A stretch of 64,000 nt of DNA from Oscillospiraceae bacterium MB24-C1 (GTDB taxonomy: Bacteria > Bacillota > Clostridia > Oscillospirales > Ruminococcaceae), in contig CP133187.1 of the NCBI GenBank assembly GCA_030913685.1, positions 2,484,001 to 2,548,000 of the forward strand, written 5' to 3'. Shown here in pieces: positions 1 to 64,000 of the stretch. Positions within the stretch are counted from its first letter, which is position 1; the number at the start of each line of letters is the position of its first letter. Under the pieces are notes generated by a model. The model had not been told where the DNA came from, did not search any database, and saw nothing but the letters and a program-made list of their open reading frames with translations. The translations under genes were made by a program, and so were the position numbers.

Positions 1-60
1 ATCATTTTGCCGTCACCGTTAAGTCATCCGGCGCATAGCATGAATCGAGAGGTGAGGCAA

Positions 61-432
61 ATGCGCGATGTGCTTTTAATCATTTTAGGGGTGTGCGGAA
101 CACTGGTTGCAGGAATGCTCTGTGAGCAAGGGCTGGTCTGGATGCTGCGTCCAGCGCGTCACTGCGGCACAGTGACGCTGCTGCCGGTGACAGGGGAGTG
201 CCCAAGTTTGGAACGGCAGCTGCGCTGGCAATATTTCTGTATGCAGTCGCATCCCTGCCGCAGGGGAGAGCGGCTGGTCATCGTCGACTGTGGCGCAACC
301 GGGAACACGCTGCTCAAGGCCGAGCTGTTTTGCCGAGATAGACCCGGTGTGATGGTCTGTACACCCGAGGGGTTGCGCCGGATTATCGGGAACGATGCCA
401 TTTACAAAGCGGTGGCGCTTGTATTATACTAA
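61..432 (+). CDS. Small membrane-anchored protein of unknown function
   Basis: I do not recognise this 123-residue protein. The ATG at 61 is preferred because a GAGGTGAG ribosome binding site lies just upstream; an in-frame ATG at 7 has no such site. Residues about 4-22 are hydrophobic and read as a single membrane anchor or uncleaved signal. The rest is a soluble, Cys-containing domain of about 95 residues with a stretch resembling a P-loop-free alpha/beta fold (VIVDCGATGNT near the middle). It lies about 120 bases before recD2 on the same strand and could share its transcript. The existence of the gene is fairly secure; its function is unknown. Confidence 0.6.
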   Translation: MRDVLLIILGVCGTLVAGMLCEQGLVWMLRPARHCGTVTLLPVTGECPSLERQLRWQYFCMQSHPCRRGERLVIVDCGATGNTLLKAELFCRDRPGVMVCTPEGLRRIIGNDAIYKAVALVLY

Positions 433-555
433 AAAGGAATAATATCAACCTGATGGGGGCCCACTGCGGCTCCCGCGGGGTTTTTTTATAGGGTGTCAGG
501 CGCTTTCCTGTTGGATATCGCTGCCGCCCAGAAAAGGGTTTTGAGGAGGCTGCTT

Positions 556-2766
556 GTGGAGAGCTACAATAGGGTTCAGGGTGTTGTAAACGACGTGGTT
601 TACCACTCGGAGGAGAGCGGCTTCACCGTGCTGGAGCTGACCGTTGGGGACGAGCTGCTCACGGTTACCGGTCGGGCGGTCGGGGTTAGCCGGGGAGAAG
701 AGGTCATTGTCACTGGACGGTTTGTCATGCACCCGAACTATGGCCGACAGCTGAAGGCAGAGGCCTTTGAACACGTGATGCCCGCCACTGCTGCGGCGGT
801 TTTGCGCTATCTTTCAGGCGGGGCAGTCAAGGGAATCGGCCCGGTGACAGCCTCACGCATTGTGGCAAAGTTCGGCGACAAAACGCTGGATATCATGGAA
901 AAGGACCCAGCTCGACTCGCGCAGGTGCGGGGCATTTCGCCACAGAAGGCTGAAAGCATTGGCCAGGAATATACCCGGCTTTTGGGTATGCGCGCCGTGA
1001 TGGCATTTTTATCGGCACACAGCATTGAGCCTACGGCGGCGGTTACAATGTGGAAAAAGTGGGGTGCAATGGCCAGAGAGCGCATCAACGCTGACCCGTT
1101 CTGCCTGTGCGACAGGGATGTCGGCGTACCGTTTGAAAGGGCGGATGCCATTGCTGCGACGCTTGGCGTGGGCGAGACTGACGGTTGCCGCGTGCGCGGG
1201 GGGCTTTTGCATGTGCTGGCCCACAATCTTAATAACGGACATGCCTGCCTGCCCATCCAAAAGCTAGTGGCGGCTTGCTGCCGTCTGCTCAATATCGGCT
1301 CTGAGCCGGTTGAGATCGGCGTAGATGATCTTTGTGAACGCGGCGAGGTGATGAGCGAGGAAATTTTCGGGGTGCGCTTTATCTACCTGCCCGACCAGTT
1401 TTTTGCCGAGGCGTATGTGGCGGAACGGTTGGGGATCATGATGCGCTTTTTGTCGCAGGATGCCGCCGTAACGTCTGACGAGCTGACGGCGCTGGAGCGG
1501 GAGCTTGGCATTTGCTATGCCGAGCAGCAGCGACAGGCGATCTTTTGGGCGGCGGAGCACCCGATTATGATATTGACCGGCGGCCCCGGCACTGGAAAGA
1601 CCACGACGCTAAACGGCATTATCACACTGTTTGAGCGCCGCGCCATGAAGGTGGCACTCGCTGCGCCGACCGGGCGGGCGGCCAAGCGTCTTTCAGAGGT
1701 GACCGGGCGCGAGGCTAAGACCATTCACCGCCTGTTAGAGGTGGATTTTGGCAGCCGTGAGCGCGGCGATTTGCAGTTTAAGCGCAATGAGCAAAATCCT
1801 CTGCCGTTTGATGCGGTGGTGGTGGACGAGATGTCGATGGTGGACGCAACGCTGTTTTCGTCACTGCTCAAGGCGGTGCGTACCACAGCGCGCCTGATTC
1901 TGGTGGGCGACCCTGACCAGCTGCCGTCGGTTGGTGCGGGCAACGTTTTGCGCGACCTTATCGACAGCGAGGCGGTAGCCTGTGTGCATCTCAGCGAGGT
2001 GTTCCGTCAGGCGGCCAATAGCTTGATTATTACATCGGCGCACGACATTGTCTCGGGGCGGATGCCCACGCTAAACCGCAACGACGCCGACTTTTTCTTT
2101 TTGCCTAGCACCTCGCAGGAGCAGGCGGCCTACACTGTCGCCGATCTCTGCGCCCGCAGGCTACCAAAAGCCTATGACTATTCGCCGGTGCGCGATATTC
2201 AGGTTATCGCCCCCACCAAGCAGGGCGCGGCGGGCACCGTCGAACTCAACCGAATGTTGCAGGAGGCGCTTAATCCTCCCGATAAAAGCAAGTGCGAACA
2301 CAAGGCGGGGAATTTTTTGCTGCGCGAGGGCGACAAGGTCATGCAGACCCGCAACAACTATGATATCGAGTGGCAGCGCCCCGATGGCGAGCAGGGTTTG
2401 GGCGTTTTTAACGGAGACATCGGCACCGTTGAGATGATTGACAGGCCCACTCGTTCGGTCATTATCGCGTTTGAAGACCGTCGGGCGGAATATGCCTTCG
2501 ATATGCTCAATGAGTTGGATTTGGCCTACGCCATCACGGTACATAAGAGCCAGGGCAACGAGTTTGACGTGGTGATCATCCCGCTGCTAGGGCGGCACAA
2601 AAAGCTGCATTACCGCAACTTGCTCTACACAGCGGTGACCCGTGCCAAAAAGCTGTTGATTTTAGTCGGACATGCCGACACAGTGGCGACGATGGTTGAA
2701 AACAACCGCAAGACGCTGCGGTATACCAATTTGGCGCCTAGGATCCGGTATCAGCTGGGAATGTGA
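556..2766 (+). CDS. recD2: RecD2-type ATP-dependent DNA helicase (superfamily 1B)
   Basis: RecD2 is the stand-alone 5'-to-3' helicase of bacteria lacking RecBC, acting in repair and at stalled forks. In order, the protein has an N-terminal OB-like region, helix-hairpin-helix segments (GIGPVTASRIV and the repeat after it), Walker A GGPGTGKTTT from about residue 342, Walker B VVVDEM with the DE pair at 424-425, a motif III VGDPDQLPSVG, and a UvrD-like C-terminus (ITVHKSQGNEF, YTAVTRAKK). The GTG at 556 is chosen because GAGGAGG lies 6 bases upstream; the longer frame from 493 adds 21 unsupported residues. At 736 residues it has the usual family length. Confidence 0.95.
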   Translation: MESYNRVQGVVNDVVYHSEESGFTVLELTVGDELLTVTGRAVGVSRGEEVIVTGRFVMHPNYGRQLKAEAFEHVMPATAAAVLRYLSGGAVKGIGPVTASRIVAKFGDKTLDIMEKDPARLAQVRGISPQKAESIGQEYTRLLGMRAVMAFLSAHSIEPTAAVTMWKKWGAMARERINADPFCLCDRDVGVPFERADAIAATLGVGETDGCRVRGGLLHVLAHNLNNGHACLPIQKLVAACCRLLNIGSEPVEIGVDDLCERGEVMSEEIFGVRFIYLPDQFFAEAYVAERLGIMMRFLSQDAAVTSDELTALERELGICYAEQQRQAIFWAAEHPIMILTGGPGTGKTTTLNGIITLFERRAMKVALAAPTGRAAKRLSEVTGREAKTIHRLLEVDFGSRERGDLQFKRNEQNPLPFDAVVVDEMSMVDATLFSSLLKAVRTTARLILVGDPDQLPSVGAGNVLRDLIDSEAVACVHLSEVFRQAANSLIITSAHDIVSGRMPTLNRNDADFFFLPSTSQEQAAYTVADLCARRLPKAYDYSPVRDIQVIAPTKQGAAGTVELNRMLQEALNPPDKSKCEHKAGNFLLREGDKVMQTRNNYDIEWQRPDGEQGLGVFNGDIGTVEMIDRPTRSVIIAFEDRRAEYAFDMLNELDLAYAITVHKSQGNEFDVVIIPLLGRHKKLHYRNLLYTAVTRAKKLLILVGHADTVATMVENNRKTLRYTNLAPRIRYQLGM

Positions 2767-3121
2767 AGAATTAAATTACTATTAGTATAATATTGCGCGG
2801 CATACTTATTTTGGCAGAAGTGAGGTTAACGCGTACCACCCAAAGTTTAATCCTCCGCAGGGCGGGGGGCTTGTGCTATCGCAGGGAGAGTCGGTAGAAC
2901 CGCCGAAGGTTTGGTTGCTCCACGTGCGGGGGTTAGGGGTGAGTTTAATTTCGCAGCGCCAACGTGCGAAACAAAGCCCTGCCGGTTGGATGGCGGTAAT
3001 TTTACCCGCTGTGCCACCAAGCCTCCCACAAGCTTTTATAAAAGCTTGACCAACATCAATTCTAAAAGCGGTAAAATAGACAGCATTTGTGTTCCAGGTG
3101 AACTTGAAAAGGAGTATCACG
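2767..3121. repeat. Intergenic region with pieces of dispersed repeats
   Basis: No gene is convincing here. Positions about 2890-2921 (AACCGCCGAAGGTTTG core) recur at about 9998-10026. Positions 3022-3056, a hairpin built on ACAAGCTTTT/AAAAGCTTG, recur at about 13275-13305 and 25497-25530. The overlapping forward frame 2911-3255 is an accident of this repeat and the next gene. Confidence 0.6.
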
Positions 3122-3871
3122 ATGAAGACAAGCAGAATTACTCGGACGTTTACAAAAGCGCTGTTCCCAGCAATTATGACCGTCATCTCGCTGGTGCTGT
3201 TTATCGCTGTTTATGGTTTCGAGATATTGACAGCGATGGAACCGCGCTATTTTAAGAGTCTGATCTTTGCGCTTCCTACGGTTTGCTTTGCCATTGTGAC
3301 CTATCTGACAACAAATAGGTGGGTTAAAGAATTACCTTCTCTGGTTTTAACCAGCGTTTTAGTCGGTGCATTGAGCTGCGTGATGCTTATTGCATTTATT
3401 ATTTCAGTTTTTGACGCGGCGACAACTACAACAACCGATGTAAAAAAATATGAACGTGCTTTACGACTCTCCAGCTTTCCAGAGAGTGCGCTGAGTAACA
3501 GTTTTCCGGACAAGATTCCAACCGATGCACAGGACGTTTATTTTAGTTATAACCCCGCCTTTTTACAGGGGGGAGAGAATCTCGCGCTGAAGTTTAAAAC
3601 CAGTTCGGAGGCGATTGATCGGTATACCGAAGAATTTTCAGAAAAGGCCGAATGGATCGGGAAAGAAGGGAATCTGCAAGCTGGGGAGCACGGCGTTTTT
3701 GGGGGAACGGTGGATTTTTTTGACCAATCCTATAACTGGCATTATAACGCCACCGTTTATGTCCTTTCGAGTAGGTCTAATCAGCTCGGCGACTGGAACC
3801 ACGGCGAATTGTATCTTGTAGCTATCAAAGAAATAAGCTGCGAAGTTTTATTTTTAGCGAAAAGGTGGTAA
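3122..3871 (+). CDS. Membrane protein of unknown function
   Basis: This 249-residue protein is not recognised. The ATG at 3122 follows an AAGGAG site (AAAAGGAGTATCACG); the longer frame from 3089 starts upstream of that site and is rejected. The first 100 residues form about three hydrophobic segments (roughly 14-36, 44-62 and 70-100), and the remaining 150 are soluble, probably extracytoplasmic, with many aromatic residues. The gene stands alone between repeat-rich DNA and the sensor kinase at 3956. Its A+T content seems higher than its neighbours, which hints at separate acquisition, but this was not measured. Confidence 0.55.
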   Translation: MKTSRITRTFTKALFPAIMTVISLVLFIAVYGFEILTAMEPRYFKSLIFALPTVCFAIVTYLTTNRWVKELPSLVLTSVLVGALSCVMLIAFIISVFDAATTTTTDVKKYERALRLSSFPESALSNSFPDKIPTDAQDVYFSYNPAFLQGGENLALKFKTSSEAIDRYTEEFSEKAEWIGKEGNLQAGEHGVFGGTVDFFDQSYNWHYNATVYVLSSRSNQLGDWNHGELYLVAIKEISCEVLFLAKRW

Positions 3872-3955
3872 ACCGGGGCGACCGCATGACCAAAACGGCT
3901 TTGCCGGTAAAATAAAAACAAAGCGCACGTCGAATACAGCAGGGAGGGCAGCAGC

Positions 3956-6900
3956 ATGAAGATGGCGGGGAAGATAGGACTGCGCAGACAGATGGCAGCG
4001 GCTGCGCTGGCTATTGTTGTTGTGATGGCAGCGGTGCTCAGCGTCTTGTTTTATAACCGGCATATCAAGGGGGATTTAACCGAGCGGGCGATCTATACCC
4101 TTCAGATGAACGCAGCGCGCGAGATGCAGTCCACCGACCTGATGATTGAGTCTCAGTACGAGGTTCTGGAGATGTACGCCGGACTTTATGCTGGGCAGCC
4201 GGATACTGCTGAGAATATGCGCGACGCTATGTTGGCGCAGTTGAAGGTCGTGCGCGATACCTCCGACTTTTATCTTGTGGGCGTCGCCATGCCTGATGGC
4301 GCGGCGTTGACCGATATGGGCAGCACGGCCAATGTGAGCGGCGAAAGCTTTTTTACCCAGAGCTTGCGGGGTGGCCGCAGCATCACACTTGTTGAGAGCG
4401 ACAATTTTGATGCCCAAAGCCATTTTTGTCTGGCGGTACCCATTTTAAAGAACGGTGACGTGCAGGGGGTTGTGTTCGGTTTTTGCGAAGAGATGGTAAT
4501 CCGGCGTATGCTGACCCCAAGGGATTACGGCGGCGGCAGTTACGGTTTTTTGTGTAGCACCGACGGAAAGCTGCTGCTGGACAGCAAGCGCAATATTTTA
4601 TTTGGCGACATGCAGCCGGCCGACCTATTTGAAGCGCTGGCGCAGGCTGAAATCGTTAGTGGTGGCTCTGTCTTGCAGATAGAGGCGAATATCCGGCAGG
4701 GTAAAAGCGGTATCTTTGAGCTGGCCACAGATAACGGCAGCTGTTATGTGACCTATCAGCCCTCGGCGATGAACAACTGGGTGCTTTTTAACGTCATGAC
4801 GGGTGCCGGGGTTGCGGAACAAATTGTCGAAAGCACACACAGCATGTGGCTGTTGCTGCTTGTGCTGTTGCTTTCTTTGGCATTGGTGGCGGCATTGCTA
4901 ATGCTGATTGGGCATTATAACACCGTCTTGCTAGAAAAGAACCGTAAACAGCTGTTGTATACCGAGCGACAGGCGATGCTGCAGCGGGAAAAGCTGACGT
5001 TTGCGCTGGGCCGCTCTTCAACTCGAGTGTGGGAATATGACATTGTCAACCGCCGCGTGACACAGGATACCCATATCCCCGACAGCATTTTCGATAATGT
5101 GCCGGAAAGCATAGTGGAATCTGGCCTAGTTCACCCCGATGATATTGAGACCTATCTCGCGATGCATCAGAGGGTGCAAAACGGTGAGCCCTATGTCTCG
5201 GCTGAGATCAGGATGCGCCAGGCGGACGGCTATGTCTGGAACCGGATAGAATATACCACCTTTTTTGATGAAGAGGAAAGACCGTTGCGCGCCATTGGGG
5301 TTTCTAACGATATTTCAGCGCAAAAGGCGGCCGAAAAGCGTTACCGCGATGAAGTGGCATTCCGGCAGATTTCTGGGCCGGACACGCTGATTTCGTTTTG
5401 CATCAACTGCACCACCGACACGATTGAAGACGCTATCAGTTATGACAACCGGCTGAGCTGGCTGACCAGAATCCGCTCGTTTAACAAGATGGCCGCCCGC
5501 GTGGCTGAGACGATCACCAACCCGCAGGAACGCGAGCGTATGCTCACCGAGCTGAACACCGCCACCATGCTCGAGCGCTTTGCCGCGGGACAGACCAGCT
5601 ATCATGTGGAATATCGCCGCGATTTGAGCAGAGGCGAAAAAGATTTGCACTGGATCTCCTGTTCGGTCAACCTGATACACAGCCCCACCTCGGAGGAGGT
5701 GCTGGGCTTTGTTTACACACGCGATATCACCCGGCGAAAGCTGCTTGAGATGCTTTCTAGCAGCACGGTACTTTTAGATTATGAATATGTCTCCTGTCTG
5801 GATATCAACACCGATTTTATCTATGCGGTGCGCATCTGTAGCGAGACCCACGCAAAGCCGGTCATCGAGACCGAAAACTTTAGTGAGCGACTTCGGCGGC
5901 TGGCAGCGGGCGAGCTGAACATTTCCCCCGAACAGCTCAGTACCTTCTCATCTGCTGCTATTGCCAAACGCTTAGAAGAGGTGACCAGTGACTCAATGTT
6001 TTTGGAGGCCCCGTTACCCGGCGGCCGCACCGCGCACAAAAAGGTGAATTTCACCTATCTCAACCGCGAGGAGAAGCTGGTGCTGATTACGCGCAGCGAT
6101 GTCACCGACATTTATAATGAGGAGCAGAAAAAGAACGCGATGCTACGGCGCGCGCTGGAATCGGCTGAACGGGCCAGCCGCGCTCGGGGCGATTTTTTGG
6201 CGCATATGTCGCATGAGATTCGCACGCCCTTAAACGGCATCCGTGGGATGCTTGATATCATCAAAGAAAACCCCGACGAATACCTGTCGCTCTATCTGGA
6301 TAAGGCGATCATATCGGCGAAGCACTTGACGGGGCTCATCAACGATATTCTCGATATGTCCAAAATTGACAGTGGCATGATGGAGCTGAACGAGGCGTGG
6401 ATGAGCACCAATGAGTTTGTCACTTATATTGACGCCATCATTGCGCCCCAGGCCGAGGAAAAGGGGCTGTCCTTCACTTCGCATTTTAATTGGAACGGCT
6501 GTGAGAGCATCTATACCGACGGAAACCGATTGAATCAGATTTGCATTAACCTGCTGGCAAATGCGGTGAAATATACGCCCGCTGGCGGGAAGGTAATCTA
6601 CTCAGTCGAGGCGCTGCTTCAGGTCGATGATCTGGTCTCGCTATCGGTAACGGTTGAGGATAACGGCATCGGTATGTCTTCCGGCTTTTTGGCCGACGCG
6701 TTTGAGCCGTTCATTCAGGCTGATCGCTCTTTTGCTAAAAAAGGTACCGGGCTGGGGCTGGCGATTACCAAGCGCTTGGTCGAGCTGATGAAGGGCGAAA
6801 TTACGGCGTACAGTGTGCCCGGGGCGGGCACCCGAATTGGCTTTACGGTGACGGTGCGCGGCAGACGACACGGTAAAGAACCGGATAGTGGTCAAGTTGC

Positions 6901-7300
6901 GGACGGCACGCTGGCCGGGCGGCACGCGTTGGTAGCCGACGACCACCGGATCAACCGTCTGGTCGCGGAAAAGCAGCTCCAGGCGGCCGGGCTATCCGTG
7001 ACCAGCGCCGAAGATGGCGCTCAGGCGCTTTCGCTGTTTGAAAATTCGCCACAGGGGCATTATGACATCATCTTTATGGATATCATGATGCCGGTTATGG
7101 ACGGCCTGACCGCTGCGCAGTTGCTGCGGGCGCTGCCGCGCGAGGACGCCAAAACGGTGCAGATTGTGGCGATGACTGCTAACGCTTTTAACGAGGATAT
7201 TCATAAATCACTGGAAAGTGGTATGGATTTTCACCTTTCTAAGCCGTTTGACCGCGATCAGCTGCGCCAAATTTTGCGCAAGGTATTCGGCACCGGTTAA
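3956..7300 (+). CDS. Hybrid sensor histidine kinase with C-terminal receiver domain
   Basis: This is a 1,114-residue membrane sensor. A transmembrane helix lies near residues 12-33, then an extracytoplasmic sensor domain of about 260 residues (CACHE-like), then a second helix near 297-320 (LLLLVLLLSLALVAALL). PAS-like cytoplasmic repeats follow, then HisKA with the phosphoacceptor His753 (SHEIRTPLNG), and HATPase_c with an N box (NLLANAVKYT), G1 box (DNGIGM) and G2 box (GTGLGLAI). The C-terminal receiver domain has the acceptor Asp1042 in FMDIMMPVMDG and a conserved Lys in LSKPFD. No separate output regulator lies beside it, so the phosphorelay target is unknown. The ATG follows GGGAGGGCAGCAGC. 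Confidence 0.92.
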   Translation: MKMAGKIGLRRQMAAAALAIVVVMAAVLSVLFYNRHIKGDLTERAIYTLQMNAAREMQSTDLMIESQYEVLEMYAGLYAGQPDTAENMRDAMLAQLKVVRDTSDFYLVGVAMPDGAALTDMGSTANVSGESFFTQSLRGGRSITLVESDNFDAQSHFCLAVPILKNGDVQGVVFGFCEEMVIRRMLTPRDYGGGSYGFLCSTDGKLLLDSKRNILFGDMQPADLFEALAQAEIVSGGSVLQIEANIRQGKSGIFELATDNGSCYVTYQPSAMNNWVLFNVMTGAGVAEQIVESTHSMWLLLLVLLLSLALVAALLMLIGHYNTVLLEKNRKQLLYTERQAMLQREKLTFALGRSSTRVWEYDIVNRRVTQDTHIPDSIFDNVPESIVESGLVHPDDIETYLAMHQRVQNGEPYVSAEIRMRQADGYVWNRIEYTTFFDEEERPLRAIGVSNDISAQKAAEKRYRDEVAFRQISGPDTLISFCINCTTDTIEDAISYDNRLSWLTRIRSFNKMAARVAETITNPQERERMLTELNTATMLERFAAGQTSYHVEYRRDLSRGEKDLHWISCSVNLIHSPTSEEVLGFVYTRDITRRKLLEMLSSSTVLLDYEYVSCLDINTDFIYAVRICSETHAKPVIETENFSERLRRLAAGELNISPEQLSTFSSAAIAKRLEEVTSDSMFLEAPLPGGRTAHKKVNFTYLNREEKLVLITRSDVTDIYNEEQKKNAMLRRALESAERASRARGDFLAHMSHEIRTPLNGIRGMLDIIKENPDEYLSLYLDKAIISAKHLTGLINDILDMSKIDSGMMELNEAWMSTNEFVTYIDAIIAPQAEEKGLSFTSHFNWNGCESIYTDGNRLNQICINLLANAVKYTPAGGKVIYSVEALLQVDDLVSLSVTVEDNGIGMSSGFLADAFEPFIQADRSFAKKGTGLGLAITKRLVELMKGEITAYSVPGAGTRIGFTVTVRGRRHGKEPDSGQVADGTLAGRHALVADDHRINRLVAEKQLQAAGLSVTSAEDGAQALSLFENSPQGHYDIIFMDIMMPVMDGLTAAQLLRALPREDAKTVQIVAMTANAFNEDIHKSLESGMDFHLSKPFDRDQLRQILRKVFGTG

Positions 7301-7460
7301 AACAGCCAAAAAACGACGGCAGATCTTTCAGGAAAAGTTTTCCTCAAGGTGCCTAACTACCAAAAAACGTGCGCAAAATCTATCATGATGTGGTATGATT
7401 AGGTGTGATGAAAATACCGCCGTTCAGGCGTCTGTTTTTTTGAAAGGTGGAAATATACTT

Positions 7461-8480
7461 ATGACTTCTAACGATATCGGAATCGACCTCGGTACCGCAA
7501 CTGTTATTATTTATGATATGCAAAAGGGGTTGCTGTTAAAAGAGCCATCAGTGGTGGCGGTGGATAGCCGCAGCGGTGACATTATTGCAGCGGGCGATGA
7601 GGCTTACCGTATGCTGGGGCGTACCCCGGATAGAATTCGCGCTGCCATGCCGCTTGTCGATGGCGTTATCTCCGACTTTGATATGACAAAGGCGATGATC
7701 TCGCATTTTATCCACAAAATTTATCCGAATAATCTCATTAAGCCCAGAGTGGTGATCTGTGTGCCAAGCGGCGTGACCGAGGTGGAGGCTAACGCTGTTG
7801 TTTCGGCGGCTCTTTCTTCTGGTGCGCGCAAGGTTTATCTCATTGAAGAACCGGTTGCAGCCGCCATCGGAGCGGGCATCGACATTGCAAAGCCCGAGGG
7901 CAATATCATCCTCGACATCGGCGGCGGCACCAGCGATATTGCGGTGCTCAGCTTAAACGGTGTCGTGTGCAAAACCTCGGTGCGCATGGCGGGGCGTAAG
8001 TTTGACGAGACCATCGTCAAATATGTCCGCCGAAACTTTGGTCTGCTCATTGGTGAGCGCATGGCCGAACGGGCAAAGCTTGCCTGCGGTAGCGTCTCTT
8101 TTACCCCTGAAGAGGACTGCGAAATTGTCATTAAGGGCCGCAACCTGAGCACCGGCTTGCCCGGGCAGATGACCATTACACGCGGACAGCTTTGTGAGGC
8201 GCTGTCTGAGTGCATGGAGCTTATTATTAGCGCCGTGCGCCGCATTTTAGAGAACACCCCGCCCGAGCTTGCGGCGGATATCTACCGCAACGGGTTGACG
8301 CTGACCGGTGGCGGTGCGCTGCTGCACGGCATCGACCGCCTGCTCACCGAAAGCACCCACCTAGAGGTGCATGTTGCCGAAAACCCCACCGAATGTGTCG
8401 CCAAAGGTACTGCGGCCGCGTTTGTGGTCGTGGATAGTTTGGCTGACGGTTTTATGAAAAGCGCCACCTATCTGCACTGA
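7461..8480 (+). CDS. MreB/Mbl-family actin-like cell shape protein
   Basis: MreB-family proteins form membrane-bound filaments that guide side-wall peptidoglycan synthesis. This 339-residue copy has the phosphate 1 loop near the N-terminus (GIDLGTATV), phosphate 2 (LDIGGGTSDIAV), and the adenosine motif (LTGGGALLHGID). The ATG at 7461 follows GAAAGGTGG; the frame from 7395 adds 22 unsupported residues. No mreC or mreD lies beside it, so it is more likely an Mbl/MreBH-like paralogue than the core MreB of an mreBCD operon. Which paralogue it is cannot be settled from sequence alone. Confidence 0.9.
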   Translation: MTSNDIGIDLGTATVIIYDMQKGLLLKEPSVVAVDSRSGDIIAAGDEAYRMLGRTPDRIRAAMPLVDGVISDFDMTKAMISHFIHKIYPNNLIKPRVVICVPSGVTEVEANAVVSAALSSGARKVYLIEEPVAAAIGAGIDIAKPEGNIILDIGGGTSDIAVLSLNGVVCKTSVRMAGRKFDETIVKYVRRNFGLLIGERMAERAKLACGSVSFTPEEDCEIVIKGRNLSTGLPGQMTITRGQLCEALSECMELIISAVRRILENTPPELAADIYRNGLTLTGGGALLHGIDRLLTESTHLEVHVAENPTECVAKGTAAAFVVVDSLADGFMKSATYLH

Positions 8481-8647
8481 TGCGGTTGGCACGCTCATTG
8501 AGGGGGGCGGCGCATCACGCGCCGTATGGGTTCTCTGCGGCGGCCTTGACCTAACTTCTGCCGCCGTCGCCTGACGACATGTCTTTCCGTGCCTGAAAGG
8601 GCGCTGGATATATAATTTGGATGACAGGAAGAATCAGGAGGGACTAA

Positions 8648-9889
8648 ATGAAGCTGGAACTTAACGAATTTTTAAAAGACTTTGAAGCAATCACCGACAT
8701 TGGCAAAACACCCGAGGGCGGTAGCGAGCGCCTTTCGATGAGTGACGAGGACATTCAGGCGCGCAAAACACTGATTGAGATGCTGGAACAAGAGGGCCTT
8801 GCGGTGGATGTTGACACCACAGGGGCCATTTGGGCCAGACTTGAGGGCGAACAGCCCGACCTGCCCGCTGTGCTGGTCGGTTCGCATATCGACACGGTGC
8901 GCAACGGCGGAAAATATGACGGTCTTTTAGGGGTTATGCTGGGCTTTCAGGCCATGCGTCAGATAAAGCGCTGCGGCGAAAAGCACAAACGCGCCATCGA
9001 GCTGGTGGTGTTCCCCACCGAAGAATCGGCCCGTTTTAACTACCCCACCGTAGGAAGTAAGCTTTTGGCTGGACGCCTTGAACCGGAAAAGCTCAAAGAG
9101 ATGGTGGACAAGGACGACATCTCGCTTTATGACGCGCTCGTGTCGCGCGGGTACGACCCGGCACACCCCGAAGAAGGGCAAAAGCGCTTGAAAAGCGCCG
9201 CCTCGATGCTGGAGCTGCACATTGAGCAGGGACCCCTGCTGGAGAGCAGCGACATTTCGGTCGGTGTTGTTTCGGCCATTGCTGCCCCCACCCGACTGGC
9301 GGTGGAGATTATCGGCGAATATGCCCATTCCGGTGCTTGCCCCATGCATCTGCGGCGCAATGCGCTTACCGCAGCGGCCGAGTTTACTCTGGCGGTGGAG
9401 CGCATCGGTATTGCGGAGGCGGTCAACCAGTCGGTGGCGGCGGTGACGCTTTGTGAGCTGGTTCAGGGTTCGATGAACGTGGTGCCCGGCCATGTCAAAA
9501 TGGCGGTGGATATTCGAGGCATCCAGATGGACAGCATCAACCGCTGTGTGCTTGGCGTTGAGCGGCATTTGAAATCTATTGCCGATCTGCGGGGCGTGCA
9601 GTGCACACATCGTGTTATCAGCAGTGATAAACCGGTGCCGATGAGCGACCGCATGATCAGCGTTATTCGCAAGGCCAGCGACAAGTGCAACATTAAATAT
9701 AAGGTGATGCCCAGCGGCGCGGGTCATGACGCGATGAACGTCGCTTCGGTTATTGATACGGGCATGATCTTCATCCCCTGCAAGGGCGGCATCAGCCACA
9801 ACCCTGCCGAAGCGGTGAAAAACGAAGATGTCGCAGATGGCTTTGCGGTACTTTATACGGCATTGTTGGATGAGGCCAATCGTAAATAA
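8648..9889 (+). CDS. M20-family hydantoinase/carbamoylase-type amidohydrolase
   Basis: This 413-residue zinc-dependent enzyme belongs to the M20 group that includes N-carbamoyl-L-amino acid hydrolase, allantoate amidohydrolase and ureidoglycolate-type enzymes, which hydrolyse a ureido group. Family marks include GSHIDTVRNGGKYDG (metal-binding His and Asp), the EES motif in FPTEESARF, LHIEQGP, and a C-terminal GAGHDAM. The start has AGGAGGGACTAA upstream. It stands alone, without hydantoinase or purine-degradation genes nearby, so the substrate cannot be named. Family assignment is secure. Confidence 0.88.
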   Translation: MKLELNEFLKDFEAITDIGKTPEGGSERLSMSDEDIQARKTLIEMLEQEGLAVDVDTTGAIWARLEGEQPDLPAVLVGSHIDTVRNGGKYDGLLGVMLGFQAMRQIKRCGEKHKRAIELVVFPTEESARFNYPTVGSKLLAGRLEPEKLKEMVDKDDISLYDALVSRGYDPAHPEEGQKRLKSAASMLELHIEQGPLLESSDISVGVVSAIAAPTRLAVEIIGEYAHSGACPMHLRRNALTAAAEFTLAVERIGIAEAVNQSVAAVTLCELVQGSMNVVPGHVKMAVDIRGIQMDSINRCVLGVERHLKSIADLRGVQCTHRVISSDKPVPMSDRMISVIRKASDKCNIKYKVMPSGAGHDAMNVASVIDTGMIFIPCKGGISHNPAEAVKNEDVADGFAVLYTALLDEANRK

Positions 9890-10315
9890 TCTTCTTTTTT
9901 GCCCTAAGTCGGTCGAAAAAGACGGGTTGGGGGCGAAGGAAGGGGTATTTTGCAGCGCAAGCGTAAAATAAAGCTTTGGTTGACGCTGGGGATTGCGGCG
10001 CAACCGCCGAAGGTTTGTTTGCTCTGTAGGGTGGGGGAGCTCCTCGCTATCGGGGAGAGTTGCCATGACTATCGAAGGCTGTATTGCTCCGTAGGCGCCG
10101 CTTTTCTGCCGCCAGAAAAAGAGGCGGGGGAAAGATCGCTAAAGGAGGAAACCTTTCGATGTTTCTCCCCTTGAGAAACCCCTCTTTTCATCGACCAAGA
10201 GCGGGGCGCTCACCGCCCCCACCTTGGACCCCCAAAAAAATGGCGAGGGCTGTGTGGCTGCGGCGGAAATGAGGCCTTTGACCCAAGTATAGATTACAAC
10301 TATGAGGTGATTTTA
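9890..10315. repeat. Gene-free region built of dispersed repeats
   Basis: No coding potential is supported. Positions about 9998-10026 repeat the AACCGCCGAAGGTTTG element also seen near 2890. Positions about 10070-10199 (core TCGAAGGCTGTATTGCTCC, ending CATCGACCAAG) match 25281-25380 closely. Inside lies an imperfect hairpin around GGAGGAAACC/GTTTCTCCCC. It looks like an old mobile intergenic element without its own gene. Confidence 0.6.
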
Positions 10316-11122
10316 ATGTTTACGAATTTTGCATTGCCTGAAATAGAAGTTGGTGCCATCACCACAGGCAAGCTGCTGCCGACGTTTTTGGTGCTGCTAC
10401 TTTGTCTGGTGGGCATAAAGGTGCTAATGCGGCTGTTCTCCCGGGCGCTGGCCAAATCAAAGGTGGATAAAACCTTGCACACCTTTTTGCACTCGGCGGT
10501 GCATATTCTACTTTATTTGCTTACAGGGCTCATAGTAGCGGATCAGCTGGAGATTCCGATCACGTCACTGATCGCGGCATTGAGCGTCGCCGGTTTGGCG
10601 ATTTCGCTGGCGGTACAGGGTGCGCTTTCAAACGTAGCGGGTGGCATCATGATTCTGCTGACCAAGCCGTTTGTGGTTGGCGATTATGTCGAGGCGGGCG
10701 AAATTTCGGGTACAGTGGATGAAATTGGCCTGAGCTACACCAAATTTATGATGCCGGACAACAAGACGGTGTTTGTACCCAATAGTGATATTTCCGCCGC
10801 CAAAATTATCAATTATACCAACGCAGCGCAGCGTCGGTTGGAAATTAAGGTCACTGCCTCTTACGATAGCCCAACCGAAAGCGTCAAAAAGGCGCTGTTT
10901 GCAGCGGCGGCCCGCCATGAAGAGATTTGTGCTGACCCGCCTGTGTTTGCCAACATTTCAGACTATAAGGATTCCTGCATCGAGTATATACTGCGTGCCT
11001 GGGTGCCGACAGACGACTATTGGACCATTTATTTTGCGCTTATGGAAGAAATCCGCGAGGAGTTCGAAAAGGGCGCGGTGGAAATGAGCTATCCACATAT
11101 GAATGTACATCTACAAAAATGA
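10316..11122 (+). CDS. MscS-family small-conductance mechanosensitive channel
   Basis: This 268-residue channel releases solutes under osmotic downshock. Three membrane segments lie in the first 105 residues. The pore-lining third helix is marked by ALSVAGLAISLAVQGAL, followed by SNVAGGIMIL and the beta domain with GDYVEAGEISGTV and VPNSDI. It has normal length for a simple MscS. The ATG at 10316 follows GAGGTGATTTTA. A strong terminator follows at 11150. It is probably transcribed alone. Confidence 0.93.
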   Translation: MFTNFALPEIEVGAITTGKLLPTFLVLLLCLVGIKVLMRLFSRALAKSKVDKTLHTFLHSAVHILLYLLTGLIVADQLEIPITSLIAALSVAGLAISLAVQGALSNVAGGIMILLTKPFVVGDYVEAGEISGTVDEIGLSYTKFMMPDNKTVFVPNSDISAAKIINYTNAAQRRLEIKVTASYDSPTESVKKALFAAAARHEEICADPPVFANISDYKDSCIEYILRAWVPTDDYWTIYFALMEEIREEFEKGAVEMSYPHMNVHLQK

Positions 11123-11149
11123 CGGTTTTATGATGAGATAATGCAAAAA

Positions 11150-11180
11150 GCGGGGGCGAAAAGCCTCCGCCTTTTATTTT
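11150..11180 (+). terminator. Rho-independent terminator after the MscS gene
   Basis: GCGGGGGC pairs with GCCTCCGC across a GAAAA loop, followed by CTTTTATTTT. Confidence 0.85.
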
Positions 11181-11347
11181 GATGACCAATCACGCAAGAG
11201 GTTACTTAAAAGCTTGAAAAATGGCGTTATTAACAACCTTTTAAAACCGGTCTTTCAAAAGATAAAATTTGATCTGCTGTTTAATGACATATAGTGGTAA
11301 CAAGTTCATGAAGCTTACACAAAGATTACCATAATGTGTTAATTCTG

Positions 11348-11376
11348 TTGAAATATGAGAACCTGTTTGCTATACT
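11348..11376 (+). promoter_or_regulatory. Sigma-A promoter of the GGDEF gene
   Basis: TTGAAA and TATACT are separated by exactly 17 bases, about 55 bases before the start codon at 11432. The remainder of the 309-base gap (11123-11431) is A+T rich, and I see nothing else in it besides the terminator. Confidence 0.75.
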
Positions 11377-11431
11377 TTATATCGTGCAGTAATATCAGCG
11401 ACGACCATCCTGCATTGGGAGATGGGACACC

Positions 11432-13090
11432 ATGAAGCATTCCGCGCTGCAAAAGTTCAATTATATCCTACTGTGCTTGCTGGCGGCGAGCTTTGTAATT
11501 GTGCTTATGGGCGTGGTTCAAAGCGGGAGCCGGCTTTTTTACAGTGATGTATCCGGCACTCAAAAATTGCTGGATGGATGGCAGATTGTGACGGGCGGTG
11601 CTGCGCCCCAACCAGTCTTGTTGTCACAAAGTTATGAGGCTGCCGACGGCGTGACGCTTGTGACCTATCTCGATGAAGTAGGCATCCAGCAGGGGCTGGT
11701 GAACTTAGTACATTTTAAAACCACCCCGGGCTATATGACGGTTCGCATTGGCGACAGAACCATTTATGACTGTTCCAATACAGCGGTCGGGCTTTTGGCA
11801 GCGGCCGATATTGAACGCGATCATTATATTCCCATAGCGGCTGACGATTTTGGCCAGCCCCTGAGCATGACGCTGCTGCCTCAGCGCGGTTGCGGCACGG
11901 TGGCGGTTGATTCGGCACTGTTGACCACCAAGGCCGGGGTGCTGATGGCGGCAACTTTAGATAACCTTTGGAGCATCTGCCTCGATTTTGCCATTATGGT
12001 CGTGGGGCTGATGATGGTGCTGGCCTATTTTGTCATGCTGCGCCATGCACATCACCCTGCCATGCTGTGGTTGGGGATGTTTTTAGGTTGCTATTCCATT
12101 TGGAACAATGCTTATTCCAACGTTCTGATGGCGCTGTTTGCCGACCAGGGGCTTTGCAATATGCTGCTGTATGTTCTGGTTGGTATGATGGGCGTAATGT
12201 GGCTGTTGTTCATATTTTTCCTGAATAAAAAGCGACATGTTCGGATTTTTAATTTTATGATATTGCTGGTTTTGCTCAATTCGGTGGTCACCTTGTTGAG
12301 TTCCGTGTTTTTACCGGCTGCCACAAGCAGCAATTTTTTGCTGTTGGATATTACGGTGTTGCTCGCTGCTTTTTTTAGCCTGGGTTTGCTGTTGGCCGAC
12401 TATTACCGATATCAGGATATTGGCTCCCATGTGGCGCTTGGTATGGCTGGCGCAGCGGGCTGTGCTATAATCGGATTATTCAATACTTTTTTCGGCGAAG
12501 GTTTTTACTGTAATTTTGTATTTAACCTCGGTATTTTGTTTTTTACCGTTTGCTTTACTGTTGGGCTGGTGGTCAGCGGCATTGATACGCTGGTGCTTAA
12601 AAGTAGAATGCATACGCTGGAGCTAGCGGCCTATCGAGATCAGCTGACCGGGTGTGAGAACCGCCGCGCCTTCGACCAAAAACTTGAAACCTATCGTAAG
12701 GGGGATCGCGCCGACGCGCTCGAGGGTCTGGCGATGGCGATGTTCGATTCCAATAATCTGAAAATTGTCAACGATACTTACGGACACGCGCGGGGCGACC
12801 GCCTGATTATTGATACCGTCGATGCATTGCGGCACTATTTAGGCGATTTCGGCACCATTTATCGTATTGGTGGTGACGAGTTTGTGGTGGTTTGTGACAA
12901 TACCGACCGCCGCGCACTGGGGGTAGCGCTCGAGTCCTTTGACCGAGAGGTCAATGCAAAGGGAGAAGCGGGCATTGACGTCTCGTGGGGCATCGCTTAT
13001 TATAAGCCGGAGATAGACCCCGACCCCGACAGCGTGCTGATGCGTGCAGAACACCGGATGTATGAATATAAGAAGGGGTGCAAGCTGTGA
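11432..13090 (+). CDS. Membrane-bound diguanylate cyclase (GGDEF)
   Basis: This 552-residue protein makes cyclic di-GMP. A signal/anchor helix lies at about residues 10-30, then an extracytoplasmic domain of about 130 residues. Seven hydrophobic segments between about 175 and 390 resemble a 7TM-DISM arrangement. The C-terminal GGDEF domain has an intact GGDEF at residues 480-484 (YRIGGDEFVVV) and the upstream DSNNLKIVNDTYGH substrate loop. I see no RxxD inhibitory site just before the active site, so product feedback may be absent. No EAL or HD-GYP partner lies nearby. The start follows GGGAGATGGGACACC. Confidence 0.92.
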   Translation: MKHSALQKFNYILLCLLAASFVIVLMGVVQSGSRLFYSDVSGTQKLLDGWQIVTGGAAPQPVLLSQSYEAADGVTLVTYLDEVGIQQGLVNLVHFKTTPGYMTVRIGDRTIYDCSNTAVGLLAAADIERDHYIPIAADDFGQPLSMTLLPQRGCGTVAVDSALLTTKAGVLMAATLDNLWSICLDFAIMVVGLMMVLAYFVMLRHAHHPAMLWLGMFLGCYSIWNNAYSNVLMALFADQGLCNMLLYVLVGMMGVMWLLFIFFLNKKRHVRIFNFMILLVLLNSVVTLLSSVFLPAATSSNFLLLDITVLLAAFFSLGLLLADYYRYQDIGSHVALGMAGAAGCAIIGLFNTFFGEGFYCNFVFNLGILFFTVCFTVGLVVSGIDTLVLKSRMHTLELAAYRDQLTGCENRRAFDQKLETYRKGDRADALEGLAMAMFDSNNLKIVNDTYGHARGDRLIIDTVDALRHYLGDFGTIYRIGGDEFVVVCDNTDRRALGVALESFDREVNAKGEAGIDVSWGIAYYKPEIDPDPDSVLMRAEHRMYEYKKGCKL

Positions 13091-13499
13091 TGCGCCCTTT
13101 TTTGTTGCGTTGGGCAGGGGTTAAAGTGGGGTAAGCCGTGCAACCGCAGGCGCGCACGGCAAAACGCCTAACGTATGGGGCGTTTGGCTAGACCGCTCGC
13201 ATATATGTGCGAGCGGCTACTTGGCTCCACTTATCACAGTGGGCGACATGTATGCCCGCTGCGGCTCCATCAATACCCCACAAGCTATAAAAAGCTTGAT
13301 CAAAATTTTATTTGAGAAAGCTTTATCCGTTCGTCCAACGTTATGACTTTTCTTGCGTGCCAAAATGGTGTACAATAGAAAAAATAAGGGACGACGGGGT
13401 GGGAACACAAGTGGCGCGCGGTCGCCATATGACCACCGAACCTTTGCCCGCTGTTTTGAGCGGATAAAGCTAGATTCCATGTCACGAAGGAGAAATTGA
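13091..13499. repeat. Gene-free region with a dispersed repeat and hairpins
   Basis: Positions about 13196-13214 form a hairpin (GCTCGCATA/TATGTGCGAGC). Positions 13200-13305, with the core TCCACTTATCACAGTGGGCG and a terminal AAGCT...AAAAAGCTTGATC hairpin, match 25421-25530. A plausible promoter for the next gene (CTTTTC, 18 bases, TACAAT near 13371) lies at the right side. No gene was found. Confidence 0.55.
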
Positions 13500-15923
13500 A
13501 TGCTGGAGAAGGCACAGGCCGATCGATATCTGGCGCTAAGACGCGCACTGATTGAGAAACGATTTTCTAAGATGAACGACATGCAGCGCGCTGCGGTGTT
13601 GACCACCGAGGGGCCGCTGCTTATTTTAGCGGGTGCGGGTAGCGGAAAAACCACTGTTCTGATCAACCGTATCGCGAACCTTTTGCTGTTCGGCAGGGGG
13701 TATAACAGCGGCAACGTGCCGTTTTACGTGGATGAGGCGGCGCTGGGCTGGCTGGAACAGGCCGCACGCGGCGAGGTTTCGGACGACAGCAGGCTCTCGC
13801 GCTTTTTGGCCGACAGCCCGCCCCGCCCATGGGAGATTATGGCGATCACCTTTACAAACAAGGCGGCGGCCGAGCTTAAAAGCCGCCTTTCCGCCATGCT
13901 GGGTGAGGAGATTGGCGGTCAGGTGCATGCCTCGACCTTCCATTCCACCTGTGTACGCATGCTGCGCGCCGACATCGACCGGCTGGGCTACCGCAGTGGC
14001 TTTGCCATTTACGATTCAGATGATTCACAGAAGGTCGTCAAGGACATCATCAAGGCGCAAAACCTAGACGACAAGCAGTTTCCGGCACGCAGTGTGCTTT
14101 CAAAAATCGGCGAGTTTAAGGATATGCTCGAAACGCCCGCTCAGACGATGAGAAGGGCCGAGGCCGCCAGCGACTTCCGCCTGAAAAAGCTGGCGAAGCT
14201 TTATGACGCGTATCAAAAGCGCCTGTTTGAGGCGAATGCGCTGGATTTTGACGATATCATTACGTTGACGGTACGACTGTTTAGTGAGCATCCCGACGTG
14301 CTGGAAAAATATCAGCGCCGCTACCGCTATGTGATGGTGGACGAATATCAGGACACCAACCGCTCACAGTATAAACTGGTTTCGCAGCTGGCGGGGGGCA
14401 GCAACAACCTGTGCGTCGTCGGCGATGATGACCAGAGCATCTACCGCTTCCGTGGCGCGACGATTGAGAACATCCTCTCGTTTGAGCAGCAGTACGAGGG
14501 CGCGAGGGTTATCCGCTTAGAGCAAAACTATCGCTCGACCCAGAACATCCTGACCGCTGCCAACGAAGTTATTGCCAAAAACACCGCCCGCAAGGGCAAA
14601 ACGCTGTGGACTGCCGCAGGCGACGGCGACAAGCTGGTGGTTTACACCGCCTATGACGAGCGGGATGAAGCCGCTGCCATCGCCGATATCATCAACCGCG
14701 AGCATGACAAGGGGGGACGCAGCTATTCCGATTGCGCTGTGCTTTACCGCATGAACGCCCAGTCGCAGACGGTGGAATCGGCGCTTGTTTCGGCGGGCAT
14801 CCCCTATAAGGTTGTGGGTGGCACCCGCTTCTTCGACCGCAAGGAGATCCGCGACATGGTCGCCTATTTAAGCGTGCTGCACAACCCCGCCGACACGCTG
14901 CGCCTGATGCGCATCATCAACGAACCAAAGCGCGGCATCGGCGACGCGACGGTCACCTCGGCGCAGGAGATTGCCGACGTGCTGGGCGTGGGGCTGTTCG
15001 AGGTGCTGCAAAACGCTGAAGAATACGCGCCCTTGCAACGCAAATCGAAACCCCTGATGCAGTTCGCGGCCATGATGTCCGGCCTGATGGAATCTGCTGG
15101 GCTGCTGCCGCTCGATGAGCTTTTGGATGAGCTGCTGGAGGAGACCGGCTACCGCGCCATGCTGCTGGCTGAGGGCGTTCAGGGTCAGACCCGCTTAGAG
15201 AACATTGAGGAACTTAAAACGACTATGAAGCGCTATGAGTCTGAGACCGAGGAGCCGTCGCTGGGCGGATTTCTCGAGGAGGTGGCGCTTTACACCGATC
15301 TGGACAGCTACGACGCCGACACCGATTCGGTGACGCTGATGACCATGCATGCCGCAAAGGGTTTGGAGTTCCCGGTGGTGTTCCTGCCCGGAATGGAGGA
15401 GGGGTTGTTCCCTTCGACCCGGTCGTTTGCCGACCCCGAACAGCTCGAGGAAGAGCGGCGTTTAGCCTATGTGGGCATCACCCGCGCCAAAGAGAAGCTG
15501 GTGATGTTATGCACAAAGCGGCGCATGCTGTTCGGCCAGACGCTTTATGGCCGTGAATCGCGGTTTTTGTGCGACATCGCCCCCGGGCTGGTTTCTCGTG
15601 AAGGCAGAAAGCCCGCCCCCACTGCCCAAAGCGCCAGAACGCCTGAGCCGGTATCGTTTGGCGCATTCGGCAAGACCGCCGCGCAGGCTGCTGCTGAATC
15701 GGCACGCGCTGGCACCGGATTTGGAGCAGCGCCCAAGCCCGCGCCCGCCGAAAAGGCCGGGTTTGATCTGGCGAAGGGCGACCGTGTTATGCACCGCGTG
15801 TTTGGTGGCGGCACCGTCATTTCGGTTACGCCAATGGGCGGCGACCATATGCTTGAAGTGCGGTTTGACAAAGTGGGAGTCAAGAAGATTATGGCTGCCT
15901 TTGCCCGGCTGCAAAAGCTTTAA
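13500..15923 (+). CDS. pcrA: PcrA/UvrD-type 3'-to-5' DNA helicase
   Basis: This 807-residue superfamily 1A helicase acts in excision repair and in clearing recombinases and transcription conflicts. It shows a Q motif (NDMQRAAV), Walker A GAGSGKTT at residues 45-52, motif Ia (ITFTNKAA), Walker B (VMVDEYQDTN), motif III (GDDDQSIYRFRGA), motif IV (LEQNYRST), motif V (TMHAAKGLEFP) and motif VI (AYVGITRAKEKL). About 40 extra residues sit between Walker A and motif Ia. The C-terminal tail after about 720 is Pro/Ala-rich and ends in the Tudor-like domain (GDRVMHRVFGGGTV) that binds RNA polymerase in PcrA proteins. GAAGGAG precedes the start. Confidence 0.95.
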   Translation: MLEKAQADRYLALRRALIEKRFSKMNDMQRAAVLTTEGPLLILAGAGSGKTTVLINRIANLLLFGRGYNSGNVPFYVDEAALGWLEQAARGEVSDDSRLSRFLADSPPRPWEIMAITFTNKAAAELKSRLSAMLGEEIGGQVHASTFHSTCVRMLRADIDRLGYRSGFAIYDSDDSQKVVKDIIKAQNLDDKQFPARSVLSKIGEFKDMLETPAQTMRRAEAASDFRLKKLAKLYDAYQKRLFEANALDFDDIITLTVRLFSEHPDVLEKYQRRYRYVMVDEYQDTNRSQYKLVSQLAGGSNNLCVVGDDDQSIYRFRGATIENILSFEQQYEGARVIRLEQNYRSTQNILTAANEVIAKNTARKGKTLWTAAGDGDKLVVYTAYDERDEAAAIADIINREHDKGGRSYSDCAVLYRMNAQSQTVESALVSAGIPYKVVGGTRFFDRKEIRDMVAYLSVLHNPADTLRLMRIINEPKRGIGDATVTSAQEIADVLGVGLFEVLQNAEEYAPLQRKSKPLMQFAAMMSGLMESAGLLPLDELLDELLEETGYRAMLLAEGVQGQTRLENIEELKTTMKRYESETEEPSLGGFLEEVALYTDLDSYDADTDSVTLMTMHAAKGLEFPVVFLPGMEEGLFPSTRSFADPEQLEEERRLAYVGITRAKEKLVMLCTKRRMLFGQTLYGRESRFLCDIAPGLVSREGRKPAPTAQSARTPEPVSFGAFGKTAAQAAAESARAGTGFGAAPKPAPAEKAGFDLAKGDRVMHRVFGGGTVISVTPMGGDHMLEVRFDKVGVKKIMAAFARLQKL

Positions 15924-15944
15924 CAGTATACTATACATTATTAT

Positions 15945-15990
15945 AAAGCGCCCGTCCCTGCCGTTTTTGGTGGGGTGGGGCGCTTTTGTT
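15945..15990 (+). terminator. Terminator after pcrA
   Basis: AAAGCGCCC pairs with GGGGCGCTTT across a G+C-rich loop and ends in TTTTGTTT. Confidence 0.75.
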
Positions 15991-16053
15991 TAGAACATTA
16001 AGACAAACAAAAAACTATGATAAAGGGGAGAGGGGCGTGCCGCGGTGCGATTG

Positions 16054-16082
16054 TTGAAAAATCTGGAAGGCTATGTTATGCT
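16054..16082 (+). promoter_or_regulatory. Sigma-A promoter of the small membrane protein gene
   Basis: TTGAAA and TATGCT are separated by 17 bases, about 20 bases before the start codon at 16102. Confidence 0.65.
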
Positions 16083-16101
16083 AATAACGAGGTGAAGCCA
16101 A

Positions 16102-16416
16102 ATGAAAATGAAAAGCGTGAGAGAAGTTCTAGGAGACGCCGCCATGATGATTGGTGGGTTGGTTTTTGCTGTACATATGGCGAAGGCTTTGTTGGCGAAA
16201 TATAATCTAACGCTTTTTGACCTTTGGAAGACGCTTTTAAAAATGCCCAGCGACCTTTGGAATTCGGGCGACAGCGCCTTTTGCGCGTTGGGCCTGATGG
16301 TCACCGGCTTGGGTCTTGCTATGGCGGGCTTGGCGTTTCTTCAAATCTTCTTGGAAGATCGAGGCTTTATCTTAAAATCCCTATTCAAAAAAATGGAAGT
16401 TAAAAAGACGAGTTGA
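16102..16416 (+). CDS. Small two-helix membrane protein, unknown
   Basis: A 104-residue protein not recognised by family. Two hydrophobic segments (about residues 10-30 and 59-84) are joined by a short loop, and a basic tail (KKMEVKKTS) would face the cytoplasm. GAGGTGAAGCCAA lies just upstream, and a good promoter lies 20 bases before the start, so it is probably a genuine single-gene unit. It sits between pcrA and a long non-coding gap, which gives no functional hint. Confidence 0.6.
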   Translation: MKMKSVREVLGDAAMMIGGLVFAVHMAKALLAKYNLTLFDLWKTLLKMPSDLWNSGDSAFCALGLMVTGLGLAMAGLAFLQIFLEDRGFILKSLFKKMEVKKTS

Positions 16417-16907
16417 TGTGTGTTTACACCTTTTTGGGATGCTGGAGGCAGGGGAAATAGCTATCACACCAAAGCCAGCTGGAGGCATCGGCTTTCAGAT
16501 TGTTGGCATGTAAAATATAGTGCCACATCATTTGGTTTGGCGGGGCTGCTGTCAGGGCACCCAAAACAAGAATAATCCGGAGTAGTCTGCCTATTTTTAG
16601 GGCGCTGCTCCGGAACTTTTATTTTAATTGGCTTTTTTCTGCCGGTGCCAGCCGCGCGACCTATTCGATGCTGTCATTTGCGATTCTTCGGCATAATATA
16701 ATTAATAGCGCAGAGCATTATGGCTCGCGTTGGTATGACTTTTACTAAAGCGTTTTGTGGCGGCGTATTGCGGTTAGAGAATCCCTTGAAAACGTGCAAT
16801 ATTCTTTGGCTGTGACGTCAATTGTACAGCGGCCAAACGTCACAAAAAAGCGTTTAACTCATACTATGTAGTGAGTACAATCTGATATATCGAACAGGAG
16901 GATTTGT
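16417..16907. other. Gene-free region with one terminator
   Basis: Positions about 16575-16628 form a terminator-like hairpin (CCGGAGTAG with CTGCTCCGG, then ACTTTTATTTT). The remaining sequence shows no convincing frame, repeat or tRNA. The promoter of the 16908 gene must lie in the last 100 bases, but no clear -35 could be picked. Confidence 0.5.
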
Positions 16908-17702
16908 ATGGCAACAAGAAACGCCAACGACAACCTTGCCGGACGCGCGGCAAATGTCTTTCGTGAGGCTGTTTGCATCGATACACGAAGGATTTATGAC
17001 GCAGTGTCCGATAAGGATTGTATCCGGGACCTACAGGTGATTTTCACCGACGAGGGCCAGGAGCTGATTGATTCGGCAGGACTGATCAAAACCCGCTGCT
17101 GTGAAGTAATGGGCGTCTATTTTGAGGTGGCGCCGCTCGCGTTCAACAAGGGCTTTTTCTCGGTGGATATGACTTTCTTCTTCAAGATTGTCTGCACCGT
17201 CTGCAATGGGCCCACCACCACCCCGGTGCTGGTTGAAGGCTGCGGCATCTTCTGCAAAAAGGTGATTCTGTTCGGCAGCGAGGCGGGTGTGAGAACCTTC
17301 TCGACCGTCGAGGAGCTGACGGATACCGACAACTGCACGCCAATTGTCAATGTTCAGGTGCTTGATCCCATGATTCTGGCGAGCCACATCTGCGAAGAGC
17401 CCGGGCAAGGCGCCCCCGCCTTCCCATCCCCAATCCCAAGCGAAATCGCCGAAAAGTTTGAGGGCAGTTTTGCCTGTGTGCAGCCGGTGCGCACCCTCTA
17501 TGTGACCCTTGGTATGTTCTCTATTGTGCAGCTGATGCGCCAGGTTCAGGTGATGATTCCGGTTTATGACTTTTGTGTGCCCAAGAGCGAGTCTGATACA
17601 CAAGTGGTGAACAGCGACCCGTGTGAAATTTTCAGCAAGGTTGAATTCCCGTCCGACGACTTTTTCCCGCCAAAGCTTTCCGATATGAATAACTGCGATT
17701 AG
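16908..17702 (+). CDS. Cys-rich protein of unknown function, possibly spore surface
   Basis: This 264-residue soluble protein has no signal peptide and 15 or more cysteines spread through it. The N-terminal part holds CIDTRRIYDAVSDKDCIRD, a pattern I associate with clostridial proteins of unknown role. The middle has several CxxC-like pairs (CTVCNG, GCGIFC). No enzyme motif is visible. The ATG follows ACAGGAGGATTTGT, an excellent site, and a strong terminator follows at 17769, so it is a single-gene unit. The cysteine content and lack of a signal would fit a cross-linked spore coat or exosporium protein, but this is inference only. Confidence 0.6.
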   Translation: MATRNANDNLAGRAANVFREAVCIDTRRIYDAVSDKDCIRDLQVIFTDEGQELIDSAGLIKTRCCEVMGVYFEVAPLAFNKGFFSVDMTFFFKIVCTVCNGPTTTPVLVEGCGIFCKKVILFGSEAGVRTFSTVEELTDTDNCTPIVNVQVLDPMILASHICEEPGQGAPAFPSPIPSEIAEKFEGSFACVQPVRTLYVTLGMFSIVQLMRQVQVMIPVYDFCVPKSESDTQVVNSDPCEIFSKVEFPSDDFFPPKLSDMNNCD

Positions 17703-17768
17703 ACACAGGACATAGCAGGACGTAAAAAAGGCGGTGCTCAAAGCTGGGGCGAAAACGCATCATTTTTA

Positions 17769-17803
17769 ACAAAGCGGGCAATTTTGCCCGCTTTGTCGTT
17801 TGC
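17769..17803 (+). terminator. Terminator after the Cys-rich gene
   Basis: A long perfect stem, ACAAAGCGGGCAA with TTGCCCGCTTTGT, is followed by CGTTT. The U-run is short but the stem is very strong. Confidence 0.75.
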
Positions 17804-17943
17804 GGGGGGCGCTATGGTGCAAGGTCGTTTCGACCCAAAAGCAGGGGGGCGGACAGGCCGCTTATGGTGGCAGTAATCCCTTTTATGCGGGTAGCGGAGG
17901 TACACCGTACAAAGTAATGAAAATCCAGCCGTTAAATAAAAGA

Positions 17944-18016
17944 AGAAGCATCCTTGGCTGGTGCGCAGAGGTAGGAGAAAAATCTCGCCTCAACGGTTCG
18001 CTCATCAGATGCTTCT
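17944..18016 (-). ncRNA. Nested hairpin structure downstream of the chemotaxis receptor
   Basis: The outer arms AGAAGCATC (17944-17952) and GATGCTTCT (18008-18016) pair perfectly. Inside, GAGGTAGGAGA/TCTCGCCTC (about 17969-17994) forms a second hairpin with an A-rich loop. Read on the minus strand it lies about 45 bases after the receptor stop and is followed by TCTTTTATTT, so it may be the receptor's terminator. The 55-base structured interior is longer than a simple terminator needs. The rest of the 17804-18060 gap shows nothing. Confidence 0.4.
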
Positions 18017-18060
18017 AGTTCTACTGCATTACAGGACCCAGTGCGTCAATAAATTGAAAA

Positions 18061-20109
18061 CTAGTATTTGCTATTGACACTTATATCTTCGTAATCTTCT
18101 TGCTCAACATAATCATTTAAATAATGATCGGTTTTATTCTCTAATTTGAATTGACCAACAAGTTCTTTCATGGTTTGGGCTTGTCCGGACAGTTCTTCGC
18201 TTGCCGCGGCACTTTCTTCGGCTGTTGCTGAGTTTGTTTGTACGACCGAAGAAATTTGATCGACGCCCAGCGTTACCTGATTAATTGCATTTGACTGTTG
18301 TTTTGAAGCTTGCGAAATTTGCGCCACTGTCTCCGAAACAGCCTTCATATTTTCTACAACATCGAGAAGAGATTTGGCGGTTGCATTCGCAATTTTTGTG
18401 CCGCTTTCTACTTGATCTATAGAATTTTCAATTAACGCTGTGGTGTTCTTTGCCGCTTCAGCACTTTTGCTTGCCAGATTTCTAACTTCATCCGCAACAA
18501 CCGCAAAGCCTTTGCCTGCAGAACCGGCCCTTGCCGCTTCTACCGCTGCATTCAGTGCAAGAATATTAGTCTGGAAAGCGATGTCTTCAATGGTTTTAAT
18601 AATTTTTCCGATTTCGCTGGATGAATCATTAATCTGAGACATTGCATTTAACATCTCAGCCATATGTTTATTACTTACTTCTATTTCAGCTCTTACCTGC
18701 TTTACATTTTCATTTGCATTAGCAGCATTAGTCGAGTTTTTATTTACCTGATCGGATATTTCAGTAATTGTTGCAGAAAGCTCCTGGATGGAGCTGGCTT
18801 GTTCGGTTGCACCCTGCGCTAAAGCCTGTGCGCTGGTGGATACTTGCGCAGAACCGCTTGAAACCTGATCTGAGGCTTGATTAATATCTGACAAGACAGA
18901 ATTAAGTGACTCTGTGATGGTGACCAGAGACTCTTTGATGGGGGCAAAGTCGCCCTCGAAATCCCCTTGAATCTGCACAAGCATATTACCCTGCGAAATC
19001 TCATTTAAGGTATCGGTAATGTCTGTAATGTAATTTCTTAACGACAGGACTGTTTTATTAAGTGAAGAGGCCAAAATGCCGGTTTCATCCTTGGCGTTTA
19101 CTTTCACGGTGTCGGTTTTTAAATCGCCGTCCGCTAAAAGCTCCAATCTGCGGCAAACAAGAGCGATGGGGTTCGCGATGGTATTCGCGATCAGCAATGC
19201 AAAGATAATTCCCAAGATAATGCACAATAAAGAAGATATACCAAGGCCGGCAATGGTATACCAAATAGTCGCCGTCATTTCAGAAATGGGCGCCACAACG
19301 CCATAGGACAACCCATCGGTATCATTAATAGGTGCATAGTAGCAAATTCTGTCCCCTGTTGCATACGCATAAGTTTCTACGTCGCTTTTGCCCGCAATCA
19401 TGTTTTTGTAAACCACCGCAGCGGTAGCAAAGGAGGGGTCGGTGTTTGCTTTCTCAATGAAATTTGTTCTGTTATTGATTAGATCTGGGTTTTTGCTTGC
19501 TATCATGGCGCCTTCTTTGTCAAGCATAAACACATTTCCGGTTTTTCCGACCACAATGTTTCTTACAATGTCGGTGTAAAACTGAGGATCAAGGGTCGCC
19601 AATACTACGCCTGTATAGCGGTTGGAATTAGAAACTGGCGTACAGGCAATAATGCATAGCTCTCCATTAATATCATAAGTGGTTGGAGAAACGTAGGTTT
19701 CGCCCGCCTGTGCTTTTTTGAAATACTCCTGATCTAGAACACTCTTGCCGTTTAGATCAGCGTTGCTGCTGATAATCTTACCGTTTTTATCCACGATGCT
19801 TAAAGATTGATAGCCTAGTACTTCCTTTTGCCGATCAAGTGTACGCAGCACCTCCGACTCAGGCGTGCCAAATCTTCCAATTACATCTAACTTCGCTACC
19901 GACTGAATACCTAATTTTACATTATTTAAAGAACTAGAGATAGCTACTTCAGCAGTCTGTCCAATAGAGCGTAAATCACTTTCTACATTTTGAGTAATAC
20001 TCTTTTTGCTAGCAAAAATGCCAACAAATAGATTAAGAATTGCAGTTAAAAAAACGATTGCAGTGATACATACGATTAGTTTTGTCTTGAGAGATTTAAA
20101 CTTGTTCAT
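18061..20109 (-). CDS. Methyl-accepting chemotaxis receptor
   Basis: This 682-residue receptor senses a ligand outside the cell and controls CheA. A transmembrane helix lies at about residues 9-30, then a double-CACHE sensor domain (about 35-275, with [15 protein letters not shown]), a second helix (about 282-310), HAMP, and a long coiled-coil signalling domain with the conserved tip [18 protein letters not shown]. The tail ends in acidic residues rather than a CheR-binding pentapeptide. No che genes lie nearby, so it works with a distant array. Codon choice looks more A+T-rich than flanking genes. It borders the phage-derived block directly. Confidence 0.95.
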
Positions 20110-20382
20110 ACTCTTCCCTTCTTTAAACCGTCAAATTAGTAAAGCAAATCGTAAATTTTTGCTAACTATTACATATTATAACATAATTTGCACAATTTTA
20201 AAGATAAAAACACATTTTTACAAAATGGCTTTATAGCCCGTCGGCATAAGACGGCAAGACAGTAAACGGCAGTAAGAAAGTTTTTATCAATTTTAGGGCA
20301 TTGCCAGCGCATCCTTATAGTAAAGATGCGTTGAGCAGTGCCCTTTTTTGCTTTTTTTAAGACGCGCTATGCCTACGGTTTT

Positions 20383-20417
20383 GACCATAGAAAGCCACTC
20401 ATTCATTATGATAGGAT
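20383..20417 (+). promoter_or_regulatory. Shared phage-block promoter, copy 1 (box plus extended -10)
   Basis: GACCATAGAAAGCCAC occupies 20383-20398. After 10 bases comes TGA (20409-20411) and then TAGGAT (20412-20417), an extended -10. The same box, same 10-base gap and a TGN-TANNNT element recur at 23378 and 37118. No TTGACA-like -35 lies at 17 bases from the -10, which points to an activator- or special-sigma-dependent promoter. The predicted transcript would start about 20 bases before the start codon at 20445. Confidence 0.7.
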
Positions 20418-20444
20418 TAAGATTATAAAGGAGTAAAAATTTAC

Positions 20445-20696
20445 ATGAATTATTATAAAATATTTCCTCTAATTCCAGAACACGCCATAATAATGCCTGA
20501 ACCGATGTCTGACCCGGCGTGCGATAGATTATTTGACGCGCTTGATACCCTGCGGCACGAAGCATTTGCGCTGCAAAACAGGCTCTTTGGCGCCCCGCTC
20601 GAAGCGCGTGACCATCTTGAGAGGCTGCTGTCACACAACGAAGCAAAACAGGCCGCGATACGCCGCAATCTTTCGCAGTTTGGTTATGTTTTTTAA
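20445..20696 (+). CDS. Small phage-block protein, unknown
   Basis: The first gene of the early block encodes 83 residues of unknown family. The C-terminal half (residues about 30-80) is helical and charged and includes DALDTLRHEAFALQNRLFG, which could form a coiled coil. AAAGGAG lies 11 bases upstream of the ATG, and the shared box promoter lies just before that. It is followed after 14 bases by the initiator-like gene, so it is probably its co-transcribed partner. The position resembles small DNA-binding or accessory proteins of phage replication modules. Confidence 0.55.
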   Translation: MNYYKIFPLIPEHAIIMPEPMSDPACDRLFDALDTLRHEAFALQNRLFGAPLEARDHLERLLSHNEAKQAAIRRNLSQFGYVF

Positions 20697-20710
20697 GAAA
20701 GGAGCCCGCC

Positions 20711-21532
20711 ATGCCAAACCGGATTTTAAAAGAAAGCATCTGCTATTCTGATGACCTCGACTGCCTGACCGCCTTTGAAGAAACGGTGTTCTACCGCCTG
20801 ATGGTGCGGGTCGACGACTATGGCAGGTTGGACGCCCGGCCCGCATTTTTGCGCTCGCAGCTATTTACCACCCGCGCCGACATCACCGAAGAGCAGATAT
20901 GCAGCGCCATTGACCATTTGGTTGAAGTTGAACTGGTTGCGTACTATACCGTGGCGGACAAGCCCTATCTTTATATCCGCAACTGGCAAAAGCACCAGCG
21001 CTTGCGCTGTACAAGAGAAAAATATCCGCCACCGTTCGAGGAAAACGCGCTGTCGGATGAGGCTTTGCAACCGTCTGCGGCAAGTTGCGGCAATCTGCCG
21101 CAGACGACGGCAGAAGATGGCAGCCTGCGGCAGTCTGCCAAAAGTTGCGGCGAGTTGCTGCTATCGGCGGCTCGCGTAGGCGCGGAATCCGAATCCCAAT
21201 CCCAATCCGAATCTGAAGTCGAATCCGAAGTGGAGGTGGAATCCCAACAAAAGGCGCGGTGCGGTGCGCACCGCTTTATCCCCCCAACGGTTGAACAGGT
21301 TGACAGCTATTGCCAAAAACGCAAATACAGGGTCTCTGCCCAGCGATTTGTCGATTTTTACGCCTCAAAGGGCTGGCTTGTTGGCACCTCGCCCATGACC
21401 GACTGGCGGGCCGCCGTACGCCGGTGGGAGGAGCGCAACGGCACAGACTGCGGTGGATCGGCCCGAGCAAGCCCTCAAATAGCTTGCCGCTTGTCCACCG
21501 CAAAAAAATATGAAAGCGAGGACTGCATATGA
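20711..21532 (+). CDS. Phage replication initiator-like protein (DnaD-type, winged helix)
   Basis: A 273-residue protein with the plan of clostridial phage replisome organisers. The N-terminal 100 residues form a winged-helix-like domain (FYRLMVRVDDYGRLDARPAF then LYIRNWQKHQ). A low-complexity Ser/Glu linker (ESESQSQSESEVES) follows, and then a C-terminal domain (QRFVDFYASKGW, DWRAAVRRWEE) typical of the end of such proteins. It would bind the phage origin and recruit the loader encoded next. AAAGGAG precedes the ATG. Its stop overlaps the next start as ATGA, which indicates translational coupling. Confidence 0.75.
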   Translation: MPNRILKESICYSDDLDCLTAFEETVFYRLMVRVDDYGRLDARPAFLRSQLFTTRADITEEQICSAIDHLVEVELVAYYTVADKPYLYIRNWQKHQRLRCTREKYPPPFEENALSDEALQPSAASCGNLPQTTAEDGSLRQSAKSCGELLLSAARVGAESESQSQSESEVESEVEVESQQKARCGAHRFIPPTVEQVDSYCQKRKYRVSAQRFVDFYASKGWLVGTSPMTDWRAAVRRWEERNGTDCGGSARASPQIACRLSTAKKYESEDCI

Positions 21533-22362
21533 ACGACTGTTTAAACGGCGTGATTGCCCGTGCAGAACAGGCTGTTCCCAGCAAGGAGACCTACCTCAAG
21601 GACGGGCTGCGCTATTGCCAAAGCTGTCACACACCCCGCCAGCACACCGTCACGCTGTTTGGGGAGCAACGCACTGTACCGGTGATGTGCCGCTGCCTAA
21701 AGGAGAAGGAAGCGATTAGAAAGCGCGAGGCCGAGCGCCAGGAGCAAAACGCCGAGAGAAGCCGACTGCGAAGCCTTTGCTTTAGCGAACCGGCGCTGTC
21801 TGGCTGCCGCTTTGAACAAGCGCAGCCAAGCGCGCTGATTGATCGGGCGCGGCGTTATGCAAAGCGGTTTGACCAGCTTTATCGCGAAAATATTGGGGCA
21901 ATGTTCACCGGCGAGGTGGGCAGCGGCAAAACTTTTGCGGCGGCCTGCGTAGCCAATGCGCTTATCGACCGATGTATTCCGGTGCGGATGATTTCGCTGC
22001 CACTGCTGCTGGTTCAATTGCAGAGCCGGTGGGAAAAAGCGGCGCTGCTAAACGAGTTTGCGACGTGTAGCCTGTTGATTCTGGACGACTTGGGCAGTGA
22101 ACGCAGTTCGGACTATGCGCTTGAGCAGCTTTTTTTGGTTATTGACACGCGTTACCGCACAGGTAAGCCACTGATTATCACCACCAACCTCACAGCTGAG
22201 GAATTGAAAAATCCGGCGGATTTGCGCTATGAACGTATTTATGACCGTATTTTGGAGCTGTGTGTGACGGTGGTTGCGCCCGGGCACAGCCGCCGCGAAG
22301 AGGTACGGCAACATAAACGCCAGCGTGCGCTTGCACTGTTGGGAGAGGAGGAAAAATCTTGA
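21529..22362 (+). CDS. DnaC/IstB-like helicase loader ATPase
   Basis: A 277-residue AAA+ protein that would load the replicative helicase onto the origin bound by its upstream neighbour. Cysteines at about residues 30, 33, 54 and 56 form a likely zinc site in the N-terminal domain. Walker A GEVGSGKT lies at 128-135 and Walker B LLILDDLG has the Asp pair at 186-187. Sensor I is seen in LIITTNLTAEEL and an Arg finger region in ERIYDRILE. It overlaps the previous gene by 4 bases and the next by 4, so the three are one operon. Confidence 0.85.
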   Translation: MNDCLNGVIARAEQAVPSKETYLKDGLRYCQSCHTPRQHTVTLFGEQRTVPVMCRCLKEKEAIRKREAERQEQNAERSRLRSLCFSEPALSGCRFEQAQPSALIDRARRYAKRFDQLYRENIGAMFTGEVGSGKTFAAACVANALIDRCIPVRMISLPLLLVQLQSRWEKAALLNEFATCSLLILDDLGSERSSDYALEQLFLVIDTRYRTGKPLIITTNLTAEELKNPADLRYERIYDRILELCVTVVAPGHSRREEVRQHKRQRALALLGEEEKS

Positions 22363-22889
22363 CCAACATTCAAACAAGAAAAACAAAGCCTGAAGATCTG
22401 CCGCTGATACCCATCCCCCCGCGCGGCACATCAATGCGGGGGAGTACACTGTCGGCAAAGGAGGTTGTCGCTTTTAAAAAGCGCTTTTTAAGCCAGTTTT
22501 CTGACAACGAGCGCGCAATCAGGCGCCTGGAGGAAGAAATATGCCGCTGGGAGTCGCGCGCCGAGAAGATGACAAGCAGCTTTTCGCACGCACCGTCTCA
22601 CAGGGGGGAGGATCGGATTCAGTCGGCGGTGGATGAGATTGTCGAGCTGCGCAACCTGCTTTATGACCGCTTGGTGGATGCGACAGAGCTGCGCCGACGC
22701 ATCGCACAGGTTATTTCAAATGTTCCGGAGCAGCGGCTTCAGCTATTGTTGGAATATAGGTACATAGACGGGCTGACCTGGGAGGAGGTGGCCACCGCGT
22801 TAACCTGCGATTACCGTTGGACGCTGCGCTTGCACGACCGCGCCCTGGCACTGTTGCCAGAGCTGGACGGCGAACTGGGGTTATTTTAA
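22359..22889 (+). CDS. ArpU/DUF1492-type sigma-like late regulator
   Basis: A 176-residue protein with a coiled-coil middle (residues about 45-110) and a C-terminal sigma-70 region-4-like helix-turn-helix (LLLEYRYIDGLTWEEVATAL, then YRWTLRLHDRAL). Such proteins (ArpU, RinA, DUF1492) switch on late structural genes in Gram-positive phages. It ends the early operon with a 4-base overlap and lies upstream of the terminase block. This makes it the best candidate to recognise the repeated box found before the early, terminase and scaffold blocks. That link is inference from position and family. Confidence 0.8.
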   Translation: MTNIQTRKTKPEDLPLIPIPPRGTSMRGSTLSAKEVVAFKKRFLSQFSDNERAIRRLEEEICRWESRAEKMTSSFSHAPSHRGEDRIQSAVDEIVELRNLLYDRLVDATELRRRIAQVISNVPEQRLQLLLEYRYIDGLTWEEVATALTCDYRWTLRLHDRALALLPELDGELGLF

Positions 22890-23607
22890 TATTTATAATG
22901 AGGAAGAAAAAGAATTAAAACGAAATTGACTCTGTGTGAAGTCTAAAAAAGCCTGTTGGCTCAGCCGAATGGGTTGAAAGCAAACACGCGTAAGGGAAGA
23001 GCGTGGCGTTTATGTTTTTGGGGGGATAGCGCGGAGACAAGGGTATATGGTACGCACGTAGAGATTTCAAATGGTGCATGTAGATTAAATGAAGATGAGA
23101 ATAAGATATTTTACGTAGATAGATGGTGGGGCGCTGATCTGACCCACGACATTTTGAGCCAAGGGCAAGCACGCATGCCCAAATTTAGACCAGGGGAGAG
23201 AGCAGCGTCTTGCAAAGAATATTTTGGACCGGGTGATCTTGCGCTGGACGGTAACAGCGGTTAAAAAACAGTCGGCACAAGAATAAGGCTGAGAAGAGTA
23301 CCGTTTTTCAATTGGTTATAACGGCTTGGCGCTGGGTTGTCTCTCAGCTGTGTTGGGCTGGGGGTAAGCCCCATTTTGGCCATAGAAAGCCACGCACGGG
23401 ATGTGATATTCTGTAAATGCAGAGATTTGGGGCAGCGGTTGCTGTCCCTTTTCTTTGCCCGGATACTGATATTTGATGAATTTGATGAAGAAAAACGGCC
23501 TGTTTTCCGCCCTGCGTTGCATTTTTAGTGGGGTAAAATAGGTGGTTTTTTGATTTTATTGCTTTGATCAATATTAGTATAGAAGAATACTGAAGGGAGA
23601 TGGCAGG
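22890..23607. other. Long gap between early and packaging genes
   Basis: A 718-base gap. A frame at 22956-23264 begins with TTG without a ribosome binding site and matches no family I know; it may be a decayed gene. Copy 2 of the shared promoter lies at 23378-23412, leaving an untranslated leader of about 190 bases before the terminase gene. Nothing else was recognised. Confidence 0.4.
23378..23412 (+). promoter_or_regulatory. Shared phage-block promoter, copy 2
   Basis: GGCCATAGAAAGCCAC (23378-23393) differs from copies 1 and 3 by one base. After 10 bases come TGA (23404-23406) and TATTCT (23407-23412). Spacing is identical to the other copies. It would drive the terminase genes. Confidence 0.7.
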
Positions 23608-23973
23608 ATGCCAAAAAAACGACTGGATAGCGACGCGACCCCCGTAAGACGCCCCGGCGCTAAAAAAGAGACGGCAACCGCCGCCGAAGTGCTGCGCGAG
23701 CTGACCGACATCGGGCTGGGGCGGCGGGCATTCACCGCGACCGACCGACAGGGCAACACGGTGGAAAACACCGCCAGCGTACCCGAGCGAATCCGCGCGC
23801 TGGAGCTGCTGGCCAAGTACCACAAGCTGACCGGCACGGCGGTGGAATTGCCAACGGAACCAGTGAAGATCGTCGACGATATCGCCGAGCGGCCAGCGTC
23901 AAGTTCGGGTGGTGAAACGGGTGCGGGCGGCGACGCAGCGGGCAGCGGTGGCGGGGGAAAAACCAATGGATGA
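23608..23973 (+). CDS. Terminase small subunit-like protein without its DNA-binding part
   Basis: A 121-residue protein whose core (AAEVLRELTDIGLGRRAF, ERIRALELLAKYHKLTG, then VKIVDDIAE) matches the C-terminal oligomerisation part of Terminase_2 small subunits. These normally carry an N-terminal helix-turn-helix of about 60 residues for pac/cos recognition. Here only about 28 basic residues precede the core. The C-terminus is Gly/Ser-rich. GAAGGGAGATGGCAGG precedes the start. It overlaps the large subunit by 8 bases. It may be truncated or may rely on another DNA-binding protein. Confidence 0.65.
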   Translation: MPKKRLDSDATPVRRPGAKKETATAAEVLRELTDIGLGRRAFTATDRQGNTVENTASVPERIRALELLAKYHKLTGTAVELPTEPVKIVDDIAERPASSSGGETGAGGDAAGSGGGGKTNG

Positions 23974-25222
23974 GATTAGGCTGACGCAGCTTATCGCCCC
24001 GGCGTTTGACGCGGTGCATGAGGACGTGAAAGCTGCGTGCCACACCCACTATTGGCTAAAGGGTGGCCGCGGTTCGACAAAATCCTCCTTCATCAGCTTG
24101 GAACTGCTGCTTTGCCTGATGCGCGACGCACGTGAGGGCATTTTCACACACGCTATTGTTTTGCGCCGATATTCGGTGACGCTAAGAGAATCGGTGTTCG
24201 CACAGCTACTGTGGGCGGTGGGGGCGCTGGGGGTGCAGACGCTGTGGGAGCCTTCGCTTTCGCCCTTAAAGCTGACCTATCTGCCGAGCGGGCAAAGCAT
24301 TTTGTTCCGCGGGCTGGACGATGCGGCCAAGCTTAAATCGGTTAAGGCAGAGCGCGGGTATATTAAATACGCCTGGTTTGAGGAGGTCAACGAGCTGGAG
24401 GGGATGGAAAAAATCCGCAGTGTGCTTCAATCGGTCAACCGAGGCGGTGAGCGGTTTATCAATTTCTATTCCTTTAACCCGCCCAAATCTCAGGGCGACT
24501 GGGTCAACCGCGAGGTGGTTGAAGCTGGGCTGCGTAGTGACACGCTGGTGCATCATTCCGATTACCGCAGTGTACCGCGCGAGTGGCTGGGCGAGCAGTT
24601 TTTGGCGGAGGCTTCGCATCTGGCACAGGTTCGACCCGAGGCGTACCGGCACGAATATTTAGGCGAGGCGGTGGGTACCGGCGGCGAGGTCTTTAAAAAC
24701 GTGACACTGCGCGAGTTGACCCCACAGGAGGTGGCGCGGTTTGATAACCTGCGCCGTGGCATTGACTGGGGCTATGCCGCCGACCCATTTGCCTATAACG
24801 TCTGTCACTTCGACGCGGCGCGCCGACGGTTGTTCCTGTTCTTCGAGGTGCATGCGCTACGCATTTCTAATCGGGCGGCGGCTCAACGCATCAAAAAAGA
24901 AGCCGGGGCGGCGCGAATTATCTGCGACTCGGCCGAGCCTAAGAGCATTGATGAGATGAAAGGCTATGGCCTGCGGGTGGCGGGAGCGAAAAAGGGGCCC
25001 GATTCGGTGAGCTATGGCATCAAGTGGCTCTCCGACCTTGAGGAAATTGTTATTGATCCGGTGCGCTGCCCCGAATCCGCACGGGAGTTTTGCGGCTATG
25101 CCATTGGCAGGGACCGCGAGGGACGGCTTTTGTCACAATATCCCGATCGGGACAACCACCATATTGACGCCGTCCGCTATGCCTGTGAGGGGGATATGAC
25201 CCGGCGGGGGGTGAAGTTTTGA
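23966..25222 (+). CDS. Terminase large subunit (PBSX/Terminase_3 type)
   Basis: The DNA-packaging motor and nuclease, 418 residues. The ATPase domain has Walker A GGRGSTKS at residues 33-40 and Walker B WFEE at 137-140 with the coupling motif after it (NFYSFNPP). The RNase H-like nuclease has its acidic residues at Asp267 (GIDWGYAADP), Asp321 (IICDSAEP) and the C-terminal DRDNHHIDAVRYA. All catalytic positions look intact, so packaging could still work. The ATG at 23966 overlaps the small subunit end; the frame from 23909 is inside that gene. Confidence 0.92.
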   Translation: MDEIRLTQLIAPAFDAVHEDVKAACHTHYWLKGGRGSTKSSFISLELLLCLMRDAREGIFTHAIVLRRYSVTLRESVFAQLLWAVGALGVQTLWEPSLSPLKLTYLPSGQSILFRGLDDAAKLKSVKAERGYIKYAWFEEVNELEGMEKIRSVLQSVNRGGERFINFYSFNPPKSQGDWVNREVVEAGLRSDTLVHHSDYRSVPREWLGEQFLAEASHLAQVRPEAYRHEYLGEAVGTGGEVFKNVTLRELTPQEVARFDNLRRGIDWGYAADPFAYNVCHFDAARRRLFLFFEVHALRISNRAAAQRIKKEAGAARIICDSAEPKSIDEMKGYGLRVAGAKKGPDSVSYGIKWLSDLEEIVIDPVRCPESAREFCGYAIGRDREGRLLSQYPDRDNHHIDAVRYACEGDMTRRGVKF

Positions 25223-25567
25223 GGGCGTTTGAGCTGTGGAGTAAGGGGTTCTTCTGGCTGCCGCGGGGGTGCCGGCAGGCTGTCGAAGGCTATATTGCTC
25301 CGCAGGCGGGAAAAAGACCGCTCAAGGGGGAAACCTTTTGACGTTTCCCCCTTGATAAACCCCTATTTCCACCGACCAAGGGGGGCTGTTGGCGGCAAAT
25401 TAGGGGTGTCCAGCTAGCTTGCAATATATGTGCGCTCGCGGCTGCTTGACTCCACTTATCACAGCGGGCGGTATGTATGCCCGCTACGGCTTGATCAAGA
25501 CCCCACAAGCTTTTAAAAAGCTTGACCAAAACATTAAAACATCACACAAATAAAAGGAGGATGACAT
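25223..25567. repeat. Two dispersed repeats inserted between terminase and portal
   Basis: Positions 25281-25380 match 10070-10199, and 25421-25530 match 13200-13305. They lie back to back between genes that are normally contiguous in phages. The second ends in the AAGCTTTT/AAAAAGCTT hairpin. No coding frame is supported apart from the ribosome binding site AAAAGGAGG of the portal gene. Confidence 0.65.
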
Positions 25568-26905
25568 ATGCCAAAGCTCTTGGAAAAGCTGTTGCGTGAG
25601 TCCGAGGACGCACACGCCAAAAAAGCGGCGCTCGCCCGCGAGGCACGCAGCTATTACGAAAATAATAACGCTGTCTGTCGCAGCGGAGCCGCCGCCATTG
25701 CGGAGGTGAACGGCTATCTGCGAAAGCTCGGCAAAAATCCGCTGCATTCGGCGGACAATCGAATCCCAACCAACTGGCACCGCATCATCACCGACCAGAA
25801 GATTGGCTATCTGCTGACCTACCCGCCGCAGCTCGATGCCCCCGGCAATGAACTGGCCGCAAAGGAACTCGTTAAAGCGCTTGGCGGCGACTACCCAAAG
25901 GTGGCAAAGCTTTTGGGTGTAGATGCCACCAACTGCGGCGCGGGCTGGTTGGCCTACTGGTACGACGCAAACGATGCATTTTGCTACTGGCCGGTGCCAC
26001 CCGAGCAGATCCGCCCGGTGTACGACTCCGATTCCATCAAGCCGAGGCTTAAATATCTGATCCGAAGCGTCAATTCGCCAAACAGTAAAACCATGCGCCA
26101 CGAGCTTTGGACCGACCACGACGTGACCTATTACACCGTGGGGGAAAACGGCGTAATTGCCCGTGATGCCACGATGGGCGAAAATGGTGTAATGGCGCAC
26201 CGCTATGGTGCAATTCCGTTCATCGAATTTCGTAACAACGGCGACGGCGTCGGCGATCTGCCGATGTATCGTGCGCTCGTCGATGCCATCGACAAGCTGG
26301 TTTCGGGCTTTGCCAACGACATCGACGACATGCAGGAGATTATTTGGGTGATCAAAAACTACGCGGGCGAGACGGCTGAAACCGACTACGACCAAAACGG
26401 GAACCCCGTCCCGCGTGAAATTGACCTGCTGCAAAAGCTGAAAGCCAAAAAGCTCATCAGTGTTGACGGCGACGGAGGCGTCGACACGCTGCGCGGCGAG
26501 ATTCCGTTTGAAGCCCGGTGTGCGTTTTTGGATATTCTGATCCGGCAATTGTACATCTCCGCCATGGCGGTCAACCCGTTCCCAGACGCAATTGGTCAGG
26601 CCAGCGGCGTTTACATCGACTTTTTATATTCGCTGTTGGAACTAAAGGCTGGATTGATGGAGACCGAGTTTAGAAGCGGTTTCGACGCGCTGGCTAAGGC
26701 GGCGCTGCACTGTGGCCGTCTGCCCGACGCGCAGATTGAGCAGGTTTGGACCCGCAACAAGCCTCGCAATGAATCCGAGGTGGTACAGATGATTTCCGGC
26801 ACCGATTCGACGGTTCTCTCGAATGAGACCAAGACCAAGGCACATCCACTGGCCGAAAACTGGCAACAGGAGCGCGCACGCATTGCCCGCGAGCAGGGGG
26901 CGTAA
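25568..26905 (+). CDS. Phage portal protein (SPP1 gp6-like)
   Basis: This 445-residue protein would form the dodecameric DNA gate at the capsid vertex. Typical features are the N-terminal YYENNNAV and RIPTNWHRIITDQKIGYLL, the central PPEQIRPVYD and GAIPFIEFRNNG segments, the stem/crown part (LVSGFANDIDDMQEIIWVIKNY) and a helical C-terminus (FLYSLLELKAGLMETEFRSG). Length is near normal for the SPP1 group. In related phages a minor capsid (SPP1 gp7-like) gene and then scaffold and capsid follow; here the phage genes stop and host-like genes begin. AAAAGGAGG precedes the start. Confidence 0.88.
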   Translation: MPKLLEKLLRESEDAHAKKAALAREARSYYENNNAVCRSGAAAIAEVNGYLRKLGKNPLHSADNRIPTNWHRIITDQKIGYLLTYPPQLDAPGNELAAKELVKALGGDYPKVAKLLGVDATNCGAGWLAYWYDANDAFCYWPVPPEQIRPVYDSDSIKPRLKYLIRSVNSPNSKTMRHELWTDHDVTYYTVGENGVIARDATMGENGVMAHRYGAIPFIEFRNNGDGVGDLPMYRALVDAIDKLVSGFANDIDDMQEIIWVIKNYAGETAETDYDQNGNPVPREIDLLQKLKAKKLISVDGDGGVDTLRGEIPFEARCAFLDILIRQLYISAMAVNPFPDAIGQASGVYIDFLYSLLELKAGLMETEFRSGFDALAKAALHCGRLPDAQIEQVWTRNKPRNESEVVQMISGTDSTVLSNETKTKAHPLAENWQQERARIAREQGA

Positions 26906-26933
26906 GCGTTGTAAGCCAAGGCGAATTTTATGA

Positions 26934-26962
26934 TTGAGATGTCATGGAAAAATTGCTATACT
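26934..26962 (+). promoter_or_regulatory. Sigma-A promoter just after the portal gene
   Basis: TTGAGA and TATACT are separated by 17 bases, about 45 bases before the start at 27007. It marks an independent transcription unit directly at the phage/host junction. Confidence 0.7.
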
Positions 26963-27006
26963 GTACTAACCAAAAGCATTGGCGAGGGTTATAGCTGGGA
27001 GGATTT

Positions 27007-27369
27007 ATGATTAAAATAATCAAGAAAATAAGCTATGGTTTAATTGCGTTACTTATAATCGCAGTGGTTTTTATATTGTTAGCGATAAAGCTCAATTGGG
27101 ACATTGGGAGTGGCTTTATTCCGGTATTTGGGATTATTTTAATATTGACGCTGCTTAGTATGACCATCGTTTCGGTTGCCCAAATGCTTAAAGCCTTCCG
27201 CAAAGACCGCAAGAAGTTATTAAAAACGTTTTTTATAAGGTGGGGGTTCTTTTTTCTAATGCTCTGTGCGACAGCATTTTTAAAAAAGGACGCCATCGAA
27301 CCAATGCTTTTAGCAACGTCATTGGCCCTCGCTGTTTTTAGCTTTTGTTATTCTGACGCTGAAGCATAG
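27007..27369 (+). CDS. Small four-helix membrane protein, unknown
   Basis: A 120-residue, very hydrophobic protein with about four membrane segments (roughly 8-28, 35-60, 77-93, 98-115) and a basic loop (FRKDRKKLLK) after the second. No family recognised. GGGAGGATTT precedes the ATG, its own promoter lies at 26934 and a bidirectional terminator follows. Higher A+T than the portal gene beside it suggests that it is not part of the phage block. Confidence 0.6.
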   Translation: MIKIIKKISYGLIALLIIAVVFILLAIKLNWDIGSGFIPVFGIILILTLLSMTIVSVAQMLKAFRKDRKKLLKTFFIRWGFFFLMLCATAFLKKDAIEPMLLATSLALAVFSFCYSDAEA

Positions 27370-27402
27370 CGTCGTTTTATGAATTTAAAAAAGTGTCAAG
27401 CT

Positions 27403-27438
27403 AAAACCCCGCTACGTAAAAACGTGGCGGGGTTTTTG
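27403..27438. terminator. Bidirectional terminator between convergent genes
   Basis: AAAACCCCGC with an ACGT extension pairs with ACGT.GCGGGGTTTTT. It has A-runs and T-runs on both sides, serving the membrane protein gene and the ferredoxin-like gene. Confidence 0.85.
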
Positions 27439-27459
27439 TCAGTTATTTTTGCACAGGAA

Positions 27460-27957
27460 TTATTCGTTTAAGGGTAATAGCTCCAACAGGCGTTTGACTA
27501 CCCCGGTTGGGAAATCGGATGTGGGGGGATGCTCCAAAAGCGATTTAAGCAAATCGCGGGTGTTTTTGCTCTGCGGCAGCATATAGCCTGATTCGCGCAG
27601 AATATCTTCAGCCATTAGGCGGTTTGATTTTGCCACCACTTCGGCCAGTTGACGCACGACGGAGCTTTCGGATTTTGCGGCGAGCTGCAGGGCGATTTTC
27701 TCCTGCTTTGTCTTGCTCTGAGATAAAGCGCGCAGTGCAGCGGTGACATTTTCTGACTTTGGCTGCTGGGGCGGAAATGCCAGCGGCACCATCGAGATGG
27801 CGCCGGAAGGGCAAGCCTCGGCACAGGCACCGCAGCCGATGCAGCTGCTTCGGTCGATGACGCTGTTCTCAGTGTCGGAGGCGCCGGTCGGACAGACGTA
27901 AAGACACAGGCAGTCCTTGGTGCACAGGCGAATATTTCTGACGGCAATTTTTTTCAT
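27460..27957 (-). CDS. 4Fe-4S ferredoxin-domain protein
   Basis: A 165-residue redox protein. The N-terminal 60 residues hold an 8-Cys pair of clusters. The first is unusual (CTKDCLCLYVCPTG) and the second standard (CIGCGACAEACPSG). The remaining 105 residues are helical without cysteines. It is the last gene of a minus-strand group with two rubredoxin-type proteins, 6 bases after the double-rubredoxin gene, so electron transfer between them is likely. The partner oxidoreductase is not in the window. GAAAGGAGG precedes the start. Confidence 0.85.
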   Translation of the reverse strand: MKKIAVRNIRLCTKDCLCLYVCPTGASDTENSVIDRSSCIGCGACAEACPSGAISMVPLAFPPQQPKSENVTAALRALSQSKTKQEKIALQLAAKSESSVVRQLAEVVAKSNRLMAEDILRESGYMLPQSKNTRDLLKSLLEHPPTSDFPTGVVKRLLELLPLNE

Positions 27958-27963
27958 GACGCG

Positions 27964-28638
27964 TTACCTCCTTTCAACCTTGGCGATCTTCCAGCTTGGT
28001 ACTTTGCAGACCGGACAAAGCTCGGGCGGGGTTTCGCCAACGTAGACGAAGCCGCAAATTTCGCAGATATAGACGTTGGTGGTTGTTAAGAAGCCGTCGC
28101 CCTCTTTTTCATAGCGGGCGAGCAGGGCGTTGAGAATGCGTGAGACCTTTTCGCTCCAGACCAGCGCACGCAGTGCGCCACGGTCGGGCTTTTGATCTGC
28201 CGCTGCATTGGCAGCGGGGAAACCGGACTCAAGATCCTTTTGCACTAGCGCAAGCAGTGCGGCGGAATCGCTTTCAGGCTCGGCGGGGGTTCTGGCTTTG
28301 AAATAATCAGCTAACTGGGTAAAAAGCGCCGATTCTTCAGCCAGATATTGTTTTTCACAGCCGCGCGCAAGGTTGGAACACAGCGCTGACAGCTCGCCGA
28401 CGGTGAGTTCGCGCAGCGCCTCGGTCTCGATTGGTACAGTGGGCGCATTGGCGGGCGCGGGTGCTTCGGGCGCCTCAACCTGTTGCGGTTCGAACACCGA
28501 TTTGGGTGCGCCGCAGATGGGGCATTGCCAGTCCTCGGGGACATCCTCCCACTTGGTGCCGGGGGCGATGCCAGTGTCTGGCGCGCCGGTGGCCTCGTCA
28601 TAAGTATAACCGCAGACGGTGCAGACATATTTGCTCAT
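27964..28638 (-). CDS. Protein with rubredoxin domains at both ends
   Basis: A 224-residue protein. Residues 1-52 form a full rubredoxin ([12 protein letters not shown] and [10 protein letters not shown] give the four Fe ligands). The C-terminal 35 residues form a shorter rubredoxin-like site of rubrerythrin type ([22 protein letters not shown]). Between them lies a linker rich in Ala/Pro and a helical region ([20 protein letters not shown]) that could be a remnant of a four-helix bundle. It may pass electrons in oxygen or peroxide defence. AGGTAAAAGG lies upstream; it overlaps no other gene and sits 6 bases before the ferredoxin gene. Confidence 0.85.
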
Positions 28639-28723
28639 CCTTTTACCTCCCTATAATGTTAAAAGCAAGGCCCCCAAAGGAGCCAAGCGTTTCTGTCGGA
28701 TAAGATTAAGCGGACGAAAATAA

Positions 28724-28765
28724 GTAAGCCGTGGGCAGCCCAAATCACATTTGTGCTACCCACGG
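28724..28765 (-). terminator. Terminator of the rubredoxin gene
   Basis: On the minus strand CCGTGGGTAGC pairs with GCTGCCCACGG, then CTTACTTATTTT. It separates the rubredoxin gene from the double-rubredoxin gene. Confidence 0.7.
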
Positions 28766-28792
28766 TGAATTTTTGCGGTGGCCTTGGAGAAA

Positions 28793-28954
28793 TTAGGCCT
28801 CTAGCTCAAATTCTTCTTTGCCGACGCCGCAGTCGGGGCAGACCCAATCCTCGGGAACATCCTCCCACTTGGTGCCGGGGGCGACGCCGTTATCGGGATC
28901 TCCGATCGCCTCGTCATAGACATAGCCGCAAACGATACAGACATACTTTTTCAT
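28793..28954 (-). CDS. Rubredoxin
   Basis: A 53-residue one-iron electron carrier. The Fe ligands are in [12 protein letters not shown] and [13 protein letters not shown]. The start is set at the Met of MKKYVC, as in most rubredoxins; a Met two residues upstream (28960) is also possible. The longer frame from 29053 is not supported. Its N-terminal half is nearly the same as the first domain of the neighbouring double-rubredoxin protein, indicating a local duplication. Confidence 0.92.
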
Positions 28955-29221
28955 TCTCATTTCCTGCCTTTCAGTTTTAATGCGGAATTGCTTGTTATAA
29001 AAAGCCCAAAGGCCTTTTCTCAAAGATGTTTGTTTTGAGATTGTCCTTATCATACCATAAATAAACTATTTTAAATGTGATTAAATCACAAAATTTTCGA
29101 TAAAATTTCCTAAATATAGCCCTTAAAATGGAACTGCGGGCATTTGTCGCTTTCGATTACAAAAAAAATAGCGGAACGCACGAAATTGAGACCCGAAAAA
29201 TGGCGAAATGTTCAAATTGCA

Positions 29222-29250
29222 TTGACGCTGCTGGTTTAAAGTGCTAAAAT
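29222..29250 (+). promoter_or_regulatory. Sigma-A promoter of the TRAP transporter genes
   Basis: TTGACG and TAAAAT are separated by 17 bases, about 40 bases before the start at 29292. Nothing else was recognised in the 337-base gap between the rubredoxin and transporter genes. Confidence 0.8.
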
Positions 29251-29291
29251 AGGCCGTACATACTTATTATAGTGCTCAAGGAGGAATCCGC

Positions 29292-31277
29292 ATGTCGGAA
29301 AATAATCCGTTGCTGTCGGCGAGTGAGCAAAACGCGCTGGAGCTAAAGGCGCAGCAGCTGCTCGAAGAAAAGGACTCAGAGGCGAGAATCCGCACCTACA
29401 CCGGCCCGTTTGCCAAGGTTGTGACGGGGCTGCTGCTTTGTTGGGCGGTTTTTCAGCTTTATTATAACACAATCGGCGCGATGAGCGCGATTAACCTGCG
29501 TGCGTTTCACTGCATTTTTTTGCTTTGTTTTACCTTTTTGCTCTATCCCGCTTATAAACGTGAGAAGCGCACCCGTGCGCTGCCCCCGGTGTGGGATGTG
29601 GCGTTGATTGCATTGTCGATTTTTGCGTTTGGATACCTGATTTTAAACTACACCCGTTTTGCCGCCACCGGTGGACGCGGTACGAGGGCCGACCTGATTG
29701 TGGCGGGGCTGGCGCTGTTGGTCGTGTTTGAAGCGGCGCGCCGCGCCTCGGGCAATTTGGCTTTTTTGGCGCTGGCGTTTTTAGCCTATAACTTTTTGGG
29801 GCAGTATATCCCCGGGCGCTTGGGACACAACGGCTTTACGCTAAAGCGCGTGCTGCTCACCCAATTTTGGGGTACGCAGGGCGTTTTGGGTGTGGGCATC
29901 GGCGTTTCGGCCACCTATATCTTCTTGTTTGTGTTGTTTGGCGCGTTTTTAAAACACAGCGGTTTTAGCCAGTTTATCAACGATATCTCGCTGACGCTGG
30001 TGGGGCAAACCCCCGGCGGCCCGGCGAAGGTCAGCGTGATGGCTAGCGCCCTGATGGGCATGATTAATGGCAGCGCCATTGCAAACGTTGCCACCACCGG
30101 TACCATCACTATTCCGCTGATGAAGCGCACCGGCTATAAAAAGGAATTCGCGGCCGCCGTTGAAGCGGTGGCCAGCACAGGCGGCCAGTTTTGCCCGCCG
30201 ATTATGGGTGCGGTCGGCTTTGTCATGGCGGAGTTTTTAGGGGTCAGCTATACAAATGTCATGATTGCGGCCTGCATCCCTGCGCTGCTTTATTACCTTG
30301 GGCTGCTGTTCTCGGTACATTTTGAGGCGAAGCGGCTCGGCCTTTCGGGCATTGCCAAGGAGAATATCCCCGACGCGGGGCGGGTCATCAAAGACCAGGG
30401 GCATCTGATTGCGCCGCTTGTCGTGCTTATGGCAATGATGTTCATGGGCTATACGCCGCTGTTTGCCGCGGTAGCCGCCATCTTTGTCACCATCGCGGTC
30501 AGCTGGGTGCGCAAAGAGACGCGCATGGACCTTAAAAAGGTGATCGACGCCACCTGTGAGGGTGCGCGCGGCGCGGTGGGCGTGGGTGTTTCCTGCGTGA
30601 TCATCGGCGTGATTATCGGCACCGTGACGCTGACCAGCTTAGGGCTCAATATGGGCTATCTGATTTTGCGCATCGTGGACAACAGCCACATTTATCTGAC
30701 AGGATTTCTCGTCATGATCATGAGCACGATTCTTGGCATGGGCGTGCCGGGTGTTGCGGCCTATGTCATTGTTGAAGCGGTCGCCGTGCCGGTGCTCATC
30801 AAGGTGGGTGTTATGCCGATGGCGGCGCACATGTTCTGTCTGATTTACGCCTGTCTTTCCAACATTACGCCGCCGGTTGCGATGAGCAGCTATGTCGCGG
30901 CGGGTATCGCCAACTCCGACCAGACTAAAACCAGCCTGCTTGCTGTGCGTTTGGGGCTTGTCGGCTTTGTGATTCCATTTTTCTTTTTGAATAATCCGCT
31001 GCTACTTATCGGCTCGTCGCCTGATGTGACGGCAGTGCAGACCGCTTGGGCGGTGGCGACCGCGGTCATCGGCACCATTGCGATGGTCAGCGGGCTGGGG
31101 GGGTGGCTGCTCGGCCGTTGCAACTGGGTTGAGCGCACAGTGCTTTTAGGTTTTTCATTCTTTTTAATTGACCCCGGCGTCGGCACCGATTCCATCGGGT
31201 TTGTTGGACTGGCGGCGGTGTTAGCTTTCCAGATATTTAAGCTTGTGTCTGCCAGAAAGGCAAACAAGCCCGCCTAA
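29292..31277 (+). CDS. TRAP transporter fused permease (4TM/12TM)
   Basis: A 661-residue membrane protein joining the small (DctQ-like) and large (DctM-like) TRAP subunits, typical of TAXI-type TRAP systems. It would use an ion gradient to import an organic acid delivered by the binding protein encoded next. About 16-18 hydrophobic segments are visible. DctM signatures are MASALMGMINGSAIANVATTG, EAVASTGGQFCPPIMGAVGF and the late NITPPVAMSSYVAAGIA. AAGGAGGAATCCGC precedes the ATG. Substrate cannot be predicted. Confidence 0.93.
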   Translation: MSENNPLLSASEQNALELKAQQLLEEKDSEARIRTYTGPFAKVVTGLLLCWAVFQLYYNTIGAMSAINLRAFHCIFLLCFTFLLYPAYKREKRTRALPPVWDVALIALSIFAFGYLILNYTRFAATGGRGTRADLIVAGLALLVVFEAARRASGNLAFLALAFLAYNFLGQYIPGRLGHNGFTLKRVLLTQFWGTQGVLGVGIGVSATYIFLFVLFGAFLKHSGFSQFINDISLTLVGQTPGGPAKVSVMASALMGMINGSAIANVATTGTITIPLMKRTGYKKEFAAAVEAVASTGGQFCPPIMGAVGFVMAEFLGVSYTNVMIAACIPALLYYLGLLFSVHFEAKRLGLSGIAKENIPDAGRVIKDQGHLIAPLVVLMAMMFMGYTPLFAAVAAIFVTIAVSWVRKETRMDLKKVIDATCEGARGAVGVGVSCVIIGVIIGTVTLTSLGLNMGYLILRIVDNSHIYLTGFLVMIMSTILGMGVPGVAAYVIVEAVAVPVLIKVGVMPMAAHMFCLIYACLSNITPPVAMSSYVAAGIANSDQTKTSLLAVRLGLVGFVIPFFFLNNPLLLIGSSPDVTAVQTAWAVATAVIGTIAMVSGLGGWLLGRCNWVERTVLLGFSFFLIDPGVGTDSIGFVGLAAVLAFQIFKLVSARKANKPA

Positions 31278-31445
31278 AGCGGATGGCATTAAAGCGAGCC
31301 GAGATCATTCGGTACCGTGTCAAGCGGTTTTTCCAAAAGGTACAAGCGGAACGTTTATTGAAAATAAGTTCCCCATACGCTCACAACGGCCCCGGTTGGG
31401 GTCGCCTGAGATAGATTAAGAAAATGAAAAAGAGGAGACATTAAA

Positions 31446-32459
31446 ATGAAAAAGACCCTTGCAGTTATTCTTTGTGCATGCATGCTGGTCGTTGCTTTTG
31501 GCGGCTGCGGCAATTCTGCCCCGGCATCCAGTTCCGCGCCCGCAGGCAGCGCTGACCAGAGCGCACCGGCACATGACCCGGTGGTTATCAATTTCCCGAC
31601 GGCGAGCGCTTCGGGCGCACTTTATGCAGTGGGTGCGGCTATCACCGATCTGTGGAGCACCAAGCTCGACTATGTCAACGCATCTAGCCGTGCTTCCAAC
31701 GGCGGTATTGACAACCTGAACCAAGTCGCCGACGGAGAGGCGCAGGTTTCAATCGCCATTTCGAGCAACTGCTATCAGAGCCTCAACGGCACCGACAGCT
31801 TTGAAGGCGCCGCAAACGACAAGCTGCGTGTCATCGCGGGCCTGTACTTTAACCCCAATCAGGTGGTCGTCACCGAGAAATCGGGCATCAGCACGCTGGC
31901 AGACGTCAAGGGCAAGCACTTTGCTGTTGCCGCTGCGGGCTCCTCGGTTGAGGGCGAGTGCAAGAACCACTTTACCGCTGCTGGGCTTAACTTTCCCGAC
32001 GACCTCAACGCAGAGCCGCTGGCCTTTGGCGACGCCGCCGATATGCTGCAAAACGGCACCCTTGACGGCGCATGGATTATGAGTGGCGCACCCGCTGCTG
32101 CTGTGACGCAGGCTGCCACCGCAGGCTGCCAGCTCGTGAACATCGGCGACGATATCATCGAGAAGCTTCAGGCGGAATATCCGTGGTATGCCCCCTACAC
32201 CATCAAGGCCGGCACCTACCCCAATCAGGACGCAGATGTGCAGACCACCGCGATTAAGATGGTCATGTTCTGCAGCGCCGACCTCGACGAGCAGGCTGTC
32301 TATGACCTGACCAAGACACTGTGGGAGAACATCGACGAACTGGGCGAGTCGCAGGGCAACCTCAAAGGTCTGACCGCGCAGGAGGCTGTTAAGGATATCG
32401 CCAACCTGCCGCTTCACGACGGTGCCGCTAAGTACTATAAAGAAATCGGCGTGATGTAA
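31446..32459 (+). CDS. TAXI-family TRAP solute-binding lipoprotein
   Basis: A 337-residue extracytoplasmic binding protein. The signal peptide ends in the lipobox-like VAFGGCGNS, so Cys at about residue 21 would be lipidated. A Ser/Ala/Pro linker follows. The mature domain has TAXI features (VINFPTASASGALYAVGAAI, VADGEAQVSIAISSN, GKHFAVAAAGSSVE, DGAWIMSGAPAAAV). It lies 168 bases after the fused permease, on the same strand, and the pair forms a complete transporter. A strong terminator follows. Confidence 0.93.
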   Translation: MKKTLAVILCACMLVVAFGGCGNSAPASSSAPAGSADQSAPAHDPVVINFPTASASGALYAVGAAITDLWSTKLDYVNASSRASNGGIDNLNQVADGEAQVSIAISSNCYQSLNGTDSFEGAANDKLRVIAGLYFNPNQVVVTEKSGISTLADVKGKHFAVAAAGSSVEGECKNHFTAAGLNFPDDLNAEPLAFGDAADMLQNGTLDGAWIMSGAPAAAVTQAATAGCQLVNIGDDIIEKLQAEYPWYAPYTIKAGTYPNQDADVQTTAIKMVMFCSADLDEQAVYDLTKTLWENIDELGESQGNLKGLTAQEAVKDIANLPLHDGAAKYYKEIGVM

Positions 32460-32489
32460 TCGAAGCCGCATAATAAAATAGCATGATTA

Positions 32490-32535
32490 AACCCCCGCCT
32501 ATGGCGCTTTTACGCGCATCAGGCGGGGGTTTTTG
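32490..32535 (+). terminator. Terminator after the TAXI transporter genes
   Basis: ACCCCCGCCT pairs with AGGCGGGGGT, followed by TTTTT. Confidence 0.9.
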
Positions 32536-32644
32536 CAGGTCTCACCGCGATTAAGCCGATGTTTTTGATTACTTCTTTTAATTGAGGGTTAACATCGGTT
32601 TAATATTCATAGATATAAAGTAATCTTTAATAGGAGACGAAGCT

Positions 32645-33607
32645 ATGTATTGGAATAGATTAATGGATCCGGACTCTGTTTACAGTGCGCCAAGACGTGA
32701 AAAAAAATTAATTTCTTTAGCATATAAACCTGAGGACGAAGTTATCGTTAAAGTGGAAGAGGATCTTAAAGAGGCTGCCAAAAACGCCGGATATGATTTA
32801 ACCATTCTTTATTCTAATAATTCTGCAGACATCCAGTTAGAGCAGGTGCGAGAAGCGCGCAAAAGAGGTTACAAAGGAATTATTGTTAATTTGGTTACGC
32901 CGCAGTCCGCACCCGCGATTCTTGAGGCTGCGGGTGATATGAAGGTTGTATTTATCGCCCATGTTCCTGACGATATGAGTATTCTCAACGAAAATGCAAT
33001 CTATATCGGTGCTGACCAAGAAGCTGCCGGCAGATTACAGGGGGAATGGTTGGCTAATTATTTCAAGATAAGGGGCAAGGACGAAATTAGGTATATTCTG
33101 CTCAAAGGCGAAGAGATTTTGTACTTAACCGAGGAGCGCACCCAGTCTGCATTGCAGGCATTGGCTGACAACGGCATAAAGGCAATTCCGGCTGTTCCGC
33201 CGATAATTGCAGACTACGAGCGCACTGAAGCAACATCTAAATTACTCCCAATTCTCAGATCGGGCGTCAAATTCGACGCAATTATCTCCAATGATGATAC
33301 GATGGCGCTGGGTGCAATTGAGGCGCTTGAAAAACTAAATATGGATCCGTCAAAAACAGTGATTGTTGGTCTTGATGCAACGGAGCCCGGGGTGCGGGCT
33401 CTTCTAGAAGGCAAAATCGCGATGACGGTATATCTAAATAGAAAAGAAAGAGCTGTGGCCACAATTAAAGCGCTGGATAATATGATTGCTGGAAAACCTT
33501 TCGATCAAGGAATGGAAAGCCTGGTATCTAAAGATAACCCTTATGCCATCATATATCCGTATGAACCGGTCACAAGGTACCATATACCAAGTGATTTCTA
33601 TTTTTAG
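32645..33607 (+). CDS. Periplasmic-binding-protein-like sugar sensor without signal peptide
   Basis: A 320-residue protein with the two-lobed fold of the ribose/galactose binding family (Peripla_BP_4). Evidence includes QVREARKRGYKGIIVNLV, IGADQEAAGRLQGEWLANYF, FDAIISNDDTMALGAIEAL and VIVGLDATEPG. Related transport proteins begin with a signal or lipobox, but this one starts MYWNRLMDPDSVY after a good TAGGAGACG site and has no hydrophobic leader or DNA-binding domain. It should be cytosolic and may sense a sugar. No ABC transporter or kinase lies nearby. An AAGGAG site and ATG at 33630 open a 29-residue frame that runs into the convergent gene, perhaps a lost downstream partner. Confidence 0.75.
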   Translation: MYWNRLMDPDSVYSAPRREKKLISLAYKPEDEVIVKVEEDLKEAAKNAGYDLTILYSNNSADIQLEQVREARKRGYKGIIVNLVTPQSAPAILEAAGDMKVVFIAHVPDDMSILNENAIYIGADQEAAGRLQGEWLANYFKIRGKDEIRYILLKGEEILYLTEERTQSALQALADNGIKAIPAVPPIIADYERTEATSKLLPILRSGVKFDAIISNDDTMALGAIEALEKLNMDPSKTVIVGLDATEPGVRALLEGKIAMTVYLNRKERAVATIKALDNMIAGKPFDQGMESLVSKDNPYAIIYPYEPVTRYHIPSDFYF

Positions 33608-33664
33608 CTGTTTTAAGGAGCAAAATAGGATGCCACGGCGTGGAGATACTGCGGTTGGGCGCTG

Positions 33665-34522
33665 TCATTTTAGTCCACGCGCGGGGTTAAACCGCTTTTG
33701 CCACCATCCGGGCTTGTAACGGAGCAGAAAAGCGTTGAGGTAAGCGCCAAGATAGAGGATATACATGGAGTAGTAGATCCAGACCAGCGAAATAATAATC
33801 ATGGTGAGATTCCCATAGATGCCAAAGAAATGGAATATGTCAATTAAAATGGCGTATATCTTGGAAAAGACGAACCACACGATTGCGGAAAATGCGGCAC
33901 CGGGCAACTGCTGCCGGAATTTGAGATTTTTGCGAGGTAGTGAAGCGAAAAGCATGGCGTTATAGAAGGTGAGATACGCAATAAAAATTAGGCCGCGCAG
34001 ATTCAAAAACGCCTCCCATAGTCCGATATAATAAGGGAAATAGCTGCCTATAATGTGTATGAGATATTTGCCGAAAACGACTATCGAAAAATCTAGCACA
34101 ACGAAAAGGATGAGGAGCCCGGTATATAAAATACCGTGCAGGCGCAACCGGAAAAAGCCCTGTTCCTGATAGCCCTCATAAATTTCGCCAACGCCGCGCG
34201 CCAGACAAGCAAAGAATTTTGAGGCCGACCAAAGCTCCGCTATAAGTGAAAGAGAGAGCACAGACAACGAACTGTCATACACTTCTGCGACAATATTATG
34301 GATTAATTGCTGAAATTGCTCTGGTGCATAACTAAGCAGCGGTTGCAGAATCATTCCTTGGGTTAGCGAAGTAAAGGGGAGCAGACCCAGAAATAGCATC
34401 ACTAACGGCACCAGTGAAAGGAAAAGGTAAAATGCGCTTGAAGCGGCGAATATGCTGATATGCGCGCGCCCAAGTCCCTGCCTGAACAACGAAAGGGCCG
34501 ACCAGAATTTGTTCTTTTTCAC
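33665..34522 (-). CDS. YihY/BrkB-family membrane protein
   Basis: A 285-residue integral membrane protein of the YihY (UPF0761) family, with six hydrophobic segments and the conserved N-terminal ISIFAASSAFYLFLSLVPL and central SASKFFACLARGVGEIY segments. The GTG start has AGGAGGT about 11 bases upstream. The biochemical role of the family is not established; older RNase BN naming is wrong for it. It stands alone. Confidence 0.88.
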   Translation of the reverse strand: MKKNKFWSALSLFRQGLGRAHISIFAASSAFYLFLSLVPLVMLFLGLLPFTSLTQGMILQPLLSYAPEQFQQLIHNIVAEVYDSSLSVLSLSLIAELWSASKFFACLARGVGEIYEGYQEQGFFRLRLHGILYTGLLILFVVLDFSIVVFGKYLIHIIGSYFPYYIGLWEAFLNLRGLIFIAYLTFYNAMLFASLPRKNLKFRQQLPGAAFSAIVWFVFSKIYAILIDIFHFFGIYGNLTMIIISLVWIYYSMYILYLGAYLNAFLLRYKPGWWQKRFNPARGLK

Positions 34523-34773
34523 GGCGCTGTGCTACCTCCTACCTGAGATGCTTGATAACTATTTTATGGTTAAGTATAAATGAAATATACATGTCCGGTC
34601 AAGCGGGGAGCCAATTGCCCGGATTGTTTTGAAAGTAAGGCAGAAGGAGTAGATTAATTCATGAAGCTGACAAATTATTCCAAATAATTCTTTGTTCTAC
34701 ATCTTTGCCGTGCTACTATAAACCAGTGTAAAGGAACTTTCCATAAAAGTGACGGCAAAAGGAGCGGTATTTC

Positions 34774-35334
34774 ATGAGTCTGGCGTTATTGATCGAGATT
34801 GAGGACAAAAAAGAGCAGCTGAGCCAAATTGACGCGCAGCTTGACGAAAAAATACGCGATAAGGCCGCCTTTGAGCTGGCGCTGGCCTGTCACAATTTCA
34901 GAAAATTTTTTGAGACCCACCATTTTAAGGTTGAGGAGACTCTTGAGGAAGGCAACCGCGCCCTAACCGCTCAATATGGCGGGCTCAAAGCAACGCTGCA
35001 CTATAATTCGGCGCAACAGCACAAGGGGGCATATGCCGTTTTATACCTGTCGGTCAAGTTGAGCCGAAACGAGAAATATAAAATTGTACTGCAGCGTAAA
35101 GATTCGGCTCGGCTGGATGTTAACGTGGCTTCACTTGGGTATTCGCTCAAGGACACACCCGAGGTTCAGCAGGGGCAGGAGCTTGACCGGCTGCAAAAGC
35201 AAATTGAAGCCAACGAAGAACGGCTGGCACATTTTCAGCAGGAGCAGTGGACTTACACAATTATGACGGACAAGAACAGCCCTTCGGACAGCTTTAATTC
35301 GATTATGGAAATTTTGGTTTATCTGATCAGATAA
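34774..35334 (+). CDS. Coiled-coil protein of unknown function
   Basis: A 186-residue soluble protein. Residues about 5-40 (EIEDKKEQLSQIDAQLDEKIR) and 135-160 (QELDRLQKQIEANEERLAHF) are predicted coiled coils, flanking a beta-rich core (TAQYGGLKATLHYN, AYAVLYLSVKLS, KIVLQRKD). No family recognised. AAAGGAGCGG precedes the ATG. The 250-base gap before it shows only its presumed promoter. Confidence 0.6.
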   Translation: MSLALLIEIEDKKEQLSQIDAQLDEKIRDKAAFELALACHNFRKFFETHHFKVEETLEEGNRALTAQYGGLKATLHYNSAQQHKGAYAVLYLSVKLSRNEKYKIVLQRKDSARLDVNVASLGYSLKDTPEVQQGQELDRLQKQIEANEERLAHFQQEQWTYTIMTDKNSPSDSFNSIMEILVYLIR

Positions 35335-35457
35335 CATGATGAACAGCAACAGGCCGCCGGTGAAGGCGGCCTGTTTTTGTAACCTGACTTATTGAGAGCG
35401 GCGCGTTGCCGGACATTTTGCCCCACAACTTGGGTAGGAAAAGGCACGTCGGTATGA

Positions 35458-36123
35458 CTAAATTTCGGTATCGTCAGATTTTTGAGTGGCCGAAGCGCGG
35501 ATGGCTCTACCGCCACGTCTGCCGCCGCGTCTACCACCGCGCCTACCACCAGGTCCACCACCGGGTCCGCCGCCGGGCCTACCACCAGGTCCACCACCGG
35601 GTCCGCCGCCGGGTCTGCCACCAGGCCCACCGCCGGGTCTGCCACCAGGTCCACCGCCAGGTCCACCGCCGGGCCAGCCACCGGGTCCACCACCGGGTCC
35701 GCCGCCGGGTCCGCCACCGGGCCAGCCACCGGGCCAGCCACCGGGCCAGCCACCAGGCCAGCCACCGGGCCAGCCACCGGGTCCACCGCCGGGCCAGCCA
35801 CCAGGTCCACCGCCGGGCCTGCCACCAGGCCTACCACCGGGCCTGCCAGGTCTTCTACCCGGGTGCCGCCACGGTCCGGCCGGCCAGCGCAGCGGATTAT
35901 TCCAGAAGTTCCAAGGTTGGGTTATGAACAGGTAGGGAAATGTGATGTACCAAGGAAAACGCTCGTACAGATAGGCGCTGACCGGCACCATGATAATTTG
36001 GGTAGGAACGATATTTGCAGGGCTAAGGCCGGGGTTTGCCGCCAACAGCATATCGGCCGTGACACCAAAATGGCTGGCGATCAGGTCAAGAGTATCCCCG
36101 GGCTGGATAATATATTCGAACAA
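35458..36123 (-). CDS. LysM protein with long Pro-Gly-Gly repeat, probably spore coat
   Basis: A 221-residue protein. Residues 1-48 are a LysM domain (YIIQPGDTLDLIASHFGV ... IMVPV) that binds peptidoglycan or chitin-like glycans. After an aromatic stretch (RFPWYITFPYLF, WNFWNNPLRWPAGPW), more than 100 residues consist of tandem PGG-X tetrapeptides with X mostly Gly, Trp or Arg, and the end is basic (RRGG repeats). In SafA-like coat proteins LysM targets the cortex-coat boundary; the aromatic-Gly tail may self-associate. The start is TTG with GGAGGTGATT 5 bases upstream. The coding DNA is a 12-bp tandem repeat prone to length change. Confidence 0.75.
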   Translation of the reverse strand: MFEYIIQPGDTLDLIASHFGVTADMLLAANPGLSPANIVPTQIIMVPVSAYLYERFPWYITFPYLFITQPWNFWNNPLRWPAGPWRHPGRRPGRPGGRPGGRPGGGPGGWPGGGPGGWPGGWPGGWPGGWPGGWPGGGPGGGPGGGPGGWPGGGPGGGPGGRPGGGPGGRPGGGPGGGPGGRPGGGPGGGPGGRRGGRRGGRRGGRAIRASATQKSDDTEI

Positions 36124-36275
36124 CTTTCAATCACCTCCATAGTATTATATGGAAATGACCGCACAAGTGATTTTATTGAGGGGAATTATAAAGCACGCTT
36201 CTATTATAGCGAAACATGTTTACGGTCTGACATATTCTAAAATTAAAAGGCTACCTATAAAACGGTAAGTTTGGC

Positions 36276-36935
36276 TCAAACCTTCTCTACAAACAACAAA
36301 GCAAACACGGCAGCCAGCACGACGCAGGCAAAAAAGATTGCGTTCATGCCAAAGGTGCGGGTCAACAGCGCACCAAGCACCGCACCGATCACGAAAAACA
36401 CGATGATACTGTAATAGCGCAGGCTGTTTTGCAGGTCGTCGGGGTTTTTGGTGCGCCCAAACACCCAAAGACATTCGGTGGCGCTGCGCAGGTTGCCGGT
36501 ACACATGGTGGTGGCATAGGCGTTGCCGTACATTTTACGGAAGCTCTGCACCTGTAACGCGCACACAAACGACACCAACACGTTGGCCAGCATGTCACCG
36601 CTTTGGGGGATAAAGGCGATTAAAAACAACACCAGCGTTTCAAACGCAATGACCACCTGACGCCAGTGGAATTTGGCGTGATCGTAATAGAACTGTTTAA
36701 TGGCCTCGGCGGCAAAGATGCCCGCCGCAAAAGCGATGATTGGGACAAGGTAATAGAGACAGCCCCAAAAGTTGCCCTGCGCCATGTGCATGCCCACCAG
36801 TACGATGTTGCCGGTTTGAGCATTGGCAAAAACGCCCCCGCGGCACAGGTAGGTATAGGCGTCTAAAAAGCCGCCGACGACGGCTAACAATGCGCCAATT
36901 AAAAGCGTTTCAGATATATTTTTGTGGCGTGTCAT
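36276..36935 (-). CDS. DUF1275 (YoaK-type) membrane protein
   Basis: A 219-residue protein with six hydrophobic segments and the family marks GALLAVVGGFLDAYTYLCRGGVFANAQTGN near the N-terminus and the later FVCALQVQSFRKMYGNAYATTMCTGNLRS. The ATG at 36935 has GGAGGAATCCCC upstream; the longer frame from 37022 lacks a site. The function of the family is not known. It is the last host-like gene before the phage structural genes. Confidence 0.85.
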   Translation of the reverse strand: MTRHKNISETLLIGALLAVVGGFLDAYTYLCRGGVFANAQTGNIVLVGMHMAQGNFWGCLYYLVPIIAFAAGIFAAEAIKQFYYDHAKFHWRQVVIAFETLVLFLIAFIPQSGDMLANVLVSFVCALQVQSFRKMYGNAYATTMCTGNLRSATECLWVFGRTKNPDDLQNSLRYYSIIVFFVIGAVLGALLTRTFGMNAIFFACVVLAAVFALLFVEKV

Positions 36936-37321
36936 GGGGATTCCTCCATCTGGTGCCACCGCGCGAAGCGGGCGCGCCTCCCTGCTAAATTGTTGTAAGC
37001 GACGCGTGGCAATATATATCAAAATTTACATCATATTAGCATAAAACACAGCAGAAGGAAAGGGCGGTGCCAATAGCTGTCTGTCGACAGTCTGTCAAAG
37101 CCTAATGCGTTAAAACTGACCATAGAAAGCCACAGGTTACCCATGCTAAGATGTAGGTGTCAGAAATGGCACACAGTAAAAGGGCGGAAGCGCATTAAAA
37201 TTGCGCCCGTCCTTTTGTTGTGCAAAAATGCCTTTCGTGCGGGCGCTTAAACGGCACGATCGCCGCGGCGCAGAGCGGCTGCGCGCTTAAAAGTTAAATC
37301 GACGGCGGGAAAGGGCAAAAA
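36936..37321. other. Junction gap before the capsid block
   Basis: It contains the upstream region of the DUF1275 gene, a short palindrome CTGTCGACAG at 37081, copy 3 of the shared promoter at 37118-37152 and about 165 bases of leader. No integrase, attachment core or repeat matching the other junction at about 26.9 kb was found by eye. Confidence 0.5.
37118..37152 (+). promoter_or_regulatory. Shared phage-block promoter, copy 3
   Basis: GACCATAGAAAGCCAC (37118-37133) is identical to copy 1. After 10 bases come TGC (37144-37146) and TAAGAT (37147-37152). It lies 170 bases before the scaffold gene and would drive the head and tail genes. Confidence 0.72.
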
Positions 37322-37813
37322 ATGGAGCAACTGAAACAACTGTTTGGCGAAAAGGCATTGACCTACGGCGAATTTGAAACTGCGCTGCAAGGTTGCAAAG
37401 ACCTAAAGCTGGCAAACCTTGCCGGGGGGCAGTATGTCGACAAGGCGAAGTTTGCCCAGCTCGAGGTGCAACTAACGGAGGCCAAGTCTGGGCGCGAGGC
37501 CGATGCCAAAGCGTTTGGCGAACAGCTCACCGCTCAGAAAAAAGACGCGGGAATCGCGCAGGTGCTTATTCGGGCGCAGGCCAAGAACCTGACCGCCGCC
37601 AAGGCGCTGCTTAGGCTTGACGAAATTGTGTTGGATGGCGACACGCTCACCGGGATAGACGAGCAGCTTGAAGCGGTCATGCGTGAGAACCCCTTTTTGT
37701 TCGGGGGCGCGCAGGGTAACCCGCCGCCACCCGCAAATGGCGGTGTAGGCTTTGTCTCGGACGACACGGCAAAGTGGCGGCTCGAAGCGGGACTTCCGAT
37801 AGCCGGGCAGTGA
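37322..37813 (+). CDS. Phage scaffolding protein (GP20-like)
   Basis: A 163-residue internal scaffold that would guide capsid assembly. It has the usual plan: a short N-terminal domain (LFGEKALTYGEFETAL), a central Lys/Glu/Ala-rich coiled coil (FAQLEVQLTEAKSGREADAKAF), and a C-terminal part (ENPFLFGGAQGN) that contacts capsid subunits. Length is somewhat short for the family. The ribosome binding site is weak (GGGAAAGG). The capsid gene follows after 120 bases. Confidence 0.8.
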   Translation: MEQLKQLFGEKALTYGEFETALQGCKDLKLANLAGGQYVDKAKFAQLEVQLTEAKSGREADAKAFGEQLTAQKKDAGIAQVLIRAQAKNLTAAKALLRLDEIVLDGDTLTGIDEQLEAVMRENPFLFGGAQGNPPPPANGGVGFVSDDTAKWRLEAGLPIAGQ

Positions 37814-37933
37814 TAACAGTTTGGCACGTCTTGCTCTGCTGCGCGCGGGTGGAGCATTTTTTATGACCTGTCACTATTTTTGTTCCAAATGTACGAATAT
37901 TCATCCTGTGATATTAAAAAAGGAGACTAAATT

Positions 37934-38872
37934 ATGAACACTTTTACTGAAAAGGCAACCAAATTTTTGGACGTTCTCGACGAGGTTTACCGCCGTGGTG
38001 CCATTACTGCGATGCTAGACGACGCGGCGCTTTCCAGCCAGTTTGCCGGCGCAAAGACCATCAAGTTGCCTAAAATTGCCGTGGACGGCGCGGGAGACTA
38101 CGACCGAGATAACGGCTACGCACAGGGCGGGGTGGCTGCCTCTTTTGAGGAGCACACCCTAAAGTATGACCGCGGCAGAAAGTTTAGAATTGACGTACTC
38201 GACGACGACGAGGCCGCGTTTGACCTCTACCGTCAGGTGGCGCTGCAATATTTGCGCACCCGCGAGATTCCCGAGATTGACGCCATCCGCTTTGCCGAAA
38301 TCTTTGACGCCGCCAGCCGCGCAGGTACACTTGGCACCGTGGTGCAGGCTGACCTGAACGCAACCGCCAAGCCACTGGCTCTGTTTGATGCGGCTGAAAA
38401 AACACTCAACGAAAACGAGGTGCCCGATGAGGGCCGCGTGCTGTTTTGCACCAATGATTTTTATGCGCTACTCAAATCTTCCGACGTGATTGCACGCCGG
38501 TTGGATGTAGGCGCTAACACCGGCGACATCGACCGCCGCGTCGTGATGCTCGACGGCATCACCCCGATCATCCGGGTGCCGCAGTCGCGTTTTATGACCC
38601 GAATTGCCCTGCTTGACGGCAGCAGTGCCGAGCAGAAGGTCGGCGGCTATACCCCCATCGCGGGTACGAGCTGCGACATTAATTTTGTCTACGCCAACAA
38701 AGACGCGTTGCACGGGGTAATCAAGCGCCGGTTTTCTAAGATTGTCGAGCCCGCGGCCAACCAGTCGGCCGACGCTTATGACATCTTCTACCGTGCGCAC
38801 CACGACCTAATCGTCAAGGATAACGAGACAGCGGGCATCTACATCCACACCAAGGCCACCGCGCGCGCTTAA
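37934..38872 (+). CDS. Major capsid protein
   Basis: A 312-residue protein of HK97-like type, as judged by position and by segments such as GAKTIKLPKI, YDRDNGYAQGGV, KYDRGRKFRIDVLDDDEAA and the C-terminal TSCDINFVYANKDALHGVIK. AAAAGGAGAC precedes the ATG. It follows the scaffold and precedes connector genes, the normal order of PBSX- and SPP1-like head modules. No protease gene lies nearby, so the head matures without cleavage or the protease is lost. The reading frame is intact. Confidence 0.87.
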   Translation: MNTFTEKATKFLDVLDEVYRRGAITAMLDDAALSSQFAGAKTIKLPKIAVDGAGDYDRDNGYAQGGVAASFEEHTLKYDRGRKFRIDVLDDDEAAFDLYRQVALQYLRTREIPEIDAIRFAEIFDAASRAGTLGTVVQADLNATAKPLALFDAAEKTLNENEVPDEGRVLFCTNDFYALLKSSDVIARRLDVGANTGDIDRRVVMLDGITPIIRVPQSRFMTRIALLDGSSAEQKVGGYTPIAGTSCDINFVYANKDALHGVIKRRFSKIVEPAANQSADAYDIFYRAHHDLIVKDNETAGIYIHTKATARA

Positions 38873-38888
38873 TGCGGGGGTGGACAAC

Positions 38889-39047
38889 ATGACATATATG
38901 AAAAACGGCGGTTTGATCAGAATAGTCAATGACCGTGACGTGGCACGCTTTGTCGAGATGGGCTATGTCCCCATGGCAAAAAGTGAGAAGCCCGCCCGAA
39001 AGGCTGCCCGCAAACACAAGGAGGAAAAACCTCATGGTGGCGCGTGA
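38889..39047 (+). CDS. Small basic protein between capsid and connector genes
   Basis: A 52-residue frame opening MTYMKNGGLIRIVNDRD and ending in a Lys/Arg-rich tail. It begins 17 bases after the capsid stop and overlaps the connector start by 14 bases. Comparable short genes occur at this place in clostridial prophages. The ribosome binding site is poor, but the tight fit into the operon supports it. The function is unknown. Confidence 0.6.
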   Translation: MTYMKNGGLIRIVNDRDVARFVEMGYVPMAKSEKPARKAARKHKEEKPHGGA

Positions 39048-39369
39048 TGTTTCGGCGCTCGTCGCAGAGCTGTCGGCGCGGGATTTGATGTTCGGCGCGA
39101 CCGAGGCGCAGGCGCGATCAGTCGCAGAACAGGCCAGACTTCAGTTAGCGTCTTATTGCAACTTGTCGGAATTCGCCCCGCTGCCGGACGGCATGTTCTA
39201 CGGCTGGCTGACACTGACGGGCGCGCTACTATCTTTGCGTACCGACGCTACAGCGGGGCGGGTGACCAGCGTTTCGGAAGGGGATAGGACGGTGACCTTC
39301 TCACAGGAGAATGAGGGGTTGCCCGCTGCTTGCAAGGCGGTCGCCGGCCGCTACCGCAGACTGGGATAA
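39034..39369 (+). CDS. Head-tail connector protein
   Basis: A 111-residue protein, mostly helical, with the plan of phage gp6/YqbG-like connectors: an N-terminal helical domain (SALVAELSARDLMF, AQARSVAEQARLQLASYCN) followed by a short beta part (RVTSVSEGDRTVTFSQ). It would sit between portal and tail completion ring. The ATG at 39034 follows AAGGAGGAAAAACC; the longer frame from 38929 lies inside the small upstream gene. Confidence 0.7.
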   Translation: MVARDVSALVAELSARDLMFGATEAQARSVAEQARLQLASYCNLSEFAPLPDGMFYGWLTLTGALLSLRTDATAGRVTSVSEGDRTVTFSQENEGLPAACKAVAGRYRRLG

Positions 39370-39435
39370 CAGAATATCTTTTGAGGTCGGGCGGATTTCT
39401 GTCCGGCCTCGTTTTATAACAGGGAGGGAATCGAT

Positions 39436-39810
39436 TTGGATATTCCGGGAGGGGCCGCCGCGCGGGCTGCTTTGTCGGCTATGTATAGCGACACCGCTGT
39501 CATCAAGCGCAGCTGTACCGATGCGGCGACCAACAGCATGGTGACTGAAACAGTGTATGACGGGGTGCGCTGTCATCTTTCAAGCCGAAAGGGACTGGGT
39601 GCGCGACGCACCGCCTCGCTGAGCCAGACCGCGGCGCAGGCGCAGACAAACGCGGGCTATACCGTGTTTTTTGACTCCTGTATTACGGTGCAACCGGGCG
39701 ATTTTCTTACGGTGACGCATGGGGAACAGACGGTGCGTGGGCGCGCGGGGCTGGCCGATTACGGCACGCTCGGGGTCACCGTCGCGCTCGACGGCGTGGT
39801 GATCGCCTGA
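39436..39810 (+). CDS. Head-closure/adaptor-like protein
   Basis: A 124-residue protein placed where head-closure (stopper) proteins are encoded, between connector and tail terminator. The beta-rich core (DTAVIKRSCTD, GVRCHLSSRKGLG, YTVFFDSCITVQPGDFLTVTHG) fits that class. TTG at 39436 is taken as start because AGGGAGGG lies just upstream. Assignment is by gene order and general character. Confidence 0.6.
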   Translation: MDIPGGAAARAALSAMYSDTAVIKRSCTDAATNSMVTETVYDGVRCHLSSRKGLGARRTASLSQTAAQAQTNAGYTVFFDSCITVQPGDFLTVTHGEQTVRGRAGLADYGTLGVTVALDGVVIA

Positions 39811-39835
39811 TTCCATGCTAAAGGGAGAAAAGACA

Positions 39836-40321
39836 ATGGCAATTATTTTTGACTCGGGACTGTTGACGCGCCGGGAGGCCAAAACGCTAACCCCGGCGGA
39901 TTTGTGCAAAATCGCGCTTTGCAGTGCGGTAGCGGTGCAGTTGCCGGGCGCGACGGTGTATGCTTCCGCACAGGCGCAGGGGGTGGTCGCGCCGGCGGTG
40001 TTTGTGCGCTTTGGCAAGATTGCGGCGCGAGAGAAGCTGGGTGGCGTTGAGCAGGTAGTCGTCGAGGCACAGTGCCGTTATCTTCCGCTGGCAGCGGAGG
40101 ACGACGGCGAAAACGAGACGGCCATGCAGGCGATGCTCGACGCGCTGCTGGCAATCAACGGCGGGGAAGCGGATTTTTCCAGCCGGAACCGAACCGCCGA
40201 ACGCACCGAACTCGGGGCGACCACCAAGGGGGAAATTCGGTTGGAGATTCGGCGGAAAGATGCCGCCGAGCTGGCCGAAGGCATTATGCGGACGCTGGAG
40301 CTGGGGGTACAGGCAGGATAG
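39836..40321 (+). CDS. Tail terminator-like protein
   Basis: A 161-residue protein directly before the tail sheath, where tail terminator/completion proteins (XkdJ region) are encoded. It shows an alpha/beta pattern (GVVAPAVFVRFGKIAAREK, VVVEAQCRYLPLA, GEIRLEIRRKDAAE). The ATG at 39836 follows GGGAGAAAAGACA. It would cap the tail tube and allow head joining. Assignment rests mostly on synteny. Confidence 0.6.
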   Translation: MAIIFDSGLLTRREAKTLTPADLCKIALCSAVAVQLPGATVYASAQAQGVVAPAVFVRFGKIAAREKLGGVEQVVVEAQCRYLPLAAEDDGENETAMQAMLDALLAINGGEADFSSRNRTAERTELGATTKGEIRLEIRRKDAAELAEGIMRTLELGVQAG

Positions 40322-40393
40322 TTTGCGTAACCCGCGCTAAATCAAAACTTTATATCTTTAAATACATCTATATAATCAAAGCGAAAAGGAGAC

Positions 40394-41671
40394 ATGAAAA
40401 TGGCACAATTGACAGGCGCAGTTATCAATGTTTACAGCGAAAAGACCCTCGCCATTGAGGCGGGAGCCAGAGGCACGGCGGCCATTGCGCTGCCGCTGGA
40501 TTGGTATATGGAAGGCAAGCTCATCACGCTCAACGTCGACGATTCCGCGTTTTTAAAACTCGGGCACATGCTCGACGATATGATCGAAGTGCGTGAAATA
40601 TGTAAGCGCGCTTCCAAGGTGCTGATTTATCCGCTTTGCACTGGCGGCGTGAAGGCGTCGGCAACACTGGGCGAAAACCTGACCGCGACCGCGCTAAAAC
40701 AGGGCGCACGCGGCAACGATGTCAGCGTGGTGGTAGTAAAATCGGGCGAGCTGTGGCAGGTAAAGACCTTTATCGATGGCTGTGTGGCGGACAGCCAGCT
40801 TGTGACGGATGCAGCGGCCTTTAAGCCCAACGATTTTGTCGCCATCAGCGGTACAGGCGCCCTTGCTGCAACCACTGTAAAGCTAACCGGCGGCAGCGAC
40901 GGTGCGGTGGTCGACACGGCGTATGACATCTTTCTCGAAGCGCTCAAGACTGAGGAATTCCAGACCATCGCTTACACCGGTGCCGATGCGGGCATCAAGC
41001 AAAAGCTGGTCGAATATGTCCAGCGACAGCGCGATGACGAGGACAAGTTCATTCAGGCCTGCGTGGGGAATATGCCTGCCGACTACGAGGGCATTATCTC
41101 GTTTGCAAACGGCGTTATTCTAAACGATGGCACCGCGCTGGACGCAAACATGGTCTCGGCGTGGCTGGCGGGCGCAACCGCCGCGGCTGCGGTGAATGAA
41201 TCGCTCACTTACGACAGTTACGACGGCGCGGATAGCGTCACCGAAAAGCTGACCAGATCTCAGCAGCTTGTCTACAAAAATCAGGGTCTGGGTTGTTTTA
41301 TCCTGAACAACGGCAAGGCCAAGGTTGAAAGCGACATCAACACATTGGTGACCTACACGGTGCAAAAGCAGAAGGATTTTTGTAAAAACCGTGTGCTGCG
41401 TGTCATTGATGGAGTTTGCACCGATATCAAGGCGGTGTTTGATTCTTCCTTTGCGGGCGCGGAACACAACAATGCAAACGGGCGCAACCGCTTTAAGGCG
41501 AGCATCTGTGACTATATGACTGCGCTGCAAAATCAGAACGCCATCGAGGAATTTGAATCTGACGACGTGACCGTCGCCGCCGGTGCGGATAAGGACGCTG
41601 TGGTGGTTACCCTGCGCATTAAGCCCGTTGACAGCATGGAAAAGGCGAACATCACCGTTCGCGTGAGATAA
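40394..41671 (+). CDS. Contractile tail sheath protein (XkdK-like)
   Basis: This 425-residue protein shows that the tail is contractile. Sheath features are the N-terminal beta handshake region, the central domain (AATTVKLTGGSDGAVV, YDIFLEALKTEEFQTIAY), and the C-terminal part with QQLVYKNQGLGCFILNNGKAKVESDINTLVTYT, RVIDGVCTDIKAVFD and a final beta strand (DAVVVTLRIKPVDSMEKANITVRV). AAAAGGAGAC precedes ATG AAA ATG; either Met is possible. Length is typical of PBSX-type sheaths. Confidence 0.92.
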   Translation: MKMAQLTGAVINVYSEKTLAIEAGARGTAAIALPLDWYMEGKLITLNVDDSAFLKLGHMLDDMIEVREICKRASKVLIYPLCTGGVKASATLGENLTATALKQGARGNDVSVVVVKSGELWQVKTFIDGCVADSQLVTDAAAFKPNDFVAISGTGALAATTVKLTGGSDGAVVDTAYDIFLEALKTEEFQTIAYTGADAGIKQKLVEYVQRQRDDEDKFIQACVGNMPADYEGIISFANGVILNDGTALDANMVSAWLAGATAAAAVNESLTYDSYDGADSVTEKLTRSQQLVYKNQGLGCFILNNGKAKVESDINTLVTYTVQKQKDFCKNRVLRVIDGVCTDIKAVFDSSFAGAEHNNANGRNRFKASICDYMTALQNQNAIEEFESDDVTVAAGADKDAVVVTLRIKPVDSMEKANITVRVR

Positions 41672-41685
41672 GGGGAGGATAACAC

Positions 41686-42132
41686 ATGGATAAGGTAAAG
41701 CTTTCTAGTATTCCCGCGGGGCACGACGGCAACGGCTATATCACGCTGGACGGCGGCGTGGTGGCGGCGTTTCGCATCGCGAAGATTTCGGCTCAGCTCG
41801 ACGTCACCAAGGAAAGCCGCCGATTTTTGGGTGAGGTGATGACCCAGAACGCCGCCCGCGGCATGGCGGGCAGCGGCAACGTGTCTTATTACCACACGAC
41901 CACCGCGCTTATTGACGCGATGAAAAAGTATCAGAACGGCGACAGCTACCCTGAACTGACGCTGCAATACTACGCCGAAGCACCCGGAAGCAAAGGCCGC
42001 TGCGAGGTGGTGCTGCGCAATGTGGTACTCGATGCGGTGAGCTTTGGCGCACTAGACGATTCTTCCGACGATGCCATGATGAACGAGAGTGCGTTTTCAT
42101 TTGACGATTTCGACATCATTGAGCGGTTCTAG
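41686..42132 (+). CDS. Tail tube protein (XkdM-like)
   Basis: A 148-residue tube subunit, 14 bases after the sheath stop, in the normal order. Diagnostic segments are GYITLDGGVVAAFRIAKISAQLDVTKESRRFLGEVM at the start and SFGALDDSSDDAMMNESAFSFDDFDIIERF at the end. GGGGAGGATAAC precedes the ATG. A terminator follows immediately, so the sheath-tube operon ends here. Confidence 0.9.
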   Translation: MDKVKLSSIPAGHDGNGYITLDGGVVAAFRIAKISAQLDVTKESRRFLGEVMTQNAARGMAGSGNVSYYHTTTALIDAMKKYQNGDSYPELTLQYYAEAPGSKGRCEVVLRNVVLDAVSFGALDDSSDDAMMNESAFSFDDFDIIERF

Positions 42133-42142
42133 AAACAACAGG

Positions 42143-42173
42143 GGGGCGGCTTATTAAAGCCGCCCCTTTTTCT
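42143..42173 (+). terminator. Terminator after the tube gene
   Basis: GGGGCGGCTT pairs with AAGCCGCCCC across ATTA, followed by TTTTT. Confidence 0.9.
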
Positions 42174-42478
42174 ACAGCTCAGGGAAAATAGTTTTTCGAT
42201 ACAATGCGACACACCGCGCGAATAAAGCGTTAAAATTAGGTGAAAAGTGCATTGGTAATTTGCACAGAGGCGCTGCAAAAAGCGTCATAATAAGACAAAA
42301 TTCTGTTTGTTACAACAAGATATGAGCGGCAGTTGAGAGCCGCTCGACAAAATCCGCCATCGCGCGCAAGAGGGTTTGTCCAAAAAGGCGCGCGGGGCAA
42401 GGCTTATTCATCCTATGCAAGAAAATACAAAAATATGCCGCGGGGCTGTATTTTCCGCGGCGAAAGGGGTTATTTTTT
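42174..42478. other. Gap between tube gene and first DUF2577 gene
   Basis: Two small hairpins are visible: GAGCGGC/GCCGCTC near 42325-42346 and CCGCGG/CCGCGG near 42437-42461, just before the next gene. In PBSX-like clusters the tail chaperone gene begins here, but no frame of that kind remains. No shared-box promoter is present. Confidence 0.45.
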
Positions 42479-42832
42479 ATGAATACTATTCGCTTGCTCA
42501 AGCAGATTGCGCGGGACGCCATCCGGACGGAAAGCCCCTGCGATATTATCTACGCCACCTATTTGGGCAATGCGCTGCGCATCGACGCGCTGCCGCTTGA
42601 CCTGCCGCTGGATATGGTGAACATTCCGTCTAAGATGCAGAAGATTGAGGGCAAGATCACCTGTACGCTTAAAGAAGGCGAGGGCGTGGCGATTGAGGGC
42701 AGCGGCGACGTGCGCAGCATTAAGCTGACCGACGTGCCGGTGACTATCACGCTGGAATTAAAGCCCGGCGACCATGTTATTGCGGCGCGGCATGGCGGCG
42801 GGCAGAAGTTCACTATTCTGGATAAGTACTAA
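42479..42832 (+). CDS. DUF2577 (XkdR-like) baseplate-associated protein, copy a
   Basis: A 117-residue protein that, with 51637-51990, forms a pair of DUF2577 paralogues. Shared segments are ALRIDALPLDLPLDM, IPSKMQKIEGKITC and the C-terminal KLTDVPVTITLELKPGDHV...GGGQKFTILDK. In PBSX-type tails this protein is encoded after the hub protein, but here copy a lies directly after the tube and before the FYEDN array. Its exact role in baseplate assembly is not established. AAAGGGGTTATTTTTT precedes the ATG. Confidence 0.8.
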   Translation: MNTIRLLKQIARDAIRTESPCDIIYATYLGNALRIDALPLDLPLDMVNIPSKMQKIEGKITCTLKEGEGVAIEGSGDVRSIKLTDVPVTITLELKPGDHVIAARHGGGQKFTILDKY

Positions 42833-42865
42833 GGGCGGAATATGCACAGGGCGGTTTTATGCAAA

Positions 42866-42897
42866 CGAAAAACGCACAGGTTGCCCTGTGCGTTTTA
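42866..42897. terminator. Terminator between copy a of DUF2577 and FYEDN-1
   Basis: AAACGCACAGG pairs with CCTGTGCGTTTT. It lies between convergent genes and can serve both. Confidence 0.8.
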
Positions 42898-42905
42898 TAT
42901 GCGTA

Positions 42906-43139
42906 TTAGCCGAAGATGCCTTTCTTTTTAGGCTCCTCTTCAACGTAGGGGGTGTAGGGCTGGTTGTCTTCGTAGAAGATGGTATAACAAATTATCACGC
43001 TACCAGCATTGGACATGATAATATTTTTGATACTATCATACCCTACTTGAGCAATGAATTCTTCAATAGGAGATAGTTCTTTACGCTGATTATCATACAA
43101 ACGATTGGAATTCATTTGAAAAACTTTAATTCGTATCAC
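42906..43139 (-). CDS. FYEDN family protein 1
   Basis: A 77-residue protein and first member of a seven-gene minus-strand family in this tail cluster. Family plan: a first beta strand (IRIKVFQ), a charged helix ending IEEFIAQVGYDSIKNI, then a strand with TIFYEDN. This member ends with an extra tail (PKKKGIFG) shared with member 2. The GTG start has TAGGAGG 8 bases upstream, and TATTAT with an upstream TTTTTC at 17 bases may be its promoter. No known domain is recognised; a loose resemblance to short sporulation proteins such as Cse60 is only a guess. It points away from the decayed 18-codon frame at 43197. Confidence 0.75.
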   Translation of the reverse strand: MIRIKVFQMNSNRLYDNQRKELSPIEEFIAQVGYDSIKNIIMSNAGSVIICYTIFYEDNQPYTPYVEEEPKKKGIFG

Positions 43140-43196
43140 AATAAAGTCCTCCTAGAGTTTTCCTTAATAATAACATAAAGGAGTGGCAAGAAAAAG

Positions 43197-43255
43197 GTGG
43201 AAAATCAACAAGCTGCTGTCTTGCAGGCGGACGAGCTGATCGATACGGAGAAGTA
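43197..43255 (+). pseudogene. Remnant frame diverging from FYEDN-1
   Basis: A GTG preceded by AAGGAGTGG opens only 18 codons (VENQQAAVLQADELIDTEK, then stop). It occupies the place where other FYEDN genes face a divergent plus-strand gene, and it resembles the opening of the tape-measure-like gene at 43680 (VLQPDELMKE). It is probably the stub of a deleted copy. Confidence 0.35.
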
Positions 43256-43312
43256 AACAGGGTAAAGGCGCGCTGGCATAACCCACCGCCTGTGGGGCAG
43301 GGCGGCTTTAGG

Positions 43313-43346
43313 CAAACAAAAAGCGCACAGGACAGCCCTGTGCGTT
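43313..43346. terminator. Terminator after FYEDN-2
   Basis: AAAAGCGCACAGG pairs with CCTGTGCGTTTTT. It is nearly the same element as at 42866, showing that gene and terminator were duplicated together. Confidence 0.8.
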
Positions 43347-43359
43347 TTTAAGATGCGTA

Positions 43360-43617
43360 TTAGCCGAAGATGCCTTTCTTTTTGGCGGCGTCCGTTTTAG
43401 TGCGTGGGGTGTAGGGCTGGCCGTCTTCGTAGAAGAAAGAATAACAGGAGTAAGAGCTATTGGGGCCCGAAACGATAATATTTTTAATATTTTCATAACC
43501 AATTTCAGCAATAAATTCTTCAACTTTTTCTATTTCATTGGCACTTAAATCTGCGTAATTAGACGAGGTCTTAGAAGCTATATCCGAGTTTATTTGAATA
43601 ACTTTCAAACGTATCAC
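43360..43617 (-). CDS. FYEDN family protein 2
   Basis: An 85-residue family member. It has the strand IRLKVIQI, the helix EKVEEFIAEIGYENIKNI and the strand SFFYEDG, and ends in KKKGIFG as member 1 does. GTG at 43617 is the start, with GGGAGGG 7 bases upstream; an ATG frame reaching 43656 is longer but lies before the ribosome binding site. A weak promoter (TTTCAC, 17 bases, TATTAT) lies in the 62-base gap it shares with the divergent gene at 43680. Confidence 0.75.
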   Translation of the reverse strand: MIRLKVIQINSDIASKTSSNYADLSANEIEKVEEFIAEIGYENIKNIIVSGPNSSYSCYSFFYEDGQPYTPRTKTDAAKKKGIFG

Positions 43618-43679
43618 AATATTACCCTCCCAAGTTTTTCTTAAATAATAACACATAATTGAAAGAGGTGAAAGACAAT

Positions 43680-44759
43680 ATGGATAAAACTAGTGTTTTG
43701 CAGCCTGATGAGTTAATGAAAGAGGTTGCAAAGCAAGGTGGAGCCATTGCGGGGTTGCTTAATAATCAGTGGACAACCCTGCAATTGCTTGATGGCACAC
43801 TGCTGATGTCTTTCGGGATGCATAGTCAGCTTTTTGCAGCTATGTTGGGTGAGCTTGCACTGCAAAATAGCTTTGCCAGTGCGCAGTTGGGCGAACAGCA
43901 GCTTTACGATGCGGCTGCGTTAGAAGGCGCGTCTGCAATGTATCTGCTAACGAGTACACTTTCGGGTAATGTAGACAGGATGACAGGGTATCTGCTCAGA
44001 ATGATGAATTTTAGTGAAACGACTAACGAAAGCATTGGGCAAGTGTTGCCGTTGCTAAAGGAAATGAGAGAATCCAGTGGAATTAACGATGCAGCCAACA
44101 CGGCATTTGGTGGTATTGGGGCAATGTCAAGTGTAGGAGATGCTATCCAAAAATCTAACATTGGTGGGGTTGGAACTGCTCTTAAAACTTTTGGTGGCGC
44201 CGCTGGAATTATGGGTAAACTTGGTGCGCTTGCTCCGCTGCTTACCTCTGCTGCGCCGTTACTGGTTGGCGGTCTGGCGGTGGCGGGCATTGGTACAATC
44301 GCGTATAAAGCTTATAAAAACCATAAGGCAAAAAAAGAGGAAGAAAAGAAGGAAGAGGAAGCTCGAACTAATGTAGCAAACCCCCTGACCGGCGTGGAAG
44401 ATGAGGTGGATACCGGACAGGCGAGAGCTCAGGTTCAAGTTGATACTACACAGGCTCTAGTAGACCCCTTTAACACAGGGCAGGGTGAAGATTCAGCCTA
44501 CAACAAGTATCAAGGCCAAATTGAAAGTAGCCAAAAGACAGCTGACACCCTGCGCGAAGCGGTCAGAACTGGCAATATCGACGTAGCGGCGCAGCTTGGC
44601 GCGGTGGCAGATGCTCTCCAAAGGCTGGCTGAAAAACCCGCTGATCGCAACGTGAAAAGTGAGATTGTCATCAACACGCTGAAAACCAACACGACGCTCT
44701 CGGAGTTTAAGGAAATGTTCATCGAAACGTTGGTTCGCGATCTGGAAACAGTGGAGTAA
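43680..44759 (+). CDS. Short tape-measure-like protein a
   Basis: A 359-residue protein not assigned to a family. The N-terminal 160 residues are helical. Residues about 183-205 form a Gly/Ala/Leu-rich hydrophobic segment (LLVGGLAVAGIGTIAYKAY), followed by a highly charged stretch, a variable linker, and a conserved C-terminus (NVKSEIVINTLKTN, FKEMFIETLVRDLETVE). A central hydrophobic zone and this kind of C-terminus are seen in phage tape measure proteins, but those are usually longer. The canonical tape-measure slot at 47.6 kb is empty. A second, 5'-truncated copy lies at 45736-46242. GAGGTGAAAGACAAT precedes the ATG. Confidence 0.55.
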   Translation: MDKTSVLQPDELMKEVAKQGGAIAGLLNNQWTTLQLLDGTLLMSFGMHSQLFAAMLGELALQNSFASAQLGEQQLYDAAALEGASAMYLLTSTLSGNVDRMTGYLLRMMNFSETTNESIGQVLPLLKEMRESSGINDAANTAFGGIGAMSSVGDAIQKSNIGGVGTALKTFGGAAGIMGKLGALAPLLTSAAPLLVGGLAVAGIGTIAYKAYKNHKAKKEEEKKEEEARTNVANPLTGVEDEVDTGQARAQVQVDTTQALVDPFNTGQGEDSAYNKYQGQIESSQKTADTLREAVRTGNIDVAAQLGAVADALQRLAEKPADRNVKSEIVINTLKTNTTLSEFKEMFIETLVRDLETVE

Positions 44760-44763
44760 AAGC

Positions 44764-44797
44764 AAAACCGCAGGAATTCACCCTACGGTTTATCTTT
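44764..44797. terminator. Terminator between tape-measure-like gene a and FYEDN-3
   Basis: AAACCGCAGG pairs imperfectly with CCTACGGTTT, followed by ATCTTTATTT. The same element recurs at 46247-46279. Confidence 0.7.
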
Positions 44798-44799
44798 AT

Positions 44800-45063
44800 T
44801 TACCTGCAGCCTTGACCATTGTCTTCGTAGAAAATGGTATATATTAAACAATAAATGTCACCAGATGTTGTTATTTTACGTACGTTTTCAAAACCAATTT
44901 CGGATATAAACTCCTCGATAAGGGTATATTCTTCTTCACGTCTGGCCAGTTTTTTTTGATACTTGGCCTTGCCTTTTTCGCTTTGGTCGTTTCTAGCTGC
45001 TATTTCGGCAGAAGGAAAATCAAAAAGGTCTGGGCTAATTTTAAAAACTTTCATTCTTATCAT
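44800..45063 (-). CDS. FYEDN family protein 3
   Basis: An 87-residue family member: strand IRMKVFKI, Lys/Glu-rich helix, LIEEFISEIGFENVRKI and IYTIFYEDNGQG. ATG at 45063 follows GGAGGTTTTTAGT; the longer frame to 45120 is upstream of its own promoter. It is the partner of member 5 in a tandem duplication, but the two have diverged strongly in the first half. Confidence 0.78.
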   Translation of the reverse strand: MIRMKVFKISPDLFDFPSAEIAARNDQSEKGKAKYQKKLARREEEYTLIEEFISEIGFENVRKITTSGDIYCLIYTIFYEDNGQGCR

Positions 45064-45091
45064 ACTAAAAACCTCCGCTATGTTTTTTATC

Positions 45092-45120
45092 ATTCTAGCA
45101 CCAAAGGAAAAGGTTGGCAA
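45092..45120 (-). promoter_or_regulatory. Sigma-A promoter of FYEDN-3
   Basis: Read on the minus strand: TTGCCA, 17 bases, TAGAAT, followed closely by the GGAGG site. Confidence 0.75.
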
Positions 45121-45140
45121 TGAACGCGGGGGACAACATC

Positions 45141-45173
45141 AAAAAAGGGGGAGCGCAATGTCGTTCCCCCTTG
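45141..45173. terminator. Terminator between FYEDN-4 and the FYEDN-3 promoter
   Basis: AAGGGGGA pairs with TCCCCCTT around GCGCAATGTCGT. It isolates the two minus-strand cassettes. It recurs at 46628-46663. Confidence 0.7.
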
Positions 45174-45188
45174 GCGCGCAGGATGAAA

Positions 45189-45449
45189 TCACCCCGGCAG
45201 GTTGTCCTCGTAGAAAATCGTGTAGGTCATAATGCCCTCGCCACCGGGCGCGACAGCGATTTTGCGAATGTTCTCAAAGCCCACCACGGCGATGAATGCC
45301 TCGACAGGTGCCATTTCTTTTTTGCGCTGCTCGAGCTTTTGAGCATAGCGTTCCTTGCCCCTTGGCATGTTGCCGCTTTTTAAAAGCTCGTCGTAGTTTG
45401 TCAGATCAAATACCTTGAGGTTTAAGAGAAAAAGCTGCATTCTAACCAT
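45189..45449 (-). CDS. FYEDN family protein 4
   Basis: An 86-residue member: VRMQLFLLNLKVFDL, a basic helix with GKERYAQKLEQRKKEMAPVE, AFIAVVGFENIRKI and TYTIFYEDNLPG. Its protein is identical to member 6, although they lie 1,486 bases apart. ATG at 45449 follows GGAGGGATTTTGAC; the longer frame to 45500 overlaps its promoter. Confidence 0.8.
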   Translation of the reverse strand: MVRMQLFLLNLKVFDLTNYDELLKSGNMPRGKERYAQKLEQRKKEMAPVEAFIAVVGFENIRKIAVAPGGEGIMTYTIFYEDNLPG

Positions 45450-45471
45450 GTCAAAATCCCTCCACGATAAA

Positions 45472-45500
45472 ATTTTACCACATATTAGAAAATTCTTCAA
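45472..45500 (-). promoter_or_regulatory. Sigma-A promoter of FYEDN-4
   Basis: Read on the minus strand: TTGAAG, 17 bases, TAAAAT. The same promoter recurs at 46958-46986. Confidence 0.78.
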
Positions 45501-45538
45501 ATATTTCGAAAAAATCCAACTTAAAAGGAGTAAAAATT

Positions 45539-45874
45539 ATGAAAAATCTCGAAGGATTCTTAAACCCCAAGAAGAAACCAAACCTGCGCTTTATCCTCTC
45601 GGAGGATTTTGTCGGCGAGGATGGTGCGCCCCTCGTGTGGGAGATGCGCACCCTTTCGGCACGCGAGCTTTGCGAGGTGCGCGGCTACTACGAGGGTCGC
45701 GGGCAGGAGGAAACAACCCTCGCTCTGCTGCACCATTACTGGTTGGCGGTCTGGCGGTGGCGGGTATCGGCACAATGGCTTACAAGGCGTATAAAAACCA
45801 TAAGGCAAAAAAAGAGGCCGAAGCGGCCAATGATACTCTCTCCGAAAAATCAATTATGGACCCAGTTGCCTTAG
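45539..45874 (+). pseudogene. Truncated tail assembly chaperone copy
   Basis: The first 64 codons are nearly identical to the chaperone gene at 47025 (MKNLEGFLNPKKKPN onward), including its AAAAGGAG site. At about 45728-45735 the sequence switches, across a shared TCTGCTG, to a copy of the tape-measure-like gene in another frame. The reading frame then continues for about 47 unrelated residues. It is a recombination product and unlikely to be a working chaperone. Confidence 0.75.
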
Positions 45875-46242
45875 AAAATATGGAGAACATGCCCAGCAGA
45901 ACGCCTTCGCTGCCAGCTAGAGAGCCTATTACCGAGCGGTCTATTATGGACCCTATTGCCTCAGGCAACATGGATGACATGTTTAATAACAGACAGGCAA
46001 GTAGCTTGGACAAAGGACAGATGACAGCAGCGGATGCCATGCGGGAAGACAGGGGGGACAGCAAGCTGATCGCCCAGCTTAGCGAGCTGACCGACGTAAT
46101 GCGCAGAGTAGCCGACAAACCCGCTGATCGCAACGTGAAAAGCGAGATTGTCATCAATACGCTTAAAACCCACGCGACGCTCTCGGAGTTTAAGGAAATG
46201 TTTATCGAAACGTTGATGCGTGATCTAGAAACAGTGGAGTAA
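45736..46242 (+). pseudogene. 5'-truncated copy of the tape-measure-like gene
   Basis: From the junction onward, this matches the C-terminal 168 residues of the gene at 43680: the hydrophobic segment (APLLVGGLAVAGIG), the charged stretch (KNHKAKKEAE) and the C-terminus (NVKSEIVINTLKTH, FKEMFIETLMRDLETVE). The linker between them differs almost completely and carries two SIMDP motifs. It has no start of its own; the 275-residue open frame reaching back to 45415 passes through the reverse of FYEDN-4 and is accidental. Confidence 0.7.
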
Positions 46243-46246
46243 AGCA

Positions 46247-46279
46247 AAACCGCAGGAATTCACCCTACGGTTTATCTTT
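46247..46279. terminator. Terminator before FYEDN-5 (convergent)
   Basis: A copy of the element at 44764: AAACCGCAGG with CCTACGGTTT, then ATCTTTATTT. Confidence 0.7.
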
Positions 46280-46281
46280 AT

Positions 46282-46548
46282 TTATCTGCGGCCTTGACCA
46301 TTGTCTTCGTAGAAGATGGTGTAAGCTAAATAATAGGGACTACCCGTTGAGGTGATTATGCTTCGTACATTTTCAAAACCAATCTCAGCTATAAAATTTT
46401 CTATGGGAGCTAACTCTTTTTCGTGTTTTTCTAATTCTTTCTTGTATTTTGCTATACCTTTTTCGCTTTGATCTTCTCTTGAATTTTGATCAATATAAGC
46501 CATATCAAATTTTCCTGGGTCAATCTTAAATATTTTCATTCGTATCAT
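46282..46548 (-). CDS. FYEDN family protein 5
   Basis: An 88-residue member: IRMKIFKIDPGKFDM, EDQSEKGIAKYKKELEKHEKEL, IENFIAEIGFENVRSI and AYTIFYEDNGQG. It is the duplicate of member 3; ends are conserved and the middle differs at many positions. ATG at 46548 follows GGAGGTTTTTGGT. Confidence 0.78.
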   Translation of the reverse strand: MIRMKIFKIDPGKFDMAYIDQNSREDQSEKGIAKYKKELEKHEKELAPIENFIAEIGFENVRSIITSTGSPYYLAYTIFYEDNGQGRR

Positions 46549-46576
46549 ACCAAAAACCTCCGCTATGTTTTTTATC

Positions 46577-46605
46577 ATTCTAGCACCAAAGGAAAAGGTT
46601 GGCAA
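46577..46605 (-). promoter_or_regulatory. Sigma-A promoter of FYEDN-5
   Basis: TTGCCA, 17 bases, TAGAAT on the minus strand; identical to the promoter of FYEDN-3. Confidence 0.75.
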
Positions 46606-46627
46606 TAAACGCGGGGGAGCAACATTA

Positions 46628-46663
46628 AAAAGGGGGAGCGGCAATGTCGTTCCCCCTTGGTGC
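46628..46663. terminator. Terminator between FYEDN-6 and the FYEDN-5 promoter
   Basis: AAGGGGGA pairs with TCCCCCTT around GCGGCAATGTCGT, as at 45141. Confidence 0.7.
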
Positions 46664-46674
46664 GCCGAGATCAA

Positions 46675-46935
46675 TTAACCCGGTAGGTTATCCTCGTAGA
46701 AAATGGTGTAGGTCATAATGCCCTCGCCACCGGGCGCGACAGCGATTTTGCGAATGTTCTCAAAGCCCACCACGGCGATGAATGCCTCGACAGGTGCCAT
46801 TTCTTTTTTGCGCTGCTCGAGCTTTTGAGCATAGCGTTCCTTGCCCCTTGGCATGTTGCCGCTTTTTAAAAGCTCGTCGTAGTTTGTCAGATCAAATACC
46901 TTGAGGTTTAAGAGAAAAAGCTGCATTCTAACCAT
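46675..46935 (-). CDS. FYEDN family protein 6
   Basis: An 86-residue protein identical to member 4. ATG at 46935 follows GGAGGGATTTTGAC. It diverges from the intact tail chaperone gene at 47025, as member 4 diverges from the truncated one. Confidence 0.8.
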   Translation of the reverse strand: MVRMQLFLLNLKVFDLTNYDELLKSGNMPRGKERYAQKLEQRKKEMAPVEAFIAVVGFENIRKIAVAPGGEGIMTYTIFYEDNLPG

Positions 46936-46957
46936 GTCAAAATCCCTCCACGATAAA

Positions 46958-46986
46958 ATTTTACCACATATTAGAAAATTCTTCAA
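46958..46986 (-). promoter_or_regulatory. Sigma-A promoter of FYEDN-6
   Basis: TTGAAG, 17 bases, TAAAAT on the minus strand, identical to that of FYEDN-4. Confidence 0.78.
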
Positions 46987-47024
46987 ATATTTTGAAAAAA
47001 TCCAACTTAAAAGGAGTAAAAATT

Positions 47025-47423
47025 ATGAAAAATCTCGAAGGATTCTTAAACCCCAAGAAGAAACCAAACCTGCGCTTTATCCTCTCGGAGGATTTTGTCG
47101 GCGAGGATGGTGCGCCCCTCGTGTGGGAGATGCGCACCCTTTCGGCACGCGAGCTTTGCGAGGTGCGCGGCTACTACGAGGGTCGCGGGCAGGAGGAAAC
47201 AACCCTCGCTCTGCTGGCTAAAAGCATGGTCACCCCGAATTTGAGCGACGCTGAGCTGCTGCGCGGCCTTTCGCAGAAGGAGGGGAGAACCATCCTCGAC
47301 CCGTGCGAGGCGATAAAATCGCTGCTGGATGCGGCGCAGCTAGGGGTGCTGTTGGCCTGCTACTTTAAGCATCAGCAGGTCAATAACTTTAATGAGCTGG
47401 TAGATGAAGCAAAAAACTCCTAA
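47025..47423 (+). CDS. Tail assembly chaperone (XkdN-like, gpG-type)
   Basis: A 132-residue chaperone that would coat the tape measure during tail assembly. Typical features are KKPNLRFILSEDF, the acidic PLVWEMRTLSARE and SKMVTPN-like LAKSMVTPNLSDAELLRGL, followed by a helical end. AAAAGGAG precedes the ATG. The last codons read GCA AAA AAC TCC TAA, so an A AAA AAC slippery site lies right before the stop, and the -1 frame continues without a stop into the 55-codon frame at 47441. A long form of 194 residues is therefore likely, as with gpG/gpGT of lambda and E/E' of P2. Confidence 0.87.
   Translation: MKNLEGFLNPKKKPNLRFILSEDFVGEDGAPLVWEMRTLSARELCEVRGYYEGRGQEETTLALLAKSMVTPNLSDAELLRGLSQKEGRTILDPCEAIKSLLDAAQLGVLLACYFKHQQVNNFNELVDEAKNS
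47411..47417 (+). other. Programmed -1 ribosomal frameshift site
   Basis: A AAA AAC is in the proper frame register at the end of the chaperone gene. After slipping, the ribosome reads LLRRGGDD and then the 55-codon extension. A G+C-rich stretch just downstream (GGCGGGGCGGCGACG) could slow the ribosome. Confidence 0.75.
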
Positions 47424-47440
47424 GGCGGGGCGGCGACGAT

Positions 47441-47608
47441 ATGAGCTATCGCGCCTACCTCGCCTTTTCAAGACACGGCATTCTCCCGCATGAATTTATG
47501 GCGCTCCCCTGCGAGGAACAAGCCTTTTTGCTCGCCTGCGACCTCACCGAACAGGACGAACGGCGCGAAGATGCCGAACGAACCCGCAGACGGATGCGGC
47601 GGCGCTGA
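47441..47608 (+). CDS. Chaperone -1 frame extension (gpT-like)
   Basis: A 55-residue frame (MSYRAYLAFSRHG, then ALPCEEQAFLLACDL and a basic end). Short second-frame segments of this kind with a Phe-x-x-Leu-Pro/Glu-Glu-Gln-Ala-Phe pattern follow tail chaperones in many Firmicutes phages. It has no ribosome binding site of its own and is best read as the frameshift extension. The tape-measure gene should come next, but only a 250-base gap without a gene lies before 47859. Confidence 0.75.
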   Translation: MSYRAYLAFSRHGILPHEFMALPCEEQAFLLACDLTEQDERREDAERTRRRMRRR

Positions 47609-47858
47609 GTTTTTGCTTTGCGGTCGCAGAAAGTCCAGCGGATGTTGAAAACCGAACCATTCGACAAAATGTTGCCTAAACATTCGCCGAAATGCGAGGA
47701 TTTTCGCAAAAAGCGGACAGGCTGTGGCACTATAACAAGTTGAAAACTGATGCGTTCGACGCCGCTCGACACCCCGCGCGGCGGTAAAAACACGCAAAAC
47801 AGTTTTAAGCGACCTAATACGTCAAAAAAGCGATTCCACAACAAAAGGAGGTCAAAAA

Positions 47859-48566
47859 ATGGCTTACGAAATATACTTAGGCGGTTGCGCGCTCTACGGC
47901 GTCAGCTCGGTGGAAGAATCGGTCGCGCGCAACGTCACCGAGCACGATGCCATCGGTTCCGGCGTTTTTACCATGCCGAAAAATGCGGGGCTTAAAAGTT
48001 GGAATATCAAGCTGGAGCTGACACAGCAAAATCTCGGGCAAGAGGGCTGGCGCAAGGCCTCCGTGGTGCTCGAAGACCTGCGCGACATGCTCAACGATAA
48101 AAACGGTCAGCGGCTGGTCATCGTGTCCGACCAGCAAAAGCTTTCAAAACTGGCGTTGCTGCGGGATATTAAATATGAAACCAGCTATCAGGGCATCTAT
48201 TCGGTAAGCCTTTCGCTGGTGGAGTATGTCAAGGCGCGGGTGAAATCATCTGGCGTGCCAAGCGTCACCCGCCCCGGTACACGCCCTAAAGCACCGGACA
48301 AATTTAAGGCTTTGAGCGCATATGATGAGCTGGCGGGTAAAAAGACTTTTGAAGTGCCAGATTCCAGTATAGAGTATCCTGTTCTCGAACCAAGCGGCAC
48401 AAAGCCTGAAAATCTTGCTGGACTTAAGGATGACGCTATTGTTAGGGTTATCAAAGGGGATTCCAATAGCGCGTTCATCACCGAGCAGCAGAAGGAAGAG
48501 GCCGCCATAACCGGTGTCATGGTCAGTGCTTATGAAGATTTTGATAATAGTATGGGCTCGGAATAA
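47859..48566 (+). CDS. XkdP-like tail/baseplate protein lacking a clear LysM
   Basis: A 235-residue protein at the place of XkdP, after the chaperone and before the hub. The first 150 residues form a beta-rich domain (YEIYLGGCALYGVSSVEESV, VVLEDLRDMLNDKNGQ, YQGIYSVSLSLVEYVKARV). XkdP proteins usually end in a LysM domain; here the last 80 residues show no GDTLW-type motif and are acidic instead. AAAAGGAGGTC precedes the ATG. The frame is intact. Confidence 0.65.
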   Translation: MAYEIYLGGCALYGVSSVEESVARNVTEHDAIGSGVFTMPKNAGLKSWNIKLELTQQNLGQEGWRKASVVLEDLRDMLNDKNGQRLVIVSDQQKLSKLALLRDIKYETSYQGIYSVSLSLVEYVKARVKSSGVPSVTRPGTRPKAPDKFKALSAYDELAGKKTFEVPDSSIEYPVLEPSGTKPENLAGLKDDAIVRVIKGDSNSAFITEQQKEEAAITGVMVSAYEDFDNSMGSE

Positions 48567-48642
48567 CAGCCCCCAAGGGAAATGCCCGGCTCGCATGTGC
48601 GGGTCGGGCTTTTTTCACATAACAAATTAAGGAGGAATAAAC

Positions 48643-49581
48643 ATGCTTTTAGTCAATAATCTTGACGTTTCTCAGGTGGTATATAGCGCAAGCTGGGTTG
48701 AAGAGCTAAACGGTGGACCTTCCACGCTGGATTTTTCACTCCCTGCTGCGCAGACGGCGAAGTTTTCTGTCGGTGATAAGGTCATCTTCACCTACGAAGG
48801 TACCAAGCTGTTCTATGGATTCCTGTTCAAGGTGGACAGAGGGTCGGACCAGGCCAGCTGCACCGCCTATGATCAGCTGCGCTATCTCAAGGCCGAAGCG
48901 CCGCTGATGCGCCAAAACGAGACGCTCTCCGATTTTGTCGCGCGGGTGCTTGCACAGGCGGGGGACAGAATTCGCATCGGTGAAGTGGCCAACACCGGTG
49001 TGAAGCTGTCGCAAAAGCTGTTCGAGAGCGGCAGCTATCTCAATATGCTCTATAATTCTATCGACGAAACTCGGAATTTAAATGGCTGCCGCTATATGCT
49101 GCGAGACGAGTTCGGAGCGGTGGCGCTGCGCGATTTATATGATCTGCGCACCGGAATTGTTGTGGGAGACGGCAGCCTTGCCACCGATTATCGCTATGGC
49201 CTCGCCATTGGGGATAACGCCTGCAACTACGTCAAGGTGGCTAAAAGCAGTAGCGAAGAAGGGCTTAAAAGCGCTATCATTGCGCAGAATGCCGACCTGA
49301 TCGCCAAGTGGGGCAAGCTGGTGGCGTTTAAGACGGTGTCAAATGGCAACGCTGCGCAGATGAAAAGCCTTGCACAAAGCATTTTGGACGAGCGCGGCAA
49401 GGAAAGCGAGACTCTCTCGGTCGATTGCATCGGTGACCTGCGGCTGAGGGCGGGGTGCGAGGTGCGTTTGGATATCGCACAGGCGGGCTTAGATTTTCGC
49501 GTGCTGATTACCCGCGCCAATCACAGCTTTTCGGGCGCGGAACACACTATGAAGCTGACGATTCAGCGCAGCGAGTGGTAA
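48643..49581 (+). CDS. Baseplate hub protein (XkdQ-like)
   Basis: A 312-residue protein of the XkdQ/late-control-D type, which forms the hub that connects tube to spike. Segments include SWVEELNGGPSTLDFSLPA, VIFTYEGTKLFYGFLFKVDR, YDQLRYLKAEAPLM, QKLFESGSYLNMLYNSIDE and the end NHSFSGAEHTMKLTIQR. AAGGAGGAATAAAC precedes the ATG. It is the last ordinary tail gene before the remnant region. Confidence 0.82.
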   Translation: MLLVNNLDVSQVVYSASWVEELNGGPSTLDFSLPAAQTAKFSVGDKVIFTYEGTKLFYGFLFKVDRGSDQASCTAYDQLRYLKAEAPLMRQNETLSDFVARVLAQAGDRIRIGEVANTGVKLSQKLFESGSYLNMLYNSIDETRNLNGCRYMLRDEFGAVALRDLYDLRTGIVVGDGSLATDYRYGLAIGDNACNYVKVAKSSSEEGLKSAIIAQNADLIAKWGKLVAFKTVSNGNAAQMKSLAQSILDERGKESETLSVDCIGDLRLRAGCEVRLDIAQAGLDFRVLITRANHSFSGAEHTMKLTIQRSEW

Positions 49582-49601
49582 CAGTCTATTCCCAAACAGA
49601 T

Positions 49602-49743
49602 TAAAGTTTTTGATCGAACTTTTTCAAAAGTTTGCAGGGCGCGGGACAGCGTCCCGTCGTGTCCATACCCATAAAAAAGCGCAGGAGGGGAGGAGAAACG
49701 GTCTGGGAGACCGTTTTACCGTGGGGAATCCCCGCTAGGGGTT
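49602..49743. repeat. MITE-like intergenic repeat
   Basis: TTTTTGATCGAACTTTTTC followed by a G+C-rich GGGACAGCGTCCC hairpin, then further inverted pieces (CGGTCTGGGAGACCG; GGGGAATCCCC). The opening resembles a dispersed non-coding repeat I associate with Oscillospiraceae genomes. It ends where the chaperone remnant begins, so it may have replaced that gene's 5' end. Confidence 0.5.
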
Positions 49744-49746
49744 CCC

Positions 49747-50087
49747 CAATTTGTGGATGACGCGGGTAACCCACTGGAATGGGAGCTGCGCCAATTGACC
49801 GCCACCGAGGGCGCGGAGCTGGCAAGGGAAAACGCGAGCAACATCCGGATGCTGACCACCATGGTAGCACATGCTTTGGTAAAACCGAACTTGCGCAACG
49901 CTGAGTTTCTCTATGCGCTCTCTCAGCAGCGCGGTAGAACGTTTTTGACCCCGCCGAGGCGTTGACCGCCCTCGTCACCGACAGTGAGCTGGCACGGCTG
50001 ATTCTGCTCTATGAGCTGCACAATACTGTGGAGACGCAGGCGGCAAAGCCGGAGGAGACCCAGCCCGAGGAAGTTGCGGCGCAGTAG
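49747..50087 (+). pseudogene. Decayed third tail chaperone copy
   Basis: FVDDAGNPLEWELRQLTATEGAEL through PNLRNAEFLYALSQQRGRTFLTP aligns with the chaperone at 47025. The start and about 25 codons are missing. A one-base frameshift near 49953 separates the second part (EALTALVTDSELARLILLYELHNTVE). It differs much more from the intact gene than the 45539 copy does, so it is from an older or different phage. Confidence 0.75.
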
Positions 50088-50097
50088 AAAAAATGAA

Positions 50098-50125
50098 AAA
50101 CCGCCCGTGGTTGTGCGGGCGGTGG
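50098..50125. terminator. Terminator between chaperone remnant and FYEDN-7
   Basis: ACCGCCCG pairs with CGGGCGGT across TGGTTGTG, between convergent genes. Confidence 0.65.
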
Positions 50126-50138
50126 GGGACGATGTAAA

Positions 50139-50486
50139 TTATTTAAGCTTTGTTGCGCAATGGGGGCAATAGTCAAACGTATAAGCTACGTCGTTGTTGC
50201 AACTGGGGCATTTGAGCGGTTCATCAACGCTGGGGTCCATTTTGTGGGCACAGTTGGGACAAAACGAAAAGGTATTGGAAATGTGGTGGCCGCATTTTGG
50301 GCAGGCGTAGATGTTCTCGTCTTCGTAGAAAATGACGTAACCTGACATGCCGTTTGGAACAGGGATGCCAACTACGTGTTTGATATTTTCACTCTTTATC
50401 TCGTTTAGGTAAGGAAGAACGAGATCGTTAATCTTTTGTATGGAATGCCAACCGGTAAGGAATGAAATTTCTTGGCACAAAATCAC
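50139..50486 (-). CDS. FYEDN family protein 7 with two zinc ribbons
   Basis: A 115-residue protein. The first 55 residues follow the family plan but are diverged (INDLVLPYLNEIKSENIKHV, GYVIFYEDEN). Fused to it are two four-Cys zinc ribbons (CPKCGHH...FCPNCAHK and CPSCNND...YCPHCATK). The GTG start follows GAGGTGATTTAA. It diverges from the tape-measure-like gene b with a 64-base gap. The ribbons would let this member bind nucleic acid or protein. Confidence 0.75.
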   Translation of the reverse strand: MILCQEISFLTGWHSIQKINDLVLPYLNEIKSENIKHVVGIPVPNGMSGYVIFYEDENIYACPKCGHHISNTFSFCPNCAHKMDPSVDEPLKCPSCNNDVAYTFDYCPHCATKLK

Positions 50487-50504
50487 TTAAATCACCTCAA
50501 ATTT

Positions 50505-50533
50505 ATTATGGTATAGAAAATTTAAAAAAACAA
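50505..50533 (-). promoter_or_regulatory. Sigma-A promoter of FYEDN-7
   Basis: TTGTTT, 17 bases, CATAAT on the minus strand. Confidence 0.6.
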
Positions 50534-50550
50534 CGGAAAGGAAGAAAAAT

Positions 50551-51609
50551 ATGGAATATAATTTGAGCCAAACCTTTGAAGATAGCCGAAAGGCTGTCGA
50601 TGACTATCTTAAATATATTTTATGTCAGAGTAGTGAACAACGGGAAAAGGCAGATTATTCATTGAATTCGCTCATGGATAGTGTCAATGCAGTGGGCACG
50701 GTGGCGGCTATGGCAGCCAAGGAATCTATGGTGTCGCATAACAGCACCTTTCAAATGCTACATGCGATAAACGAAGCGCAAGGAGCATTGATGGATCTTG
50801 TCATTGATTTTCGGTTAAACGGTGGTACTGGCGGTGGAGGTATATCTGATGGAGTTTCTAAAGCATCTTCTTTGGTCACTCTTGTAAATTCTACTAATCC
50901 GCTGGTTAAGGCGGCAGCAGTTGTAACCGGACTGTTTGGCTCCAAATTAGATGGAAGTGAAGAGATGAAGCGAGCTGAACTTAATCAGTACAATTCATTG
51001 ACCAACAAAGCAATAAGGGCTAAAGAGAATGCCGGAAAGCTTGTTGGCGAAATAAATTACAGTATCAACCCCATGCCAAATCCTGCCACCAACGGCCCGG
51101 CCCCTTTGATGAATGGGAATTTGTATAGTATTTTGCCATTTATAGGGAGTGACGCTGATGCTGCGGCATTGATAGAACCACTAAAAGAAGGATACCAAGC
51201 TGCCGCTGAGGCTAAAGCAGCACATACACCAATGGCAATTTTACGCAGAAAGGCAGAGGAAGCGGCGAAGATGATAGAGCGTGAAATTGACAATGCAGGG
51301 AAAGAGCTAAAAGGCGCTTATGAAGCACGCATGCAGATCCCCAACCCCTCCACAGGAGCTGATGAATCCACGCAAATCTACAACATGCAAACCCATATCG
51401 CCACCATGCAGCCACAATCAGTACAGGTCGTCGCGCAACCCGCATCAACCAGTGTTGCGCCTGAACAGAACATCAATCTAAATATCAACAACGAGTTTAA
51501 GGGTATTCCGCAAAGCAAGAGCGAGCTTAATAATATCGGCGAATATCTTGCCCAACAGATATGTGACAAACTAAACTCCGGCGCGATGCTACTCTCTAAC
51601 AACTGGTAA
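50551..51609 (+). CDS. Short tape-measure-like protein b
   Basis: A 352-residue protein, not assigned. The N-terminal 90 residues are helical, a Gly-rich turn (NGGTGGGGISDG) leads to a mildly hydrophobic segment (LVKAAAVVTGLFG), then long helices rich in Ala/Glu (EGYQAAAEAKAAHTP, KAEEAAKMIEREIDNAGKEL). The end has repeated Asn/Ile strands and a helix (NINLNINNEFKGIP, IGEYLAQQICDKL), a pattern common at phage tape-measure C-termini. It is not similar in sequence to protein a but has the same plan and the same divergent FYEDN neighbour. AAAGGAAG precedes the ATG. Confidence 0.5.
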   Translation: MEYNLSQTFEDSRKAVDDYLKYILCQSSEQREKADYSLNSLMDSVNAVGTVAAMAAKESMVSHNSTFQMLHAINEAQGALMDLVIDFRLNGGTGGGGISDGVSKASSLVTLVNSTNPLVKAAAVVTGLFGSKLDGSEEMKRAELNQYNSLTNKAIRAKENAGKLVGEINYSINPMPNPATNGPAPLMNGNLYSILPFIGSDADAAALIEPLKEGYQAAAEAKAAHTPMAILRRKAEEAAKMIEREIDNAGKELKGAYEARMQIPNPSTGADESTQIYNMQTHIATMQPQSVQVVAQPASTSVAPEQNINLNINNEFKGIPQSKSELNNIGEYLAQQICDKLNSGAMLLSNNW

Positions 51610-51636
51610 CCCAACAAACGAAAGGAAGGCCTTAAA

Positions 51637-51990
51637 ATGGACCTGTTTACAGCAATTCGCGACGTTGTGCACGAGATATTGCGAGTCGAACCGCTAACGC
51701 GGGTACAGTACGGCACCTACACCGGCACGGTTATGCGCATCGACGCGCTGCCGCTCGACATCCCAATGGATATGATCGAGATTCCCCCGTCGCTTCAAAC
51801 GATTGAGGCGACGATAAGCTGCGAGCTGACCGAAGGTCAGGGGGTCGAAATTACCGGCACCGGCACCGTGCGCAAAATCAAGCTGACCGACGTACCGGTG
51901 ACGATTACGCGCGGCCTAAAGCCGGGCGATAAGGTCACACTGCTGCGGCACTGCGGCGGGCAACGGTTTTCCGTGCTCGATAAAATCTGA
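51637..51990 (+). CDS. DUF2577 (XkdR-like) protein, copy b
   Basis: A 117-residue paralogue of 42479-42832, with MRIDALPLDIPMDMIEIP, ATISCELTEGQGV and KLTDVPVTITRGLKPGDKV...CGGQRFSVLDK. AAAGGAAGG precedes the ATG. In PBSX-type order it follows the hub protein. The genes that should come next (XkdS/T/U wedge proteins and fibre) are absent; only about 290 bases without a gene separate it from the lysin. Confidence 0.82.
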   Translation: MDLFTAIRDVVHEILRVEPLTRVQYGTYTGTVMRIDALPLDIPMDMIEIPPSLQTIEATISCELTEGQGVEITGTGTVRKIKLTDVPVTITRGLKPGDKVTLLRHCGGQRFSVLDKI

Positions 51991-52282
51991 GGGTGGCAAA
52001 AATCCGGCGCGCGGCGGCTTGTTTTAACAAGCAGATCATTTACATAAGGCGGAGGGACTCGACTCCGTCAGCGGGCGCGGACTCTTCGCCTTTTTGCGTC
52101 AATTTGAATGTACTTAGGGTTGATAAACTTTCCGCCGGGTGGGATAAGCCGCCGCTTTGGCTCATAAGCTTTAAAGACAAGCGCGTTCAAATGCGCCTCA
52201 AACGCAAAATTCAGGATAACATTTTAAGCGCCGCACGCTGTTCATCCACGGCTGCGGTGGCTTGCAAGAAAGGAAGAAAGTG

Positions 52283-52972
52283 ATGAACAAACAGGTTATA
52301 GACATTTCGGAACACAACATACGGCATGGGGCAATTGACTGGCAGCGGGTGCGGGCTTCTGGCGTGGAGGGGGTCATGCTGCGCGTGGGCTGGGCGGGCT
52401 ATTACGGCGACGTGGTGAAGGATGATTATATCGACGACAGCATTGAGGCGGCGAGCGCGGCGGGGCTTTCGGTCGGGCTTTACGTCTATGCGTACACCAA
52501 GAATCCTTCAGCGGCGCACCGCGCAGCGGGTCAGGTGGTGGAGATCGCCGAGCAGCACCCCGGTAAAATCAATATGCCAATTGCCTTTTGTGTGTGGGAA
52601 ACCGATCTCCCCTGCCTTGTCAGTCAGGGCAAGGAGGGTCTGACCGACAGCGTCATCGCCTTTTTGTTTGAAATAGAGCGGCTGGGTTATTGCGGCATGT
52701 TTTATACCTACACCGCCTTTGCGCAGACTTATCTGAACCTCACCCGGCTTTGCTCGCGCGATGTCTGGATTTCTGACTACCGCTGTGATGAAGCGGTTCT
52801 GCGGCGCCAGCTCGGCCGCCGCGATTACGGCATGTGGCAATATATCGGCGAGCGGGGCGAGTGCGACGGCGTGCCCGGTGGGTGCCGCCGCAGCAACTGC
52901 TATATCGACTACCCGCTATACATAGCCAAGCGTAAGCTGGGCGGGCAGGGGTGTCCGGCGGTTCAAGGCTGA
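52283..52972 (+). CDS. GH25-type lysozyme (endolysin) with altered active site
   Basis: A 229-residue muramidase-like protein. The barrel start is clear (VIDISEHN with Asp7, then IDWQRVRASGVEGVMLRVGWAG), and so are YVYAYTKN and the end GMWQYIGERG. In GH25 enzymes the fourth strand carries a D-x-E pair; here that strand reads MPIAFCVWETD, so the place of the Asp is Val104 before Glu106. The enzyme may be weak or inactive. No cell-wall-binding domain or holin is present. ATG at 52283 follows AGGAAGAAAG. Confidence 0.8.
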   Translation: MNKQVIDISEHNIRHGAIDWQRVRASGVEGVMLRVGWAGYYGDVVKDDYIDDSIEAASAAGLSVGLYVYAYTKNPSAAHRAAGQVVEIAEQHPGKINMPIAFCVWETDLPCLVSQGKEGLTDSVIAFLFEIERLGYCGMFYTYTAFAQTYLNLTRLCSRDVWISDYRCDEAVLRRQLGRRDYGMWQYIGERGECDGVPGGCRRSNCYIDYPLYIAKRKLGGQGCPAVQG

Positions 52973-53011
52973 CATATTTGAGCTTATCATCATCATAAAT
53001 CATCAACAGTT

Positions 53012-53037
53012 AAGCGGGGGCGGGGTGCCCCCGCTTT
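53012..53037 (+). terminator. Terminator after the lysin gene
   Basis: AGCGGGGGC pairs with GCCCCCGCT, followed by TTT. Confidence 0.85.
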
Positions 53038-53686
53038 TATGATGAGGCGTATCAGGTCTGGGGGATTGTTTTAACTCGGTGCTGTGTGGGGGAAGTGTTT
53101 CTCACGTTCACCCACTTGCACACGTTTAATAAACAAATTCAGAAGCTTAGTAGCTAGAACATTCAGCTACATGGTCTGCTTGGCTTTTTCTAAAACCGCT
53201 TGCAATTTTTGACATATTGGCGATAAAGCCTCACAAAAAGGCATGTTTGTCCGAGTTTTGTGCAACACCTCTCTATTGTGAAATGACAGTTCGTAAGTTT
53301 TCTGATATGCTTTGATTAATTTGTTGTGCGGATGATTGTGCGGTATTCGATGTAATTTTACACCTTATTATATACAGCGCTCTTGGCTGGTGCTAAGAAC
53401 GCAATTACTGCAAAATAGGGGGAAGGAAAGCAGGAATGGAAGAGTAGCTAAATGCCTTGAAAATATGGCGGCATCGATGCAACATTACCCAAGGGTGCCA
53501 AGCATATGGACATACGACATGCGCGGGCACCCTATTTGCTGAAAAAGAGACCATTGGTGACGAAGAATTCATAAAAGCATTGGAACAAAGAATTGAAATG
53601 TGTCAACAAAAATGGGTGGTATGGGCCAAAATTTGGACCATGCCACCCAATTCGGTTAAAGATAAAATAAAAAAGCATTATTCCGG
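53038..53686. other. Gap at right end of the phage block, possibly with gene debris
   Basis: No intact gene. A plus-strand frame around 53457-53699 (WRHRCNITQGCQAYGHTTC, then TIGDEEFIKALEQRIEMC) resembles the zinc-ribbon end of a large serine recombinase and may be its debris. A minus-strand stretch of about 58 codons (53171-53345) is open but has no start. I see no attachment site repeat matching the left side. Confidence 0.3.
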
Positions 53687-54253
53687 TCAGGGTTCCTGAT
53701 TGATTTGGAGAATCCCCTTGAAAATGTCGCCTGCCAACAATTTTTCCAATGTGGCGATTGTGGGCTTGGGGTCTTGGGTCATGCCGCCTTTTGCCCAATC
53801 AAGGACAGCGCCTGTCAGACCGTGGGCATAAAAACGAGAAATCTGACGAATCTGCTGCGAGGAAAGCACCTGATCGCCGTTGGCGCCCCGCAAAATATTC
53901 TCGGTGAGATTCTTGTAAAAATCCATCAAACACTCTGAAAAGCTGTTTTGTCCTTGAAACTCAAGAACATTCAGATAAAATTTTCGATTTTCCTGCATAT
54001 AACCGCATAGAGAAAGCAGACCATCGCTCCAATGTTCAATCTCAACAACATCGCCGATAATCGGCGTAATCTCGGTATAAAAGATCCAGCTGATGACGTC
54101 ATATTTATCTTTAAAATGATAGTAAAACGTATTTCGGCTGATTTTACACTGTTTAGCGATGTTGCTTACCGAAACCTCAGCAAAGGGTGTTGCTTCAAGA
54201 AGCTGTTTTAATCCCTTCGCAATCATAAGCTTGGTAAATCTGGCATTTGACAA
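53687..54253 (-). CDS. TetR/AcrR-type transcriptional regulator
   Basis: A 188-residue repressor. The N-terminal helix-turn-helix is typical (MIAKGLKQLLEATPFAEVSVSNIAKQCKISRNTFYYHFKDKYDVI). The C-terminal ligand domain is helical. TTG at 54253 has AAAGGGG 8 bases upstream and is preferred; TTG at 54277 would add 8 residues without a site. It diverges from the antiporter gene with a gap of about 130 bases, so it probably controls that gene and itself. Confidence 0.85.
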   Translation of the reverse strand: MSNARFTKLMIAKGLKQLLEATPFAEVSVSNIAKQCKISRNTFYYHFKDKYDVISWIFYTEITPIIGDVVEIEHWSDGLLSLCGYMQENRKFYLNVLEFQGQNSFSECLMDFYKNLTENILRGANGDQVLSSQQIRQISRFYAHGLTGAVLDWAKGGMTQDPKPTIATLEKLLAGDIFKGILQINQEP

Positions 54254-54385
54254 TGACGTGGCCCCTTTCTTTTGCAATTGAGCATGTTCTTAAATCCGTA
54301 TATTAACATAGATTTTAGATTCTGGTCAAACTGCAAAAGCTGCTTGACTTAACAGAACATATTAAATCTAAAGGAATTTTTAACT

Positions 54386-55612
54386 ATGTTGCAAAATATT
54401 TTTCGCTTACTTATTGTAATTTTGCTGGCGGTTTGCGCAGGAAAGCTGGCCTCAAAAGTGCATATGCCGGCAGTGCTGGGGTTTTTAATGGCAGGTATGC
54501 TACTTGGCCCCCATGCTTTTAATCTTTTAACACAGGAAATATTAGATGCTCCTGTATATCACAGTTTGATGTCGATTTTGGAGTGTGGTATGGGTCTTAT
54601 GTTGGGAACAGAAGCGGTATGGAAGAAAATGCGTGTCTATGGCTCACAAATTCTCATCATCACCCTTGTCCAATCCTTGTCAACCTTTGTATTGGTCAGC
54701 GCCGCTTTTGCCGCTATTTTTTATTATATGGGCATTCCGGTTTTTCTGGGGCTGATTTTTGGCGGCATTGCATTGGCAACAGCGCCCGCCCCTGCCTTGT
54801 CTATTGTGACGGAATATAAAACCGAAGGCCCCGTTACCAGAACTTTGATCCCTATGGCTGTTTTGGATGATATTATAGCGATCACGGTTTTCCTTACCGT
54901 CATGAGCATTGTGGTAAAAAAGACCGCCAGTGCTACCGTGCCAAGCTATATCATTTTATTTGTAGTGCTGTTCCCATTAATAATTGGCTTGCTGGTTGGT
55001 GTGCCTGTAGCGCTAATTTTAAAGCGCTGCCGGTCTAACAAAGTAAATGCTTTCGTTGTTTTCTTCGGCGCGCTGCTTGCCGCTATTTTTACGATGTGGA
55101 GCAATAAAAACCTGATGCCGTTCCCTATCCTAAACTTTATGCTCAGTGGCATGGCCTATTCCGCTTGCTTTGCCAACATTATTTCTACGGAAAAATTGGA
55201 TGCCGTTATGAAATATTGCAATCCGTTGATTGGCGCTTGCTTTACCCTCATTATTTTAAACCTAGGGGTTCCGCTTGATTGTCATTTAATTTTGGGCGCG
55301 GGTACTTTTACTGCTGTCTATATCATCATGCGGGCGGCAGGCAAAATTGGCGGTGCGGCACTGGGGGGTTATCTTTCAAACGCGCCGACCACAGTCAAAA
55401 AATATCTTGGTTTAACCTTAATGCCACATTCCGGTGTCTCGTTGGTTTTGACCGGTATTGCAATTTCTTCGCTAACTGGCGTTTACAGCCAATATCGTGA
55501 TATTGTTCTTGGAACCATTGCGGCAGCTGCTGTCATCAACGAAATTATAGCGGTGTTTGCGGCAAAGCAGGGCTTTAAAATGGCTGGTGAAATGGGAAAG
55601 GCGAACGGATAG
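54386..55612 (+). CDS. Cation:proton antiporter (Kef/NhaP-like, CPA2)
   Basis: A 408-residue membrane protein with about 12 helices and no cytoplasmic TrkA domain. Family marks include the N-terminal PAVLGFLMAGMLLGPHAF, the central FGGIALATAPAPALSIV and TLIPMAVLDDIIAITVFLTV with an Asp-Asp pair for ion coupling, and the late RAAGKIGGAALGGYLS. AAAGGAATTTTTAACT precedes the ATG. The divergent TetR gene suggests induced expression. Confidence 0.88.
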   Translation: MLQNIFRLLIVILLAVCAGKLASKVHMPAVLGFLMAGMLLGPHAFNLLTQEILDAPVYHSLMSILECGMGLMLGTEAVWKKMRVYGSQILIITLVQSLSTFVLVSAAFAAIFYYMGIPVFLGLIFGGIALATAPAPALSIVTEYKTEGPVTRTLIPMAVLDDIIAITVFLTVMSIVVKKTASATVPSYIILFVVLFPLIIGLLVGVPVALILKRCRSNKVNAFVVFFGALLAAIFTMWSNKNLMPFPILNFMLSGMAYSACFANIISTEKLDAVMKYCNPLIGACFTLIILNLGVPLDCHLILGAGTFTAVYIIMRAAGKIGGAALGGYLSNAPTTVKKYLGLTLMPHSGVSLVLTGIAISSLTGVYSQYRDIVLGTIAAAAVINEIIAVFAAKQGFKMAGEMGKANG

Positions 55613-55730
55613 CGCATAATTTGAAAAAAGATTCTGCAATGGCGCCAAGCATGGTTAAAACTATTAAGGAATTTTGGAGCGCAATGAAAGTTGTATATAT
55701 GCGCTATTAAATTCCTATAGTTCAAAGGCC

Positions 55731-55770
55731 GCAAAACCGCACAGGACGAATGTCTGTGCGGTTTTGCTAA
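55731..55770. terminator. Terminator between antiporter and alcohol dehydrogenase
   Basis: GCAAAACCGCACAG pairs with CTGTGCGGTTTTGC around a 9-base loop. It serves the converging genes. Confidence 0.8.
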
Positions 55771-55856
55771 CTGCGTATTCTGTATGCTTTTTCAAATTGT
55801 TCGTTAGGGAGATTGTCTTTCTCGGAGCCGCTTCTCTAAAAATTTAAGAAAGTGCC

Positions 55857-56909
55857 TTAGTCGATTATTACGACGGGTTTAATTAAATCCCTCGGCTTTT
55901 CGTCCATCAGCTTGAAGGCTTCTTCGATCTTATCAAAGCCTTTAAGGCGGTGGGAGATCAGCTTAGTGGTGTCGATGCGGCCATACTTGACCAATTCCAG
56001 CATCTTCTGAATTCGGAGTGCACCGCCGGGGCAGAAACCGCCGCGGATGGTCTTGTTTGCCATGCCCAATCCCCACGAATAAGCGGGCATCGAGAGCACA
56101 TCCTTAATATCAAAGAAATTGACGTTCGAGATATATCCGCCAGCCTTGGTCATATCGACAGCCTGACGCAGCGTGTCCTGCGTTCCGCCCGCGATAATCA
56201 CCGAATCCGCACCGCCGCCGGTCATTTCCAACACCTGTTGGACGATGTCGCCCTCTTTATAGCTGACGATGTCGGTCGCACCGTACTCTTTGGCGACCGC
56301 AACGCAGTTGGGGCGGGTGCCGATGGCGATGATGCGCCCTGCGCCGTGAAGCTTTGCGCCCGCAACCGCCATCAGGCCGACAGGGCCGATGCCGATGACA
56401 ACGACGGTATCGCCAAATCGTACATTGGCGTTCTCAACACCGTGCAGGCCGGTGGACATCATATCGACAGTCATGACAGCTGCCTCGGGTGAGACACCTT
56501 CGGGCAAAAGCACCAGGTTGGCGTCTGCTTGGTTGACGTGGAAATATTCCGCAAAGGTGCCATCCTTTGAACCTAGGAACTTAAAGCTTTGCATAAGCCC
56601 TTCATCATGGGCGTTGTATTCGCCCTGAACGCCGGGGGCCAGCCAGTTCGGGGTGGTGCAGGGGACGACAACGGTGTCTCCCGGCTTAAACTTGGTGACC
56701 AGACTACCGGTTTCGGTAACGACGCCGACCGCCTCGTGCCCAAGAATCAGATTTTCGTGTTCGCCTGAGCCGCCGTGCAGAACATGCACGTCCGACGAGC
56801 ATGGCGCCAACGCAATGGGGCGGACAATTGCATCCAGCGGACCGCAGGCGGGGCAATCCTTCTCAACCCACCCTGCTTTGTTTAAGCCTAACATGGCAAA
56901 ACCCTTCAT
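55857..56909 (-). CDS. adh: NADP-dependent secondary alcohol dehydrogenase (zinc type)
   Basis: A 350-residue medium-chain dehydrogenase closely resembling the secondary alcohol dehydrogenase of Thermoanaerobacter brockii in opening (MKGFAML), DAIVRPIALAPCSSD, LGHEAVG and ending. Catalytic zinc ligands are Cys37, His58 and Asp148. The Rossmann motif is GIGPVGLMAVAGAKL. The GTRP segment corresponds to the NADP phosphate-binding GSRP, so NADPH is the likely cofactor. It would interconvert ketones and secondary alcohols. GGAGGTTTTTAAAAT precedes the ATG. It is transcribed alone. Confidence 0.92.
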   Translation of the reverse strand: MKGFAMLGLNKAGWVEKDCPACGPLDAIVRPIALAPCSSDVHVLHGGSGEHENLILGHEAVGVVTETGSLVTKFKPGDTVVVPCTTPNWLAPGVQGEYNAHDEGLMQSFKFLGSKDGTFAEYFHVNQADANLVLLPEGVSPEAAVMTVDMMSTGLHGVENANVRFGDTVVVIGIGPVGLMAVAGAKLHGAGRIIAIGTRPNCVAVAKEYGATDIVSYKEGDIVQQVLEMTGGGADSVIIAGGTQDTLRQAVDMTKAGGYISNVNFFDIKDVLSMPAYSWGLGMANKTIRGGFCPGGALRIQKMLELVKYGRIDTTKLISHRLKGFDKIEEAFKLMDEKPRDLIKPVVIID

Positions 56910-57155
56910 ATTTTAAAAACCTCCTAATTGACTTATTAATTTTGCTATTATTTGAATTATAAGGTAGTGTATAAGATATAGCAATTAACAAATTGATAAC
57001 TATTTTTGTTTTAAATTTAAACACCTATGGCGATTGGGGATAAAATGGTAAAATCCAGATAAAATCGGCTGTTTCAGTATTTTTTTATTGTCGGTTTGCG
57101 GTTTGTTTTTGGCAAAAAAAGTGGTTTGAATGTGCCTGATAAAACCCGTCAGTTA

Positions 57156-57184
57156 TTGACATCAAAGTGTTTTGAGGGTACTAT
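57156..57184 (+). promoter_or_regulatory. Sigma-A promoter of the thyX operon
   Basis: TTGACA and TACTAT are separated by 17 bases. The transcript would start about 105 bases before the thyX start codon, which excludes the longer reading frame from 57172. The rest of the 56910-57297 gap is A+T rich with nothing else recognised. Confidence 0.85.
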
Positions 57185-57297
57185 ATAAAGGAATTTACAG
57201 TACTATCGATGGCGTTTTCTCCCCGCCGCGCTTTTGTTTTGGCAGGGATTCTTTTGTATGCCTGGGTTTACAGGCAAAATCTAAGGAGGGCTTGTTG

Positions 57298-58065
57298 TTG
57301 CCAAAAGTTACGCTTTTATGTCACACCCCTGAGCCGGAACGGGTGGTGGCTGCCGCCGCCAAGCTATGTTATTCGGCGCAGTCGGTAGAGGGGTTGCTTG
57401 ATGGTCTCACCCCTGAAAAGACCGAGGGTTTTTTAAAAATGCTGGTGGACTTGGGACACGAAAGCCCAGTTGAGCACGCCAGCTTTACTTTTGCTATTGA
57501 GGGGGTGTCGCGTTCGCTTTTAGCGCAGATCACCCGGCACCGTATCGCTTCTTACAGTGTGCAAAGCCAGCGCTATGTGCGGCTTTCGCCGTTTGAATAC
57601 GTCACGCCGCCCGAGGTGGCTGCCGACCCTCAGGCGCTTCTCGCCTATCGCCAGGCAATGGATGCCGCCACCGAAAGCTATGAGAAAATTACGGCAATTT
57701 TAAAGGAAAAGCATCTTAAAACGTTATTGGCGCAAGGTGTGCCAGAGAAGCAAGCTGCAACAAAAGCCGAAAAACAAGCGATTGAGGATGCCCGCTTTGT
57801 GTTGCCGAACGCCTGTGAAACCCGCATGGTTGTCACGATGAACACTCGCAGCCTGTATAACTTTTTCCGCCATCGCTGCTGCACCCGCGCCCAGTGGGAA
57901 ATTCGCGAGGTGGCTGACCAGATGCTGATGCTGGTTAAAGAGGTGGCGCCGGTGATGTTTGGCCTTTCGGGGCCGCCCTGTGTGGCGGGCAACTGCCCCG
58001 AAGGCAAGATGAGCTGTGGAAGAATGAAAGAAATGCGGGAACGCTATAAAGGGGCGCAGGCATAA
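57298..58065 (+). CDS. thyX: Flavin-dependent thymidylate synthase
   Basis: A 255-residue enzyme making dTMP from dUMP with FAD, NADPH and methylene-THF. The ThyX signature RHR...S...S.R is seen as RHRIASYSVQSQRY from residue 80. Further marks are HESPVEHASFTFAI near the front and NTRSLYNFFRHRC with AQWEIREVADQML later. TTG at 57298 follows AAGGAGGGCTTGTTG. Its stop overlaps the tmk start by one base, so dTMP synthesis and phosphorylation are coupled. Confidence 0.93.
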   Translation: MPKVTLLCHTPEPERVVAAAAKLCYSAQSVEGLLDGLTPEKTEGFLKMLVDLGHESPVEHASFTFAIEGVSRSLLAQITRHRIASYSVQSQRYVRLSPFEYVTPPEVAADPQALLAYRQAMDAATESYEKITAILKEKHLKTLLAQGVPEKQAATKAEKQAIEDARFVLPNACETRMVVTMNTRSLYNFFRHRCCTRAQWEIREVADQMLMLVKEVAPVMFGLSGPPCVAGNCPEGKMSCGRMKEMRERYKGAQA

Positions 58066-58745
58066 TGAATGGCAGACTGATTGTTTTTGAAGGTCTTGAT
58101 GGCAGCGGAAAGGCCACTCAGGCGGCGAAAGCAGTGCAGCGGCTTGAGGAAAACGGACAGGCGGTTCGCGCCATCTCGTTCCCCGATTATAACAGCGAAT
58201 CTTCGGCGCTGGTTAAAATGTACCTGCGCGGCGAGGTCGGCGCACTCGATGATGTTAATGTTTACGCCGCCTCAGGTTTTTATTCGCTTGACCGCTATAT
58301 CAGTTATCAGCGCGAATGGAAAAATGATTATCAGGCGGGTAAGACCGTCATTGCCGACCGCTATACCACCTCAAACCTTTGCCATCAGATGGCAAAGCTG
58401 CCACGCGATGAGTGGGTGGCCTATATCAGTTGGTTGGAATACTATGAATATGTGCAGCTCGCGTTGCCAAAACCAGATCTGGTGTTATATCTTGACATGC
58501 ACCCGGCAGCCTCTCAGCGTCTGATGGCGCAGCGCTACAACGGCGACGAGGCAAAAAAAGATCTGCACGAGCGCAACCGGGCATATTTGGAGTCCTGCCG
58601 CGAGGCGGCACTGTTCGCCGCAGATACGCTGGGCTGGGTTATTTTACCTTGCTCCGACGCGGCACACAACCCTTATCCCGTCGACGTCATCGCCGACGCC
58701 GCTTTTGCGGAAATTTCCCGCCTGAGTGCGGTAGCAAAACAGTAG
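58065..58745 (+). CDS. tmk: Thymidylate kinase
   Basis: A 226-residue kinase converting dTMP to dTDP. P-loop GLDGSGKAT lies at residues 10-18, the DR(Y/H) segment in IADRYTTSNLCHQ, and a lid region rich in basic residues (RYNGDEAKKDLHERN). It is translationally coupled to thyX (TAATG). The P-loop Ala in place of the usual Ser/Thr before the last Thr is a minor oddity. Confidence 0.92.
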   Translation: MNGRLIVFEGLDGSGKATQAAKAVQRLEENGQAVRAISFPDYNSESSALVKMYLRGEVGALDDVNVYAASGFYSLDRYISYQREWKNDYQAGKTVIADRYTTSNLCHQMAKLPRDEWVAYISWLEYYEYVQLALPKPDLVLYLDMHPAASQRLMAQRYNGDEAKKDLHERNRAYLESCREAALFAADTLGWVILPCSDAAHNPYPVDVIADAAFAEISRLSAVAKQ

Positions 58746-58760
58746 AACTTCGGAGGCCTT

Positions 58761-59651
58761 ATGCTAGAATTTAAAGAAATCACCATGGCCGACAAGGACT
58801 GGACCACGCAAGTGATGCGCTATTCCGGTCTGCGCGGCAGCGAATATACCTTTGCTAACTTGTTTAACTGGGCCGTTACTTATACGGTTCGCATTGCACG
58901 TTTTGAAGATTTTATGATCGCCCGCAGCGGCGCGGTACGTATGCATTACCTTTATCCCGCCGGGCGGGGCGATTTTGCCGGAGCGCTCAAAGCTATGGAA
59001 GCCGACGCCGAATCGATGGGCATTCCGTTTGAAATGTATGGCATCCCCACCGAGGGCGTCGAAAAAATTGAGCAGATTTATCCCGGGCGGTTCAAGTTTA
59101 CCGCGGTGCGCGATAACTTTGACTATATTTACAGCCGTGAGAGTCTGGCGACTCTTGCTGGAAAAAAGCTACACGGAAAGCGCAATCACATCAACCGCTT
59201 CGTGGCGGCGAATCCCGACTGGCGCTATGAGCCGCTGACCGAGAAGAACATCGACGACGCCAAGGCGATGAATGTTGAATGGTGCAAGCAGAACGGCTGT
59301 TTTGAAAAACACAGCAGCCTGCATCGCGAGGCTTGCGCCGTGCGTAGTGCCTTTAACCACTATTTTGAGCAGGGGCTCATCGGCGGTGTGCTGTATGTGG
59401 GCAATAAGGTGGTGGCCTTTACCTTTGGCAGTCCCGTCACTGACGACACCTTTGTGGTACATGTCGAAAAGGCGTTTTCAGATATTCAGGGTGCCTACCC
59501 GATGATAAACCAGCAGTTTGTCAAAAATACGCTGGATCAGTACGAATTTGTTAACCGCGAGGACGATCTCGGGGAAGAAGGCCTACGAAAAGCGAAGGAA
59601 TCTTACCGCCCCGTGATGATGTATGAGCGCTATGCCGCTGCTGAGAAATGA
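58761..59651 (+). CDS. DUF2156-type acyltransferase-like protein
   Basis: A 296-residue protein of the DUF2156 family, related in fold to the C-terminal domain of lysylphosphatidylglycerol synthase (two GNAT-like lobes). Marks include SEYTFANLFNWAVTY, DNFDYIYSRESLATLAGKKLHGKRNHINRF and VNREDDLGEEGLRKAKESYRP. No membrane domain. GGAGGCC precedes the ATG. It overlaps the next gene by 4 bases. The acyl donor and target are unknown. Confidence 0.88.
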   Translation: MLEFKEITMADKDWTTQVMRYSGLRGSEYTFANLFNWAVTYTVRIARFEDFMIARSGAVRMHYLYPAGRGDFAGALKAMEADAESMGIPFEMYGIPTEGVEKIEQIYPGRFKFTAVRDNFDYIYSRESLATLAGKKLHGKRNHINRFVAANPDWRYEPLTEKNIDDAKAMNVEWCKQNGCFEKHSSLHREACAVRSAFNHYFEQGLIGGVLYVGNKVVAFTFGSPVTDDTFVVHVEKAFSDIQGAYPMINQQFVKNTLDQYEFVNREDDLGEEGLRKAKESYRPVMMYERYAAAEK

Positions 59652-60511
59652 TGGAAGAACAAAAATTCACCTTCACACAGGCGACCGCCGCAATGGCGGC
59701 GCCATTAAAACAGCTTTGGCGAATCGTCTTTGGCGATGCGCCGGACTATATCAGTCTGTTTTTTGATCACCGCTTTGTACCAGAGAATACAATGGTGGCG
59801 CTTTTTCAGGGTGCGCCGGTCGCAATGCTGTATTTATTGCCGATTACGATACGGGAAAAAGAAACAGATTATGATGCTCGGTATATTTACGCTGTGGGAA
59901 CGCACCCCGATTTCCGTTCGCAGGGGTTGAGCGGTGGGCTGCTTAAAGCCACCCATGCCCGGCTTGCGGCAGAAGGGGTTGCGCTCTCGTTGCTTGTCCC
60001 CGCCGAACCGTCGCTTTTCGCTTATTACGGCATGCGCGGCTTTAGCACCGAGTTTTTCCGCCAAACAGCGATCTATTCAGCGACAAAAAGTGGCAGTCAG
60101 GTACCGCTTAAAACAGCCGAGTTGCCCGAACTGCTGGCGCTGCGCGACAGTTTTTTTGGCCAAAGCGGTCTTTACGCCCGCTGGAACACAGAGGCACTTG
60201 CCTATCAGCAAAAAGAAGCCGCGCTACTCGGGGGTGAAACAGTGGTGTTTGATGCACCCGAGGCGGGCTACGCGCTTTGCTATCCCGCGGGGAACGCTGT
60301 CATCATCAAGGAATGGGCGGCTAAGGCGATTTATCCCGAGGTTTTAAATGCAATTGCCGCGCGGTTTGACTGCGAAAGAATTATTCTTCGCCTGCCTGCT
60401 GATTTTATTGTTGGCGGCGCACCTGAACCTTTTGCCATGACCAGATGGTATCTTTCAGAAAGGGATGCACCACAGGGAAAGGCCCCGTACCTTTCGCTGG
60501 TGCTGGATTGA
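59648..60511 (+). CDS. GNAT-family N-acetyltransferase
   Basis: A 287-residue protein with an N-terminal GNAT domain. The acetyl-CoA loop is seen in IYAVGTHPDFRSQGLSGGLLKATH. The second half resembles the Eis-like or sterol-carrier-like extension of two-domain acetyltransferases. It starts within the stop of the DUF2156 gene (ATGATGG), so the two acyltransferase-like proteins are made together and may act on one target, which is unknown. Confidence 0.85.
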   Translation: MMEEQKFTFTQATAAMAAPLKQLWRIVFGDAPDYISLFFDHRFVPENTMVALFQGAPVAMLYLLPITIREKETDYDARYIYAVGTHPDFRSQGLSGGLLKATHARLAAEGVALSLLVPAEPSLFAYYGMRGFSTEFFRQTAIYSATKSGSQVPLKTAELPELLALRDSFFGQSGLYARWNTEALAYQQKEAALLGGETVVFDAPEAGYALCYPAGNAVIIKEWAAKAIYPEVLNAIAARFDCERIILRLPADFIVGGAPEPFAMTRWYLSERDAPQGKAPYLSLVLD

Positions 60512-60522
60512 TAGAAAGATTA

Positions 60523-61137
60523 ATGGAAAAACCAGCCAACATTAAAGAATATAAAAACGCGTTACGTAACCGTTTTAAAGAGCGCCGCCATTTGATGACC
60601 CAAAACCGCAAGGCGCTGGCTGACCATCGCATCGCGGTGCGGCTTCGGTCGTTGTTGTGTTACCGGCGCGCCAAGACGGTGCTTGTCTATGTTTCGATGC
60701 CCATTGAGGTCGATACCCGCGAGATTATCTCAAAGGCGCTGTCAGACGGCAAGCGCGTGGCGGTGCCGCGCTGCGTGCCGGGTACGCGCGAGATGGAGTT
60801 TTATCTCATTGAAAGCCTGGACGAGCTTTCGCCCGGCACCTTTGGGGTTTTGGAGCCGGTGCCCAACCCCGGACGTTTGTTGCGAGATTTCTCGCACAGC
60901 ATCTGTGTGGTGCCGGCGCTCGCCTGTGACCGCAATGGCTACCGCCTAGGTTATGGCGGCGGATACTACGATCGTTTTTTGCGCGATTATCCCGGCGAAA
61001 AGGTGTTGATACTATATAAGTGCTGCCTTGTGGCACACCTTTGGCATGGCCGATTCGACGTACCGGTTGACCGCATTGTCACCGAATATTTTACCGCCGG
61101 CACCGCCGTGCGCAACCAGGGGGGTAAGCCGCGCTAA
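60523..61137 (+). CDS. 5-formyltetrahydrofolate cyclo-ligase
   Basis: A 204-residue enzyme recovering 5-formyl-THF as methenyl-THF with ATP. It has the basic N-terminal KNALRNRFKERRHLM, VLVYVSMPIEVDT and the conserved phosphate-loop GYRLGYGGGYYDRFL. It ends a folate/thymidylate-related operon beginning with thyX, which also uses folate. ATG at 60523 is chosen to match family length; the ribosome binding site is weak, and TTG at 60508 is an alternative. Confidence 0.9.
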   Translation: MEKPANIKEYKNALRNRFKERRHLMTQNRKALADHRIAVRLRSLLCYRRAKTVLVYVSMPIEVDTREIISKALSDGKRVAVPRCVPGTREMEFYLIESLDELSPGTFGVLEPVPNPGRLLRDFSHSICVVPALACDRNGYRLGYGGGYYDRFLRDYPGEKVLILYKCCLVAHLWHGRFDVPVDRIVTEYFTAGTAVRNQGGKPR

Positions 61138-61185
61138 AAGCGGCTTATTAAAACCTTAATCCATTTAGAATTTTTTACACATAAG

Positions 61186-61216
61186 AACAGAAAGCCCCAG
61201 AAGGGCTTTCTGTCTG
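61186..61216. terminator. Terminator-like hairpin
   Basis: CAGAAAGCCC pairs with GGGCTTTCTG across CAGAA. It lies between the convergent cyclo-ligase gene and the Cys-rich peptide gene; T-runs are modest on both sides. Confidence 0.55.
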
Positions 61217-61248
61217 GCGTTCCGCCTAAGTAAGAAAATCAGTTGCGT

Positions 61249-61410
61249 TTAGCAGCATCCGCAGTTGTTACCGCATCCGCAGTTATTTCCGCACATGTTG
61301 CCGCATCCATTTCCACAACTGGTGCCGCCTAGCCCACCGCATCCGCAGCAGCAGAACAGCAGAATGATGATGATGATGATCCAAAGGCAACCGCAATTAT
61401 TACCCCACAC
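61249..61410 (-). CDS. Short Cys/Gly-rich membrane peptide
   Basis: A 53-residue peptide. Six isoleucines and hydrophobic neighbours (CLWIIIIIILLFCCC) form one membrane segment, followed by a tail almost wholly of Cys, Gly and Asn (CGNGCGNMCGNNCG). GTG at 61410 has TGAGGTGAAAG upstream. Seventeen cysteines in 53 residues suggest metal binding or disulfide cross-linking. Small Cys/Gly-rich proteins of this look occur in spore formers, but I do not know a function. Confidence 0.7.
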   Translation of the reverse strand: MWGNNCGCLWIIIIIILLFCCCGCGGLGGTSCGNGCGNMCGNNCGCGNNCGCC

Positions 61411-61496
61411 TTGACTTTCACCTCACATTGATGATTTATTACATACTATGCCTTTGATGTGGTGGTGGTTACAATGTACGAAGGGAGAAACCCGCA

Positions 61497-62627
61497 ATGA
61501 GAAAAAATTTATCCGAAGAGCGCCCCCAGCCTGAGGGCAGGCGGCGGCGGCGCCGATCCAACGGAATGGCGCTGTTGGTTTCGGTGTTGCTGGTACTTGG
61601 TGCTGCCGGGTTTTTAGCCTTCTTCGCCATATCAAGCGCGACCGATCTCCTCGCCTTTGGCAAAGAGGATCGGCAGATTGAGGTGACGATTGAAAACGGC
61701 ATGTCGGTCAACCAAATTGCCCAGCTGTTAGGCGAAAAGGGCGTGGTCGAGCAGCCACTGACCTTTAGGCTTTATGCCGCGCTGCGTAAAAAAGATAACG
61801 ATTTTCAGGCGGGCAGCTATGTTTTTAACTCCAATATGAGCTACGACCGCATTATCACGGCGCTGCGCTCGGGTGACATCATCAAAGAGGAGGTCACCAT
61901 CACCTTTTATGAGGGTATGACACTGCGCGAAATTGCTGCATCACTTGAAGAGAACAAAGTTTGTTCGGCTGAGGATTTTATCAGTTACACCCAAACGAGC
62001 GAGCTACCCTATGAGTTTGTCGATATGATGCCCGAAAATGACCTGCGTTTTTACCGGCTTGAGGGCTATCTTTTCCCCGACACCTACGATTTCTACGTCG
62101 GCGAGAACGTGCAATCGGTGGCTAAAAAATTCCTGAAAAACTTCCAAAACCGCATCATGCCAGAACTTTACTCTAAGATACAGGATGCGGGCATGACGCT
62201 TGACGAGGTGATCACACTCGCCTCGGTCATCCAGAAGGAAGCGGGCAACCCTGACGAGATGAGCATGGTTTCCTCGGTGTTTCACAACCGCATAGATGAC
62301 GTCGGGGCGGGGCTGCCAATGTTGCAGTCTGACGTGACGATTTTCTATGTTGAAAACGACATCAAGCCTTATCAGAGCCGCGCCACGCAGGAAGTTTACG
62401 ACGCCTATAACACCTATGTGTGCAAGGGTTTGCCGGTCGGCCCCATCTGTTCGCCCGGTCTAGACGCCATCAAGGCGGCGATAAACCCCGAGGAATCACA
62501 AAATTATTTCTTTGTCACCGATATCAACGGCAAATATTATTACAGCAAAACACTCGATGAGCATTATGCCAACGTCCGCCGGGCGGCGGCCGCGGGCGGT
62601 GCCGAACACGGCACCGACGTGCAGTAA
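61497..62627 (+). CDS. mltG: Endolytic peptidoglycan transglycosylase MltG
   Basis: A 376-residue membrane-anchored enzyme that cuts nascent glycan strands near the membrane. A basic N-terminus (RRRRRRSN) precedes one transmembrane helix at about residues 23-47. A LysM-like subdomain follows (IENGMSVNQIAQLLGEKGVV), then the YceG catalytic domain with EGYLFPDTYDFY and LASVIQKEAGNPDEM, where Glu248 is the likely catalytic residue, and KGLPVGPICSPG near the end. GAAGGGAG precedes the ATG. Confidence 0.93.
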   Translation: MRKNLSEERPQPEGRRRRRRSNGMALLVSVLLVLGAAGFLAFFAISSATDLLAFGKEDRQIEVTIENGMSVNQIAQLLGEKGVVEQPLTFRLYAALRKKDNDFQAGSYVFNSNMSYDRIITALRSGDIIKEEVTITFYEGMTLREIAASLEENKVCSAEDFISYTQTSELPYEFVDMMPENDLRFYRLEGYLFPDTYDFYVGENVQSVAKKFLKNFQNRIMPELYSKIQDAGMTLDEVITLASVIQKEAGNPDEMSMVSSVFHNRIDDVGAGLPMLQSDVTIFYVENDIKPYQSRATQEVYDAYNTYVCKGLPVGPICSPGLDAIKAAINPEESQNYFFVTDINGKYYYSKTLDEHYANVRRAAAAGGAEHGTDVQ

Positions 62628-62725
62628 AGCTTTAAAAATAAACGGCGGGCCGGGCGCGCGTTTGTGCATCGCCTGTGCCCGCTTGTTTTTGCAATTTCCT
62701 CATCAGAGCATAAAGGAGCGAACCG

Positions 62726-63943
62726 ATGAAAAGACCTGAGCTGCTGTGTCCCGCCGGGGATTTTGAACGCCTTCAAACCGCCATCCGCTACGGCGCGGAC
62801 GCGGTCTATCTGGGCTCCACCCAATTTGGCATGCGCGCCGCACCCTCGAATTTTACTATGGAACAACTGGCTGAGGCGGCGGATTATGCCCACGCCCGCG
62901 GCGTCAAGCTGCACCTGACGGTAAACACACTGCCGCGCTGTGACGAAGCCGCCGCATTGCCCGAGTTTTTGGTGCAGGTGGCGCGAACCGGCATCGACGC
63001 GCTGATTATCGCCGATCTTGGCGTGCTGACGACGGCGCGCAAGCTTTTGCCGGATATGGAGATTCACGCTTCAACCCAAACCGGCATCGTCAATCATTTG
63101 ACCGCCAACGCGCTTTATGATTTGGGCGTCAAGCGGGTGGTGCTGGCGCGCGAGCTGACGTTCGACGAAATCAAGACCATCCGTGCCAAAACGCCGCAGG
63201 AGCTTGAGCTTGAGGTGTTTATTCACGGTGCAATGTGCATGTCGGTCTCGGGTCGGTGCGTCATCTCAAACTATCTCACTGGGCGGGACGCCAACCGCGG
63301 TGAATGCTCGCAGCCCTGCCGTTGGAGCTACCACCTGATGGAGGAAAAGCGCCCGGGGATATTCCTGCCGGTGTTTGAGGATGAACACGGCTCGACCATT
63401 TTAAACGCGAAAGATTTGTGCATGATTGAGCACCTGCGCGAACTGGCCGATGCAGGCATCGCTAGCTTTAAAATTGAGGGGCGCGCCAAGTCCCCTTATT
63501 ACGTTGGGGTGGTGGCTAACGCCTACCGCGCCGCGCTGGATGCCGCCATGGAAGGCAAGTCCGCGCCTCAATGGACGTTGCGCGAGCTGCAAACCGTTTC
63601 TCACCGGGAATATTCTACCGGATTTTTCTACGGACGCGAGCCGCTGCAGCAAAGCTATTACGCGGGCGGCTATGTGCAGGATTGGGAGGTCAGCGCGGTG
63701 GTGGAGCGCTGTGAGAATGGGCGGCTGTACCTGATTGAGAAAAACCGCTTTGCCCAAGGTGATGTGCTAGAGCTTTTAGAGCCGGGGCAGCAGCCCCGTC
63801 AGCTGACGGTGGAGGATTTGCGCGATGAAGCGGGAGAGCCATTGGATGCTGCCCGCCATCCGCATATGAAGATCAGCATCGCTTGTCAGGGCAATGCAAG
63901 TGTGGGCGCTATGCTGCGGCGGGAGAAACTGCCGCAGGTCTGA
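62726..63943 (+). CDS. U32-family peptidase / tRNA or rRNA hydroxylation protein
   Basis: A 405-residue member of the U32 group, which includes RlhA and TrhP, proteins needed for hydroxylation of RNA bases, and collagenase-like PrtC. The N-terminal barrel is marked by ELLCPAGDFERLQTAIRYGADAVYLG, the middle by VFIHGAMCMSVSGRC, the cysteine cluster by RGECSQPCRW, and the later FKIEGRAKSPYYVG. AAGGAGCGAACCG precedes the ATG. mltG and U32 genes adjoin in many Firmicutes. Which RNA it acts on cannot be told. Confidence 0.9.
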   Translation: MKRPELLCPAGDFERLQTAIRYGADAVYLGSTQFGMRAAPSNFTMEQLAEAADYAHARGVKLHLTVNTLPRCDEAAALPEFLVQVARTGIDALIIADLGVLTTARKLLPDMEIHASTQTGIVNHLTANALYDLGVKRVVLARELTFDEIKTIRAKTPQELELEVFIHGAMCMSVSGRCVISNYLTGRDANRGECSQPCRWSYHLMEEKRPGIFLPVFEDEHGSTILNAKDLCMIEHLRELADAGIASFKIEGRAKSPYYVGVVANAYRAALDAAMEGKSAPQWTLRELQTVSHREYSTGFFYGREPLQQSYYAGGYVQDWEVSAVVERCENGRLYLIEKNRFAQGDVLELLEPGQQPRQLTVEDLRDEAGEPLDAARHPHMKISIACQGNASVGAMLRREKLPQV

Positions 63944-63965
63944 TGCCATTGAAAATGATTAAAAG

Positions 63966-64000
63966 CAGCGCCCTTACAACATTGTGAGGGCGCTGCTTTT
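63966..64000 (+). terminator. Terminator after the U32 gene
   Basis: AGCAGCGCCCT pairs with AGGGCGCTGCT around ACAACATTGTG, followed by TTT at the window edge. Confidence 0.85.

What the first reader, a model, noticed from the sequence alone, without database searches (positions are those of the whole stretch)
42906..50486. Array of seven paralogous minus-strand 'FYEDN' cassettes inside a contractile-tail cluster
Seen: seven small proteins (77-115 residues) on the minus strand share a first strand (IRMKVF-like), a helix ending (I/V)E-x-F-I-x-E-(I/V)-G-(F/Y)-x-N-(I/V) and a strand TIFYED(N/G). All run against the tail genes. At least five have a promoter with a 17-bp spacer and -35/-10 close to consensus, and most end in their own hairpin. 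Known: genes with private promoter and terminator inside phage late operons are called morons and often serve the host (defence, superinfection exclusion, immunity). Inferred: this is a family of moron-like cassettes that have multiplied and diversified within one tail region. I do not recognise the family. One could be cognate to each neighbouring tape-measure-like or chaperone gene.
Basis: partly seen in the sequence, partly recalled or inferred. Interest (0 to 1): 0.82.

Follow-up and report, generated by a model that had tools for sequence, protein, structure and literature searches.

The report
Antisense gene cassettes in phage tails
A decayed virus in a bacterial chromosome carries seven small, self-contained genes written backwards among its tail genes; relatives carry one to thirteen such genes at the same tail position, which fits a set of proteins that protect the host cell from rival viruses, though this function is untested.

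Summary
Seven intact minus-strand genes (77-115 aa) at 42906-50486 share one domain, here called FYED, and run against a contractile-tail module. All seven end in a hairpin terminator. The promoter claim is weaker than stated: four have a near-consensus promoter with a 17-nt spacer, and they are two duplicated pairs. Two of the seven proteins are identical. No curated family covers the domain. Relatives were found in six other places. In five (a viral contig and prophages of three other genera, one Angelakisella massiliensis prophage with 13 copies) they again run antisense beside the tail-assembly-chaperone gene, with a short tape-measure-like gene seen in four. The sixth is a lone chromosomal gene. 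Related prophages have the slot empty. Paralogues are mostly old and under purifying selection, arrays expanded locally, and in Angelakisella a variable FYED domain recombines with a constant double zinc ribbon. HK97 keeps its exclusion moron gp15 in the same slot, but FYED is neither homologous to it nor membrane-bound. Most likely these are lysogen-expressed cytoplasmic morons that block related phages by binding the tape-measure/chaperone complex, as Tab acts on a tape measure. The anatomy is shown; the function is inferred.

The parts
42906..43139 (-). FYED cassette a, 77 aa, GTG start, own terminator
43360..43617 (-). FYED cassette b, 85 aa, GTG start, own terminator; its -10-like site lies next to the start of the tape-measure-like gene 43659
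44800..45063 (-). FYED cassette c (allele A), 87 aa, promoter-like TTGCCA-17-TAGAAT and own terminator
45189..45449 (-). FYED cassette d, 86 aa, promoter-like TTGAAG-17-TAAAAT and own terminator
46282..46548 (-). FYED cassette c (allele B), 88 aa, near-orthologue of the (frameshifted) copy at L017 1663
46675..46935 (-). second copy of cassette d, identical protein (pS 0.07)
50139..50486 (-). FYED domain plus C-terminal double zinc ribbon, 115 aa, terminator at 50123-50100
43659..44759 (+). short tape-measure-like protein (366 aa); identity inferred from position
   Evidence: no Pfam family above cut-off
45539..45874 (+). broken tail assembly chaperone: first 64 codons, then out of frame into the tape-measure remnant
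45724..46242 (+). headless C-terminal part of a second tape-measure-like gene
47025..47423 (+). intact XkdN-like tail assembly chaperone
47441..47608 (+). candidate T part of the chaperone (frameshift product)
   Evidence: 87% identical to the same place in L017; role recalled from other phages
49690..50084 (+). third, frameshifted chaperone remnant
50551..51609 (+). short tape-measure-like protein (352 aa); inferred from position
   Evidence: no tape-measure family matched
40394..42132 (+). tail sheath (PF04984/PF17482) and tail tube (PF09393) genes that define the contractile tail module

Best explanation
The cassettes are lysogen-expressed morons of a new small-protein family (FYED domain, with or without a zinc ribbon). 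They sit at the tail-assembly-chaperone/tape-measure (TAC-TMP) slot of contractile-tailed prophages of one bacterial family. Shown here: the family, its antisense orientation, its recurrence at this slot, its cassette structure, old and locally amplified copies under purifying selection, and empty sites in relatives. Inferred: they are transcribed in the lysogen from their own promoters while the tail operon is silent. The proteins, which look soluble, then bind the TMP or TAC of a related superinfecting phage (or of leaky self expression) and stop tail assembly or DNA delivery, as Tab stops tail assembly through a TMP. Amplification and N-domain variation would let one prophage cover several TMP types.
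For: Antisense beside TAC in five other elements: L017, G010/L018, G008/L058, Angelakisella/L080 and, at a contig edge with no TMP in view, G373/L081. Own terminators, and promoter-like sites jointly above shuffles; near perfect in all five genes of the larger G010 array (TTGACA-17-TATACT, p 0.003 each). Purifying selection: pN below pS in all 13 G010 pairs and in all 11 window/L017 pairs compared; pN did not exceed pS in 109 of 110 Angelakisella domain comparisons. Local expansion: the 11 Angelakisella copies in the tree form one clade (92/93) and each G010 array its own (97/94 and 90/89). All seven FYED ORFs are open although two TAC copies and one TMP copy beside them are broken. Against L017, capsid, tube, DUF2577 and TAC are 93-96% identical and sheath 87%, but the TMP N-terminal part is 50% and FYED a, b and c-A are 49-68%. 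HK97 has its moron gp15 between a frameshifted pair of tail genes (TAC, recalled) and the TMP gene. Tab, an 83-aa prophage moron, targets TMP and blocks tail assembly (PMC10884400; passages and part of the Results). The seven window proteins have no membrane-like segment (maximum 19-residue hydropathy 0.43-1.33, against 2.43 for gp15).
Against: No expression or infection data. Homology to Tab was not tested, and none to gp15 was found (hhalign 0.5%). No PADLOC family matched below E 0.015. Promoters are not convincing one by one outside the c type, the larger G010 array and G008: p 0.05-0.36 for the other window genes and the smaller G010 array, 0.09-0.83 for three of four L017 genes. Four of four same-genus genomes lack FYED. 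Three complete short TMP ORFs (314, 203, 257 aa) lack FYED neighbours, so a short TMP does not require FYED. The co-divergence of TMP and FYED rests on one pair of elements and may only reflect one recombination block. In Angelakisella the 13 genes lie in close succession, by eye mostly without a promoter each (no promoter scan was run there), and TMP precedes TAC. One relative (G015) lies outside any phage, judged by eye. One L017 copy is frameshifted.
Confidence: 0.42

Rival explanations
1. FYED proteins serve the prophage's own tail: they are inhibitors or chaperones of the neighbouring short TMP, keeping leaky TMP from damaging the lysogen's membrane, so each TMP module keeps its own.
For: Constant place beside TMP or TAC; divergence together with the TMP N-terminus in one comparison; the -10-like site of cassette b lies beside the TMP start.
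Against: Relatives have a short TMP and no FYED (L055, L082, L101). 13 copies stand beside one TMP in Angelakisella. FYED genes stay open where a TMP copy is broken.
Confidence: 0.18
2. They are anti-defence proteins (such as inhibitors of CRISPR or other host immunity) amplified in an arms race.
For: Small, diverse, multi-copy, prophage-borne; the antisense promoters would allow expression apart from late genes. A PDB profile search put AcrVA4 among its weak rows (E 0.4), which is not evidence by itself.
Against: Anti-defence genes need no place beside TMP; no significant match to a known inhibitor was found.
Confidence: 0.14
3. They are host-benefit genes unrelated to phage biology (for example a small stress or sporulation-type protein) that use the tail slot as a safe harbour.
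For: A solitary relative with a promoter-like site (p 0.05) and a strong terminator-like hairpin sits among what look like transport and rnf genes in G015. Viral structure matches include proteins named Cse60 and DUF4177, all weak (E 0.08 or more).
Against: No sequence link to Cse60 (PF10957 finds nothing in this genome; hhalign 4.9% with 60 shuffles up to 5.7%). Only one non-phage copy was found, against six tail-linked elements counting the window.
Confidence: 0.14
4. Selfish or neutral amplification: tandem duplications in a decaying prophage, kept by chance.
For: A recent 1.48-kb duplication in the window; TMP 5' stumps between copies of the larger G010 array point to repeated duplication.
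Against: Synonymous divergence is mostly high while amino-acid change is low, so most copies are old and kept by selection; 7 of 7 window copies are open; arrays formed separately at the same slot.
Confidence: 0.08

Closest known systems
HK97 gp15 moron (superinfection exclusion, known to me from its paper's title in the reference lists shown)
   Same: Small moron followed by a terminator, placed between a -1 frameshifted pair of tail genes (TAC, recalled) and the TMP gene gp16.
   Different: Same strand as the tail genes, single copy, 62 aa with a strong membrane segment (hydropathy 2.43); no sequence similarity to FYED.
Tab, tail assembly blocker of Pseudomonas phage JBD26 (PMC10884400)
   Same: Protein of 83 aa expressed from the prophage, classed as a moron, with its own promoter; targets TMP.
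   Different: Lies between the terminase genes and has an anti-Tab partner; sequence relation to FYED not tested.
Tai tail assembly interference systems (PMC11364771)
   Same: Prophage moron proteins acting on tail proteins (passages).
   Different: Mostly upstream of the packaging module, with a counter-defence gene in phi80; targets include the central tail fibre.
HK97 gp23 'reverse moron'
   Same: A moron on the opposite strand inside a tail operon with its own terminator.
   Different: Single copy, between the I and J homologues; not compared in sequence.
Cse60 (PF10957) and DUF4177 small proteins
   Same: Similar order of strand, helix, strand, strand (recalled for Cse60); weak structure matches.
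   Different: No significant sequence or structure score.

Membership tests
Phage moron | Own promoter | tested here: met
   By consensus only: five window regions jointly above all 300 shuffles; singly clear for the 44800/46282 type and for all five genes of the larger G010 array; not clear for 42906, 43360 and 50139
Phage moron | Own terminator | tested here: met
   Hairpin then T after 7 of 7 stop codons by eye; fold z -1.7 to -6.7
Phage moron | Absent at the same site in related phages | tested here: met
   L082: TAC 14035-14439, then a 203-aa TMP-like gene starting at 14587; L055 and L101 likewise; no FYED match in these loci
Phage moron | Expressed from the prophage | not testable with these tools
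   No transcript data
HK97 gp15 superinfection-exclusion family | Place between TAC and TMP | tested here: met
   in Angelakisella also between them but with TMP first
HK97 gp15 superinfection-exclusion family | Membrane segment | tested here: not met
   19-residue hydropathy 0.43-1.33 in the seven window proteins against 2.43 for gp15
HK97 gp15 superinfection-exclusion family | Sequence homology | tested here: not met
   hhalign probability 0.5%
Tab tail assembly blocker | Small prophage moron protein of similar size (Tab 83 aa) | tested here: met
   77-115 aa in the window; Tab size
Tab tail assembly blocker | Targets TMP and blocks tail assembly | not testable with these tools
   Needs an experiment
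Tab tail assembly blocker | Sequence homology to Tab | not tested
   Tab sequence was not fetched
Cse60 (PF10957) | Match to the Pfam model | tested here: not met
   No match in this genome at E up to 10; hhalign with one Cse60-like protein 4.9%, 60 shuffles up to 5.7%
Cse60/DUF4177-like fold | Structural match | tested here: inconclusive
   Model pLDDT 78; best viral Foldseek E 0.024, best PDB E 0.29; second look Z up to 4.5 with NikR and 4.1 with an ACT domain
Double zinc ribbon (PF12773) | Curated score in the protein at 50139 | tested here: met
   34.7 bits against a cut-off of 27.3

The most novel reading that the evidence does not exclude
Contractile-tailed prophages of this bacterial family carry, antisense in the tail operon, a recombining immunity repertoire: arrays of up to 13 paralogues in which a variable FYED recognition domain is shuffled against a constant double zinc ribbon, kept and expanded independently at each tape-measure module to neutralise many different rival tails.
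Probability: 0.28. Interest if true: 0.82.

Novelty: new variant of a known kind. Interest (0 to 1): 0.6.

Why it matters
The slot between tail chaperone and tape measure already holds one known exclusion gene in HK97. Finding it filled by antisense, amplified, recombining arrays in Gram-positive prophages suggests a hotspot for proteins that act on tape measures. If the N-domain sets specificity, the arrays would be a compact, natural panel for working out how small proteins recognise tape-measure proteins, and a rare case of a prophage-encoded diversified repertoire.

Tried and rejected
Curated family assignment: apart from zinc ribbons, no match to Pfam, NCBIfam or PHROGs below E 0.001 and none to PADLOC below 0.015. 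Rows such as RuBisCO_activase_AAA_helical (best E 0.0034) and DUF659 (0.018), in 3 of 19 members each, were taken as chance.

Cse60: first thought of from memory, not supported by sequence; the viral structure search lists Cse60 and DUF4177 names only at E 0.08 or more.

Solved-structure sequence search: best E 0.014, through the zinc ribbon; AcrVA4 at E 0.4 not followed. Foldseek gave no row below E 0.001; the second look gave Z up to 4.5, a middling value that the tool calls common. The second model (ma94758ed3038) was not searched.

Phage and plasmid collections: no relative of three FYED proteins or of two short TMPs in the phage collection (one row of E 0.7 in a microvirus capsid gene dropped), and none of one FYED protein in the plasmid collection.

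Short TMP as the cause: my first count (7 FYED-linked against 19 others, no overlap) had missed short TMPs without FYED. With L055, L082 and L101 added the lengths overlap (U 21, p 0.002, rows not independent). Left out of both counts: L054 (broken TMP), L105 and the TAC remnant in L057 (no TMP seen), L078 (TMP cut by the locus end), L081 (contig edge) and L038 (TMP cut by the piece held).

Invertible switch: one inverted pair of 25 nt at 76% in 42000-52500, so not favoured. Silent donor cassettes (pilin type): not favoured because the copies are open, with ribosome-binding sites and, in the window and G010, terminators.

Viral contig L107 proved a chance match. A weak hit at L057 5377-5574 (E 0.005) and one in G643 (E 0.00096 within a 968-aa frame) were not counted. 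Row L085 (Micromonospora, zinc-ribbon part only) was not followed.

Literature: five narrow full-text searches, seen as listings only (1 paper, 102: 0, 103: 0, 116: 1, 117: 0), showed no description of such arrays; they cannot exclude one, as most subscription papers are not held.
Full report
WHAT IS THERE. The window (G000:C1:2484001-2548000 of a 2.95-Mb, single-contig genome) holds a prophage remnant from about 37.2 to 53 kb: scaffold (PF06810), capsid (recognised by eye; no Pfam match), tail terminator (PF20765), sheath, tube, two DUF2577-type genes, XkdN-like chaperone (TAC), YqbQ-like protein and a GH25 lysin. Two short tape-measure-like genes (366 and 352 aa) and a headless third are named so from their place and, in part, their C-termini, not from a family match. 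Of the seven ORFs scanned upstream (29292-37022), two (34774-35334, 35482-36240) have no Pfam match and five are of cellular type, so no terminase or portal was recognised there. Two TAC copies (45539, 49690) and one TMP copy (45724-46242) are broken.

THE SEVEN GENES. All seven minus-strand ORFs are open, share one domain and are the only places matched in the genome. Two are identical proteins in a 1.48-kb tandem duplication. Within that duplication the d copies are nearly identical (pS 0.07), whereas the two c copies differ strongly (pN 0.23, pS 0.69); the copy at 46282 is a near-orthologue of an L017 copy (pS 0.13). So the second unit looks like an exchange with a related phage rather than a plain copy; this is inference. 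Terminators follow 7 of 7. Promoter-like sites are close to consensus for four genes (two types) and the five non-duplicate regions are jointly better than 300 shuffles, though singly only the c type is.

RELATIVES. A profile of 19 members found FYED in 3 of 396 genomes of the host's family (own, G010, G015), 2 of 394 of its order (own plus one weak row) and 1 of 398 of its phylum (own). Four of four other genomes of the host's genus had none. Searching by the neighbouring TAC found more: 25 of 396 family genomes have a TAC relative, at 34 places. FYED genes lie beside TAC at 8 of these 34 places, in 5 of the 25 genomes (own, G008, G010, G167, G373, of four genera). G008, G167 and G373 had been missed by the FYED profile, so its counts are lower bounds. 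In viral contigs L017 and L108, which matches the G008 prophage at 100%, were found. G167 is Angelakisella massiliensis (NZ_LT629944.1; NCBI Oscillospiraceae); G373 is of the same genus. Window FYED without zinc ribbons matches the Angelakisella N-domains by hhalign at 95.4% (E 1.8e-8), while 40 column-shuffled controls reached at most 2.3%.

PLACE. In G010 three copies lie between TAC and a 422-aa TMP and five between TAC and a 398-aa TMP. In G008 one copy lies between TAC and a 331-aa TMP, with baseplate-type genes downstream by eye. In Angelakisella the order is tube, 352-aa TMP, 13 antisense FYED-plus-zinc-ribbon genes, TAC. In L017 one zinc-ribbon copy lies between TAC and a 338-aa TMP, and others before and after a second TMP. 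In G373 a copy lies beside TAC at a contig end and no TMP is in view. In the window the zinc-ribbon copy lies between a TAC remnant and a TMP, b lies just before a TMP, a lies beside b, and the c and d pairs lie between a TMP or its remnant and a TAC. All are antisense to the tail genes. Empty sites occur: L082, of the same genus as the host, has TAC and then a 203-aa TMP-like gene starting 148 bases after it. All 7 complete FYED-linked TMPs are 331-422 aa. Of 22 complete TMP ORFs without FYED, 19 are 465-1027 and 3 are 314, 203 and 257 aa, so short TMPs do not require FYED.

EVOLUTION. G010 paralogues: pN 0.06-0.22 against pS 0.36-0.82 in 13 pairs. Angelakisella (11 of 13 copies; two whose starts I had not fixed were left out): mean pN 0.44 in the N-domain and 0.20 in the ribbon, with mean pS 0.71 and 0.72; pN exceeds pS in 1 of 55 N-domain pairs and 0 of 55 ribbon pairs. 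So most are old genes under purifying selection with a faster N-domain; positive selection is not shown. Domains have been shuffled: copies 7928 and 9958 share nearly the same ribbon (pS 0.08) but not the N-domain (pS 0.83), while 7928 and 11009 share the N-domain (pS 0.23) but not the ribbon (pS 0.77). A tree of 32 domains puts the 11 Angelakisella copies in one clade (92/93) and each G010 array in its own (97/94, 90/89); only 2 of 29 inner branches pass the strict mark and several rows are long, so deeper order is unsure. In the larger G010 array all four gaps between copies hold stumps of the TMP 5' end, which suggests that the duplicated unit included the cassette/TMP border.

HOW IT MAY WORK. 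Proteins without a membrane-like segment and with promoters facing against the late operon fit expression in the lysogen. The slot is that of HK97 gp15 (its TAC neighbours are annotated only as tail proteins, and the TAC name is recalled). Tab shows that a protein of this size can block tail assembly through TMP (PMC10884400; passages and part of the Results seen). SNIPE, a membrane-bound nuclease, also interacts with tape measures (PMC13190303, passages). Against L017, the TMP N-terminal part is 50% and FYED a, b and c-A are 49-68% identical, while capsid, tube, DUF2577, TAC, d and c-B are 92-96%, sheath 87% and three small head-tail genes 74-81%. The zinc-ribbon copy is 27% to that of L017, and TMP 50551 has no match there, but these may not be orthologous pairs. 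This is what co-adaptation would give, but also what exchanged blocks would give. I therefore rate the moron reading as strong, the anti-phage role as likely, and the TMP/TAC target as the best guess.

FOLD. AlphaFold2 gives strand, helix, strand, strand (mean pLDDT 78, pTM 0.60), and the same order in the zinc-ribbon form (82, 0.48). No known structure matches clearly.

LIMITS. One environmental contig and a few genomes, no expression data, TMP identity by position, promoters by consensus, and many gene names in relatives read by eye.

Noticed in passing
window 37226-37319: GP20-a RNA (RF02991, 64 bits) directly upstream of the phage scaffold gene.
   Followed up: no
window 45539-46242: The first 64 codons of a TAC are joined out of frame to the C-terminal part of a TMP gene.
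   Followed up: partly
window 42479-42832 and 51637-51990: Two DUF2577-type genes (53% identical), and three TAC and three TMP copies in one prophage remnant: the tail module itself seems to have been duplicated in part.
   Followed up: partly
L102 2402-3235: A 277-aa ORF whose N-terminus looks like a zinc ribbon lies, on the tail strand, between TAC and a 727-aa TMP: another insertion in the same slot.
   Followed up: no
L056 5464-5775: A 103-aa antisense ORF with a membrane-like segment (hydropathy 2.58) between XkdP- and XkdQ-like genes (named by eye) of another tail module.
   Followed up: no
L035 9351-9563: A solitary FYED relative with a promoter-like site and terminator among what look like transporter and rnf genes, with no phage genes recognised around it.
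   Followed up: partly
L018 12260-13563: Decayed stumps of the TMP 5' end in all four gaps of the five-gene array.
   Followed up: yes
L054 6368-8242: A second, broken TAC-TMP remnant of the same tail type elsewhere in the host genome, without FYED.
   Followed up: partly
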